From contig NC_068341.1 in NCBI RefSeq assembly GCF_014633365.1, positions 1,488,001-1,552,000 of the forward strand: a stretch of DNA of 64,000 nt, written 5' to 3'. This document shows positions 1-64,000 of the stretch, piece after piece. Both the position numbers and the translations under genes were made by a program. Source of the DNA: Diospyros lotus (taxonomy: Eukaryota > Streptophyta > Magnoliopsida > Ericales > Ebenaceae). Below the pieces are notes generated by a model. That model saw only the letters and a list, made by a program, of their open reading frames with translations. It had not been told where the DNA came from and did no database searches. Position 1 is the stretch's first letter; every line of letters starts with the position of its first letter.

Positions 1-1201
1 CCACAAGGTGAGGCAGATCTTCTACTAGCCCCAACTAAAAAGGTATGTGACTAAATTTGTCATGTCTTGTGACATGTGCAGTCGTTGCAAACATGAAACA
101 GTAGCCCCACCAGGTCTATTACAACCCCTGCCTATCCCTGCTCAAGCATGGGAGAGCATATACATGGACTTTATCGAGGGTTTGCCTAAATCAGAGGGAA
201 AAGATTGTATTATGGTAGTAGTGGATAGGTTCACGAAGTTTTCACATTTTATTGGTTTGACTCACCCCTATTCTGCTCAAGAGGTGGCTAGGGTTTTCCT
301 AGTCCAAGTCATGAAGTTGCATGGAGTTCCCCATTCGATAATTTTTGACTGAGACAAAATCTTCACCAGCCTATTCTGGCAAGAGCTAATGAAGGCTCTA
401 GGTGTGAAATTGAAGATGTTTATAGCCTACCATTCTCAAACGGATGGTCAGATTGAGCAGGTGAAGCAATGTGTGGAAGGGTACCTGAGGTGCCTATGTT
501 TTCTCCACCCTAAGGGATGGCACAGATGGGTTTCACTTGCACAGTGGTGGTATAACTCCAGCCACCAAGCTTCGATCAAGAGGTCACCCTTTGAAGCACT
601 GTTTGGCTATCAGCCCTTGCTCCTTCTAGCTATGGGGGAAGAGACTACTATGGCCACTATGGAGGCCTATTTGGAAAAAAAGGCAAAGTGTATTGCAGTA
701 GCTCAAGAAAGAATTGGCAGTGGCTCAAAACTCCATGAAGCAATATGCGGATAGGAGTGAGAAGGAGTTTGATGTGGGGGAGAAGGTTTATTTGAAACTC
801 CGACCAGCTCACCTCAAGAAGATTGCTCGTGGATAAATAACCAAATTGAGCTCTAGGTACTATAGGCCCTACCTAATTGAAGCCAAGGTAGGAAATGTGG
901 CGTATAGGCTGAAACTACTGGAAGAGACTAGGATCTACCCGGTTTTTCATGTCTCTTTACTCAAGAAATCAGTGGGAGAATAGCATGTGGCTTCTCATTT
1001 ACCTCAAGTGTTGAGGGAGGCAGACATGACACCAGAGCCCAGCTCAATACTTGACAAAAGAGTCTTGTACAAGCACGGGCCCCCATCATCCAAGTGTTAG
1101 TTAAATGGTCCAATCTTTCCCATGATAGCAGTACTTGGGATTACTTGCCTGACCTGCTAAGGCAATTTCCGCAAGCAGCCAGCTTACTCACTATTTCTTG
1201 A
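1..1201 (+). pseudogene. Ty3/gypsy integrase and chromodomain remnant
   Basis: This is the 3' part of a chromovirus pol polyprotein; the rest lies left of the window. In order I see the end of the integrase zinc finger (CDMCSRC near 65-95), the integrase core with its first aspartate in YMDFIEGLP (about 160-185), the VVVDRFTKFSHF block, the second aspartate in IFD (about 345), the glutamate in TDGQIEQ (about 440-460), the C-terminal GPY-like part around 780-960, and a chromodomain starting ILDKRVLYKHG (about 1048-1190). The frame is broken by a TGA just after IFD (349-351) and by frameshifts near 750-840 and 1080, so it is dead. The chromodomain resembles the one at 27122-27490 on the other strand, so the two elements are related. 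Confidence 0.9.
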
Positions 1202-1232
1202 GGACAAGAAATGTCTCAAGTTAGGGGGAATT

Positions 1233-1538
1233 TGTCATGATATAAGCCACGGCAGGTGGCGGGCTGTCACATGCACAATTAGGAAGTTGGGTAGTTATTT
1301 CTAGAAGGGGGTACTAGTGTAAATAAACTCCCCTTGGTGAGAAATGAAAGTGCGAGATCCTCTTTATATGAAGGACCACTTGATTGTATTGAGCTATGCT
1401 GAAATTTGAATCAAAGTCATTCTAATTCTTCCTCAATTCTCTTCATTCTCTCTCTCTCTCCCTCTCTTTCCAAATTCAGTCACCCTTCCTAATTCTCCTT
1501 CTTGCGAAGTTCCTTGTCAGATCCTTCAAGGTCTGACA
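1233..1538 (+). repeat. 3' LTR of the gypsy element
   Basis: A purine-rich tract (AGTTAGGGGGAA, 1220-1230) follows the pol stop and is a typical polypurine tract. The sequence after it starts TGTCATGATA and runs to GGTCTGACA, giving 5-bp inverted ends TGTCA/TGACA. A TATA-like TTTATATGAAGG lies near 1360 and a pyrimidine-rich CT block near 1435-1470. The upstream LTR is outside the window, so no target duplication can be checked. The end resembles that of the minus-strand LTR at 26709-27083. Confidence 0.75.
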
Positions 1539-2150
1539 GATGTTTTACAATTTTCAAAAAAATGAAGGGTTTAAAAAGTAATTGCAACAATCTATGATGG
1601 AATGGAATGAGGATTCCGTCCACATTTGGAGGGAATGGCCATTCCTTATCCAAAGTTGCAACCAGACATACTTTTACCTGATTCCTATTCCCTCCACCCC
1701 AATTCCAGGGAACCAAAGGCCAAAAATTCAAGCATCACGACTAGCTTTGACATGTTGCAATCAAGAAACATTTTGACCTTTTCTAATGGAGCAAGATGAA
1801 GAATTGTATAAATCAAATTGTACAAAGGCATTTAACTAGTGCAGGCGTATTCCCTGTCTGAACCTGAGCTTGGAGTGTAACATCTGTGCTTCATATGCAT
1901 CATAGGAATTGGAAGTTGTAGCAAGACTGCATTTTATGCCTCTCCTGATTTTAGTTTGTATCGTGGTTTCTAATATACTGATTAATGTCTGGTCCCTGTG
2001 CAATCTTATGGTGCTATGATACTCTGGGGTATTGACTGATTGTAAATTGGTTCAATTATTACCTATAAGAATAGGATGTCTAATGAGCAGTATTTCTACT
2101 TATTCTTCCCTTAAAACTTGTATTAATTTGTGGACTTTTGGTTGTTGCAG
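1539..2150 (+). other. Intron sequence between gypsy LTR and first visible HCAR exon
   Basis: I find no coding exon here. It probably belongs to the HCAR intron into which the gypsy element inserted, because the exon at 2151 starts inside the protein. A TTTGGTTGTTGCAG acceptor precedes 2151. Confidence 0.5.
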
Positions 2151-5100
2151 CTGCTTTGACTACACAAATGCATTGGCAGTGAGTTCTTTTCTCCTCCATA
2201 TCCTAAGAAACATAATTTTTCTTCATGTGGCCTTAATACTGGGTTAGTGTTTTGGAAATTTCAGGATTTGGTAGTGGGTTACATGGGTGTGCCAAAATAC
2301 AATGGAATCAACATGACACATCATCCACAATATGTTACCATCAGGTAAGTTCATTTTGATTTAGGGAGTAAATATTTTATGCAACTGACTATTTCTTGCC
2401 ACACATGGAAAGAGGTAATTTTTTTGCTTTATTTTTTCTCATTGAAATGATAGAAATGAACGTGGTAGAGAAATGCTCAATCTTGTCAAAGATCTTTTGG
2501 AGATTACTTCAACAACCAGCAGTGTAATATTCTCAGCTCTCACATACATTTTGCTGTTAAAATTTCATAAAGTAACTTGTATTATCTTTACAGGGTGACC
2601 GACGTCCTTTTGTTATGGAGACAGTCAAGGCAGATGATAATGCGAAATTAGGTATGTAGTGAGGTCTTACTTTTATTATTGGACAATGTCAATTTTCTGG
2701 AAATGTCTCCACAACCCTCTCATATTGCACGTGTTCTGATTTTCTCTTTCCTGACCATAACAGAAGCCAGGCTGTTTGTCATCCTATTCTTGTGACTTGC
2801 CAGAGGTATAGGGGCAGCACTTAAGGAAAAATTCCAAATCATATTTTTCTTTTAAATTTTGATAATCACTTATTTCAGCATGACCACATATATTACGTGA
2901 TCATGTGTAATATTTAAATTTAGGAATCCTTTGCATAGATTTCATGTGCAAAATCCTCCAAAATTTCCCATGCTATGCTCCCCTTTGCACCTTTAGAATG
3001 TTCACTTTAAGCCTTCAAAACAACAATTCTTTTTAAACCAAAACTCCTTAAAAGCAAAAGATGTTAAATCTTTTCGTAAAGCCAAAAGACATCTGGCTTG
3101 TAATTCTTCACTAAGTTTAAGAAGGCATAGAGTTAAAAGACTTTTCTTTAAGAGCTAAAATATTTTATAGGGTTTGTAAATCCAAAAGACACTTGGCTTT
3201 ATTTCTTGATCATAAAGTCTAGAAAGAACAAAGGCTTCACTTTAAATCCAATGAAGTCTAGTCATTACTAGTAGGGCCAAAGGTTAGGAGCATGAGTCAT
3301 TGGACCTTTTGTATCTTCTTTTCCTTTGTAACTTATTCTCTAGTAATTTATCATATTGCAATTATACTTTATCTGCAAATTACAATTTACTCCAAAGAAA
3401 TAAGATTTATTGTGACATCCCTTAGATTAGTTTCTTATAAGACTAAGACCATTCCTTCCATCTTATTAATTTTCCATATAATTTTATGTGTCTGTTAAAT
3501 TCATTTGGACAGGAAAAACAATTTAGAAAAATAGTAGTTAAAAGATATACTTATGGAGAAACATTTCTTTGAAAATAATTGGCTGAATATCAGTCCAACA
3601 AATAAGAGACACATTATAGAATATTTCTCCTACTATAGGGTTAACAGATTCTTTGTTGGATTGCTATAATTCTTCATTGACTCAAAATGACTATAATTCT
3701 TTATTGACTCATCAAATAGTCTGATGTGTCCGTTTATAGCCTCAAATTAGGGATCACCGGTTGACAGCATTAAAACTGTTGGAGAGTCCTAAGTGGAATA
3801 GGAGTGTTACAAAGAGATAAAGAAGACTGCTAAAGTGCTGGAAAGATAAGCAGAGAGTTTGAAGATTGAAACTCCTAGAAATCAGGAGAAATAATAGGAG
3901 TAGATTTGATTATTATCTTTTATTGTTTATTGCTTAAAGTTCTGTTATAGTTTATCTTATTGCTGTATATTATCTCCTAAATATTAGGATTAGATAGCTT
4001 AGAACTTGTATAAATAGATGTCTATTCATTGAATCAATTAACAAGTTTGAGTTCTACAAACTTAGTTGAAGTTCTTGGGTGTTATACCCTTAGAACAAAA
4101 TCTGTTCAAAAACTATATAATTGATTTAACACAGTAACTCTCTTAATGACAGTGGGTAAAGATTTGAGAATTCTTTATTGGTCCTGTTTAATATTTTTCT
4201 TCTACAAATATCCACCTTGTTACTAAAAATCATATACTGTTCTGGTTGGGACACCATTCTATCACATGTAGTAGTACAACATGTTGCAACCTTGTATGAG
4301 CATATTGCCTTTTAAAGGCTCATAAGTTGTAAATAAACCTTTTTTTTTTTTTTCCTGCTGATAACAAACTTTTAAGGTTACAAGGACAATAGAAAATCAT
4401 GTCTCTTCATCAGTGATCTCTATCACCAATATGATTTCTATCCAATGTAATCTAAGGACAAAGACCAAATACAAAACCTTCTGAAATGCATGTAATAAAT
4501 GAACAATATTAAATAAAATAGCGTTGGCTTTGTAGCACATATAATTCCTTCAAGCACCCCTAGCCCAGACCTTTCAGTTTCCTTTTTCTTTTACTTGGAT
4601 ATTGATAAAGAACGAATTGGGGTTTTGTTAGAGAAAGAACTTGTTATGTAAATGGGTTTTTGATAGAGAAAGAAAGAAAATGTGTAAATGTGGATATTGT
4701 TTGAAAGAGAGGGCTCCCATGTTTTATATTATTCTCCACAGTAAGCTTTCTCAATAATCTTCATCTCTGGAGGTAGGTTTATGCCAACCATATGTTCTTG
4801 TGATGATCATTTCTTTGTTTCCAGACCAGAGAAGGGTGCTTGTCTTGTATTTGTAGAAGTGTAAGACGCATCCTAGTGGGTCCAATGGCATAGATGTATT
4901 GTTAATTGATTTTGGACAATTTAATCTAAATTAGAAGAGAGGGGGGAGAGGAAAGGTCCTTCTATTTATCAAATTATATATATATATATATATATATTAT
5001 GTAGCCCTTTGTATAAGATAGCAGGAAGAAACAGAATACTCCAGTGTCATACAACATATCCAGCCTTTATCCCACTAGAATACTCCAATGTCATACCATA

Positions 5101-5706
5101 CTAAATTATTATTGTACTGATCTCCACAGTTGACAATTTACTAAAAACTAGAGTTGTGGGATTTTGTTTTTTTTTTTTTTTATTTATACAGAGCAAATCT
5201 GATTTCCTACATGAGTTGCAAACATTTTACAAGTTGTGTACTTCTATTTTAAATTACTGTCTCCTTCTCAGGGAAGGGTCCTTCACAGCCTGCCCCAAAG
5301 TTTATTGGGAACTTAATAGCATTTGTGCTAAACTTGGTAAGAGCTTTTTGGTGTTGCATCAGTGACAGCAGAAACTGGAAAATAACTTTCATTTAAATTT
5401 GTTATTTTCTGTGCAGATTGGTCCAAAGGGTCTAGAATTTGCTCGATATTCTCTCGACTACCATACCATCCGGAATTATCTATATACTTATTGCACATGG
5501 GGAGAACAGAGGTATGTCCTGATAAGATAAAGCAAAAAAAATGAAAAGAAAAAGTAAGTTTGATGAAATAAGGGCCTTTCTTTGCTCCTGACTTATGAAG
5601 CTCTAATGAATGCAGAGCTAGCAGGCACATGCCTTCGTATGCAAAGAAAATTGTTTCCATGTACAACAAGAATGGAGAAATTGATCAGATGCTTTCCAGA
5701 AAGTGA
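2151..5706 (+). CDS. HCAR: 7-hydroxymethyl chlorophyll a reductase, C-terminal exons (partial)
   Basis: The product reduces 7-hydroxymethyl chlorophyll a to chlorophyll a in the plastid chlorophyll cycle, using FAD, Fe-S clusters and ferredoxin (family knowledge). Exons joined by GT-AG introns: 2151-2178, 2265-2344, 2454-2523, 2594-2651, 5272-5336, 5417-5511, 5616-5706 (TGA). Phases agree throughout and encode about 160 residues including CFDYTNALA, DLVVGYMGVPKYNGIN, GDRRPFVMETVKADD, GPKGLEFARYSLDYHT and a C-terminus KNGEIDQMLSRK. These match the C-terminal part of the F420-hydrogenase beta-subunit-like HCAR family. The first exon seen is only 28 bp. The N-terminal two thirds (Fe-S ligands, transit peptide) are missing and should lie left of the gypsy element at 1-1538, which would then be an intronic insertion in sense orientation. 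Whether the gene is still intact cannot be judged here. A 2.6-kb intron holds a solo LTR. Confidence 0.88.
3777..4108 (+). repeat. Solo LTR with 5-bp target duplication
   Basis: The sequence starts TGTTGGAGAGTCC, ends AAATCTGTTCA, and is flanked on both sides by AAAAC (3772-3776 and 4109-4113). A TATA box TATAAATA lies at 4009-4016, about 100 bp before the 3' end, as expected for an LTR promoter in + orientation. No internal retroelement sequence is next to it, so it is a solo LTR left by recombination, inside the fourth visible HCAR intron. Confidence 0.75.
4978..4998. repeat. (TA)n microsatellite
   Basis: An uninterrupted TATATA run in the large HCAR intron. Similar short TA runs occur at 8038-8056 and 17380-17402. 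Confidence 0.8.
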
Positions 5707-5728
5707 TTTTGTCATGGAATGTGTCTTA

Positions 5729-5734
5729 AATAAA
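5729..5734 (+). terminator. Candidate HCAR poly(A) signal
   Basis: AATAAA lies 23 bases after the HCAR stop codon. A second AATAAA occurs at about 6088. Which is used cannot be told from sequence. Confidence 0.35.
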
Positions 5735-8733
5735 GAGCTGCATTATATCTGAAATTTTGAATATGATTATAAATGTTTGTTTACAAGTGTTCTATTGATA
5801 AAAAACATTGTATGATCCTACATGCAGTTGTAACATTCTAAACAAAGGAAAAAACATATCATATATTGTAACATAATCCAGGTTTGTTTAATGAAGGTTT
5901 TGGCTAGCTTAGTCTTGTCTGTTTTAAAGGCCACCCTACATTTGTTAAATCCAGCTTTCGCACATTTCCACATGTTGAAATCCATTGTGTCACGGAAGAT
6001 TACTGCCTTCAGTTTGTAAAAGTTAGTAAATACTGAGACCAAAAATGAGGACTTGCAATTAGGTTCTGTCTTTGTCCCTGCTATTTCAATAAAGAGGCAG
6101 CCTGCTTAAAATTGAAGCACGGATGTGACAAGACTGGTTTTGCTGAAAGCTTGCTTGTTTTTAGCAACCAAGGTAATGAGCTCGAAAGAGCATCGCTCAA
6201 GCTGATAGAAACTTGGACTGGGTAACGATCATTTTTACTTAAGGAACAAGAAAATGGTGAGCTAGCCTTTGTTTAAACAGGTTCAATCTTTTTGGTTTCA
6301 TCACTGACTGGTTTTGCATGGATTTTGGCTGCTCTCTGTAGCTCGACATAACTCACTTACAAACGCGTTTCTGATTATTTACCCTACACACAAGATCCTG
6401 GGACCAAACTCTTAGATCAAGCCATACAATGGTAAAAGACCAAACAGGAGCTGTCATGACAAGTACTTAGGATCCAGCCTTGGGAGCATGGCATCCGATT
6501 CGTCAAGTTGCATTGGGGGGGGGGGGGGGTGGTGGCGCTAGGATATTAAGGGACAATGTCCAACCTCCAGATGCTGCAAACACCGCAAAAACATATCAGA
6601 ACAACAAGGAGTGGGCGTTTCTGGCGAGGAACTGAGGAATTTAGGTGATGGCCACCCCCATGTGTTTTCCCTCTCTTGGGAACAGTGATGTCTGAAGTAA
6701 GAGGAAGCAGAGTCAGTCAGAGAAGAACCTTGAAAATTCCAATGGAAAAAGGACAGAATAACAACTGCTGTTATCCATTTTACAAGCTGGAAGTTGGGAG
6801 CAAGATTGAAATGTTCAAAATAAGTGTGAAAGCAAGAGACTACCTGTTGTTTTCTCATCAGGGTTTCACATTGAATCACATTACTAGATTGACCATTTTT
6901 TGCATGTTTTAATTACTGATCACAGCATGGAAACTCGTGGGATGTCCTTTCATCTACTCTGTTTTTCTATGTGAAATGTTCTTTTGACTTCTTGTGTACA
7001 TGAGTGAAGACTTAGTGTTGTTGGATCAGTGGGCAGCTAATAAATATGTCTGAAGCCCGCTGTTTACATTAATTTGATTTTATTGCATTTCTAGCAGGCA
7101 CAGTTGCATCCATCTTGCGAGTTGTTCTTGGTTTCTTCCCCCCCTTACCCCACCCGCGCCGAAGTCGAAAGAACATAGTTTAGAAAGAAATAAGAAAGGG
7201 GGCGATGATGGAATCTGGGTCTAAGAGATGATTGTGAATGATACAGCAAAATAATAAATTTAAGACAACAATTATACGTGATTTGACAATACTTATAATG
7301 TGGAAGGATGGTTGAATGTTGAATTTATACTTGTATCAAAGATAAAGTATGCAAATATATAAATAGATAAAATTGTGTTACTATTACATAAGTCTATTTT
7401 TTGAGAGTCCAAAAACTCATTTTTGTACATAACCTTAATCATGCTTTATAAAAATACTATACAAATCGATAACTTTTTAGTTAAACTATACAAAGATGGT
7501 AATAGTAAATTACAGAACCATCCCTTTTTACAGTAAGTGTGCTACACACCCTCACTTTCTACTTTATTGTCTGCTAACAAATAATAAACTAAGTTTGGTA
7601 AGTTGATCATATGAGCTACAGCTGTCAAGAAGGGATATTGGAAATTAGTTTTTTTTCAATCAACCCTGTGGGGGTTTTGAGGTATTTGGTATTGATGAGT
7701 GTAAACTTGATGATGAATGCTTCTGCTGCATTTTCCTTGATTTTTAGTTGTTGGGTATATTTTGACTCTGAAGGCAGGAATTTATGGTGAGAAGGAGTTC
7801 ACATGAATTCTATGGAAAGAAGTTGTGAAGAAAAATGTGGCTGATCCAATGAAATTGAAGGCATTTACACCTAGAGAGGTGTCAACTGGCTGCCTAGATA
7901 CATGTGCAGACTGTTGGGAGTCTACAACATGGTCTTAAATTTGGTCGACAATTTTTGCATGGACCATTTTGGCCGATCTAGCTTAATTCACAAATGGGAA
8001 AAAAAATTAAAACAAAATGTAGAGTGAGTGAATTCTCATATATATATATATATAATATGCCCAAGGCTTAGGATACTTCACCAAAGACTGTTTGTGTTTG
8101 AGAATGAGATCTCTTTCATCTTCCTCTTCTTCTTCTTCTCCTTACTATTGTGGGCTCTATCCATGTGCATGGCAACATGGAGATTTTGGAGGTTTCTGTG
8201 AACAGTTCCTAAGCAAAACCAAGTCAAGAGTCTCTTATCACATTGAAGAGAATAGTGATGTTGGGGTATATTGGACAGAGGGTCCACCTATATTTAATGG
8301 GCCCTGGGTGGACCATGCTAGGAGATAGAGCCCATATGTTGTGTTAATGACTAGGTGGAACAAAACCAAATTGAGAATATGGAGGGATGTCTTATTATTA
8401 TTATTTGTCTTCGAAAATTTGAATGGCCACTTGGGTCTTGGATTGAATTTAGAGATGGTCATTTTCATTTCTCTTGGATTATCTGAATATAGATGTACAG
8501 AGACTTGAAACTAGAAAAAACGAAAAATCCTCATCTTCCTTTGTACAAAAATGCCCAAGCCATTGGCATTTTCTTGGAGAGGGATGCTTTTTTTGTCTCT
8601 ATGTTCCTCCTCCTTATTACGTTATTTGTACACCACCTGATCTGAGTTTCCATCAGTCAGTTGCCATCTATAGAACTAGAAAACCAAAAAGAGGACACCC
8701 TGATTAGCAGCCAAAAATTTGAAAAACAGTTGA
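5735..8733. other. HCAR 3' region and intergenic DNA before YUCCA
   Basis: About 3 kb between the HCAR stop and the YUCCA stop codon; the two genes converge. It should contain the 3' UTRs of both. I see a G homopolymer near 6517-6531, AT-rich DNA at 7250-7620 and no ORF that I recognise. ORFs of about 70-110 codons near 6540-6910 and 8080-8330 overlap on opposite strands and look like chance. Confidence 0.6.
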
Positions 8734-10504
8734 TTAGCAATGTGATTGGCGGCGCCGATGCCGGGCAACAGTGACAGAATGCTTCTTGCTGTGCTTTGTT
8801 TCTTCATTCCAGTTCTTGCCAATGTCATTTGCCACTCTAATGGCATCCATTGATGCACCAGAGAGACCTCTTCTTGTGAAGCCAACTGCATATAGCCCAG
8901 CTTTGCCTTTCCACCCATTTGGGAATGGGGATCTGGGAAACCCATTTCTGGAAAAGAAATCATTTTCCTGAAAACCAAACAAACAAGTTTAGCCTCTTCT
9001 CTGGGAAAGGTACTCCCAAGTAATATAACCATGCAGTACAAATGGGCAGCAGGGACATAAAAGGCAATTCACTTTTGTTACAGAGAAAATAGTCCAAAAC
9101 ATCTCTGCCCCTTTATCTTTCTTACCAGTATTTCTTGGAAAGCCAATTCTAATTATGGAAAGAACACATTGGAAGAAACTTCTAATCGAAACACATTTTA
9201 AAATATTGGTTGAAAAACAAGCATGACAGAATCCAACAACCTGATCAGAAGCAGGATAGGAACAGAGAATCTACAGGAACCAACTTCCATAACTGTCACA
9301 TGAATCCATAAATAGAGATATATCTCCAAAAGAAATAAGTAACGTTTATGTTTCTCCCACCTTTAACCAAGAAGGGACATTGCTGCAGTAGCCGGTTGCC
9401 AGAATAACAGAATCAACCTCAAGATTTTCCCCATTGACAAGCTCGACCCTACCGCGTGAGAATCTCTTGATGCCAGGCACTACTTTGATGCCACCAGATC
9501 TAATTTTTGCCACGGAACCGATGTCCAGCACAGGGGTCTTTCCTTCAATGTTTTTGAGCTGTAAAGGGCCTATAGATGGCCTTTTCAGTCCGTACTTCTC
9601 TAAGTTCCCGAGAAGCAACCTTGAAATAACCAGTAATATTTTGTCAACTAGCCAAACTGGCAGCCATTTCATCAGCCGAACAGCTAGATCAAAAGTTGAT
9701 TTCCCCAGGACTTCTCTTGGCAAGACATGAACCTGTTGATTGAAGTAAGGGTAGAGCCAGTTAGAATTTGGGGTGCTCGCAGGTTATGAGGAACTAGAAG
9801 ATACTCAGTAGCTGAGAGAATTGACGACTCACCGAGCTGCGGACCACCATTGATGGAATTGCATTGTAGTGGCAAAGATCAAGGGAAACCTCCATGCCCG
9901 AGTTGCCACAACCAACTACTAGGACCTGCTTTCCTTGATAAGCTTCACCGGACTTGTACTCGCAGGCATGCACCACAGGGCCACCAAACTCTTCCAGGCC
10001 TTCTAATTCTGGCACCACCTTCTCTGCATTCTCACCGGTGGCCACCACCAGCCAGCGGCATATGTACTCGACCTCTCCCCTTGAAAAACCATCGGTACTT
10101 GCATTGGCCTTGACCCTCCACAGGCCACAGGTCTCATCATACTTAGCTGACTCCACAGTCTCATTGAATCTTGGATCAATGTCGAAGTGCCTCGCATATG
10201 ATTCAAGATAGTCGATGAACTGATTCTTTGTGGGGTATTCTGGGAAGTTCTCCGGAAATGGGAAGTAGGGTAGTTGACAGAATTGCTTGGGGAGGTGTAG
10301 TTTCAGGCGGTCGTATGTGTGGTTTTGCCAAAGTGAGGCAATGCAGTTGGCCCTTTCAAGGATTATGAATGGCACACCTTGTTGCTTCAGCCCTGAGCCA
10401 ACTGCCAGCCCCGAGGGGCCTGCCCCGACAATGACAGGTCCATTTACCAGTGTACACCGCCCAGAAAAGAAGTTTTCCTGATCTAGACTAGTTTGATTGA
10501 TCAT
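8734..10504 (-). CDS. YUC3: YUCCA-type flavin monooxygenase (indole-3-pyruvate monooxygenase)
   Basis: YUCCA enzymes convert indole-3-pyruvate to the auxin indole-3-acetic acid using NADPH, FAD and O2 (established). Three exons, all in phase 0: 10504-9833, 9732-9361, 8967-8734, giving 425 residues, a normal length. Motifs: FAD site GAGPSG at 27-32, FMO-type [11 protein letters not shown] at 173-183, NADPH site GCGNSG at 198-203, and LATGY at 335-339. Exon 2 ([24 protein letters not shown]) resembles the YUC3/5/7/8/9 clade more than YUC1/4 or YUC2/6. The third exon has [16 protein letters not shown] and a basic C-terminus. The start ATG opens exon 1 and has no upstream competitor in frame. The symbol YUC3 rests on the neighbours (HCAR and myosin XI) matching Arabidopsis order; YUC7 or a co-orthologue is possible. 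No disabling change is seen. Confidence 0.93.
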
Positions 10505-10721
10505 TGTTGGTATATGTTGAAGATGGAAAAGCTGTGCTCAAGGCAGTACTTCAAGATGATTAGACAGAGAAGAGAAAGGAAGGATACGATAAATTAATCT
10601 TCCACCTTCCAAGTTGTAGACAAAGGTAGCGACTAAGGAAGGAGGAGAAGAAGAGAAAAGAATAGAATGTGAAAGTTTGTCTTGAAGCAGTGTGTGGAGG
10701 GGGTTAGAAGGATGGAGGGGG

Positions 10722-10729
10722 TTTAAATA
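10722..10729 (-). promoter_or_regulatory. Candidate YUCCA TATA box
   Basis: Read on the minus strand the sequence is CCCTATTTAAACCCCC, about 220 bp upstream of the ATG. It is the clearest TATA-like element in the region, followed by a pyrimidine-rich leader. Confidence 0.5.
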
Positions 10730-12056
10730 GGGAAGTTGACAGCATGTGATTAGGATTTTGTCTGTCAAATAGAACGATCCCGTTTTTTGTGCTTCTAATC
10801 AATCTTTCACCTTAGATAAGAGGTATTTTGGCATAAAAAAGACAAAGGCAATAGCCCATTGTAGTAACAAAAACTTACTCCTTTTTACTGGTTTCTCTTT
10901 GACCCATTCGAGATCGATATATTTCTGTAGCACGGTATGGAGCAAGCAATTCGGTAACAGAAAGAATTTATTTGATTAAATGCGTGGATATCAAAAACCA
11001 AACAAAAGATAAAATTTCAAATTAAATAGACAACCGACCAACAATAATTACAAGAATGAATCTTTGAAGGTCTTTCTCTAATGATAAGCCTTATGGGAGG
11101 CTCCGTTTGTTTATTCCAATTATAGAATATGTTATTGGTACGTACATGTGTAGGTAATAACTCACAATACATAAAGAATTAGCTACTATGCCATTTCCCT
11201 TTGCCACTTTGGAGTCTTGACTTGCATATAGCCCCTTTTGCCTTAGTTTCTCAGAATCTTTCAACCTTAAAATTACCTATAGATGCCATTCTTTTTGCTA
11301 AGTAGATATATCCAACACACCCAGCCTACCAACCAATTCTGTTTTAAGTCTTTGAACATAGGTTAGAGTCAGAGACTATGACTGATTGAACTTTCTTTGA
11401 CGATGAAAGAAAAAAGTGTTCAATTTGTTATAAAAACCAGTGTGATGAATATCACCCATGTGACTCCCTCTCGCAGATTCTTTAAGGATTTGTATAAGAG
11501 GTTGGGGAGAGTGACTTTTTGAAATTCTCTCTTCCTAAAGCTGCAAAAGAATGTATATCAATCTCTTGGCCTCCCTAAACCATGTTTTATGAGAGAATTT
11601 GCACTAAACTAACTTCGTTTTGTTTTGCTTTTGCCTCTCATCACTGATGTAGGATGCATGGAAAGTAACAGACAGAGGAGGTTAGACAGATGATTTACTG
11701 AAGTTCTCTCTTCCTTAAAGATGCACAAGACCATATACCTTGGTTTATCTTAGAATCAGGCCTCACAAATATTTAGGTGGTGTAGAAGTAAGAGTTCTAG
11801 TAAGATCAATGACATATCAATTCAAGTCAAAGAAAAGTTTAGGGATAAAACTAGCTATTATTTGGCCAAATTACATTACTGGATCAATTCAAGATGGCTA
11901 ATGAACAGTATTACTGCTAATTTGGTGATATATAATGAATTTCACCCAAATTACACTGCTTGGGTGGCAAAATAGAAAGCTTACCATTTTTAGTAGCTCT
12001 ATGAGGATTTTTTGCTTTGGTACTATTTGACTTCAAATCATTTGTTATAAGAGGAA
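10730..12056. other. YUCCA upstream region / intergenic
   Basis: No gene recognised. Two diverged direct copies of about 70 bp lie at about 11500-11575 and 11680-11745 (each contains GAAATTCTCTCTTCCT or GAAGTTCTCTCTTCCT followed by AAAG.TGCA). The right edge runs into the copia remnant. Confidence 0.5.
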
Positions 12057-13784
12057 GTGCCTTTGGTTAGTGAGAGGATTCCTGCAATTAGTGGGAGTGT
12101 AGCCATAGACAGTACCTTGGAGACTCAAGTAATTCGATGTAGCCAACGTGAGCTTATCCCTTGTTGTCATTTTGATGACATTGAGGGAAGGGTACTTATG
12201 TGTCCCATGTCGGATGACATTGAGCCAACTTCTTATGAAGAAGTTTTAACCTCCCTAAACCAAGATCAATGGTTGATCACTATGAAAGAGGAAATGGACT
12301 CGATGGATAAGAATAAGGTGTGGGAACTTGTTGATCTTCCACTAAATAGAAAGGCGATTGGCAACAAATGGGTCTTGAAAGTCAAACATCGAGCTGATGG
12401 ATCGATCGACAAGTATAAGGCCCGGCTGGTCGCAAAGGGCTACACCCAAATGGAGGGTGTGGATTTCTTAGAGACATTTTCTCTTGTGGTGAGATTTGAC
12501 TCTATTCGCGTGATTCTAGCCATCGTTGCTCATTTAGATCTTGAGCTACACTAGATGGATGTCAAGACAACATTTCTCAATGGAGAACTAGATGAGGAGA
12601 TATACATGGATCAACTCATCGGTTTTGTTACTGAAGGGCAGAAGGGCAAAGTGTGCCGTCTCAAACAATCCATATATGGTCTCAAGCAATCGTCTAAACA
12701 ATGGTATCTACGGTTTCATGAATCTGTCACCTCCATAGGTTTGACCATGATGGAGGAAGACCATTGTGTATATGTCCAAAGGACAAGAGATGGGTTCTTG
12801 ATTTTGTCCTTATATGTAGATGACATCTTATTGGCTGAAACAACTTGGAGATGATCAACGCCATTAAAGAATGGTTATCCTTTGTCTTTGAGATGAAGGA
12901 TTTAGGAGAAACGAGTTATATCCTTGGAGTTAAGATCTTAAGGGATCACTCAAGGAGGCTTTTGAGTTTGTCTCAAGAGACTTACCTTCGTAAGATCCTT
13001 GAATGATTTAATATGGATAACTCAAATCTTGTTGATACTCCAATTGATAAGGGTTGCACCTTGAGTACTAATCAGTACCCTAAAATAGAGGAAGAAAAGA
13101 AACTGATGGAAATGAAACCATACGCCAGTGCTATTGGGAGTCTCATGTACCTAATGAAGTATACTTGTCCTGATATCTGCTTCGTCGTTGGGCTAGTAAG
13201 TAGATACCAAAGTAATCCAGGTGAGAAACACTAGAAAGTTGTTAAGAGAATCATGAGGTATCTACGTGGTACTTATGATTATCCTGGCTCTCCAAGGTAA
13301 AGATATGAAAGTATGGGGTTACATTGATGCTGATTTTGGGGGAGATATAGATGATAGTGTCTCTACATCAACATATGTTTTTACTCTTGGTGGAAGCTCT
13401 ATTTCTTGGCGAAACAAGAAGTAAGATTGCGTTGCTCAGTCGACCATGGAAGTAAAGTATGTGGTTAGCTCAGAAGCTGGAAGACATGCATCCTAGCTTA
13501 GTGCTTTCCTTCGAGAGCTCGGGGTAACAGCTCAAGTTGATGAACCTGTCGAGATTCGTATCGACAACATGGTTGCGATGCAGTTCGCACACTACCCCAA
13601 ATTCCATGATAGAGGAAAACACATAAGAAGAAGATATCACTACATTAGAGGATTAATCAAGAATAAGGAAGTGATCTTGAGTTATATTCCTAGCGTTGAA
13701 ATGTTGGTTGACCCATTGACAAAGTCACTTAGTAGGAATGTATTTGAATCTCATGTGAGGCGTATGGGATTACGTAGAATTTGA
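12057..13784 (+). pseudogene. Ty1/copia reverse transcriptase - RNase H remnant
   Basis: The frame starts in the region before RT and runs through NKWVLKVKHRADGSIDKYK and [15 protein letters not shown] (12365-12465), MDVKTTFLNGELDEEIYMD (12555-12610), VCRLKQSIYGLKQ (12650-12690) and the catalytic YVDD (near 12815). The RNase H part includes a degenerate SISWRNKK block (near 13400) and the C-terminal HIRRRYHYIR (near 13620). Stops occur at 12552, about 12853, 13003 and 13235, and a frameshift near 13300. Gag, protease and integrase are absent, so the element is 5'-truncated. Confidence 0.9.
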
Positions 13785-14855
13785 ATTCTATATTTGATCA
13801 CTGTTTACGACATTCATATTGATTTATGCTGATGGATATTTGTTATCTTATTTGATGGATATTTGTTATCTTCTTTCTGTTTTCATTATATGACATTGTG
13901 TTGTTGATATGGAAAACATTGAAATAGTTGCAAATGCTCGTGAATGTTACCGAGCTTGGATCAGTCCTCTCATGCGAATGATTGCCCTGACACCCGTGTG
14001 GTGTACAGGATAAGACAACTTACTCTTGGACTTATGTGGTCAGTGTAAATGTCTTGATACATGAGGGGTGTTCAAGGTCATTATTGTCGTCTTAGTACGG
14101 TTAAGATGAGACTTATTTGAAGAAGTCGAATATGGATCTATTCTGAATTTCATATTAAGCCTGAGAATAGCAGGATGTGAGCACTCATGAGTTGAGTGAC
14201 TCAGGTTAGTGTCTATGTGGTGACTGGGCTGACATCTGTACGATGTTTTGAGTGTGACATCCCTGATTAATGGGAGCTCCACCACAACATGCATATCATA
14301 CAACATGGGCTTGTACAACCAATATAGGGAAGTGACAAGATTGTTCTCTCTCTATTACTGTGCAGGACCATATTCACATATGCCTTTTGACTTAAAATTG
14401 TTTCATGAAGTTGAAGTTCAATTATACTACTTTAGCATATCACCCAATTAGCTAGCAAGAACATAGCTAGGTGGGCCATAACTGAGCAAGTGGTTGAACC
14501 AAGAGATGGATTGATTCGAATTTCGGGAAAGATAATTTATACCACATCATGTAAGTTTTGCAACTCATAATCTAGACGATCATCTGTGTGATAATCATGA
14601 GTGCAAGAACTTCGATTGATGATCAAATGTCGTTCAGAGTTACTCTTGAGAGATTGGAAGCATTTGATAGATGTATTATTTATTATCTAAGGTATAGATA
14701 ACATTGCCCTCGTTTATTTCTTTTTGCAGCAGTACTATATTAACATTGGTGATTGTTTGATATAGTACTCTTATCATTGTCATCAAGGTCGTATCCCATG
14801 ATGTCCTATATGAGAAGATGAGTTGTGCATTATCCCATATACTCGAGTGGGAGAT
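13785..14855 (+). other. Copia 3' untranslated region
   Basis: Non-coding DNA between RNase H and the 3' LTR. It contains two adjacent copies of TGATGGATATTTGTTATCTT (about 13831-13873) and ends in a purine stretch, GAGTGGGAGAT, that fits a polypurine tract. Confidence 0.5.
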
Positions 14856-15266
14856 TGTTAGAATTGCAGTTATATTGGAATAAATTCCCTAATGATAAGA
14901 TAAGTATTTAGAATTTGAATTTGTTTCAAATTCAATCATATTCGAATTTTAACAATATGATAGGATAATTGATTAGAATTTGAATTAAATTTAAATTTTT
15001 AAAGAGATATGTCTATTTATATTTGTGTGATACCTATAAATAGGTATAGAGCCTAATGAAAAAAGATAACAATTTGAATCAATTTTTGATCGCTTATATA
15101 CTATCTTTGACATCACCATTCGAGTCTTGGGCAGACAAGGGGGTGAACGTATAAGAAAGCTTTTATAGTTTTCTTTCACGGAGGTTGTTAGACAAATCAA
15201 ATTCGATTATTTTGCTGTGATCCAAGTATTCTACGTACCGTTTGCAATTTTATTAAAAGTTCTACA
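14856..15266 (+). repeat. Probable 3' LTR of the copia remnant
   Basis: It begins TGTTAGAATTGCAG right after the polypurine-like GTGGGAGAT. A TATA box in CCTATAAATAGG lies near 15030-15045. The proposed end TTCTACA is a guess based on the expected ..CA terminus; no partner LTR is in the window to fix it. Confidence 0.5.
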
Positions 15267-18200
15267 TAGCCAAATGTGTATTATTTCTCTTTTTATCAGA
15301 CAAAATACAAAGATTGCATGGATTCATTATCTTCAAGATATATAATGGCTACCATAACTACCTTGATCTTCAAATGTTGGGAACATATATTGAAGATTTT
15401 CCTGACAATTAACTAGTATTAACCCACTCAGTTTACAATAATATTTAGGCTAGAGATTCCTTCTTTTTCTTTCTTACTTCCTAACGCGAGATGGCAGTGA
15501 GCAGAGTGTGGGGTCAACATTTTAGGCTGAGTTTCTAATGATTATTCCTAAATTTATTTACTCTTTCTGTTGTTTTATATATTCATCTCAAACCGTCAAG
15601 GATTAAAAGTTATAGTCAAGTACTGCAAATTGGAGAAAAGCAAGCCTACAATTAGGTGACTGGCTAGCTAGGTTTGCAGTAAATTCAACGTTTATTAACT
15701 AATCACTTTACTTTGATTATATAATATGATCATCTAAAATAGAGAGAAAGGAACAATATAAAATATTGTCGGCAAAACCTTTCTTGTGACTTTTTTCGAT
15801 TTTATCGCTTCCCATATGATGGTTTTAACTTTTGATCATTAACAATAGCTGTTAGCCTAGAATAATTCAGTACTTGCCTGAGTTTAATATAAGTTTTTCC
15901 AAGATGAGAAATGCTCCACAACTTTTGTCTTGTATCGACACAGCTCGGTAGTTGCAATTGAAACAAGCGGTTGTTTATTTAATAGATTTGTGAAAGCTAG
16001 GTGCTACCAAGCTCATGTCCTTTAATAAAAAAAAATGGTTATGAAATCTTCATCTCTAAGGATTGTAATGTGGCTGCAGTCAGTTATTTTAGTCTCGGTT
16101 ATATATATTTGACGTCTCTTATGATCTTTCATCTATCTATCTGAAAGTATATGTCTCCTGATGATTTGTTTGTAGAATCCCATGTTCTTTGAGTCAAACA
16201 AATGACACTCTTAATTCTCTACAATGTCAATTAGTTCGTAAAAGTATATTTTTGCAAATAAGCAAATTTGGTCATGAAATTTTCAAGGTTTGGTGGTGGT
16301 GGTTGTTGCATTGATATATTCATTCCTTCTCAATTCCTTATAACTTGAAAAGCTTGTGGCGAGAATAGAGGAAGATGAGGATTATTAATTCAAGCACAAA
16401 TTAACCGAGTTTAGACCACCAAAAACCTGAACCAAGAGGCAGTAGTATTAGTATTCCAAACTGCACAAAGACACAAGATTTGGCTTTTGCTGCGATTTCG
16501 AGATTAGTTGCATGAGATCTGCTATGAACTTTCTCAGAAACAGAAACAGTTTTTGGGAGCAAAGAAATAACAGGTGCTCAGTTTCATTTAGAGCCTTGTT
16601 TTTGGAAACTCTGCAAGAGTTGCAAAACAAAATTTGGAAACTGTCGAACAAGAATGGTTCTTGTTCCTCGAAAGCAGAAATATGATCGCGATGCTTCCAT
16701 TTCCATGAGATAATGCTGACAAGGAGGCGCGCAACGCGCCCATGTGGAGTAGGTGAGCTTGGAATACTAGTTGCACCTGGGGGGGGGGGCTCACATTCCC
16801 TCTGTTGGAATTTGGAAACACACCACACCACACCAGCACCCAAAATCTTTGACATCTCAATGGCAACTGCACCGCCTTACATTCTCTTTGTTCTAACATC
16901 GAGATTGCTAATGTTATTTTGGCGCACCGAATCCATACTCTTGCCACCCTCATTGTAATTTATATGCGCACAAAGCTTAACAGAGAGAAATGTCTAGTTC
17001 CAAGTTCCAAAATGACCTTAGAATCACATTTCAACATTAGTTAACCATGGAAGAATGATCAGTTAAAACATAAAGAATAGGGAAAAGCGCCCAAAAGAAG
17101 AAAGCAAAAACTAATTAGGGAGAAAGGAGGCAATAATATTTAATGGGGAAGAAGAGGTGTATGTGCATGGAACCTTGTTAGATTTCTGAGTTCTCTCCTT
17201 TTAAGGCAGAAATGAGAAGGGCTACTGTGTCTTGTTCTTCTTAAGATATTATCCAGTGGCTTTGGAATGAGCAGAATCATCATGTCAAAATTGTCATCCC
17301 ATCTTTAAGATAATTTATATATGTAAAGCAGGATAGCCTGCTAATGCAATGTGTAAACTAATATTAATTATTATATACATATACATATATACATATATAT
17401 ATATCTATGTGTGTGTGTGCCATTTACCTAATGGAGATGTGAGCCTTATTATACCACATACCCAGCTTGTAAAAAGGCCTACTTGGGGCCATGTTGCCAT
17501 TCCTAAGATACCTTTGGGATAAGCAGATGGGATCGCAATCTTCCCTTCTCAATGCTCCTTTAAATCTCTTGGAAAGTTTTGCACAACCATGCTTTCTGTA
17601 ATGGACTCTACTTTTAAGTCTATTAGCTTTACAAGGAAAGGAGAAATATTAATTCTTTGATGAATCATTATATCAACATATATGTACGTATATAGCTTAA
17701 TCACGCGCTAGAAAAAGTTTTGTAAAGTTGGAATTCGGTAGTATTTAAGTTGATGATAATAATATTTATAATGAATCTTTTCTTGCTGATCATTGCAGCC
17801 TCTGTTGACATTTCATGGGGCATAGCTTGGTTCTTTCTATTTGTATTCTCGTTGGCTTCCATAATGATCATCTCATCTGACCTTCTTAGCAAGTCCTTCT
17901 GCATTGATCCCAATTCTCCCCATCCCTAAAGAAACATAGACAAAGGAAAAATGAGCAAGAGCTAGAAACAAAAGCAAATAAACAAGCCAATAAATGAATA
18001 AATAAGCTCTCCCACTCATAGCAAGCCAATGGGGAGTGTCAGATGAGCTTTTCTTTTCCTTTGTTCGTTTCCCACTTTAGTTACAAATATTCTTCCTCAA
18101 GTATCGATCACCACCCATTATCCTGATCAAGTTAATTCAGCTTGGTAAAAATATATTTATAATATCAATCGATTTTTACTGTCACATTAACAATAAAAAT

Positions 18201-20259
18201 TAATATAAAAATTTTACACTTGTCCCAACACAATCCACTAAAAAACATAAAGAAATAAATAAAAACTAAAAGCCAAAACAAACTAATGATTAAGGAAAAT
18301 GTTAAACAACCATGAGCTGGGATCTCTCAGACTTCACTTCTTCTTGTCCTTTGGGTATATAATTCTTTTTTCCTGATAAATAGAAGTAAATAATGAATCA
18401 TAAAAGGAATGGGGTGTACTGCTAAGAACCCATTTTCAAGATCACTGTGAATATGATGATATCAATGAATAATATAAAAATATAAAAAATAAGAACTGAT
18501 ATGAAGTTACTTTCTAATTTAGTTTTGTCAAAATGATCACTAAATCATTGCAAGTGTTTCTGTGACACAAATATTTCTAAATAACAGTCGAATATGTACC
18601 AAAACAAATTATTAGGATCCTATAATTGATCGATGCAGCATCTAAACATTTGGAGGTACACATTAATCCTTTTTTTTTTTCCTCAGTTAACATCCTAGAG
18701 AACAAAGGAAACAAGGGTTATCCTGGGTTTTAGCCACGTGATTCTACTGACCATTATTGTTGGTTCCCTTAAGCTTCACATACAGTTGACTTCTTTTATT
18801 ACTTTTGTTTATTTTTTTTACAAGTTAACTTACAAATAACATTTTAAAGTGATATGACTCATAAATTGTGTATATTAAATAAGCACAAGATATATGCAGA
18901 CTTGATCTCAAAAATTTAATTTTCGATCGTAATAAAAATAACTATATTCTCTTACCACTAGACTAATCGTCAAAGTATTCTTTTATTACTCTCAAGTTTT
19001 GAGAGAACCAAATTAGCTAGTTTAAAAATATTTAATACTTTAACTATTAAATCCACTAAACTTTCATGATTAACAACATATATGCGCCTATATATGTTAA
19101 ATTTCTTATAAAAGTAATTAATAGTGCTCTCTCCACAGGACTATTATTCTCAAATGCCCTTTCTGCTCAACTTTCTTGCATACAAAGGAAATTGGTATAT
19201 TCCCAAGCCCCAGAATTGAGGTGGGCCTTTGCCTTAACATAATTTCTTATCTTCAAAATATGGGTTTCCTTAATTAGTAGATCCTAGCTCTTGGCCACAA
19301 AGAACTATATAAGGATTTATGCTAAATTAATAATGTTGGAAAGAATCAAAATATTTTGTTGGGCTCGAATAATGATTAGAAGAGGGTCCCATAAGATTTC
19401 CTTTTTAAGGTTTATTGAATCCTTGATCAATCTTTTATTCCTTCTAACTGCTTTAATTACATACTCATTGCACCCTCAACCTCCACAAGTTTGATGATAG
19501 AAAGCAAGAGAGATAGACCTAATAATCTCTATTCTTTAGCAGTATATAACTGTTGTTGAATGTGAGGTTTGGAATATTTTTCTCAATTTGAAAAGAGAGA
19601 TCACATGGCACAAGTGAAGAAAGCCTCGAGAAAATAACAGGAAATAAATAAACAATATTATGTGGCATCATTTGTGCTAAAGAATCCTTTCAAACCCTTA
19701 GATAATGGTTTCCCTTTGTAAACTGCCATTTGATCTGCTGTTTGACTTTGTTGAACTACTAAACTCTCCATTAATTATCTGTAAAACTAATCCAAAACAC
19801 AGATTAATCATGCATCTAATGTCTTTTGCAAATGGGTCGATTTTGTCTACACCTACAACAAAAATCTTTTTAGGATGGTCAATGATACAATCATTTAACT
19901 TATTATTGAGGAGAGGGATGTCTGTATGGAGTGCATTGCCTCATAATATTTAAAAATCTCATCAGACCTCATATAAAATTAGAGCAAAATCTTGATACAT
20001 GCATTTAGGAGTACTGTATTCATTTTACATATGTTTGTGCTCTAGATATGATGATTTTTTTGTTTTTTTTACTATCATCTGAATACTTAAGGTTGGGTGA
20101 AGTACTTAAATGAAGATCTTTTTTATTTTCTTTCTTTTTCCTTTTAGAGTTTCTAATTAACCAATGGATTGTAAGCAACAAGAAGGAATTAAATCCAAGC
20201 TACGTTCAGTCAACAAGATGCCGTGGCATGTGATATTTAGCCTAAAAAATTCTCTACTA

Positions 20260-20263
<4 letters not shown>

Positions 20264-20301
<38 letters not shown>
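20264..20301. repeat. (GT)n microsatellite
   Basis: Uninterrupted TG/GT dinucleotide run of nearly 40 bases in intergenic DNA. Confidence 0.9.
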
Positions 20302-20303
<2 letters not shown>

Positions 20304-21240
20304 GTTCTACTATCATTGCTACAATTATGGTTTTAGGGTTTGATTGGCCCAATTTCAACTATGAGATGTGGACTTAGAATCTTAAAATATGAGAAAAAAT
20401 AATAAGGATGTGTGATCAGTGTAAGAGAAAGTTGAAATCATTGAACATGATGAACCCAAATCAGTTCCCAAATTTATTTGACACTGATTTCGATACCCTG
20501 ATTCAGTTAATAAGGCCAGGAGGGTGATTTATATGTTTGAATCAAATTAATCATGCATTCAACTACCAGGGCCAAGGATTAATACATCTGGCCATGGGTA
20601 TTTTTATTCTTTGATCAGAGAGTTATAAATCATTTGATAATTATTTGGTTCATGCAACCATCCCACTTTCACCAGCTTTGGGCACATCTCAGGCTGTGTA
20701 AAACTTGAAATTGCTGCACATTCAGCATGCGCTTGTCAGTAGTTAACTAGAATTTAGGATCCATTCCTTTAGTCCTTTATCTTTCATTAACCATCCCTTT
20801 TCTTCCTTTCTTTTCCTTAAGTTAGGGTGGCTGGCAATCATGGGCACACCATATTACCTTTTTAACTCATCGAGATTAGTATTTGGCTGGATAACAATAT
20901 TACTAACCCAATTAATAATCTCAAATAATTATTAAACATCGTATTTAGACATAAAATCTCGATTCTTAATATAAAGAGTATTATTAGTAAAATTATAATT
21001 TTTTTTTCTAAATAATCATCTCTTCTCATATACAGTGAAATAACAACTTACATTTACAGAAAAAAAAAGAAAAGAAATAAGAACTTATATATGTGTGTGT
21101 ATATATATGAAACATGATGAATGTATAGGATATCTTCATTTCTTTTATTATATAATGCAACTAACACCATAACTGTAATAACTGAAACCACACAAGCAAT
21201 GGAATATAAAATGATGGGTCAATGTTTCCAAGGCTGACTC

Positions 21241-21264
21241 TGAGAGAGAGAGAGAGAGAGAGAG
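21241..21264. repeat. (GA)n microsatellite
   Basis: Uninterrupted GA run of about 24 bases. Confidence 0.9.
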
Positions 21265-22359
21265 CATGTGATACACATCAGCCTCAAGGAAAGGGTACTT
21301 AGACCACATTGCTGATCAAAGAATGAATGGTCCAGGAAGCCCCTCCTAGAACCTCAACATTTACTATGCCTCTGCACTACCATGTGCAGCTTCAAATTAT
21401 ATATATGTGTGTGTATTCTCGTGTAATACCAATTAATATTTTTGGAACCACAAATCGTTTAATTTGGACTTAGAATCTCCAAGCCCTAATCATAGAAATA
21501 TGATGTTGAATCTAGTCAACAGTCTTCAAAACTCATATGAAAGAATAATGATTTAGGGTCATAGTAATTTTTCAATTCAAATGTACTAATTATGTTATAT
21601 TAAATAAATAAAATATGTTAACATTTTTGTAAATTTATACATCATTAAAATATGTATTATAATATAACTAGGTTAATATATGGTATATTCTTATGTTTTG
21701 TTAATAATATAATAATATATACTATTATATATTAAAAAAATAAAATTAAGGATAAAAATGATAATTTTACTCTTAGTCCTATGGCTAACAAAAAGAGAAA
21801 ATTCTATTTGCAACCATCTATATTCCAAACATATCCTCTAAACATCCATCTCTCAAAAGACACTCCCATGCGCAACAAACCCTCTTCACATCACTCCTCA
21901 TATCAAACCATCTTCAAATCATTGTCATCTTGCCAGAATCGCTTGCCTCGCTCGCCTTCTTCACTGGAGTCTCTCGCTTTCTCGTCGGAATCACAGAAGC
22001 CAAGCAAGAAAGATTTAGGAAAATTATATTTGCAGTCAAGTGTTTTTCTCTTCATGAGATAATATGGTTGCCCATCATCACACCCGAAGATTTTTCTCGA
22101 ATCCATATATATATCTGTATGTATGTAATATGAAGTTATTCTCATAAAATGTTGTTGCATTTGATTGAATTTGACCATTTACAGTTCCCACATGACAAAC
22201 TCTTTCATTTAGAATAATTTATATACAAAATCATTATATATATATATGTTTATAGTTATAATATATTATGTTTCTCCTAAACCCATGGTTATGGAGAAAC
22301 TATTATATACATATAATAATATCAATATAATAATATATATTTAAGAGAATGGGTTCGAG

Positions 22360-22582
22360 AGAATTGATTTTTCCCGAATTCATAAATTCGGGGTGCTTGG
22401 GTACAGGGAACCGTTAGGTTTAGGGAACCCCTCGTTGTTCGGGGGGTGAGGGGTTCCCTGAACCGCGAGGTGAGGGGAACCATTTACCCCTTGAACAACG
22501 AGATTCGAGGAACTCTTAACCCTCTAAATCTCGTTGTTCGGGGGATTAGGGGTCTCCCGAATCGCGGGGTTTAGGGAACCGT
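22360..22582. repeat. GC-rich inverted-repeat cluster
   Basis: In strongly AT-rich surroundings this block repeats GTTCGGGG, CCCGAAT and GGGAACC in both orientations. Examples are the palindrome-like CCCGAATTCATAAATTCGGG near 22376 and CTCGTTGTTCGGGGG near 22430 facing CCCCTTGAACAACGAG near 22485. It could fold into several hairpins. The same motifs recur at 23036-23203. I do not recognise the family; subterminal repeats of a DNA transposon are one possibility. Confidence 0.6.
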
Positions 22583-22807
22583 TATGTTATTATTTTTTAA
22601 TTAATATTAAATTTAAATTATGTATTATTTTAATTTTTTAATTAATCCTAAATAATGCTATGAGAATTTGTTTTTAAAAAATATTAATAATTTGTGTGTG
22701 TTTAGTGTAATTGTGCAAATAAATAACGAGAATTTGTGTTTTAGAAATATATAATAATTTGTGTGTTTTAGAAATATTAATAATTTATGTTACGCAAAAT
22801 GTCTTAT

Positions 22808-23035
22808 ATCTCATTGGTAGTAAACGGTTTAATAGCATCAAATGACTGTTGAAATGAAAAAAAATTATATAAATGAAAAACATAAACAAGTTGAAAATAT
22901 TGTTCAAATAATAATTAAATAAAAGTTTAATAATGTATGATATCTCATTGTTAGTAAACGGTTCAATAGCATCAAATGATTGTTGAAATGAACAAAAATT
23001 ATGTAAATAAAAAACATAAATAATTTGAAGTAATG
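22808..23035. repeat. Tandem direct repeat, about 134-bp period
   Basis: ATCTCATTGGTAGTAAACGG (from 22808) recurs as ATCTCATTGTTAGTAAACGG (from 22942). About 95 bp match in each copy, including the following AATAGCATCAAATGA and TGTTGAAATGAA segments. It lies between the two GC-rich blocks. Confidence 0.75.
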
Positions 23036-23038
23036 AAA

Positions 23039-23203
23039 TATCCTGAATCGTTGGATTTAGGACTACTTGACTCCCCCGAACCGAAGGATTTGGGGCATCC
23101 TCAAGTTCCCGAATCTTTTAATTCGGGAGGTATCAACTCCCCCGAATCCAAGGATTTAGGGCACACTGATTCCCCCGAATTCGAGGATTCGGGGGATCCT
23201 TCT
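23039..23203 (+). repeat. Five copies of a 33-bp repeat, open reading frame
   Basis: Each unit contains CCCGAA-x-GGATTxGGG and is partly self-complementary. In the + frame from the ATG at 23033 it reads as five exact 11-residue units: YPESLDLGLLD, SPEPKDLGHPQ, VPESFNSGGIN, SPESKDLGHTD and SPEFEDSGDPS. The ORF runs to 23314. The 33-bp period keeps the frame open, but the palindromic DNA pattern is shared with the non-coding block at 22360-22582, so coding is unproven. Confidence 0.65.
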
Positions 23204-23795
23204 CTAGTCAACACTCCAAGTGTCCCAACTCCTAGTTCTCGCTCGTTGATGATAAACAAATTTTCAAATATCTCATGGATTTTATCATCTTGTTTTTTGC
23301 CGGAACATGAATAGTTATTTTATTTTTTATAAAACTCCGTAAACATTTGTCTATAATAATCTTCCATATTTAACTAACCTATGACGAGCAGAAGTGTGCT
23401 TAACAATCTTCGATGTTGAATAATAGTTATTGTGCAATGCTCGATGTTAAATAATAATGATTGCGCGATGTTGGTGAGTAAAGGTATTTAGGTGTGATGA
23501 ATAAAGTGGCTGTGGCAATGATAGGTAAGAAAGTGCGTGCATGCGCTTGAAAGAATAATGATGAGTGGTTGAGCGTAAAATATTTAAATAAAAAGTAAAT
23601 ATAAGATTTCACTTCAGAATATTTTAGGAATATTAAAAGAATTATTTATGATTACAAATAAAATTTCCTAACACAGGATTGGCGATTCCATGAGATGGCA
23701 ATCTACCCCTCTCCAAATCCCCAAAAAATAATAAAATAACTGTTCATTTTTCGAGGGGTTATCTTTATAAATTAAAGCCAACCAGGCTCAAGCCC

Positions 23796-24055
23796 GCCCA
23801 GGAACACGGGCCCAATCTGTAGCTGTCGGCAGACTGAAAACGGTTAAGCTGGCACTTGTTCGCCCATAACAGGCCACAAGCCCACCATAATAGGCCCTTC
23901 CGCCACGGTTAGCCCATCATAATGGGCCAAACTGGCCCAGTAAATTTGGCCCAGTCCATCAATGCATTTGCTTATCAGCCCACAGGCCCCATCCTCCTCC
24001 CTTATGGGCTTAAGAGCCTTTATTTTTCTGCATCCTGGGCCACTTTTTGAGACTA
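23796..24055. promoter_or_regulatory. Cluster of site II (TGGGCY/RGCCCA) motifs
   Basis: At least nine GGCCCA/AGCCCA/TGGGCC/TGGGCT elements and further GCCCA cores occur in about 260 bp on both strands. Site II elements are bound by TCP factors in promoters of housekeeping and ribosomal-protein genes (established knowledge). The cluster lies about 0.7 kb past the myosin stop codon. No gene start is evident nearby, so it is a candidate promoter for an antisense or unannotated transcript. Confidence 0.5.
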
Positions 24056-24199
24056 ATTTTGTACGTATAGCCTCTTTGAGCCAGTTAGCGAGCTATCTTT
24101 TATTTAATTTTTTGGGGATAATAGCTATTTTTAATTATAAGCACACAAAAATCAACCATCCGTATCAGAACAGAAAATAGACCCACCAAATTACAATAT

Positions 24200-24724
24200 T
24201 TTTTTATTAACCACATTACTGCATTTGGGTAAGCCTAAAAGAAGAAAATTACAGTATTTAAGCAGCCTGATTTAAACAACTATCACCCTAATTGTCACAT
24301 CATTAAATTAATACATCTTATTGGAGTAAGTCTATTACAAGAGGGTTGGGTACAGAAACAAGTGCAGTTAAAAATTGACAATTGGGCTATTTGGCCAATA
24401 AATTGTACTCTGTACAAGAACAAAATGGAGGAGACCCATCAACAAATCCTGGTGTTCCCCTCCTGTCATCACTACAAAGAATCAAAGAATGCCGCCCCCC
24501 AGAGTGAACACTAGAATTGGTGTGTGGGGAGGGGGGAAGGATATAGGGGCACTGGTTGGTGAGAAACCCTTTCTAACTACAGTCAGACCAAGCCTACAAA
24601 TAATAAAAATCTAACTTGTAAGCATAATTTTACATCCGGGCCAATAGATGTAATGTAAAATGGTGGCATATTTACAAAGGGGCATTCATTCCGGGACAAG
24701 TGGCATCCGTGTCATCTGTCGGCA
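24200..24724 (-). other. Likely myosin 3' untranslated region
   Basis: Non-coding sequence directly after the myosin stop on the minus strand. The T-rich + strand near 24197-24205 would give AATAAAA on the mRNA strand. The extent is an inference. Confidence 0.4.
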
Positions 24725-27584
24725 TCAAAAAAATTCTGATAAAAACTGGAATGCTGGATTTGCAAGTAGCTCTGCAGCAGGTTCTACATCTGAGAAATCC
24801 TTCACTTTCACAGAGAAGCTAATCTCATCTGCTGAGAATGGAATACTGCATTTGTGGGGAACAATTAGATTTGAAACATAAATTTCCTACAGTATGAGGG
24901 TTATTAAGGTACTTCTGGGCATATACCCGGGATCATCATCCAACAAAAAGGAATTGCTATCTGAATCAGTTGAGTCTTCTTCAGTCATTAGTTCCTTGAT
25001 TCTGGAAATAACCTGTATAATGTAAACCGTTTGAGCACAGGGTGTGCCACATAAGAGGTATTTATCTAGAACAGATCAATAGACAAAAACATGACAGAAG
25101 ATTTTATGGTCATTTCTTTCAGCTTACATCGGGGGATACGCTTTCAGTATTGTTGTCATCATCCCAGCACAGTGTGCATAATCTATGAAGCTGTTGTAAA
25201 TTCAGAATCTGAAACACAAAGTATTAATGAGTGAGTGACTCAGACAATGAGGGGGTTGCCAAAAGATTGAGACAGAGAGAAGCGCAGAAAGTTGAGTGAG
25301 GGAAGGGTTCTGTATTTCTATGCATCTTAAGGATTCATAAAGTCCTCAGAGACGAGTCATAACCAAATCCAAATAAATGCTGAAACAGGAAGAAAATCCA
25401 AATTGGTCATGTAATTAAGAATTAAAATCTTCAACCGCATCACAGCACCACATCATGACCAAAAAAAAACAGTCCAATATGTGCTGCTCTCCTCACATGA
25501 ACTCATTGGGTTTGTTTGCGTACAGATTTTGTTAGGAATCAGATATTAGCCACCAGTCAAGACATGCAATCATTGAAACGAAGGTAAAAGTTGGACCGGA
25601 ATTTTACCTTTGTCTCAATTTTGGACCAAACTTTTAATTCTTCCAATAATGGTAATCAACTTTAATTTTGTTTCAACTTTAGACTGCCATTAATCTCCCG
25701 TTAGTAAAAACTGTTAAATGTTGGCAATGGCTGACATGGCTTCCATCTCAGTAAATTTTGCCACATGAGCACATATTTAGTTACTTACAGAAAATACACT
25801 GCTGCTGGCGGACCATCACAGTTGCCAGCCATCGCCAGCAGCACAACCCCCATCTGTCTGGATGGGGGTTGAACTAGCTCCACATTACACCCTTGCGATG
25901 ATCATGTGTTTACTTTGTCTAATAATCAGTCTAAAACTGAAACAAAATTAAAGTTGGCTGCTACTATTGAAAAGATTAGAAATTTTGTCCAAAATTGAAA
26001 CGAAGGTAAAAGTTTATTTTTTTGCAATTTGAAAAAAAATAAAGAAAAAGAAAACAACAGAAGAAGAAAAAAGAGGTCGTGGAACAAACCAAAAAAGAAC
26101 CCATGCCACTCATTCACAAACATAAGCATAGGGAGACACTTACAGGGCAGAGATCATTTGTAATATCATTGTAGGAAATTTGTGATTTCTGATGCATAAC
26201 CTGTAACAAAGATATGGATGAATGTGTAATTAACATGGACCACTCATTTCCCAGCACCACTCATTAGCGAGACCAGGAATGAATAATGTGAAAGGAATAT
26301 AATTTATGGAACATGCACTCAACACAAATTCTCAAAATCATGAAATAAATTTCTATTTTCTCGGACAAGGAAATCAAATTAGCTTCATGAAAGTAACGGA
26401 AGTACCTGCAATAGAAGAGAACAGAGTTCCTTTAAGAAACAACGCCATTATTTTGGTTGGTGGTGTTATGATGCAAACCTGTAAATAATTTTATTTTCGT
26501 GTGTTTTCTTTAATTGGGTGTTAGAGGTATTTTGGTAATTTTCAGCTTTAGGAGTATATTTTGGGGTAATTTTGTTTTGGGGTGTCTTTTTGTAAGAGCA
26601 AGTGTTTTGTTGGGGTTCCTAAAAGATTAGTGAATTCTAGGCGTTATTTGCAAATAGGAGTTGGCTTCTCTTGAGGACTGGTATAAATAGAACTTCTCAG
26701 CCACTTTTTGTCAGGGTCTCACTCCTGACAAGGGAAATTCTCCTTGGTGAGGAGAATTAGGGTTTGATTTTTAGGAGAGAAAGAAAGAACGAGAGGGAGA
26801 GAATTGAGAGGAAGAGGGACGAGAAATTGAGGGAGAGATGAACTGTAATTGTATCAAAATAGTCATAGATGATTCTCATTAAGAGGGAAAGCCCCTGATA
26901 TAGGCCCATCCTTGTAGTTCACTGTTACAACTACCACCTAACGCCCTTGGTTCCTACTGTTATTTCTGTTACAATCTTCTTACTGTCTAACTATATCAGC
27001 TTCGCTAACAGCCTCTTGTTATACTATCCCTTATTTGTTACAACTCACTCCATACATCTCTAACTACTGGAAGGGTCCTAACAATACCCTTCGGACCAGA
27101 ACTTTCTTGTCCTCAAGAAAGCTAAAGGAGCCTAGCAGTTTGCGGAAATTGCTGCAACAAGTCAGGAAGGTACTCCCAAGTGTTATTGTCGGGATGCAGG
27201 TGTGTCCACTGCACTAACACTTGGGTAATAGGAGCGCCATGCCGATAGATCACTCTCTTGTCTAAGATCAAGGCTGGTTCGGATTGTGGAGGAGATTCAC
27301 CAACACAATCAGGCAATGCAGAAGAAACTTGCTGGGCACCAATAGACTTCTTTAGCAGCGAGACATGAAAAATCGGATGAATATGAGAATCAGGTGGAAG
27401 CTGTAACTGATATGCAATGGATCCGAACTTGGCCACAATCTGGAAAGGGCCAAAAAACTTAGGGTCTGTTTCATTGGCCACATTTTCCACTCAAATTCTA
27501 GCTTTTAAGGTGTTTGATTGGATAAATTTTTCAGGTAAATTAAATTCACTTTTGGTCACGTGATGGTCTTTTCTCACTTTTGCT

Positions 27585-27621
<37 letters not shown>

Positions 27622-30600
27622 AGAACAAACTTTCCAGGGAATTGGAAAGCAACCCACATCTGCATCCCCTCTCTGTAAATCATTAGAAGACTCGATCTGG
27701 TGGAGGAGAAGAAGAGTGGCCGACTGTCGGCGAAGCTGAGGGGAAGCGCGGCCAGCGGTCTTGAGGAGGAGGGGAAGCGCGGCCGGCAGTCGCGAGTCTT
27801 CGGCCATGAAAAGGTTCTTCCAGCCAATCCAGAAAGATGGCTCCTCCAAGAAACCCACTCTCTCTGTTCAATCCAACGACGGTGATGGAAAAACTGAGGA
27901 GCAGAAGAACCAGAAAGAGCCATTGAAGTTCTTGACATGGAACGCCAATAGCTTTCTTCTTCAAGTTAAAAACAATTGGCTGGAGTTCACCAAGTTCGTG
28001 AGAGTCTTGATCCCGACATTATTTCCATACAAGTAACTTGTTTTTTATTCTTGGGGGAAGCAGAGGAAGTAGGTTTGGGGGAGAGAGAGATGGGAGACAG
28101 GGAGGAGACGGAGGTGGGTTGGGGGGCGGGGGTTTTGGGGCTAATCCCATGACAAATAGCGGTAATCAAAGATCAAAAATTAAAAAATTATAACAAATTC
28201 TAAGTTAAAAATTAATTCAATCAAACACCATTGATAATTTCTATGTAAATAATTTCTAAGCAATTGAATTGTCAAGGACTTATTTTATTTTCATACAAGT
28301 TCTATCCTTACAATCAAACACACTCTAAGTGCTCAACTTAAAAATTGGAGACTTAGTGAAAGCCCGGTGATGAGCATGTCTTAATTTCATGTAAATCGAA
28401 TCACCCACAAAAAACTCTATGCTCACTGCGTCAACTATCCGCAAATTGCTTCATCTGATGTTGCGCAGCAGCCAACTCCTGCCTTAGGATTTGCAACACC
28501 TTCTCTTACTGTTGTAAGAACTCATCCATCGAGGCTACAGATGATGAGGGCATAGTTTCTGGCCGTATCCTTATCAAGGAAGCTGTGGGTGCTTCCTCTA
28601 TCTATCAGAATTAACAAGCTCTTTTCCTTCACTCTACCTTCTACTTTGATTATCTTGTTGTTGGTCACCCCTTTCAGTGCGTGGAGCGATATCTCACCAA
28701 TGTTCTCACCCCTCGAGTCCTTATCTTCTTCTATTTCATCCCCTTCTTCTGCTCCTACCTCTCTTGTACTGCCCTCTAGAAGCAATATTCGTCTCCTACA
28801 TTGGTGTCCCGGAAAATACTTATCCCCACATCTGAAGCACAATCCAGATTGTCTCCTCTGGTCCATGTTCCGGCCTGATGATTGAGGCATCCCCTGTGGT
28901 ATGATCACAGCATTACCCACTATCCAGTCACGGTTCACTCTTTTGCCACCTGAGTGGGATGCCCCCCCCCCCTGTCATGGTTTTAGCTTGCTACCTCTGT
29001 TTTCTCATCAGGGCTTCCACAACCATTTGTTGTAGCCTAGCACTTTCCACCGCTTGTTCTACCATTCTAGGCTTGATCATTTTGACCATTGGTCTTAGAT
29101 CATCACTTAGGCAACTCAGGAAGCTGGACACAAAATAGGCCTCCGATAGGTGTGGGTTTTGACTGCTCATAAGAGACATGAGCTCCTCAAACCTCTTCAA
29201 GTAGATTTTCAACTCTCCTACTTGCCTTAGTTTGTTGAATTCTTCAACAATGTCTGACATACTTCTCTCCCCAAACCTTTCACACAGCTTTTCAATGAAC
29301 TCACCCCACGTAGGTTGACCCCTTACATTGGTCCAACCTTGGTACCAAGCATTGTTAAAATCTCGATTTTATGTATACGATTTTACGATTTTACACTTTG
29401 AAAACCCCCAAACGATTCAAATCCCATGTAAAATCTAATTTGAGGTAAAATCTTATAAAATCTCGATTTTACGTATACGATTTTACGCTTCAAAGACCCC
29501 CAAACGATTTTACGATTTAGAGACCTCTATTGATTTAAGTTCCAATTTAGAGGATGTTTCCAACGTCTGAATGTCACATAGCATCTGACATTGAAACTTA
29601 TGCAACGAATTACTATATTTTGCCTCTGAATTAAAACTTGATTTAACATTGATTGTATAAGTAAATCAAGACAAACAAGTAATTAATTAATGGACCACCC
29701 AACCCTGAATCGAGTTTTTACTTGATTTAATCAATGTTAAATCAAGTAAAAATTGTAACTTAAATATGATGAAAGACATTGGAAGCATCCTCTAAAGAAT
29801 TTTAAGCTATATTTGATCTCTAAACTGCCTATGTTTTGCCTCTAAATTGCCTATACCAAGCTACTAGTTTTTGAGTTATATTTTGGAAACATTATCTTTT
29901 GAGCTATAATAAGGAATAATCAGGTTATTAAATGATATTAATTTATTTTCTATAAAATTATATTATTGTAAATATATATTTACAAAAATTAAAGGGTATT
30001 TTTAATTATCTCTAAAATCTTACGATTTTACGATTCGATTTTATGAACCCTTTTTCGATCCCACTTAAAATCTTGATTTTAACTACCTTGGTACCAAGCG
30101 TCAATTACATCATCAAAATAAGCAGCTGCTAGTGACACCCGCCTTCCTTCTGGTATGTCATACCATTCAAACATCCTTTTGCACTTCCTTACCCACCAGC
30201 GAGGGTTGTCCCCCTAAAAAACGGGTATCTCCATCCGAGGCATGGGAAACCTCGTTTGTTGGCGTGATCGCTGCTCTCCACGACCCCTATCCTGCATTAT
30301 CCCCACTTCCTCATCCTGGCCACTCCCCACATCAGGAGTTACCAACCTGATATGACCTCTGTTGTGTCGTAACAGAGGTTCGGTTCTATCACGAGGAAGG
30401 AATTCGAGGGCCATACTAACTGGGTTTTGACGTGTGAATATCAACATGAATTGTTGAAGTTGGTTACCCAGCTCCTCCCTCATCTGCGCCATCTCTTCTC
30501 GCATTTGGACCAGCGTACCATCCAGCTTTTGATCGATCGCCATGATCGCTTCATGGTTACGACCATTTACCAGCTCGAGCTGGTCGACTAGCCTTTGAAC

Positions 30601-30814
30601 TTCAGACATGGATGAGCTGACTTGCTGCAGCTGAGTCTCTATGTTCTTTATACGCGTACCTTCCACCATAGGCTAGCAACAATCTGGGCTGAGGTCAAGG
30701 TTTGATACCAAATTGTCACGGTGTGATAATGTTGTTTGCCTTAAACCAGTGAGGATTCAGAATAGAATGGAGTTAAAGAAGAATGTTGAGAAGGAGGAAG
30801 AGAGAAAAGGGAGA

Positions 30815-30852
<38 letters not shown>

Positions 30853-33800
30853 GAGAACGCTTAGGGAGAGTAATTGGAAACTGTTCTATTGATTTTTCCT
30901 GGCTCTCCCACAAAGCTGGGAGAGCTGATATACATGCTTGGGTGGGTGCAGATGCAGCAGAATGCTCCCCACTGAGCGGTTACAACCATAACTTTTGTCC
31001 TTTTCCTAGGGCCTATCACGTGGCCCCTTGATTCTAACAAACTTACAGCTGGAAATTGAAATACAATACTAACAGCAATGCAACAATAGTTCAAACAGCA
31101 AGTAGTAAAGAAATAAACAAAAATTTAAAATTAGCATAGTCGTGATAGGTGAATACTTCCAATGACAGGTTGCTGTCCTTTTTGAATAAAACACCTTTAC
31201 TAGGAGACCCTTTAAGATAGTATAGTATTCTGTTGACAGCTTTAAGGTGACTATCTCTAGGATCATGCATAAATTGGTTAGCTATACTTATAGCATAGGC
31301 GATGTCCAGTCGAGTGTGAGATAAATAAATGAGTCTCCCTACTAGCCGTTGATATGAGCCTCTATCCACTGCCTCTGCTTCAGTATCAATCCCGATCCTA
31401 TGGTTTTGTTCAATCATTCAATGGGTGTCTAAACTGCCTTGCTGCCAAGTATTCCCGTTTCAGCCAAAAGGTCCAACACATATTTATGCTGGGAAATGAA
31501 TATCCCCTCTTTAGATCAAGCCACTTCAATTCCCAGAAAGTATTTCAACTTCCCTAACTCCTTAATCTCAAATTCTTTTGCTAGACAGCCTCTTAAATGA
31601 TCTATACCTTCTTTGTCATCCCCGGTCACTATAATGTCATCAACATACACCAACAATGCTGTTATTTTTCCTAAAACTGAATGAGAAATAAATAAGGTAT
31701 GATCACCTTGACTTTGCTTATAGCCTAACCCAAGCATAACCTTTGCAAATCTCTCAAACCAAGCTCTGGGAGATTGTTTCAGCCCATAGAGAGCTTTTTT
31801 CAACCTGCATACAGCAATCTCCCCTCTTGCTTTCACCTCAAACCCTGGTGGAATGTCCATGTAAATTTCTTCCTTCAACTCCCCATGTAAAAAGCATTCT
31901 TTACATCAAATTGATGTAAAGGCCAATCATACATAACTGCCAATGATAGCAATACTCGAACACTATTCATCTTTGCTACAGGAGCAAAGGTATCTAGGTA
32001 GTCTACCCCATATGTTTGGGTATACCCTTTAGCCACTAGCCTTACTTTGTACCTTTCTAAAGTCCCATCAGATTTATATTTTACAGTAAACACCCACTTA
32101 CATCCTACTGCTCCTTTTCCTTTAGGCAAGTTAACCAACTCCCAAGTTTGGTTCTTTTCAAGGGCTGCCATCTCAACCATCATTGCATTCTTCCAATTCT
32201 CATTATCTAATGCTTCAGACAAGGTCTTTGGTATAGGAATGGAATCAAAGTTGGTTAAGAAACTTTTATGGGCAGAAGACATGTGAGAATAAGTAAGAAA
32301 CAGATGGAGAGGATGTTTAGTGCAAGATCAGGTCCCTTTCCTAAGGGCAATAGGAATATCCAAATCATTAGGTATAAATGCAGCTTGTTCATGAGTAATT
32401 GGCTTAGATTCGGATGTAGCTAGGTTAGGAGGTGACATAGGCTGAACTAGGAAAGGAACAGGTTCAGAACTGTGGTTATAGGAGTCCGGATTTGATTCTG
32501 ATGATGCAGCATGCATAGGGTTATGAATTATAGTCTTTCTTCTGGAATACACCTTTAGTGGACTAGAATAAGGTAGGTGTGTTTCCCTGTGAATCACATT
32601 TAGAGAATCCTTTAAGGAATCCTTTGATGGATGTTCATGAAGAGTAGGAAGAGATATGTCTATATTAGACTCTGCTAGAAATTCAGTCTCCCCCTTAGGA
32701 TAGGAGTTACTGAAATATGAATGTTCCTCCACAAAACTAACATCAACTTAAACAAATAAGCGTTTGGATGGAGGACGAAAGCATTTATATCTCTTTTGAG
32801 TGGGAGAATATCCAACAAAGATGCACTTAAGGGCTCTAGGATCTAGTTTACTCCTATGAGGTGAGTGGTTATGAACAAAAATCACACATCCAAACACTCT
32901 AGGACTGATCCCATTGGAGGGCATGAAAACTAGGAAAACTTTTGATAGGAGCTGAATTGGACTGACTGAAATAAGACTTCTAGAAGGGAGCGTATTAATA
33001 AGATAGGATGCTATCAAGGCTGCTTCTCCCCAATAATATTTGGGGACATTATTGTGGAATAGCAAGGTCCTTGTGACAGCTAGAACATGACCATTTTTTC
33101 TCTCAACTACCCCATTTTGTTAGGGGATATAAACACATGAAGATTCATGAATTATACCCTTGTTTTGAAAGAATTTGGACAAAGTTTGATTAAAGAAGTC
33201 CTTAGCATTGTCTGTCCTTACTCTCTTAATTCTAATTCCAAACTGATTTTTAATCATATTACAAAAATTGGGAAAGATGTTGCATACTTTTGATTTGGAT
33301 TTTAAAAGGTAAATCCAAGTCACTCGTGTGCAATCATCAACAAATATAACAAACCATTTAGTTTCGGATAAACTTGGAAATAGTCACTATTGATCAAATC
33401 AAAGGGATGAGAACTCTTATTATTATTGAGGGGTAAAGAAACCCTCTTGTGTTTAGCAAATTCACATACATCACATTGAAAGTTCTTAGCTTCTAGTCCC
33501 TTAAACAAAGAGGGATACATAACTTGAAGAACTCTAAAAGATGGATGCCCTAAACGAAAATGATGAAGCCAAAGTTCTTCCTTATTAGATTTAGCTAAAA
33601 ATGATGTTGGAAAACACTATCCCCTCTTATTTTTTCCACTAGGTTCTTCCAGATGATTGAGGCCATTCTTTACCCTAGCACGCCCAATCATCTTCCTCAA
33701 TTCCTTTTCTTGAAATTCACAATAGGAAGGATAGAAGATGGCATGACAATTAGCATCATAGGTTAGCTTTTGAATGGAAACCAAATTTGTACACAATTTG

Positions 33801-36800
33801 GGAACATGCAAGACACCCCTTAGGATGAGGTTACTATCAATGAAAATGTCCCCTAAGCCTACTACTGTGGTTAAGGATCCATCAGCTAAAACAACTTTCT
33901 TGGTACTAGGGCATGGTTTATAGGACAAAAACTTGGTAGAAGATGGTGTCATATGGTCAGTTGCTCCGAAGTCAAGAATTCAGAGTCCTCAAAGGTCTTG
34001 TCTGAAACATATAAATTAAATAAGATAGAAGTTATACTTGTAAATGCTAGGTTTGATGAACTTGCATTTCCACCCGAGCCTTTCTCCAGTGATCCTAGCA
34101 AGGTTCTTAGCTTCTCTATCTCCTCCCTTTTTAATTCCACCAGATTAGATTGATCTGCAGCCTCCTCCTCTGTATTTTGGTGATTGTTTGCTGCATATGC
34201 TTGCCCTTTTGATTGTCCTCCTTTAGCTAGTTTATCGTGAAGTTTCCAGCATTTGTCAATTGTATGCCTAGACTTCTTGTAGTAGGTACACCATAGGTTG
34301 TCCCTATTTGGAGTTTTAGCCAGATCAAGATTCTTCCTTTCCATCCTTGCTGTCTTCTCTGACCATGACCCTTTAGAGTCAATAAGGCTGAGTTTTCCAT
34401 CGGCTGTTCTTCCAGCATTACTCCTTTTCTGCCTTCCTCTGCCCTTACTATTGAGATTGCTTCCTTTAATGAAGGTAACTCAGGTTTACCAAGAATTTGA
34501 ATCCTCACTGCATCATACTCAACCTTAAGACCTGCCAAAAAATCATAAGTTCTCTCCTTCTCCACACGCTTCTTATAAATAGCAGCATCCTCACTACACG
34601 TCATTTGGATGCACTGATAATGCAACTCCTACCACAAGGTTTGCAACAAGTTTCCATACTCGATCATTGTCCGAGTCCCTTGTTTAGTGACAATTACTTT
34701 AGTCCGAGTCCCTTGTTTAGTGACAATTATTTTAGTCCTAATTTCATAAATCTAGGCAGCATCATTTACCTTAGAGTAGATGATCTTTACAGCCTCCCAA
34801 ATCTCTTTGGCAGTAGATAGAAACATCATTGTGTCGCTGATTTCTGGAGCCATTGAATTCCAGAGCAAAAACATAATCAACGAGTCTTCTTCATCCCACA
34901 AAGTGTATGTTGAATCGCTCTCCTTCGGACCAATTCCAATCAAGTGACTTAGCTTCCCTTTGCCCTTCATAAACATCCTAATAAGCTGAGACCACTTAAG
35001 GTAGTTTTTTCCATTCAAACGGTATGCAACTTGTATGTTCTACAACTCACTGATAGGATACTGATAATAGTCTAGCTTGAATTGCTTGTATTACTGATAA
35101 TCAAAAGGAATTACAAGGCTGAAAATTAACAAAATGAAAGAAAATTGGACATTCGAGAGGTCTACGCTCTCCCTCTATGTTCACCAAAATATTCCCTTCT
35201 TCTACTCTATTTGCTTCTCTATTTATAGGAATTTGTTTCCCTCACATGCACCAATTGGCCTTCTCCCATTTCAATATCCCTATTCTGCTCTTATTTCTTA
35301 GGACTTTGGTAGCAGAATGTTATGGGCTGCCTATCAATACTCCCCCCACGGAACTCACCTTGTCCTCAAGGTGAAAAATAGGGAACTGTTGTAGGGTTCC
35401 CAGGTGGTCCAGGACTAACTTGGGCTTGGAGTATGTGAATCTTGTCTTCAATTCGTTGGGTTGTCTCCATGATTTGCGTTAGACCCGATGGTTGTAACAC
35501 CCTAACCTCTCCCTGGATTTCTGGATTTCTTGCTTCAACCTGTTAACAAAGAGGCCCTCTAGTATGGCCTCTGAAACTTCACCCATCGAGGCCGCCAAAG
35601 TCTCAAAGACGAGGTGGTATTCCCGCACGGAGTCATCCTGCCTAAGGGTCAACAACCTCTCCTCCATTGATCCCTCCTACGAAGACCAGAATCATCTACG
35701 TAGATGGATCTTCAACTCCTGACTCTATGCCGCCTTTGTTCCCATTGAAACCAGGTGAGTGCAGGCCCATTGAAATAGAGAGCCACTGAGTCTAATTTCT
35801 CAGTCTCCGTCAACTAGTTGACGGTGTAGTATCTCTCGGCCCTGAACCCCCCCCCCCCCCCAATCAGGGTCGCCCCCTTCGAAGATCGACATCTCCAGCT
35901 GTCGACTTCTAGCGTCTTACCTCCAGGGAGCTTCGTCCTCCGTTCCGACCTTGCGACTATGTTCCCCCTATGCTAGCGAGCCACCCATGGTAAGGGACAG
36001 GTTCGTCGGTACGTCCTCTCCCCGTTTCCCCTTTCACCCCCTCTCTTGCTCTCCCCACTTCTCCACCAACAAGTTAAACTGTTCAAGCACCGTCGCTAAA
36101 CTCTTCTCAATTCCTTGCATCCTCTGAAACTCAGTCTTAAGCGAGTCCATTCCCACCTGTAGACCATCCATCCTCCCTTCTATTTGCTGCTAGTAAGTCT
36201 CCAACCTCCTCTCTAGCTCGCCCACCCTCTCTAATACAAACACCCCCATGGATCAAGCTCTAATACCAAATGATAGGATACCGATAATAGTTTAGCTTGA
36301 ATTACTTATATTACTGATAATCGAAAGGAATTACAAGACTGGAAATTAACAAAATGAAAGAAAATTGGACATTCGAAAGGTCCATGCTCTCCCTCTATAT
36401 TCACTAAAATATTCCCTCCTTCTACTCTATTTGCTTCTCTTTTTATAGGAATTTATTGCCCTCACATGCCCCCCCTCTTCGCTCTTCCCATTCTACCCCT
36501 TAACTGAATTTGTTGTCTGCACATGTACCAATTAGCCTTCTCCCATTTCAATATCCCTATTATGCCCTTATTTCTTAGGTCTTTGATAGCAGAATGTTAC
36601 GAATGTTACGGGCTGCCTATCACTCACCACCAATGACTCCCCCACTACTGGAACTACCCGAGAAAGGGACCTTGTTGGTACTTCCAGATTCATTAGTTTC
36701 CGTCATGGCTTTAGGTTATAAGAGAGGATTGGAACAAAGGATGATTCAGTTATCAAAGAACTGAAAACAGTAGAACTTTAATCAAAGATAAGTTTGATTT

Positions 36801-38478
36801 CAAGCAGCTGGAAAAAAAAAAAAAAAAAACAATTGGAATGAGTATAGAACCCTAAGGCTCTGATAACATGTCAACAAGAGTGAAGAATAATCCAATCTTA
36901 CTTTATTCCAATCGTAGGGATTACATATATACATGTCCAACAAGCTAATTAGACAACTGCCTAATAGAGAAGATTCCTAATCTACCTTAGGAAATTATAT
37001 ACAATAAAGGAAAGATCTTACAAGAGTAATCTACTGAAATATACAAGGAAATAAACTATAAACAAAAACAACAATCAATCAGTAACATACAAGGAAATAA
37101 ACAGCAATCAATCAATCAGTAACATATGAAAGAATAAAGAATAGGAAAGAATCCACCATAGCACTCGTTGATCTCTAACACATATTACAGACGATACAAA
37201 CTATATTGATATTCAAAATAATTGTATCTAAACTGTTTAACTATCTCAAAAATGTCTCTGAACTGCAGGTGCATAGAACAAGAGAAACATACCAAGAATC
37301 CAACAGCCTGTGTCACATGCTTCAATTCATCTGAAGATGAGCCTGCATACTGCATGAGAAAGTACATGAGACATGTTAATTTGAGCATAATATAGTTCAC
37401 ATGTGTCGCACCAAAAGTGCATCCCCACTCCCAGTTCCTATGTTACATGGACTCAGGGGGCAGGTGTCCAATATGAGTATGTATCCAAAGGTCGAAAAAG
37501 TCCTAGTGCATCCCCAATACCAGTGCCTAGTTGTCAAGAACATCGTCAAACGTGTTCATCACAAGTGAAGATCATGTTGAGAGCACGGCAGTCACAATTT
37601 GATCCAACCACGTATGTTGTCTGCACAACTAGATTTGGGTTGTGCAAACCCAGATCTGGATTTTTCTTTGAGATGACGGATGGAGGCATGTTTGACCACA
37701 GATAGTTGGCTCCAATGCATATTCTGTACCAGTACTGGTGTCGTATCGTGTCAACACCAATACAACACTAGCAAGTGCCAAGTCCTTATAACATGGACCA
37801 ATGCACCAGGCTCCTTACTTGAGGGTTGGTTGTTTTTGTATGCAGCCAAATCCTTGCTTGCAGAGAGGCTGACCAAATAATGCAAATACCAACAGAACTG
37901 CATAGCCAAACAACTGATGCTAATTTCCCAGGATCCTTATTAGGGTGGGAAAAGCTTGATCTGACCTATTAAAAAACATTGTTAGGGTGAGAGAAGCTGG
38001 ATTTGACCTATTAAAAAGAAAAAAAAACAGCTCGATCGGTCGAGGTTAAGGACTGTCCACTTCTGTGAGCAGCCAGCCCCATCACACAAACTGAGTTATG
38101 AATAACGTTTAATGCATATGTGCCTGACTGAGTAACGTCTATACCACCAGAAAGCTTATAAGACTGACGTTAATCTCCTAGGAGCCATCGCTACAGCAGA
38201 GAAGCTTGATCTGTCAAGAATGACTCACGTATATGGGCAGCCACATTATTTGAAATAACTACTGAGGAATGAGTAAGGTTTCTACATACCCCACTGATAA
38301 AAAAATAATATCAACCCGACCAGCAACTAATAATACCTTCAAGAAAGTATCATTTGACAAGTTATAAACTGTACTTACCTCTTCCTTTTCTTGGCCACAC
38401 CACAGTTCCAATTCAGCTAGCCCAGCCTTCACATATTCCCCATTGCTAAATGTGCAACACTCCCGATGAATAAGAAGA
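24725..38478 (-). CDS. Myosin XI globular-tail exons, second half, with stop
   Basis: 38478-38379 ([19 protein letters not shown]), 37349-37293 ([19 protein letters not shown]), 26200-26144 ([19 protein letters not shown]), 25208-25128 ([18 protein letters not shown]), 25012-24927 ([14 protein letters not shown] and SFLLDDDP) and 24845-24725 ([19 protein letters not shown], ending [12 protein letters not shown]). These match the end of the DIL domain and the C-terminus of plant myosin XI. The intron 37292-26201 is 11.1 kb. Confidence 0.9.
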
Positions 38479-41400
38479 CTGCAATACCATAAAAAAAAAA
38501 AAAAAAAAAAAGAGAGAGAGAGAGAGAGATAAGCCAGAAGGATAAGTCAAAACAGAAATTGAGTCCACATTTTTCATAGATTGGCTAATGCCCGTGCACA
38601 TAATAATCATACCAGTAGAGTGTTCATTAATGGTATTGAGGTAGTTAAAAATAGCGGCATCTGTGAAGGTATTTTGGAATACAACGAGAAACTTTACATG
38701 GAAAATTGGAGACCTGGCTTATTGGATTGAATCTAAATCTTTAATAATAGATAAACAAATTTGGCTTGAGAGGCTTTTGTCTAATAGGAGGATCTTAAGG
38801 CCATTAAGAGATCTAGTGGTAATGAGGCTCCGAGTCCAGACGTGTTCTCTATGGTTTCTTTTAGCGGGGCTGGGGTGTGGCAGAAAATTATGTTATGGAT
38901 TCTATTAAAGATCTTTATGAGTCGGGGTTTTGAGAAAAGTCTTAATGCCACATTTTTAACTCTTATTCCTAAAGCAGGTAGGAAGTAGTTAGTAGTATTG
39001 TTTGTTCATCCCAAAATGCATTTGAGAGTGGGCATTGAATCTTGAATGCTGCTTTTCTCCCTAATGAACGTATTGATTCTAGACTGGAAAGTTTAGTTCC
39101 AGTTTTATCTAAACACTAGGCACTGAAAAAGCATATGATCATGTAAACTGGGGGTTTTCTTATTTAAGGTCAGGAAGAAAATGGGTTTGAGGTCTACGTG
39201 GAGGTGGGCTCTTTTTTGTGTTTGTTTGGAAGCTCTAGAAATTTGAGACAAAAGGATCCCATTTCTCCTGTTCTCTTTATTCCTTTACGGAAGCTTTGAT
39301 TTAATGGGGCAAAAGATTGAGACTAGGTGCATTTCCAATCTTGGAGGTTGATCACAAAGGATATTGTTTTGAGTCTTGTCTCATCTTTTTTTTTTTCTTT
39401 TCTTTTGAGGATGACATTATTCTTTTCTCTGATGCTGAAATTAGAGATCTGAGATTCATAACATGTGTTTTTCTTAGTTTCAAAGCAATGACTTTTCTTT
39501 TATTAGTCATGCAGCTAACATTAATGGGTTAGACAACTATTTTAGCTGCAAGATTGGGTCCTTGCCTTCTTAATTGGGCCTTCCCTTAGGAGATAATTTT
39601 AAAGCCTTGGAATAGCTTGAAAGAGAGATGTGAAAAAAAAGGCTATCCTTTGTGGAAAAAACACTACTTCCCTAAGATAAACCAGAAGAAAGATTTTATG
39701 ATATAGAGAAAGCTTGGTCTGGTGTAGCTTAAGTATTTTAAAGAGTCAATGATTGTATGATATAGAGATGGATTTTCAAAAGAATCACCTTCATCAGTTA
39801 GTGACACAGCAGAATTCATAGGAGTGTCACATGATTTACAGTTTTGCATATCAGCTTTCTTCAATAAATCCAAAGCATATTTAGACTGTGTAAGATAAAT
39901 TCCAACTTTATTTCTATGAGCTTCAAAGCCAAGAAAATAATGAACTTATCCTAGAGTTTTGAGAGCCAAGTTTGTGTCTAAATCACAAATAAAATCTCCA
40001 AGAGTTGTTGAATTAGAACCAGTGATCAATATATCATCAACATATACTAAGGCAAACAATACAAATTGAGAAGTTCTTTTAATAAATAGTGAGGCATTAG
40101 AAACAGCTCTTATAAATCCCCATGACTGCAAAACAACTCTCAACTTAGTGTACCATGCCTGAGGTGCTTGTTTAAGGCCATAGAGACATTTTCTGAGCTT
40201 ACAAACATGAGAGGAAAACTGAGAATCAATAAACCCTTCAAGTTGAGACATATAAACATCCTCGGTCAAATCTCCATTTAAAAAGGCATTATTAATGTCT
40301 ACTTGTTGTATGTCCCATCCAAATGTAACAGTCAAGCTAAACAAAACTCGAATAGTTGGAGCCTTAACAACCGAACTAAAAGTTTCAGCATAATCAACCC
40401 TCGGTGTTTGAAGAAAACCCTTGACTAACAACCTAGGCTTGTGTTTAACAATTGTTCCATCAGGATTATACTTTGTTCGATACACCCACTTGTAGCCAAT
40501 AAGGTTCATGTCCGTAGAAAAGGGAACTAAGTCCCAAGTTTGATTATGCTACAAAGCTATAAACTCCTCCATAGCTTTAACCCATTGTGAGTCTAAAAAG
40601 GCCTCATGCACAGAACTAGGTACTAAGGAACTGGTTAGAGCATGAGGAGAAGTAAATTGAAGTTGCTTGGCCTTGGACCTTGTAAGCATAGGATGAATAG
40701 AAGGAAAAGGTCCAGCAATATGTTTAGGGTTTTGTGCTGCAGGTTTAGAACAAGGCTGAGGAACAAGTGCAGTAGGTGACAGAGTAGGAGAATTAATAGG
40801 AAGAGAATCTAGAGAGTGTGAGGAAGTTGCATTGTTTGATAAGGAAGAGGACAAAGGGGGTACTATTTTAAAGGAAGTAGGAGCTGAAAGAGACTCAAAG
40901 AAAAGTGTAGAAAATCCATTTGAAGAGGACTGAGATGTAGCAGGAGAAGAAAATAATCGATTAAAAGGAAATTCATCTGGATTAAATTGCACATGGCGAG
41001 AGATATAAACCCAACCAGAAGGATGCAAATATTTATAACCTGAATGTACATGACTATACCAAATGAAGATACATTTGGTTGAATGAAAGGCAAATTTGTG
41101 CTTATTATAAGAATGTAGGAAAGGAAAGCAAGCACAGCCAAATGGTTGTAGCAGCATATAATTAGGCTGCTTGTGGTAGAGGAGTTCAAAAGGTATTTTA
41201 AATTGAGAGACGATGAGGGAAGCAAATTGATAATATGAACAGCTATTTGGAAGGATTCAACCCAAAATTTTAATGGCATGTTGGCATGAGATAACAAAGT
41301 AAGCCCCATTTTGCCTATATGCCTATGCTTCCTTTCAGTAACACCGTTTTGCTGGTATAAGGACAAGTGAATCATGGTTGAATGCCACAGCTATGAAGAT

Positions 41401-44400
41401 AGGGGAAAAATGCCTTAAACTCTCCCCCATTGTCTGTTTGTAAAGTCTGTAATTTGATTTGAAACTGAACTTCAGCAAGTTTGTAAAAGGTTACAAAAGT
41501 GGACAGGGCATCTGAATTGAGTTTCAAGGGGTATAGCCAATTATATCCGCTATAGGCATCTTCAAAAATGATATAATATCGATGTCCTTCAATGGACATA
41601 GTAGGAGAAGGACCCCGTAAGTCTGAGTAAACCAATTCAAGAGGTTTCTTTACTGTAATTGGACAATCAGCAAAGAGAAGTTGACTAAGTTTGCCAATTT
41701 TACATGAATCACAAAAAGAGACATTGGAATGAGAACAAGGCAAACGAATTTTATTAAGAATCAAACGAAGTACATTGTGCTACATGAGCATTAGGTGACA
41801 ATCCATGACAGAATGGAAGTTGTCCCTTACATTTATTTGAAGGAAAAACATTACAATCGAACGAAGATGTACTACTAGAAACAGAATTAGATTCAATAGG
41901 CTGGACTGAAGCACAAGAAACAGCAGAATCAAGTGTTGAACTCAGTTGGTATAGCTCATCCTTAAGACATCTTTTGAGTAACACCTCCCCAGTACTCTTG
42001 TCCTTAATCAAACAAGAACCAGAGTTAAATTCTGCCACGAGATCATGGTCTCTTGTAAGTTGTGAGACACTAATTAGATTCTTTTTCATGGTAGGAACAT
42101 GTAAAACTTTTGGTAAAGAAATAGTTGAAATAGGTGTGGTTTGAGTACACAAATGTCCAAGACCAATATTAGAAATTGGAAGTTGTTTACCATTACTAAC
42201 GGAAACTTTATCACTGTCGTTGTAAGGAGCATGAAGTGAGAGGTTATTAAGGTTTGAGGTTATGTGGTTTGTAGCTCCGAAGTCAACAAACCAAGCCGGA
42301 TCTGTGAAAGGACGTTGTGACAAAGATGTATTATAATCAACAGGTTAAGAAAAATGATTATAATGAGTTCCTTGTGTAGAACCTAGATCACTCATGTAGA
42401 CCTCATTAGAATCACTAAGGGAAGCTACAAAGGCTCTAGAATCTGACCTTTGGAAAACCATTGGTGGCCTTCCAAAGCTTGAACTAGACATAGGAGAACT
42501 TTGAAAGTTTCTATCAAACCCATGATAACATTTATCAACAAAATGCCCTGGCTTGCCACAAAGCTGGCAATAAATCCTTTTTCCTGATTGTCTATCTCTA
42601 CCTCTTCCTCCTCGATTTACAAAACCACCTCTACTTTGAGCAAAACCTCCTCTATTATTCACAAAATTTCCAGAACTCCTCTGTGTATAAGCAGCCATAT
42701 TTACTTGCATAGAAGATGGCATAACTGACTCAACGTTGACAGTTGATGTATGTGCCAAATTCTTAGAGTTTAATCTTTGTTCATGCATTAATAACAAGTA
42801 CTGAACCTTCTCAAAATCTACATCATCCATTTGATATGTGATGAGAATGACTACTATCTCATAATCATAATCCAATCAATTTAGGATTGCAAGAAGCAAA
42901 TCCTTATCACTTAGAGGTTCCCCAATGGCTGCAAGAGAGTGGCCTATAGTTTTGATCTTAAGAATATAGTCATTTATAGACAACGAGTCTTTCTTAACTG
43001 ACCTAAGCTGCTACTTCAATTGAAAAGACTTGGCAATTGTTTGATGAGAGTATAAATTTTCAAGTGCAAACCATACCTCAACAGATGATTCATAGTGAAT
43101 CACCTGCACCAAAACTTCTTTGTCAATTGTCGAGAAAAGCCACCCAAGCAGCAACTGATCCGATCGCATCCAACTTAGAAATTATGGATTCATCACAGGT
43201 GCTTCGTGTTCGCCAGCATTAGGATCTGTGATATACTTAGAAGGAGTGATTTGTTAAGGAAGGATTGAAGATCAAACGCTCGAATTGTAACAGAAATTTG
43301 CGCCTTCCAAAAAATGTAGTTGTTCGGATCCAGTTTGATAGGTATAGCTAAAGGCTTTTGCCATCGCAGAAAAATCTGATTGCAAGGCAGAAGATAGAGA
43401 TAAAGAAGATCGAGGAGGAAGAAAAGAAGAGGCACTATGATCTGAATTGAACGCCATTGACCTTAGTCGTCAGCTTTGATACCATGTAATGATTGAATTA
43501 GGGCAGAAAGTAGAACACAAATGATGAGGAGGAAAGTGCTCTGTATTTCTCGATAGAAGAAGAATGAATGAATTACAGAAAAATAAGGCTAAGCTGATTA
43601 TATACTCAGCCAAAGCCTAAACTACCGACATAATAAAATGCACCAATCATAAGCGCAAGTTCAAAACTAATTGCTACAACATACAGCAACATACACAATA
43701 TAATTAAATAACAGAAACATCAAACACAGCTTATGTAATGTTTCCTTTCACAAGATTTGCTCTCTTTATCTTGTTGATTTATTACAGCAGTATCCTAGTA
43801 ATTCATAAATTGAGGAAGAGGGCTATCCTGGAGGATTATTGTTGAATGTGTTAAGGAGAGTGGTAAGTCAATAAACCTCCTGTTTCTTCATTGCTTTGCT
43901 GCTAGAGAGATTTGAAGGTTTGTTTTCCAGATTGTGCATTCAGCAGGTTAGCAGCTTTTAGCAAAAGATCTTTCATTCACATGGGGCTGAGGTTCTTCGT
44001 CTTCTGCTCAGAGTCATTTCTGGCATCTCTTGACTTTTCTTGTCATGTGGCACAATTGTTGCTAAAGGAATGATAGAGCTTTTGCCGTTGCGGACCATTC
44101 TATTCATACTCTAAAAATCCTATCCATATTTCACTTTCTTGGTCATGCTCCAGTTATGTTCATTTTTCTGTGTTCTTCTGTTCATTTCTTTTTCTTGATA
44201 TGTGTTTTAATTTCTAGTCCTCGTTTTTGGTTGGCCTGGTTTGACCCCTTCTCTTAGCAGTGTTTCCTTTCATTATCAGTTTTTTATCTATCAAAAGATA
44301 AAATAAAATAACACAAAATTAGAACTCATAAGTTGAGTTAATGGCAGCAGCAATGAAATTATTCCAGCTAGGAGAGTAGCAGTTGGTACCTATTAAAAAG

Positions 44401-47400
44401 TTGCATGTTAATATAAGAGTATATCTGTATAAACATCTTTTGACAGAGAATTGGAGGTACCTGGAACAATAACAAAGAGTCAACATGCATTAAAAAGAAA
44501 ATCACAATTTTCAGTAAATTTTGTAAAAAGTGAAGACTGCATACAAAATTTTGCTTCAATATGTCAAGGAAGCCATCTAGGTTCTCAATGATGTTCTTCC
44601 AGTAACTAGCTGGAGGAGAATCATTACTAATAGGTTGCCCAGATGATTGTAAAACATTTCCCCTTGATGTTTCTGGTGCCTGAAATGCAATTGGAGTTAC
44701 ACTAGAAGTTTGGAACATTACTTGATAACAATCAGAAACCAAACATTTAAAGAAGGACCATATCCAATCTGAATCATTTAAACAAAAGCCTAAGATATGA
44801 AAATACTCAAGAGTTCTACAACAAGCAACAATAGGAACACACTGGAGGAGATGAATGAGCCCTGATCCATGGCACAACTACATTTTAGCAATTGTTTTGA
44901 CACTGCATCATCAAACCATTTTGGAACAACCAAGGGATATGCTGTCCTGGAAAATAAAATTGAGATCCAGTTTTAGCAAGCAGGGTTCTACCTGGATACA
45001 GGAAGAAAGAAGTGGGGACAAGTCCTTCTTTAAATTGTCACGAATTATCCCATATATTTTCTCCACATAAGCAGTGAGCTGCTGCTTGAAAAGCAAAGCC
45101 GGATATTTAGCCTCAATCACTTGCACATCAAGGCCTCGGAAAGAAAGGTTGGCCAAAGAGGGGGAGCAACGGAAACTCTGTGATGATAAGAAAATCCTTT
45201 TATAAACAACACCACCAAGCCTTAATCCCACTAGACAAGAAAATCATCTTTTATCTAGTCCTAAAAATTAAATTAAAATCAAAAGACTTTTGTATGTTAC
45301 TCATGCATTTCTTTCAATAGTGTAATTATTTCACTATTTCTTACAGGAAAAAAAGAGTGTCCAGATTTCATGAGGCTCCCCGCTTAAGAGTTTCCAGGGG
45401 GTTGTTTTTGTACACAGCCTTACCCTTGCTTTGCAAAGAGGTTGTTTGTACAACTTGGACTCATGACCTTCTAGTCCCAAAAGGAATAACTTTACCATTG
45501 CTACTGAGGAGTAACCTCACAAGGAAAATTGTAAAGATAAGAGTAAATGCCTTGAGATTTTTGACATTATATAGAAAGCCTTCTTACTAGCCTGTCAATG
45601 GGATGAGCAGGAAAAATTGGTGTCACAAAATTAAAAACCATAATATACCAATTTACCATCCAAAGAAAACCTAATGTGATTTAAATAACAAGCTAAACAA
45701 ACTATAGATAAAGCGAGCAACAATTTCTAGAATCTCTAATGAGTTTCCCATATCATTGTATAGGTTAAGCAGTAATGAATACACGTCACAATGCAATACA
45801 CCCAATTTCACATCTCTCTTTCACCCTAAGCCAAGAGTATCTGCTGATCAAAACCGTCACACGCTACCAGTTTCTCAGCTCAGCTACCATTTGTTTCACT
45901 CTTCTTTGTTTAATGATCAAACTGAATGCCACTGACAACACACACAACCAATGGATTTTGATGTTAACAAAGTTAGTGTTATCTAATGTTCTACTTGAGC
46001 ATGCATGTCAAGTATTTAATGAGAATATAAGCTCAAAGACTAAAGTGGAAGCTATGAAAAGTGAGAGGAAGGTTGAAATCATCTACACTAGTAGAACTCA
46101 TATTAGTGAGATCTTTGACTTAGGTTTCAAAATGAAGGATGCACAATAGTTTAATAAACTTTTCTAAAAACAGTCTTCTAAAATGATAACTTTTACAAAG
46201 ACCATTAAAATACTTTTGAGGTTACGTTGGATTGAAGGATTTCAAACGAAGTCATTTGAAATCCATAATTTGCATGTCAAATTATGTCACTCGAAATTAT
46301 ATTAATTTGAAATTTAAGTGTGTGGATAACTATTATACATGGAAATTTCAAATTCAAGCATTCCAATCATTGAAAATTTTTTGAAAAAATAAAAATAAAA
46401 CTAAAAGGGTAATGCTTCAAGCAATGGTTAAGATCAATAAGTGCACTTTTTTTTAGGTAAGGAGCAATTCTATTGGTTGATGATAAATGTATCATATTTT
46501 AAAACATTTAGTCAACTAATAGGATTGTTTCGAAACTGAAAAAAGGTGCATCTAAACAGAAGGTGCACTTACTGCCCCTTAACCATAGAATAGTCAGCAT
46601 TACCCAACTAAAAAGTATATGCTTAAAAAGTATGTATGCATGTGTATATATATATATAATATCTCCCATTAATATGCAAACACCAGATTTGGTGCATGAA
46701 GCCCTGTCAAACTCTCTTTCCTAAAATACCCTCCAAGATTTGAACTTAAGACCCCTCTAAATTACAATGAATTTGTGAACAATTTTACTGCTACATCACG
46801 TCTTGTTTTGTTTAAACTTTTGGTTGGAAAACAAAAATAAAAACTAAACTACAATTGTCAAGCACCATCCAACGGACCTTCATTTGAAGATTTTTTATTT
46901 TTTATTTGTATGTGCATAGCATGAGCCGCCCTTCTAGAATATGTAAATACATATATATTATATATATGTATATATGCATATATGTATTTTATGTATATAT
47001 GCATGTATATGTAATAACATGAGCCACCCCTCTAGTATATGTAAATAAATGCTATCATACATACATGTATGCAGATATATATTGTATATATATCATGTAT
47101 ATATTGTACACATATTTTGTGTATATATACATGCATATGCATATAATGTATATACATGTGTATGTACATAAATGTATAATACGTATATGCATAGTTATGT
47201 ATATAGACATAGTATACATGCATATACATATATACATATTTGTATATATGTGTCTAGATGCATATATACATGTACATGTATACGTGTATGCACATATATA
47301 TGTACACAATATATACACAATACATACATATATGTATATATATGGTACATGTACATACATACACGTATACGTATATATATAGGTGTATATGTGCACACAT

Positions 47401-50400
47401 GCATATAGGTATGTAAGTATACATATTACACATACATACATACATACATTTATATGTATGTACATATGTAAATATATGTGTAAAAATATACATCTACATA
47501 TATTTATACCTATGCACATATATATGTATGTATATATACACACACATATAATGTAAATATATGTACATATATATATATATGCATGTATGTTAGCATACTT
47601 ACATTTATACATACGCACCTATATGTATACGTGTGATTGTACATACACACACTCACACACACACACACACATATATATATATGATTGTATGCTTATCTAT
47701 CTGAGTCCAAATGACACCTCTTTTGGTGTCCTTTGGATCCTCTCATTTTTAAATTTTGACCCAAATCAAAATCCTTTCTACAAAGTTGTACCCAAACATT
47801 GGAGAGATTTCAAATCCCAAATGACAAATGAATAGCGCAAATGACCTCATCCAAACATAGCTTGAAGAGATTGTTTTTACTTGTTCTAAATGATTAAACC
47901 ATGTTTGGCACAAAGTTTTGGACTGAAGAGATGGATTTTCACAAAATGCCTTTGTTCAGTTGACCAAAAGAATGCTATAAGTCAACTAAACCTAGGTAGC
48001 ATGCCAAACTTGAATCTACTGAAGCAATTCAGTCAACCAGATTGAGCATATAATCGATTGAAACGTGACCAAAAGAAAACCAAGATTGTCTTATTGTAGA
48101 GTTCTAGATGACCATATTAGATCTGTAGTCAATTGGAAGATATCTCCATTGATTGAATGACCTTGGTCAAATAACAACTGCAAGAAAGTTTACAAATTTT
48201 AGTTAAACTGAATGAATCTTGTAGTCTACTGAAACAAGACAGAATACTCTAGATCTGAACCAATGAACTGAAACAAGAATTCAGTCAACTGAATCGTCCT
48301 TCTGGAAATTCAAAATTGACTCCATGAATCACACAAACCGATTTGATTGATGAAATCTTTCCAATTTTGTGATTCAAAAGGTCAAAATCTTGATTTCTCT
48401 ACAACCAAAAAGTAGTTTTATAATAGAAATAAATGATATACAAGTAATTCATTCAAACTATCTTTCAAAATGATCATTCAAATACCTTCCTGAGCATCAT
48501 CTCTACTCTTGAGCCTAGCTTCAAATCCTATTCATGAATGATTGATCCTTTTCTCATCCTTTGAAGGAGTGATTCATTGTTGTAATATATTTTTCCTTCA
48601 TTCTATCAACAGGTGTGAGTTTTATTCTCACTATATTCTCACCTTTTTGTGAGGGAATTTGATCTAGCTGTGGGCTAGAGTTTATACTTACTTAGGGAAG
48701 GGATTGTGAAAGGTTTTCTAGCATCCATACAAACTAGAAGGTGTATTGTTGGTTCTTGCAATAGTGGAACTCTCAAGTCATGACTTGGGAAGAGTGGAAG
48801 TCAAGTTCATGAATAGTCAAACCCTTTATACAACTGAGTTTTCTCTCTTATCCCTTATTTATTTTACTGTTTGTATTGTAACTGATTATTATTATTGTAA
48901 AAACTTTTAGGAGAAACTTAATAATCTCATTGCACTAACTATGAACACAATCAGCTCTCTTATAGAGAGGAAATAAAACAACAAAGGAAACAACCAGAAA
49001 GGAAAGATACAAGAAAGGAAAGATAATCAACAATAAGGAAAAAGGAAAGATATATGTAAGATCCTAATTCTAGTTTAGGAATTAATCCTAACCAAATCTC
49101 CATTGCCTTAATCTCGGATATCCTTATGATCCAACACTCCCCCTCAAGCTGGAGAATGTATGTCAATCATTCCCAACTTGCATGCTAAATCCTCGAACCT
49201 CTTAGCTACAAGCCCTTTAGTTAACACATCCGCCACTTGGTCTTTAGATGAAACATAGGGTATTTTGATTAGGCCTGCATCCAACTTCTCTTTAATGAAG
49301 TGTCAATCTATTTCAATATGTTTTGTCCTGTTATGTTGAACAAGATTATGGGCAATGTTGATGGCTGATTGGTTGTCACAAAACATCTTGATTGAGCCTT
49401 GAACCCTGATCTTCAAATCTTCTAGGATGATTCTTAGCCACAACACCTCACATAGGCCAAGAGCCATTGCTCTAAATTCAGCCTCCGCACCTGATCTTGA
49501 CACAACACTTTGCTTCTTGCTCTTCCATGACATAAGGTTTCCACCAAAAAATACACAATACCCACTAGTTGATCTTTTGTCAATAAGAGATCCTGCTTAG
49601 TATGCTCCTATAAACCCCTTAATATCCAGTTCTTCTCCTAATTTAAACAAGATGCCCTTAGCTAGGGTAGGGTTCAAATAGTTTAAGATCTTTCTTACTA
49701 CCTGCATATGTTCTTCTGTCGGGTTGTGCATGAATTGGCTCACTGGGCTAACACCAAAAACAATATCAGGCCTAGTGTGAGACAAGTATATCAGACGTTC
49801 TACCAACCTTTGGTATCTGCCCTTATCTACTAGTCGACTATTAGGATCAACTCTCAACTTCTTGTTAGGCTCTACTGGCACATTAGATCCTCTTCCTCCT
49901 GATACCTCTGTCTCAGCTAACAAGTCCAACACATATTTCCTTTGGGAGAGAAATATTCCAACCTTAGAATAAGCAACTTCAATCCCTAAGAAATACTTGA
50001 GGAAACCAAGGTCTTTAATCTCGAATTCCCTGGCTAACTTATCCTTGAGAATCTTCTGTTCCTTTGCATCATTCCTTGTGACTATTATGTCGTCTACATA
50101 TACCAATAGAGTGGTAACCTTCTCTTTGTTTGAATGCTTGAAGAATAGTGTATGATCACCCTTGCTTCAGTGATATCCCATACCTGTCATGGCCCTGGAA
50201 AACCAACAAACCATGCTATGGGGGACTATTTGAGCCCATAGAGTGCCTTCCTTAGTCTGCACACTTGCCCTGCTTCCCTTTCTTGAAATCCAGGGGGCAA
50301 CTCCATAAAAACTTCTTCTTCCAAATCTCCATGTAGGAATGCATTTTTGGCATCCAATTGTTGTAGGCTCCATCCAAAATAAGCTGCTAATGATAAAAGA

Positions 50401-53400
50401 ACTCTCACAGTTGCCATATTTGCCATAGGGGCAAATGTAAGATAGTCTATGCCATATGATTGAGTGTAGCCCTTGGCGACCAATCTAGTTCTGTATCTCC
50501 TTAGGGTCCCATCAGCATTGTATTTGATATTGAAAATCCACCTGCAGCCAACTGGTGTAATACCCTGTGGTTGAGGCACTAAGTCCCATGTATGATTCTT
50601 CTTCAAAGCTTTCATCTCCTCCAACATGGCTTGCCTCCAGTTTAGATCTTTTAGAGCCCCATCAATTGATTTAGGGATTTCAACGGAGTCCAAGGATACT
50701 AAGAAGGCCCTGTGATTTTGGGAAAGACAATGGTAGGACAAGAAATTGGTTAATGGGTGTTGAGTGCAACTTCTTTTCCCTTTTCGAATGGCTATAGGTA
50801 GGTCTAGGTCATTAGGTTGGATTAAGGGTGAAGGTTGAATGGGATTCATACATTGACTAGGAGCTAATGATGGTGCATGCTGGGACTGTCTACGTTTGAA
50901 TACATAAGGAGATCCCTTATACCTGACAAAGGGTGACAACTCTAGAGTATCTGATTGCCCCTGCTCCTGCTCAGTCATACCTTGATTGAGGTTTGATTCA
51001 TGACTGTTGTTTGGAGATTGATGGGAGATAATAGGATGGCTAGGGGGCTGAGAAGATGTAAGAATAGGCTGAACAGAAGGAAAGAAGATGTCACTATCAC
51101 AAGAAGGGTTGTCACTAGAAGGGTGGTCACCTTGAACCAAAGTCTCCCCTTGGGGACCAGCCTGGGATGAGCCAAAAAAAGGTGTAGATTCCACAAACGT
51201 GACATCCTTGGAGACATAAAACTTTCGAGTTAGAGGATGGTAACACTTGTACCCCTTTTGAGTGGGTGAGATAACACATTTGATTGCTCGAGAGTCAAGT
51301 TTATCGCGGTGTTGTTTGGGAATGTAAGCAAAGGATACACAACCAAACACCCGAAGGGGAAGAGAGGAATGTAAGAATTGATCGGGAAAGAAAGAGGATA
51401 GATAGTGTAAAGGACTTTGTGTAGCAACTTGGTAGGAACTCAGTTAATGAGATAGGCCGCTGTAAGGACTGCTTCCCCCCAAAAGGATTTAGGAACATTG
51501 TGGTGATGAAGAAGAGATCGAGCCACATTAAGGAGGTGTCTCATTTTCCTTTCAGCTACCCCATTTTATTGGGGAGTATCAACACAAGAAGACTCATGGA
51601 TTATTCCTTCTTGCTGGAAGTATTGGTGCAAGTGATGATTAATCTTTTGATAGGTGAACCAAACTGAGTTGCAATCATTTTACAGAAAGTGGGAAGAACT
51701 GAACTGATGATGGCCTTATCTTTTAATAGAAAAACCCAAGTCATACAGGTACAATCATCAATGAAAGAGATAAACCAACGAGCCCCAGAACAGTTAGGGA
51801 TTTTAGATGGTCCCCACACATCTGAGTGAATCAAAGTAAATGGTGTAGATGATATTTTATTGCTAGGAGGATAGGACACACGATGATGCTTAGACAGAAC
51901 ACAAACATCACAATGAAAAAAACTAGGATTTAAAGATCCAAACAATGTAGGAAACATGGATTTTAATAGAGTGAAAAAAGGATGACCCAATCGGTAGTGT
52001 TGCAGCCATACATCCCTATAATTGAAGGTTGACTGAGATGAGTAGGTAGCAGCTGGAAGCTATTCCTTTGTAGGATAAGTGTCTTCCCTCATCAGGTAGT
52101 ACAACCCATTGCATTCTCTAGCAGCACCAATCATCTTTCCTGTTGTCATGGCCTGAAATTCACACAAATGAGGGGAAAAAATAGCCAGATAATTCAAATC
52201 TTTGGTTAGTTGGTGAATAAAAACAAGATTGGCTGATAAACTAGGTACATGAAGAACCTGTTTGAGAGAAAAACGAGGGTTTAGAGTGACTATACCCTAG
52301 CCTAAAATTGGAGCAGATGTTCCATTGGCTATTTTGATTTGTTTAGAGGTGGAAAGAGAGTGGTAGGCATCAAAAACATAGGAATGGGGTGTCATGTGAT
52401 CAGTAGCCCCAGTATCTAGAATCCATATATCCTGTTTATCAGTCTTAAAGGCTGGAAAAAATGCTGAATGAAGGCAGTTACCTGAGGAGTCTTGGTGTGC
52501 AAGAGAGCATGCACCCTCTTGAAGGGTCTTGAGGAACAGCTTCAACTTAGAGATCTCTTCAGTATTTAAAAAACAGCACCCGGAGCAGAATCAATTTAGG
52601 TAGTTAATCCCTCTTCTTCTTGACCCTTGCTGCATACATATGTTTGATTCTTGGCTACCAGATTTTTAAAACTTCCTAAACGATTCAAAACCGCTTCCTT
52701 TCCATGGAGACTAAAACAAGTCTCTCTAGTATGTCTCAGTTTATTACAACAAAAGGTGCACCATAGTGCCTCTTTATTTGCAGTCCGAGACTGAAATTCT
52801 CCCCTTCCTGCTTTTATCCTTGATCCGCCTCCTCTGTTGGACACCATGGCTGATTTTTCTGGACCAGTTTCAGTCACTACAGCAGCCCTTCGATTGGAGA
52901 TCATGGCTGATCTTTCTGATCCAGCTTCATGAAGCATTGCTGTCCTTCGATTCTCCTCACTTCTAACCATAGCGAAGACCTCATGGAGTGCTGGAAGCTT
53001 TTCTCTCCCTAAGATTTGCACCCGAACCTGATCAACTCTGAGTTGAGGCCTGCTAGGAACTCAACCACTCTATCTCTTTCAAATATTTGACTAAGAGTTG
53101 CAGCATTAGCGCTACATACCATTTTAATATTCTGATAATGATCTAACTCTAGCCATAAGCCATGCATCTTATTATAGTATTCAGTAACACTCATGCCCCC
53201 TTGTTTAGTGCTACTAAGTTTGGTTTTAATCTCAAATATAACTGGTGCATCATGAATTTTGGTTTCCCAAATCTCTTTAGCTGAACTCAAAAACATGTAG
53301 TTTTTACTTACCTCGGGTTGCATGGCATTCCAAAGCCATGACATGATTTGAGCATCTTCTACCTCCCATGCTGGAAGTGTTGGATCTATTGGTTTTGGAG

Positions 53401-56400
53401 GAGTTGAAGTCAAATGGCTGGTTTTTCCCTTACCCTTGAGGAATGTTTGTACCAGTTGAGCCCATTGTAAATAATTCCTACCATCTAATCAATAGGATTG
53501 GTGGATTCCAGGAAGCTCTCCAATCCCTGATCCAATTCTGCCTTCCATTGATTGAGCCATTGGAGTCAATTCTCCACTTGCTAGATCTGGAGTCACGCCT
53601 GAATGTTCTGGCATGGCTATTTCAGTTGATGAGAAAGAGGTCGGATGAAATGAAGGCACGTTGAACACCAGAGATGGGCGAGAAAAATGTTGGAGAGCTG
53701 ATCTGGAGAAGCTGGAGGCGAGAGGGTAACGCACGCGTCGGCGCGTGGGGTCGGAGACGAATTGGACGGTGGCGCGTGGGGACGCGTGAAGACTCAGGCG
53801 GCGGTGGGTCTCCGATGGTCAACCGATCTGATGGCAGCAAACCCAATGGCAGTGGCAGTGCTAGTGGCCAGACAATGCACTGAAGGCACCCGAGCAGGCT
53901 AAGACCAATGGTGAAGAGGAACCCAATGAAGCGGTGGCGGATGATGTAATGAAGGCACTAGGGTTTTAGTGTATCAGCCTATTAGGCTCTGATAAACTTT
54001 TAGGATAAACTTAATAATCTCATTGCACTAACTCTGAACACAATCAGCTCTCTTATAGAGAGGAAATACAACAACAAAGGAAACAACCAGAAAGGAAAGA
54101 TAATCAACAATAAGGAAAAAGGAAAGATATATGTAAGATCCTAATTCTAGTTTAGGAATTAATCCTAACCAAATATCCATTGCCTTAATCTCGGATATCC
54201 TTATGATCCAACAATTATTATTATTTTTCATCTTCATTTCTTGAATAGCTTGTACACAGTTAATAAAAAACATTATATAAATATATAGTTATTCACACGT
54301 AGTATTTCAATTGGGTTGGAAAAAAAATTATATTTTCAAAAACAATACCCCCCCCCCCCCCCCTCTCCTTCCCTTTTCTTGGCTTGCCATTGGCCAACAG
54401 TTCCATATGAAACTTGTGTAATTTAACATTTTTATTGAGCCATGCACATACCCCATATCCTAATGCCAATTGTCAGATGTCCAATAGCAGTGCTTCACAA
54501 TGTTAAAGATAGGTTACAGATGTCCAGTACAAGGAAAGTACAATTCAAGTACAAGGAACAAGAAAACAAAAGTAATAGACCACATGCACCAGAAAAGTAG
54601 AGATAGATTCATATAGATCACATAATTAAAATCAATTATGGTACTTCTCAACAGGAGAGCAATTTTCCATGACCAGTTAGACATTCAATAAAACATAGTA
54701 TAGCATTCATTAAATTAGTTACAAAAAATATTCTTTTTGAGGATCTACTTATTAGCATTTCAATTTTTCATGCCAAAACACTGTCATTGCTAGATTTAGT
54801 TCATCAATTTTGGTTTCTTTTCATCTTTTTTCTTCTAAAAAGCAATTTGGGGAAATACATAGGAAATGAATTTTCAACCACTTCAGAACAATTTCTTGCC
54901 CATATTCTCAAACATCTATACATTCCTCAGGCATTAGATGCATTTTGGTAACCTTATTGACCAAGAGGACTCGGCCAAAATACAGAGTAAATAACTGCTA
55001 AATTTAACATAAATAAACAAGGCAGGCCAAAAGTTAACCTTGTCCACCAATAGATGTTAAGCCAAAAACACTAACAGGATCGACAATTTTATTTATTTGT
55101 TTTCTTCGTTTTTCTTTTGACAACAACCACATGGTAAGAAAATAAATGTTGAAGGAAGCGCAACCTCGGTACAAAGAATCAAAGCAAGTTAGTCATAGAG
55201 ACATATCATCAATAAAACTCAAAAAATTGCCAAAAGAAAAAAAGAAATGAGAATGGTTACCAAGTCATTTAAAAAATCCAAGAGTGTGTTATTCAAAAAT
55301 ATATGGATGGACTCCCATAATTGCCAAAAGCCATAAGTAACTTGTAAGTTCCTATATTGGTCAGAAACCTCAAGGGATTTTTGTGTGGTTTACCAAAGTA
55401 AAAATAAGTTAGTCAATAAGAATTTCATTACTCTGGTCATCCTCCCAAAGAATGATGTTGGAGTAGGTGGTGGTTTCCCTGAAGACACACCAGTAGCTTT
55501 CAGTGTCTTCTGAAGCAAGAACAACAATGTAGATGTATTTGATAGCCAATAAGCCATGAGGTGGTTGTTCTCTTGTGTCTGTACCATAAGCAAAAATATG
55601 AAAATACAAGATTGAGCACATCACATATTGGTTACCTGGATTTGAAAGTAAGGCCAAACAAACTTATGCAAAAAATGTACAATAAATAAGGAAAAATGTT
55701 ATCACTCAAAAAATTTAATCAAAGAAAGACTTTCTGGAAGGGATCAAAGTTTGAGGTGATGCGGACATGAATAACAATAGGACCTTTGTGGCCATAAGCT
55801 AGCCTTAAAAAAAATAGAAGGAACAAGAGAAAGACTATAAGGTAATAGCTGAAGAAAGAACATGGAGAACAACAGAGGAAAAGGCCCATTTGCCCCTCTT
55901 TAAATGTTGTGGATTTAGCATCTTTAAGTACTTCTACATCTTGTTAAAGAAAAACAACAGAAAAGGGGCCTGCAGATGGGGGGTGGGGGTACCATTCTTT
56001 GCTGAATTCATAATGCTAAAAGAAAGGCCTTTCAAACAGGATTCTCCAATCCAAAATGGTAGATTAATATGAAAAGATCTTCAATTAATCACCTTTAGAT
56101 AATTCAAATTTCCAAAATATATGGTTCTTGGATAGCCAAAAAGGAATTATCTTCTTCTATGAAAAGAAAAGTTACCTCTATTGCAGAACCAATAATTTGG
56201 ATAAGACGATCGAATATACTAGTTTTCTCTGCCTCAAAAGACTTCCAGTGTAGAAGGCATTTGTATATGGTAAAAGATGCAACTGGTTTTCCATGACTGA
56301 ACCCAATATCTTGACTCACACATTTGATAAGAGCATCCAGATTCTCCTGAGGCAAAGAAAAAATGTGGTCACAACTGAAACAAGTTCCCTTTAATTATGC

Positions 56401-59400
56401 CAGCATCTCAATTTTGTTGCATATAGAAGGCCAGTAAAGAATCCTTTGTTTTTCTTTTTTTTTTAAGAGAACTGAAGAAATAAGAACATTAAATCATGGA
56501 CATGTTTCCATGTTCTTTTCAAAAAAATAAAACATAAACTCAGGTTGGCTGAATAAGATTCGGCTCCATATTGGAGGCAGACACAGGAATCATGCTTAGA
56601 ACAGGCCAAAGCAGCAGATGACATATGTGCAGGGGCCTTAACGAACATGGTTTAGTTTGGCAGCTAACTCTTAATAAACAAAGGATCAATTGTTGGTCAA
56701 ATTAAAAATAATATTTTGCAGGTGGGTCCTCCAAAATAGACTCTTTCTTGACTCATTGCATTATCTTACATTTCTCTTTCTCCATTATCTTAGAAAAACC
56801 ATAAAATAGATGTCATGTATATGGTTCAACATCATTTCATACAACCCCTAAATTTTATGACAGCCAAAAGCACTGAATTATCATGGTCAACTACTTGTAA
56901 CTTATGCAAAAATTAAGTTCATTTCATGCAAATTACTTCCTCCCATGCCAAAATGAAATGGTATTTTATAAAGAATCTAATGGAATTAGGCAAAAACTAA
57001 CATGAAGGGAAACTTTGAAATACTTCAACCAAGGCTGCCTACAATTGGATCTATGGTTCTAGTTATGGAAACTCTAGAGGTATTGGAGTTCTATATAAAT
57101 TACATCTACACTCACACTTATCTATAAGTGTTGAAAGTTCTATAAAGTAAAAGAAGGGTTCAAGGATTTTTTTTTTTTATATATGCACTTGATTTTCAAA
57201 GGTGCTACAGACTGATAGTCTAGGATGGAACAGGTCGTTTCAGATCAACTAAAGGCAAAGGAAGAAAAGGAAAAGGCAGGGGAAAATTTGGGCTTGAATT
57301 ACTATTTTTTGGGTCTGAAAGAGAACAAGGACAAAAAAGACAGGAACAAGATATTACAAAATTCCACCAGAATTTTAAGAATAAACTCTGAAAATAGGTT
57401 GAATAGGCACAAATACTTCAACCAAATTCCATTTACAACAATTACATACCTAATAATCCCACTAAGTGGGGTAGGTTACATGGATTCTAACTTTCCAATC
57501 TCTATCCATGACCATCTTTTGTGATGTCATTATAATACATATCATATTCATACCTAAGTGTTTTCAATCAAATTTTTCTATCTTTCTATATAAACATCTT
57601 TCGTTTCATCCACTCCTCACAGGAGAATTTGTCAGTCTTCTTTCACATGAACAAACCATCTAAATCGCATCTTATCATTACTTTAACCTTATTACTAAAC
57701 TTGATCTTCAAGTCTCGCAATAACATCAACCACACTTCCATTTTTATTAAACTTACATTCCATATAGTCAGTTTCAATCTACTTAAATTGAAACCTTTGA
57801 ATTCTGAGGTGCCCCTCCATATTCCAAACTTAGTAGTAGCACCTTCTTTTGCCTCATCTGCTAATACGACACTATCAGCAAATATCATACGACATGGCAC
57901 CTCTTCTTAAATGTGCCTAGTGAGTTCATCAATCTCTAGAGCAAAAAGATAAGAGGCTGGTACAGATCATTGATGTAATTTAATTGCAACTGGAAGATCC
58001 TCATTATCTACTCCACATATTCTAACACATGTTTATATTCCATAATACATGTCCTTAATAACCTACATGCAAGCAAATCAGACTGCCTTGTTATCTAAAA
58101 CCTTCAATAAAACTTCTCTACAACTTTATCATACGTTTTTTTATTTCTATAAACACAATAAATAAATCTATTTATTTCTCTATAAACACCAAATTCCTTT
58201 TGGGAAAAAATATTAAGACTACAAAATTAAGAGACTTTACATAGAATGTACTAGGGCAATAAACACTCTGCGTATGACGAAAAAATACACGTACTACAAT
58301 TACACGCAAGTACAACCATCTGCAACAATTGAAAAGATTAGCAAAATGCACCTAACCTAACCAAAGAAGACATTCTATAAGAAAGAAAATCTTATTCTAA
58401 GTTTCCAACAACAAAATACATAAAATGAAGCTCAAAATCCCTCAAAAAGTTCACAAAATATCCAAATTATCACCATATAAAATTCCAAATTCAACTCAAT
58501 TCTTCTTTTCTATGTTTGATATCACTTAAACAAGTATTTCTATGTCAGATGCTCCATTTGAGCAAACTTTGTGTGTTAAATATGCTTAAAGAATTGAAGT
58601 TTCAGAAGCAAGATGTCAGATACCAGTTTTCTCACATTTTCAGCAACCATAGAAAGAAACTTTTTAGCAAAATGAAGCTCAAAATCTCTGAAAAGGAGTA
58701 ATTTTTATCCAGGATGGACATACATGCTGCCTTTCAATCTGGGATCTCCTCATTGATTCTGTACCAAACTTTTTAGCAGCTGCTACATTTTGTGGTTCCT
58801 GTAGGAAAAAGCTTTCCTTTGTCACCAGAGAAATTAATACCATACCACAAAAAAAAAAGTAAAACAGTAGCGCATGTAGAATTCAGCAGAATACTCAGAG
58901 GAGTTATGCACATACATGCTGCCTTTCAACCTGGGATCTCCTCATTGATTCAGAACCAAACTTTTTAGCAGTATCTATACTCTGTGGTTCCTGTAGGAAA
59001 TAGTGCTACTTTGTGACCAAGGAAATTCACACTATCCCAACAATGCTGCTATTAAAGGAAAAAATGCAAAAACATTACACCAGTTCTATGTTGCTTCACT
59101 CACATGATAACCATTTTCTGCATGCTGCAAAGATAAATAGCATGGGTAAGAATAAAATCATTAGAGACAAAAAAATAAGACACTAATAATTCCTGCAAAA
59201 TGTTGACCTGAGTTGTTTTGATTTCTAAATGTCCTGACATTTTCCCAGCAGGTGAGTTTATCAAAGCTTGATGCTGCAGGAGTTGGTCTTCAGTCTCAAT
59301 GTCAGAAAGTTTCTCTTCAAGGCTGAAATAAGATGCAAATAGTTCAAACAATATAACCAAAAACAAACTTTGGGTAGGATATATGCATGTTCTGGCACCA

Positions 59401-62400
59401 GTTTGAGTTTCACAGGCTGAAAAAAGTAAAGCAGCCTTGCAAAAGGAGAAAATATCTCAATGGTACAACCTATGCATAGCAGTCTTCAACTGAATTATCT
59501 TTGACTCTGCCTCCAAAGCCTGCTTCAACCGTTCTTCACTAAGCTTGTTAGTTTCTTCATATTTTTTCTCTGTTTCATCAATTTTCTTTTCTAGAGAACT
59601 TACTAAATCCTGCAAAATTTGTTACAGTAAGTAAAGCATCAAACTTTTCAGCAAAATTAAGGTATCTCCAAAGATGAGCTAAAGGGAAAGCTGTATACAG
59701 CTGGCACTTCACTTGTTGAGAATCCCACATCGCCTCCACAAGGGAGACCTGGGCTATATATAAGGAGGAGGATCCCTCCATCTATTAAGCTAGCTTTTCA
59801 GGTTGGAGTTCTACCTCTAACTTCTCACATCACTGTTAAGTGTGAGCTGGCTGCCAAACACAACATTACCTATATGGACTCACATCCTCTAAAAGCTTCA
59901 GAAGTCAAGAGGAAAGAAGTGAAAAACCAAATGCAAAAGCTGGAATAATTGTAAGTGTACTTTGCAAATGTTGTGTATTAAAAGTTGCAACAGAACAAGT
60001 TTATTTTGCATGATATATATATAGAGATACGATGTTGTTACTAGGCTCCAAGCAAGCTTACCTTAAGCTTTTCATTTTCAGCCATAAGCTTATTTATCAT
60101 TTCATTATCAATAACAGGGACCTCCTGAGCAGCTGAAATTTGCTCTGCTGCTTTCTCTTCAAGCTCGTGTTCCTTAATTAACAATTCTTTGGTTTCTTGA
60201 AACTGTGGTTGCATCTCTTGCAAAGCAGACTGCAAGTTTTCATTTTCCTTTCTTTTTGCTTCCTCCAGGGCAGCCTGCAACAAACAAGATAAGGACACAC
60301 AACAGGGCACTAGCAATTTAATTGTTATGTTGCATAAAGCAGTAGAAGATACGAACTAATTTGGATTTTGACTTAATTTTAAAGGCCAAAAGTATACCCA
60401 AAGAGAAAAAAATAAACAATGTATACATGTGAGGCAATAACCCACGAGATTCATGTGCCATCCTATAAATTAATAAGAATGGGAAGAGGGTCCCAATGAG
60501 AGACTCCAAAAAGGTAATCAGTTACTCATATAATTTGCTGAAATAAAAATGTGAAAGGTGGTAGCCAAGATTAGCTGAAGTAGGTGGAAAAACTCAGATA
60601 AGTACCTGAATTTAATGTCAATTTTGGGGGACTAAACGAAGAGAGAAATATCTGCATTTTTAATATGTGATTAGGCAAAAAAAATAAGTTTACATATATA
60701 AAAATTATAAACTTTGGTTAACAATTGAGAGAGTTTGATTAAGGACTTAATTAAGGCAATCAAGGTTAATTGACAATGATTAATAAAGTCCCAGCTCTAA
60801 AAAATCTGTAGAGTCTTATAACAAGTTCTAGAAACATGATTAGGTGGCGAAATTGATGAAACATGCAGGTGAGATGTCTTCCTAAAGAAACACTTGCATT
60901 TACGGCTAGGCAGCAACAAGAAAGAGAGAAAGGTGGCAGCTGCTTCAGCTGAAGCAGATAGCTGAGTGTCCCTTCAGGAAACTGCCACCAAGCAAGGGTT
61001 AAGGGGCAGACATTGGGCTGCTACACATTCAGCTGCTTAGAAATGCCTATAAATAGGCCTTCAATCTCTCATTTTCAGCACCAAATGAGTTAGCTTGAGA
61101 GGCTTTCAAGTAAAAGGCATTACAGTGAAAGTGCAGAAAATAGTGAGAAAAGCTGTAGGGTGGAGAAAATTCTGCTCAACTTAGGGACAAAATTTGAGGA
61201 ATAAATATTGATTGAGGTAAGTGCATGATTATGGTTATTTTATATTAGTATTATGCATAAATGACTTTATGGAAGCTTGTTATATATTAAAACATGATAA
61301 TATGCATGAAATGTATGGGCATTGTGAGCATTATGCATAATGTAGGTCAAGCATGCAGGAAGGTAAGGTTCATTGCCAAAAAAGTGTGTGTGTAAACCCT
61401 CTTGGCATGGGAAATGTGTGGAATGATGTTGCATGAGGGGGAAATGATGGGCATAGTGCACCCGTTAACAAGAAAAATAGGGGAAAACTGAGGCTGGCTT
61501 CATGAAATGTGTGACTGACAAGCATGATGTGTGATTGAATTGCAATATCATTCTATTCTTATTTATTGCATTTTAACATCCCATACCATGCAAGGGATGG
61601 GAGATTGACCGGCAAAGGGCTTGAGAATGAAGGGAGATATGCACGGCATTATGTATGCACATACGCTTGAAGCATGTTACCTTTAGGTAGAAATTAAATA
61701 TTGCTGTATTCAGTTAAATGTGATACAAAATGAAGATAATGCTATGTTTTGAAATCATGCTTAGAGTTGCTCTACTTTATATCTTATGAACAAGCTTGAT
61801 TAGAAACTGAAATTAAGTGTATGCAAGGCAGGCAGCAAGAGACCAGCACTGATAGTCAATTGTGGGCATGACGGTTGATTGGCAGGTTGACTACAAAAAA
61901 CAGAGGCCAAGAACAAACAGCTGGTGGTTGTGATAGTCAACTGGAGAATTGACTGTTTCCACAGGCAATTAACCAAAAGCAGACAAAAAATGAGAAGAAA
62001 AAGGATGAGGATATGGTGAGAGCAAGTCTTACTCATTGAAGTTAGGGCATTTCATACCATCACAAGCCAAGGATGTACCTTGGCTTTCTGACTCAGGTCG
62101 ACCTATGGGACAAGGCAGATCACAACCAAGTTAATATACCCCAAGGTAAGTCAATAAAACAGGTGTACCTTGTAATGGAGAGGAGGCACAGCAATTCAGC
62201 ACCAGTACAGACCTTCCTATAGATAAACCATATTTCTGGCATATCTAAGCAACGTTGACAACATAAACTAAAGCTTGAAAAATTATAAACTAAAGCTTGT
62301 AATTTTTGAAAAAAAAAAAAAATCAAGGCATCCCCAAGGAAGAGCTAAAGGGGATGCAATTGCAAGTACACAGTTGACAGTACTATGAACTATGTACAAA

Positions 62401-63757
62401 GAGACCATTATCCTATATAGAATTCACAAGCTCTAAAAGCTTCAGAAGTCAAGTGGAAGTAATGAAAAAATTAAATGCAAAAACTGAAATAGCTTAGAGC
62501 ACTTTCCAAATAATATATACAAAAAGTTGCAACAAAAAAAGAGTTCACTTATATATACAGACACACACAGCGACAGAGAGACAATATTGTTAATAGGCTC
62601 CAAGCAAGCTTACCTTAAGATTTTCATTTTCAGCCATAAGCTTTTTAACTGTTTCATTATCAATAACAGTGACCTCCTGCACAACCGGAATTTGCCCTGC
62701 AGCTTTCTCTTCAATCTCATGTTCATTAATTAGCAATTCTTTGGTTTCTTGAAACTGCAGTTGCATCTCTCGCAAAGCAGACTGCAACTTTTCATTTTCC
62801 TTTCTTTTCGCTTCCTCCAGGTCAGCCTGCAACAAACAGACAAGGACAAAAAACAGGGCATTAGCAATTTAGTTGTTATGTTTTCCAAAGCAGTAGAAGA
62901 AATGAATTAATTTGGATTCTGAACATTAAATAATAATTTTAAATGCCAAAAGCAAACCCAAAGAGGTAAAACTAAAAGATATATTCATATACCCAGATTC
63001 ATGTTGGTGGATGCAAAACCAAAAAGGGTAAACCAGATCACCATACATCAATACAAGGCACCTATTCTCGGCATCTCTAAGCAAAGTTGACTACATATAA
63101 CTTCTTACTACTCAAAAGTCAGTCAACAATTCTTCACTAAGCTGGTTGTTTAAACATTTTGTTGTTTCATAAATTTTCTTTTCTAGAGAACTTACTAAAG
63201 CTTGCAAAATATGCACAGTAAGTAAAACATCAAATTTTTCGTAAAAAAATTTAAGGTATCACCAAAGAAGAGCTGAAGGGGATGCAATTGCAAGTATACA
63301 GTTTACAGTAATGAACTGTGTACAAAACAGACCGTTATCATGTAATGGAACCCACTCAAGCAGAAGTAAGTGAAAGAATCAAATGAAAAAGCTGAAATAA
63401 CTATGTGCACTTTATTAGTGATGCACAAAAAGTTGCAACAGAAAAAGTTAATTTTCATCATATATATATATAGAGAGAGAGAGACACACGCGCGCGCGCC
63501 CGCGCATAGATGCAATATTGTTACCAGGCTTCAAGCAAGCTTACCTTAAGCTTTTCATTTTCAGCCATAAGCTTATTAATCGTTTCATTATCAGTAACAG
63601 TGACCTCCTGCACGATCAGAACTTGTCCTGCAGCTTTCTCTTCAATCTCATGGTCCTTAATTATCAATTCTTTGGTTTCTTGAAACTGCAGTTGCATCTC
63701 TTGCAAAGCAGACTGCAAGTTCTCTTTTTCCTTTCTTTTTGCTTCCTCCATGTCCGC
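24725..63757 (-). CDS. XI-A: Class XI myosin heavy chain, coiled coil and globular tail (5' end outside window)
   Basis: Plant myosin XI is an actin-based motor that moves organelles and vesicles; the C-terminal globular tail (DIL domain) binds cargo adaptors. Exons on the minus strand: 63757-63545, 62826-62614, 60274-60062, 59609-59470, 59322-59208, 59124-59104, 58990-58916, 58798-58724, 56346-56176, 55578-55432, 45177-44992, 44679-44545, 44460-44390, 38478-38379, 37349-37293, 26200-26144, 25208-25128, 25012-24927, 24845-24725 (TGA). All junctions keep the frame and use GT donors and AG acceptors. Diagnostic blocks are [68 protein letters not shown] and [17 protein letters not shown]. The tail looks intact. 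Motor and IQ repeats lie right of the window. The symbol is inferred from microsynteny; XI-B or another XI member is possible. Introns of up to 11 kb are filled with retrotransposons. Confidence 0.93.
25572..26014. repeat. Foldback MITE with long terminal inverted repeats
   Basis: The left arm (about 25600-25690, TTTTACCTTTGTCTCAATTT onward) is the inverted counterpart of the right arm (about 25925-26014), matching for about 90 bp with mismatches; both arms include AACTTTAATTTTGTTTCA. The 21-bp segment starting ATTGAAACGAAGG also occurs directly repeated at 25572-25592 and 25994-26014. The centre holds a small GC-rich hairpin. It sits in a myosin intron; the superfamily is uncertain. Confidence 0.65.
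26464..26708 (+). repeat. Possible partial LTR with TATA box
   Basis: It starts TGTTATGATGCAAACC and carries TATAAATAGAAC near 26681-26692, resembling an LTR U3 region in + orientation that is cut by the gypsy LTR beginning at 26709. No duplicated target or partner LTR supports it. Confidence 0.3.
26709..27083 (-). repeat. Gypsy 3' LTR (element-minus orientation)
   Basis: On the minus strand it starts TGTTAGGACCCTTCC after a purine tract (GGTCCGAAGGGTAT) and ends GAGACCCTGACA. A CT-rich block precedes the end, as in the LTR at 1233-1538. The + start TGTCAGG and nearby CCTGACA form a small palindrome that makes the edge slightly ambiguous. Confidence 0.7.
27122..27457 (-). pseudogene. Gypsy integrase C-terminus and chromodomain
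   Basis: Minus-strand frame with [34 protein letters not shown] and chromodomain [20 protein letters not shown]. The integrase part continues at 28330-28530 (MKQFAD-like and SERVF-like remnants). A DNA element inserted exactly between the two parts. Confidence 0.85.
27589..27620. repeat. 32-base G homopolymer
   Basis: An uninterrupted run of G inside the captured-gene element. It could form a G-quadruplex and is a likely spot for sequencing error. Confidence 0.85.
27806..28032 (+). pseudogene. Captured exon 1 of an APE1L-like AP endonuclease / exonuclease III gene
   Basis: From the ATG the frame reads [16 protein letters not shown] and then [18 protein letters not shown], the N-terminus of plant exonuclease-III-type AP endonucleases (as in Arabidopsis APE1L). 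TWNANSFL is the start of the catalytic fold and includes the metal-site asparagine. A one-base shift near 28000 disrupts the frame: the expected LDPDIISIQ is found one frame over. The exon ends at CAA|GTAACT, the original splice donor, followed by some intron. The 5' UTR-like sequence is also captured. The rest of the gene is absent, so this is a transduplicated fragment. Confidence 0.8.
28560..30669 (-). pseudogene. Gypsy gag and protease start, split by a foldback element
   Basis: Minus-strand pieces: 30669-30214 (N-terminal coiled gag, then a stop), 30210-30100 and 29335-28991 (retrotransposon gag domain, WTNVRG through EEFNKL and FEELMSL), and 28938-28560 (zinc knuckle [14 protein letters not shown], then the protease start [14 protein letters not shown]). 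The protease site reads DRG instead of D(S/T)G, so it would be inactive. The frame then jumps to the integrase C-terminus near 28545. Confidence 0.85.
29351..30084. repeat. Foldback/MULE-like DNA element in gag
   Basis: 734 bp flanked by a 15-bp direct repeat, ACCTTGGTACCAAGC (29336-29350 and 30085-30099). The ends are inverted repeats GTTAAAATCTCGATTTTA and GTTAAAATCAAGATTTTA. The left side also has two direct copies of about 60 bp (CGATTTTA and ACCCCCAAACGATT blocks), and the middle folds back (TTAGAGGATG against CATCCTCTAA). Removing it rejoins the gag codons around [12 protein letters not shown]. It has no coding capacity. Confidence 0.75.
30714..31039 (-). repeat. Gypsy 5' LTR (element-minus orientation)
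   Basis: On the minus strand it ends CACCGTGACA three bases before the tRNA-Met primer site. The proposed start is TGTTAGAATCAAGG. A TATATA/GAGAGA microsatellite lies within it (30818-30851). Another TGTTAG start about 36 bp further right is possible, so that border is approximate. Confidence 0.6.
31132..33952 (-). pseudogene. Copia element A pol (protease, integrase, RT, part of RNase H)
   Basis: Blocks in order on the minus strand: protease C-terminal part around 33950-33617 ([18 protein letters not shown]), integrase zinc-finger region [15 protein letters not shown] near 33460, integrase core [11 protein letters not shown] near 33205, [17 protein letters not shown] near 33030, [15 protein letters not shown] near 32100, [13 protein letters not shown] near 31800, [11 protein letters not shown] near 31630, and the connection-domain [12 protein letters not shown] near 31310. 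Several stops and frameshifts separate these pieces, so it cannot act on its own. Confidence 0.88.
34669..34734. repeat. 33-bp tandem duplication in copia gag
   Basis: GTCCGAGTCCCTTGTTTAGT starts at 34669 and again at 34702. The two units are nearly identical and the length keeps the frame. Confidence 0.85.
35051..36622 (-). mobile_element. Non-autonomous gypsy element with 5-bp target duplication
   Basis: LTRs at 35051-35336 and 36271-36622, both starting TGATAGGATAC and ending CTGCCTATCA on the + strand. CTCAC flanks both sides (35046-35050 and 36623-36627). On the minus strand the primer site TTTGGTATTAGAGC sits next to the right LTR, and a purine tract GTGGGGGGAGTAT precedes the left LTR. 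The interior of about 930 bp encodes only gag remnants. The right LTR carries about 60 bp extra. The element inserted into copia A gag after that element was in place. Confidence 0.88.
35479..35667 (-). pseudogene. Gag fragment of the non-autonomous gypsy
   Basis: The minus-strand frame [20 protein letters not shown], followed by [10 protein letters not shown], matches the gypsy retrotransposon-gag domain. Further upstream, remnants near 36060-36240 encode a coiled N-terminal part. No protease, RT or integrase is present. Confidence 0.75.
36869..37180 (-). repeat. 5' LTR of copia element A
   Basis: On the minus strand it starts TGTTAGAGATCAACG and ends CTTGTTGACA, directly followed by the tRNA-Met-like primer site. 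No second copy is in the window because the element's 3' end is missing. Confidence 0.7.
37787..37868 (-). repeat. Au-type SINE fragment
   Basis: The minus strand reads CAGCCTCTCTGCAAGCAAGG, then GGCTGCATACAAAAAC and GGAGCCTGGTGCA, matching the 3' half of plant Au SINEs. The tRNA-like head is missing. Confidence 0.6.
38486..38530. repeat. A-run followed by (GA)n
   Basis: A homopolymer A run passes into a GAGAGA run a few bases upstream (minus-strand sense) of the myosin exon at 38478. Confidence 0.85.
38560..39678 (+). pseudogene. LINE reverse transcriptase remnant
   Basis: Frame-shifted plus-strand pieces read [35 protein letters not shown] (the KAPGPDGF block), [25 protein letters not shown] (the FADD catalytic box), and [11 protein letters not shown], then [11 protein letters not shown]. 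This is a plant L1-type LINE with many stops. It is cut at about 39679 by copia B; T/A-rich DNA ending near 44310 (TATCAAAAGATAAAATAAAA) may be its 3' end. Confidence 0.85.
39679..41764 (-). pseudogene. Copia element B integrase - RT - RNase H
   Basis: Blocks on the minus strand: integrase [18 protein letters not shown] near 41730, [11 protein letters not shown] near 41620, TDNGGEF near 41420, [12 protein letters not shown] near 41340; [16 protein letters not shown] near 40490, [13 protein letters not shown] near 40170, [11 protein letters not shown] near 40040; and the connection YLSYTRPS near 39720. Frame breaks occur at the integrase/linker junction, near 40540 and near 39900. Confidence 0.88.
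41754..43457 (-). pseudogene. Copia element B gag and protease
   Basis: Gag starts [12 protein letters not shown] at 43457 and continues in shifted frames to an intact zinc knuckle [14 protein letters not shown] (near 42570). The protease begins [16 protein letters not shown] near 42300: DFGA replaces the usual D(S/T)GA, which would abolish activity. Confidence 0.85.
43691..44389. other. Intron sequence, possible LINE 3' portion
   Basis: No exon. The T-rich stretch ending TATCAAAAGATAAAATAAAA (to about 44312) looks like the tail of a plant LINE in + orientation and could be the other side of the LINE split by copia B. Confidence 0.35.
44390..56346 (-). CDS. Myosin XI globular-tail exons, first half
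   Basis: 56346-56176 (57 codons, [19 protein letters not shown]), 55578-55432 (49 codons, [12 protein letters not shown]), 45177-44992 (62 codons, [20 protein letters not shown]), 44679-44545 (45 codons, [20 protein letters not shown]) and 44460-44390 (71 bp, [19 protein letters not shown]). The 71-bp exon leaves AG, completed by T at 38478 to encode serine. The 10.2-kb intron between 55431 and 45178 holds the SIRE-like LTR and a complete copia. Confidence 0.9.
45350..45523 (-). repeat. Au-type SINE
   Basis: The minus strand shows an A-box-like part (AGCAATGGTAAAGTT), a B-box-like GAGTCCAAGTT, then CTTTGCAAAGCAAGGGTAAG, GGCTGTGTACAA and GGGGAGCCTCATG, ending in a T run. This order is that of Au SINEs (tRNA-derived). 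It is diverged but nearly full length. Confidence 0.7.
46220..47861. mobile_element. Putative non-autonomous TIR element with a large TA/CATA block
   Basis: The ends GGTTACGTTGGATTGAAGG and GCTATGTTTGGATGAGG (reverse complement of the right end) look like terminal inverted repeats of the GTTTGGAT type. TTGA flanks both sides (46216-46219 and 47862-47865). There is no coding sequence; the many Tyr/Ile-rich ORFs inside come from the simple repeat. Removing it restores continuity of the surrounding LTR. Confidence 0.5.
46940..47695. repeat. Long degenerate (TACATA/TATG)n low-complexity region
   Basis: About 750 bp composed almost entirely of TA, TG, CA and ATAC units with no exact long period, ending in a CACACA/TATATA run. 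ORFs in all frames encode only Y, I, M, C, H and T-rich peptides and are artefacts. Confidence 0.85.
48896..49136 (-). repeat. 3' LTR of copia C
   Basis: 241 bp, from TGTAAAAACTTTTAGG to TGATCCAACA on the + strand, preceded by target copy ATTAT. Next to it, CTTGAGGGGGAGTG on the minus strand is the polypurine tract. Confidence 0.85.
49303..51990 (-). pseudogene. Copia C integrase - RT - RNase H
   Basis: Minus-strand blocks: integrase [15 protein letters not shown] near 51900 and [13 protein letters not shown] near 51810; [20 protein letters not shown] near 50530, [20 protein letters not shown] near 50330, [12 protein letters not shown] near 50240, [11 protein letters not shown] near 50090; RNase [21 protein letters not shown] near 49470 and TKHIEID near 49310. 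Breaks occur near 51600, 51350, 50225, 50160 and 49590. The RT catalytic YVDD is retained. Confidence 0.9.
52297..53734 (-). pseudogene. Copia C gag and protease
   Basis: Gag frames run from 53734 through [19 protein letters not shown] (about 53485), [20 protein letters not shown] and [17 protein letters not shown] zinc-knuckle-like [15 protein letters not shown] lies near 52750. The protease keeps an intact DTGA ([11 protein letters not shown] near 52420). A short internal repeat (ERSAMISNR and EKSAMVSNR) marks a duplication in gag near 52845-52925. Confidence 0.85.
53990..54213 (-). repeat. 5' LTR of copia C
   Basis: 224 bp, from TGATAAACTTTTAGG to TGATCCAACA on the + strand, followed by target copy ATTAT. 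It lacks the 17-bp AAGATACAAGAAAGG-type duplication present in the other LTR. Confidence 0.85.
54258..55431. other. Myosin intron sequence
   Basis: About 1.2 kb of AT-rich intron with a C homopolymer near 54349-54363. Nothing coding recognised. Confidence 0.6.
57430..58160 (-). pseudogene. LINE reverse transcriptase remnant
   Basis: The minus strand encodes [15 protein letters not shown] and then [16 protein letters not shown], the FADD-box region of a plant LINE RT, followed by STOP-ridden GFNLSRLKL and CDLDGLF pieces. Upstream YDKV (near 58130) matches the AYDRV block. It is a short decayed fragment within a myosin intron. Confidence 0.75.
58724..58798 (-). CDS. Myosin XI linker exon, copy 2 of 2
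   Basis: 75 bp, 25 codons, phase 0, reading [20 protein letters not shown] then IERQH, with the same acceptor (TTTCCTACAG) and donor (CAT|GTATGTC) as copy 1. The intron between the copies is 117 bp, long enough to splice. Either copy, or both, joins in frame to the exon at 56346. Confidence 0.88.
58916..58990 (-). CDS. Myosin XI linker exon, copy 1 of 2
   Basis: 75 bp, 25 codons, phase 0, reading [20 protein letters not shown] then VERQH. Acceptor TTTCCTACAG, donor CAT|GTATGTG. It corresponds to the segment between rod and globular tail in the family. An almost identical exon lies 192 bp downstream. Confidence 0.88.
59104..59609 (-). CDS. Myosin XI rod exons, including a 21-bp microexon
   Basis: Three exons. 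59609-59470 (140 bp) encodes [19 protein letters not shown] and QLKTAM. 59322-59208 (115 bp) encodes [20 protein letters not shown]. 59124-59104 (21 bp) encodes HAENGYH. The first ends with two bases of a codon that the second completes; the others are in phase 0. The donor of the second exon (CAG|GTCAAC) is weak. Confidence 0.85.
59714..59829 (+). repeat. TRIM-like solo LTR with TSD
   Basis: 116 bp starting TGTTGAGAATCCCACATCG and ending ACTTCTCACA, with a TATA box CTATATATAAGG. TCACT is duplicated on both sides (59709-59713 and 59830-59834). It lies in the intron after coiled-coil exon copy 3 and is absent from the equivalent introns of copies 1 and 2. Confidence 0.78.
60062..60274 (-). CDS. 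Myosin XI coiled-coil exon, copy 3 of 3
   Basis: 213 bp, 71 codons, phase 0, acceptor TTTGTTGCAG and donor AAG|GTAAGC. It begins [18 protein letters not shown]. It reads EMQPQFQE where the other copies have EMQLQFQE, placing a proline in the helix. It is next to the following constitutive exon (59609-59470). The intron towards copy 2 is enlarged by an insertion of about 1.7 kb. Confidence 0.9.
60470..62190. other. Unclassified insertion in the myosin duplication
   Basis: Comparing the duplicated introns shows that this stretch of about 1.7 kb is present only between exon copies 2 and 3. It contains a promoter-like CCTATAAATAGGCC near 61042-61055 and several AGTCAACTGG/GGTTGACT-like motifs at 61855-61960, which recall LTR sequences. 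No coding region or clear LTR ends were found. Confidence 0.45.
62614..62826 (-). CDS. Myosin XI coiled-coil exon, copy 2 of 3
   Basis: 213 bp, 71 codons, phase 0. Acceptor TTTGTTGCAG and donor AAG|GTAAGC. It begins [18 protein letters not shown] and ends MAENENLK. It differs from copies 1 and 3 by scattered substitutions, none a stop. It lies 931 bp from copy 1 measured end to end. Confidence 0.9.
63124..63208 (-). pseudogene. Decayed copy of the myosin 140-bp rod exon
   Basis: The minus strand reads LVSSLEKKI, then a degraded region and [10 protein letters not shown], clearly derived from the exon 59609-59470 ([19 protein letters not shown]). The acceptor TTTTGCAGG has become TTTTGCAAG, an internal deletion shifts the frame, and the 3' part is lost. 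It lies between coiled-coil exon copies 1 and 2, showing that the duplicated unit originally held two exons. Confidence 0.8.
63462..63500. repeat. Compound microsatellite
   Basis: TATATA, GAGAGA, CACACG and CGCGCG runs follow each other in the intron after coiled-coil exon copy 1. Confidence 0.85.
63545..63757 (-). CDS. Myosin XI coiled-coil exon, copy 1 of 3
   Basis: 213 bp, 71 codons, phase 0 at both ends. Acceptor TTCATTGCAG and donor AAG|GTAAGC. It starts [18 protein letters not shown] and ends MAENEKLK, with a charged heptad pattern typical of the myosin XI rod. Its flanking intron sequence is also shared with copies 2 and 3. Sequence just right of it (from about 63950) repeats the upstream flank of copy 2, so more copies could lie beyond the window. 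Confidence 0.9.
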
Positions 63758-64000
63758 CTGCAATGAACAAGATAAGGACAAACAACAGGAGGTTAGCAAT
63801 TTAGTTGTTATTTTTTACAAAGCAGTAGAAGATATTATGAATAGGCTTGGATTCTGACACTTAACTTAAAAGGACAAAAGTTTACCCAAAGAGAGAACAA
63901 AAATAAAAGAATATATACATATAGGCCATTCACCCACAAGCTTAAGTAGCAGAATAGACCTTTCTATATATCAAACATGTCAACAATATTTTGACACTTG

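What the first reader, a model, noticed from the sequence alone, without database searches (positions are those of the whole stretch)
60062..63757. Tandem triplication of a myosin XI coiled-coil exon, all three copies open and spliceable
Three exons of exactly 213 bp (71 codons, phase 0 at both ends) encode near-identical rod segments and keep good acceptors and donors. Any number of copies can be joined in frame, so the locus could make myosins with one, two or three rod modules, or choose one as a mutually exclusive exon. I know of no plant class XI myosin described with this layout. Flanking intron similarity shows whole units of about 0.9 kb were duplicated.
Basis: partly seen in the sequence, partly recalled or inferred. 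Interest (0 to 1): 0.86.

Follow-up and report, generated by a model that had tools for sequence, protein, structure and literature searches.

The report
Eightfold tandem myosin XI rod exon
In what is apparently the date-plum genome, one plant myosin gene carries eight side-by-side copies of a single rod exon, seven of them with intact splice signals, so it is predicted to make a motor protein whose rod would be about three times the usual length.

Summary
The window ends inside the array: the same genome holds eight copies of this exon in a row, three in the window and five just upstream. All eight are open and multiples of three long; seven have GT-AG borders, and one upstream copy (E3) has lost its donor, GT to TT. 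A stop-free 2,019-residue class XI myosin model spans them. Long unit alignments are only 70-81% identical, so an assembly artefact is unlikely. The copies are under purifying selection (dN/dS 0.30, bootstrap 0.20-0.43), looser than in single-copy relatives. Introns of 718-2,339 bases, GT-AG borders and phase 0 fit none of three known causes of mutual exclusion. I predict serial inclusion into one long rod of helix-break-helix modules; no transcript was available. Rod expansion at this exon recurs in other angiosperms. Clusters of similar rod exons in myosin XI are already described for grasses, where cDNA supports constitutive splicing (PMC3850447). Hence: a new variant of a known kind.

The parts
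63545..63757 (-).
62614..62826 (-). Copy E7 of rod exon A, 71 codons, phase 0-0
60062..60274 (-). Copy E8 (last) of rod exon A, 71 codons, phase 0-0; proline at module residue 23
63111..63199 (-). Relic of exon B between E6 and E7: acceptor CAG replaced by CAAG, alignment to B ends at nt 99 of 140, stop
59470..59609 (-). Exon B, the intact next rod exon, only after E8
59208..59322 (-). Exon C, end of rod
59104..59124 (-). Micro-exon H (7 codons)
58916..58990 (-). Linker exon D1, 25 codons, phase 0-0: first copy of a second tandem exon duplication
58724..58798 (-). Linker exon D2, 25 codons, second copy (9 of 75 bases differ)
56176..56346 (-). Exon F, start of globular tail
55432..55578 (-). 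Exon G, globular tail
44992..45177 (-). Exon I, globular tail
44545..44679 (-). Exon J, globular tail
44390..44460 (-). Exon K, globular tail
38379..38478 (-). Exon M, matches the Pfam DIL domain (24.6 bits, cut-off 24)
37293..37349 (-). Exon N, globular tail
26144..26200 (-). Exon O, globular tail
25128..25208 (-). Exon P, globular tail
24927..25012 (-). Exon Q, globular tail
24725..24845 (-). Last exon R with stop codon

Best explanation
This is a tandem amplification of one coiled-coil exon (A) of a class XI myosin gene, eight open copies in all with three in the window, and the seven copies with intact splice sites are predicted to be spliced in series into one long, segmented rod. Shown: eight copies in one gene, reading frames, splice sites, relics of exon B between copies, a stop-free gene model from a likely start methionine to the stop, purifying selection on the copies taken together. 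Inferred: the first duplication likely took exon A, the following intron and the 5' part of exon B; the B fragment's acceptor was likely disabled before further amplification, because five of six relics share CAAG where B has CAG; that left exon A as the only usable exon of each unit. Inferred: copy E3 (upstream of the window) would be skipped, since its donor is TT and the exons on both sides still join in frame. Predicted: each module folds as a 48-residue helix, a 7-residue break and a 14-residue helix, so seven modules would give a rod of about 635 residues against about 200 in single-copy relatives, i.e. a longer, multiply hinged tether between the motor heads and the cargo-binding tail. 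The lever arm is not touched, so step length would be expected to stay the same while reach and tail-to-head autoinhibition could change.
For: Eight copies at one locus. Lengths 180, 222 and six times 213, all open, all with AG acceptors, seven of eight with GT donors; acceptor scores rank 22-37 of 37 and the seven GT donors 16-27 of 36 against the gene's other introns. dN/dS within the array 0.30, bootstrap 0.20-0.43, largest of 300 replicates 0.58; single pairs 0.14-0.53. Neutral simulation: all eight stop-free with probability 0.002 and 0.0009 at 0.10 changes per site and copy, from two starting copies, treating copies as independent. Exon identity 0.87 against 0.79 and 0.82 in 130-base flanks. 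B relics broken while A stays open. Gene model of 2,019 residues with one terminal stop. Module model: helix 2-49, helix 57-70, pLDDT 86.9. Precedent: cDNA supports constitutive splicing of the grass rod-exon cluster (PMC3850447).
Against: No transcript or protein of this locus was seen: no Diospyros protein for it stands in the best 120 rows, although the C6 paralogue does (P0092). Constraint is looser than in single-copy relatives: copies break 1-5 of 27 conserved columns (single-copy median 1), and E4 and E8 carry prolines in the helix, as do only 2 of 96 single-copy modules. E3 has lost its donor. For the window's three copies alone the dN/dS interval is 0.23-0.72, with one bootstrap replicate up to 1.69, so they alone do not exclude weak constraint. 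Mangifera isoform models X1 and X2 carry one module where X3 carries five. GT-AG introns were required by my aligner, so they are partly by construction.
Confidence: 0.6

Rival explanations
1. Variable inclusion: transcripts carry different numbers of A modules, so the gene makes rods of several lengths.
For: All copies are phase 0 and multiples of three, so skipping or joining any of them keeps the frame. At one Mangifera locus isoform models hold five (X3) or one (X1, X2) module.
Against: Splice sites of seven copies are as strong as those of the gene's other exons. PMC3850447 found no supported alternative splicing in plant myosins and cDNA joining the grass cluster exons (passages, section). 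The Mangifera join lies inside the module, where template switching or a modelling error is possible.
Confidence: 0.2
2. Mutually exclusive choice of one copy per transcript.
For: Similar length, frame and sequence of neighbouring exons, as in mutually exclusive clusters.
Against: No frame penalty, no border incompatibility seen, introns of 718-2,339 bases; a coiled-coil segment can be repeated without breaking a fold; a quick antisense search between the flanking and inner introns showed nothing better than 16 bases at 94% in the lines returned, output cut.
Confidence: 0.05
3. Relaxed by-product: the array grew by unequal exchange, the gene is redundant beside its paralogues, and copies are decaying or mostly skipped.
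For: E3 donor loss, prolines in the helix of E4 and E8 and extra breaches of conserved columns; two paralogous loci on C6 and C12.
Against: All eight frames open, dN/dS 0.30; motor, neck and tail exons without stops.
Confidence: 0.13
4. Assembly artefact.
For: None found; no reads were available.
Against: Units are 70-81% identical in alignments over 500 bases, far too different for long-read assembly to confuse, and each intron has its own indels and insertions.
Confidence: 0.02

Closest known systems
Monocot (Liliopsida) myosin-11E1 and -11E2 rod exon clusters (PMC3850447, sections 6 and 8 read whole)
   Same: Class XI myosin; a run of similar exons of the same length and phase lengthens the coiled-coil region; mutual exclusion considered; paper cites cDNA of Festuca for constitutive inclusion.
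   Different: There 10 and 14 similar exons corresponding between the two paralogues, hence old; said to replace conserved C-terminal region 2. Here eight copies in a eudicot, the copies group together by species, relics of the next exon remain, and the gene sits among myosin-6-like and -8-like relatives. Whether the same exon is involved could not be settled.
[quoted passage not shown]
   Same: Extra rod sequence in class XI myosins; probably the same phenomenon seen in the expanded proteins.
   Different: The paper gives no repeat structure for them; the subtype of this gene in that naming was not tested.
Expanded predicted proteins in other plants: Protea (3 whole modules), Mangifera X3 (5), Reevesia and Diplodiscus (6 each), Zostera (about 7)
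   Same: Repeats of the same rod exon A sequence.
   Different: Periods differ: 71 residues in Protea, about 90 in Mangifera and 87 in Reevesia with part of B included, shorter repeats inside the exon in Acer, Catharanthus, Glycine and Bauhinia. They are annotation models; I did not see their genes.
Mammalian myosin Va alternative exons between coiled coil and tail (passage in PMC3935558)
   Same: Modular exons in the tail of a related motor class.
   Different: Not tandem copies of each other, as far as I recall; alternatively spliced by tissue.

Membership tests
Class XI myosin | Myosin motor with P-loop and full-length conserved head | tested here: met
   Spliced model contains GESGAGKTES, LEAFGNAKT and DIYGFESF; motif meaning recalled
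Class XI myosin | DIL domain tail | tested here: met
   Exon M matches PF01843 at 24.6 bits, cut-off 24; whole tail aligns to P0005
Class XI myosin | Six IQ motifs | not tested
   Neck exons align to P0005; IQ motifs were not counted
Class XI myosin | Groups with plant class XI myosins in a tree | tested here: met
   83% identity over 1,305 columns to Actinidia P0005; in a starred set with it and the C6 paralogue; no class V or VIII outgroup was used
Monocot-type 11E rod exon cluster | Run of similar exons, same phase at both ends | tested here: met
   Eight copies, phase 0-0
Monocot-type 11E rod exon cluster | Same exon and same subtype as in grasses | tested here: inconclusive
   No grass 11E sequence was fetched; the paper's numbering starts the cluster at exon 25, my model has A as exon 23 of an uncertain 5' end
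Monocot-type 11E rod exon cluster | Constitutive inclusion in cDNA | not testable with these tools
   No Diospyros transcripts held
Mutually exclusive exon cluster | Joint inclusion shifts the frame | tested here: not met
   180, 222 and 6 x 213 bases, all divisible by three
Mutually exclusive exon cluster | Intron too short for both exons (donor to branch point under 50 bases, PMC5740500 passages) | tested here: not met
   Introns between copies 796, 1124, 1551, 1171, 718, 718, 2339 bases
Mutually exclusive exon cluster | U2/U12 border incompatibility | tested here: not met
   AG acceptors in all eight and ordinary GT donors in seven; E3 has TT
Mutually exclusive exon cluster | Competing docking and selector RNA structures | tested here: inconclusive
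   Crude antisense search, output cut
Mutually exclusive exon cluster | No reads that join two copies | not testable with these tools
   No RNA reads

The most novel reading that the evidence does not exclude
Exon A of the myosin-6/8-like class XI myosins is a recurrent length switch of plant motors: in many angiosperm lineages this one rod segment has been multiplied independently, by whole-exon duplication (Diospyros, Protea) or by repeats inside or across the exon (Mangifera, Acer, legumes, Malvaceae, Convolvulaceae, Zostera), so that rods of one orthologous motor range from about 200 to 800 residues, and copy number of a 71-residue helix-hinge-helix module sets the reach of the cargo tether. 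Diospyros, with eight copies, is among the most extreme cases.
Probability: 0.4. Interest if true: 0.75.

Novelty: new variant of a known kind. Interest (0 to 1): 0.55.

Why it matters
If the copies are used, one gene has roughly tripled the rod of a cytoplasmic-streaming type motor in small modular steps, with the steps still readable in the DNA, including how the neighbouring exon was silenced. The recurrence of expansion at the same exon in distant plants would make a natural series of motors that differ mainly in rod length, so the open question of what the rod of a plant myosin does (spacing, autoinhibition, dimer stability) could be tested by comparing or trimming them.

Tried and rejected
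Rejected: 'three copies' (eight); 'mutually exclusive' (see membership test); 'assembly error' (unit divergence). Rejected of my own: I first took the six B relics as independent decays and so as a clean control; one search shows five of six share CAAG in place of CAG, and in five of six the alignment to B ends at nt 83-99 (one at nt 32), so they most likely descend from one already dead fragment and count as one event. A simple heptad-register scan of the rod gave unstable registers and is not used. A gap-phase test by DNA alignment was crude: 20 of 41 exon gaps were multiples of three against 47 of 180 and 40 of 153 in the flanks, with gaps split by the aligner. Pfam found no family for exon A itself (best 13.5 bits, cut-off 27). 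Paper searches: 'myosin xi' with 'exon duplication' gave 0 papers; 'diospyros lotus' with 'genome assembly' and 'myosin' 0; searches gave no paper on this gene in their listings; these cover open PubMed Central papers only.

Papers: PMC3850447 sections 6 and 8 whole plus passages; passages only of PMC8873201, PMC7397272, PMC3935558, PMC5740500, PMC11524226; others as search listings.

Full report
Where it is. The window is G000:C4:1488001-1552000 of a 630-Mb genome. A published D. lotus paper gives 617.66 and 647.31 Mb for two other assemblies or versions (passages).

The array. A probe of one copy with flanks gave 11 matches: 8 on C4 between 1548025 and 1558170, 2 on C6 and 1 on C12. In window-style numbers continued upstream (add 1488000 for C4) the copies are E1 70158-69979 (60 codons), E2 69182-68961 (74), E3 67836-67624, E4 66072-65860, E5 64688-64476, E6 63757-63545, E7 62826-62614 and E8 60274-60062 (71 each); none holds a stop, all follow AG, seven precede GT, and E3 precedes TT. 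The best other GT near the end of E3 lies 19 bases downstream and would shift the frame. The exon before the array ends at 71632 and the only intact exon B follows E8.

How it arose. Between the copies lie six relics of exon B, after E1 to E6; none was found after E7. Five of six have CAAG where exon B has its CAG acceptor, and in five of six the similarity ends at nt 83-99 of the 140-base exon. The simplest reading, an inference, is a first tandem duplication with one break inside exon B, early loss of the fragment's acceptor, and further amplification of the unit. The copies group as E2-E3-E5 (weak support, 44) and E4-E6-E7-E8 (94), with E1 and the former placed with weak support; the two groups are interleaved along the gene, which suggests blocks of more than one unit or exchange between units.

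Is the gene sound? Aligning the Actinidia protein P0005 to the genome with GT-AG introns required gave 22 head, neck and rod-start exons without a stop after a likely start methionine; 16 downstream exons were placed by hand and read through to a stop at 24725. With all eight copies the model has 2,019 residues, with E3 left out 1,948. The start is uncertain: the first aligned residues before the methionine include a stop.

Selection. Mean dN is 0.12 and dS 0.40 within the array, ratio 0.30, bootstrap 0.20-0.43 in 300 replicates; without E3 0.29; for E6-E8 alone 0.39, 0.23-0.72. Against the C12 paralogue the seven copies with an estimate give 0.12-0.29, E1 could not be estimated. Neutral chance that eight copies stay stop-free is 0.03 and 0.02 at 0.05 changes per site, 0.002 and 0.0009 at 0.10, and lower beyond; this treats copies as independent and so overstates the case somewhat. 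Compared with 96 distinct single-copy modules of 71 residues, the copies break 2, 1, 4, 4, 2, 5, 1 and 4 of 27 conserved positions (E1 to E8; single-copy median 1, maximum 15), and E4 and E8 have prolines in residues 1-44, as have 2 of the 96. So: constrained, but less than a lone copy.

Structure. An AlphaFold2 model of E8 with E7 and E6 as alignment (3 sequences, one chain) has helices 2-49 and 57-70, mean pLDDT 86.9, blocks around residues 41-60 at 70 and 67. 71 residues is ten heptads plus one, so a heptad register would shift by one per module unless the break absorbs it (arithmetic, inference).

Splicing. Scored against the gene's other 36 donors and 37 acceptors, the acceptors rank 22 (E1) to 37 and the GT donors 16 to 27. 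E3's TT donor still scored 1.2 in this simple matrix because of pseudocounts; a TT donor is taken as unusable from general knowledge.

Relatives. Three protein searches returned 309 distinct proteins, 120 rows each; the second was aimed at the array, so frequencies are biased. Of the first 209, 156 could be anchored and 127 of these have exactly 96 residues between the anchors, i.e. one module. Of 309, 284 gave a rod length (one of them negative, an artefact): 201 lie at 180-215 residues and 72 at 228 or more; the longest is Hibiscus cannabinus with 799, against 706 for the Diospyros model with eight copies. On a tree of 72 hand-picked rows made without rod columns, 29 are expanded and the label needs at least 13 changes, 12 by starred branches alone; changes can be gains or losses. 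Expanded rows are 22 of 40 in the part of the tree with the Diospyros gene and 7 of 32 in the other part. Of 37 modules from seven multi-module species, 29 have their closest match in the same species: all of Diospyros (8), Protea (3), Reevesia (6), Diplodiscus (6), 4 of 5 in Mangifera, but only 1 of 6 in Zostera and 1 of 3 in Ipomoea. This speaks for separate amplifications in the first five, or for exchange between copies; it is open for the last two. Many of these proteins are automatic gene models.

Comparison with print. PMC3850447 (section 8) reports that monocot myosins 11E1 and 11E2 have insertions of ten and fourteen exons with the same frames and split codons and similar sequences, that they look like mutually exclusive exons, and that two Festuca cDNA clones covering exons 21 to 27 support constitutive splicing; it also mentions long insertions in some 11A myosins. 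That is the nearest precedent and the main reason for predicting serial inclusion here. Passages of a cotton survey mention a myosin with 52 exons and lengths to 2,034 residues (PMC7397272), and of a maize survey a class XI gene with 52 exons (PMC3935558).

Verdict. A real and striking exon array, larger than reported, in a gene that looks functional; its use in mRNA is untested; the kind is known from grasses, while this instance, the fossil of exon B and the recurrence across angiosperms seem not to be described in the papers I could search.

Noticed in passing
58990-58724: Two tandem 25-codon linker exons (9 of 75 bases differ) between rod and tail; the Actinidia protein has one such segment, to which both align.
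   Followed up: partly
60500-62200: The intron between E7 and E8 holds a dispersed repeat with 83 matches in the own genome, lower bound, mostly partial at 65-79% identity.
   Followed up: partly
45178-55431: A large intron holds what reads as a Copia-like retrotransposon with terminal repeats (about 54.2-48.9 kb), seen by eye in the sequence.
   Followed up: no
34000-43700: Further Copia-like stretches in introns by eye; the whole gene spans about 92 kb.
   Followed up: no
G000:C6:40062361-40062681 (L015): In the C6 paralogue the same exon is single but 107 codons long, with internal repeats of a PVMQE-like hinge motif: a second way of lengthening the same segment in the same genome.
   Followed up: partly
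G000:C4:1555624-1555836 (L009), upstream of the window: Copy E3 has an open frame but a TT donor, apparently a recent loss.
   Followed up: yes
P0001, P0109, P0159: Three isoform models of one Mangifera locus carry five (X3) or one (X1, X2) module, joined inside the module.
   Followed up: partly
P0124: A seagrass (Zostera marina) myosin XI of 1,977 residues with about seven diverged modules; if real, an old expansion.
   Followed up: no
46600-47700: Long AT-rich TATA/TACA-type simple-repeat tract in an intron, by eye.
   Followed up: no
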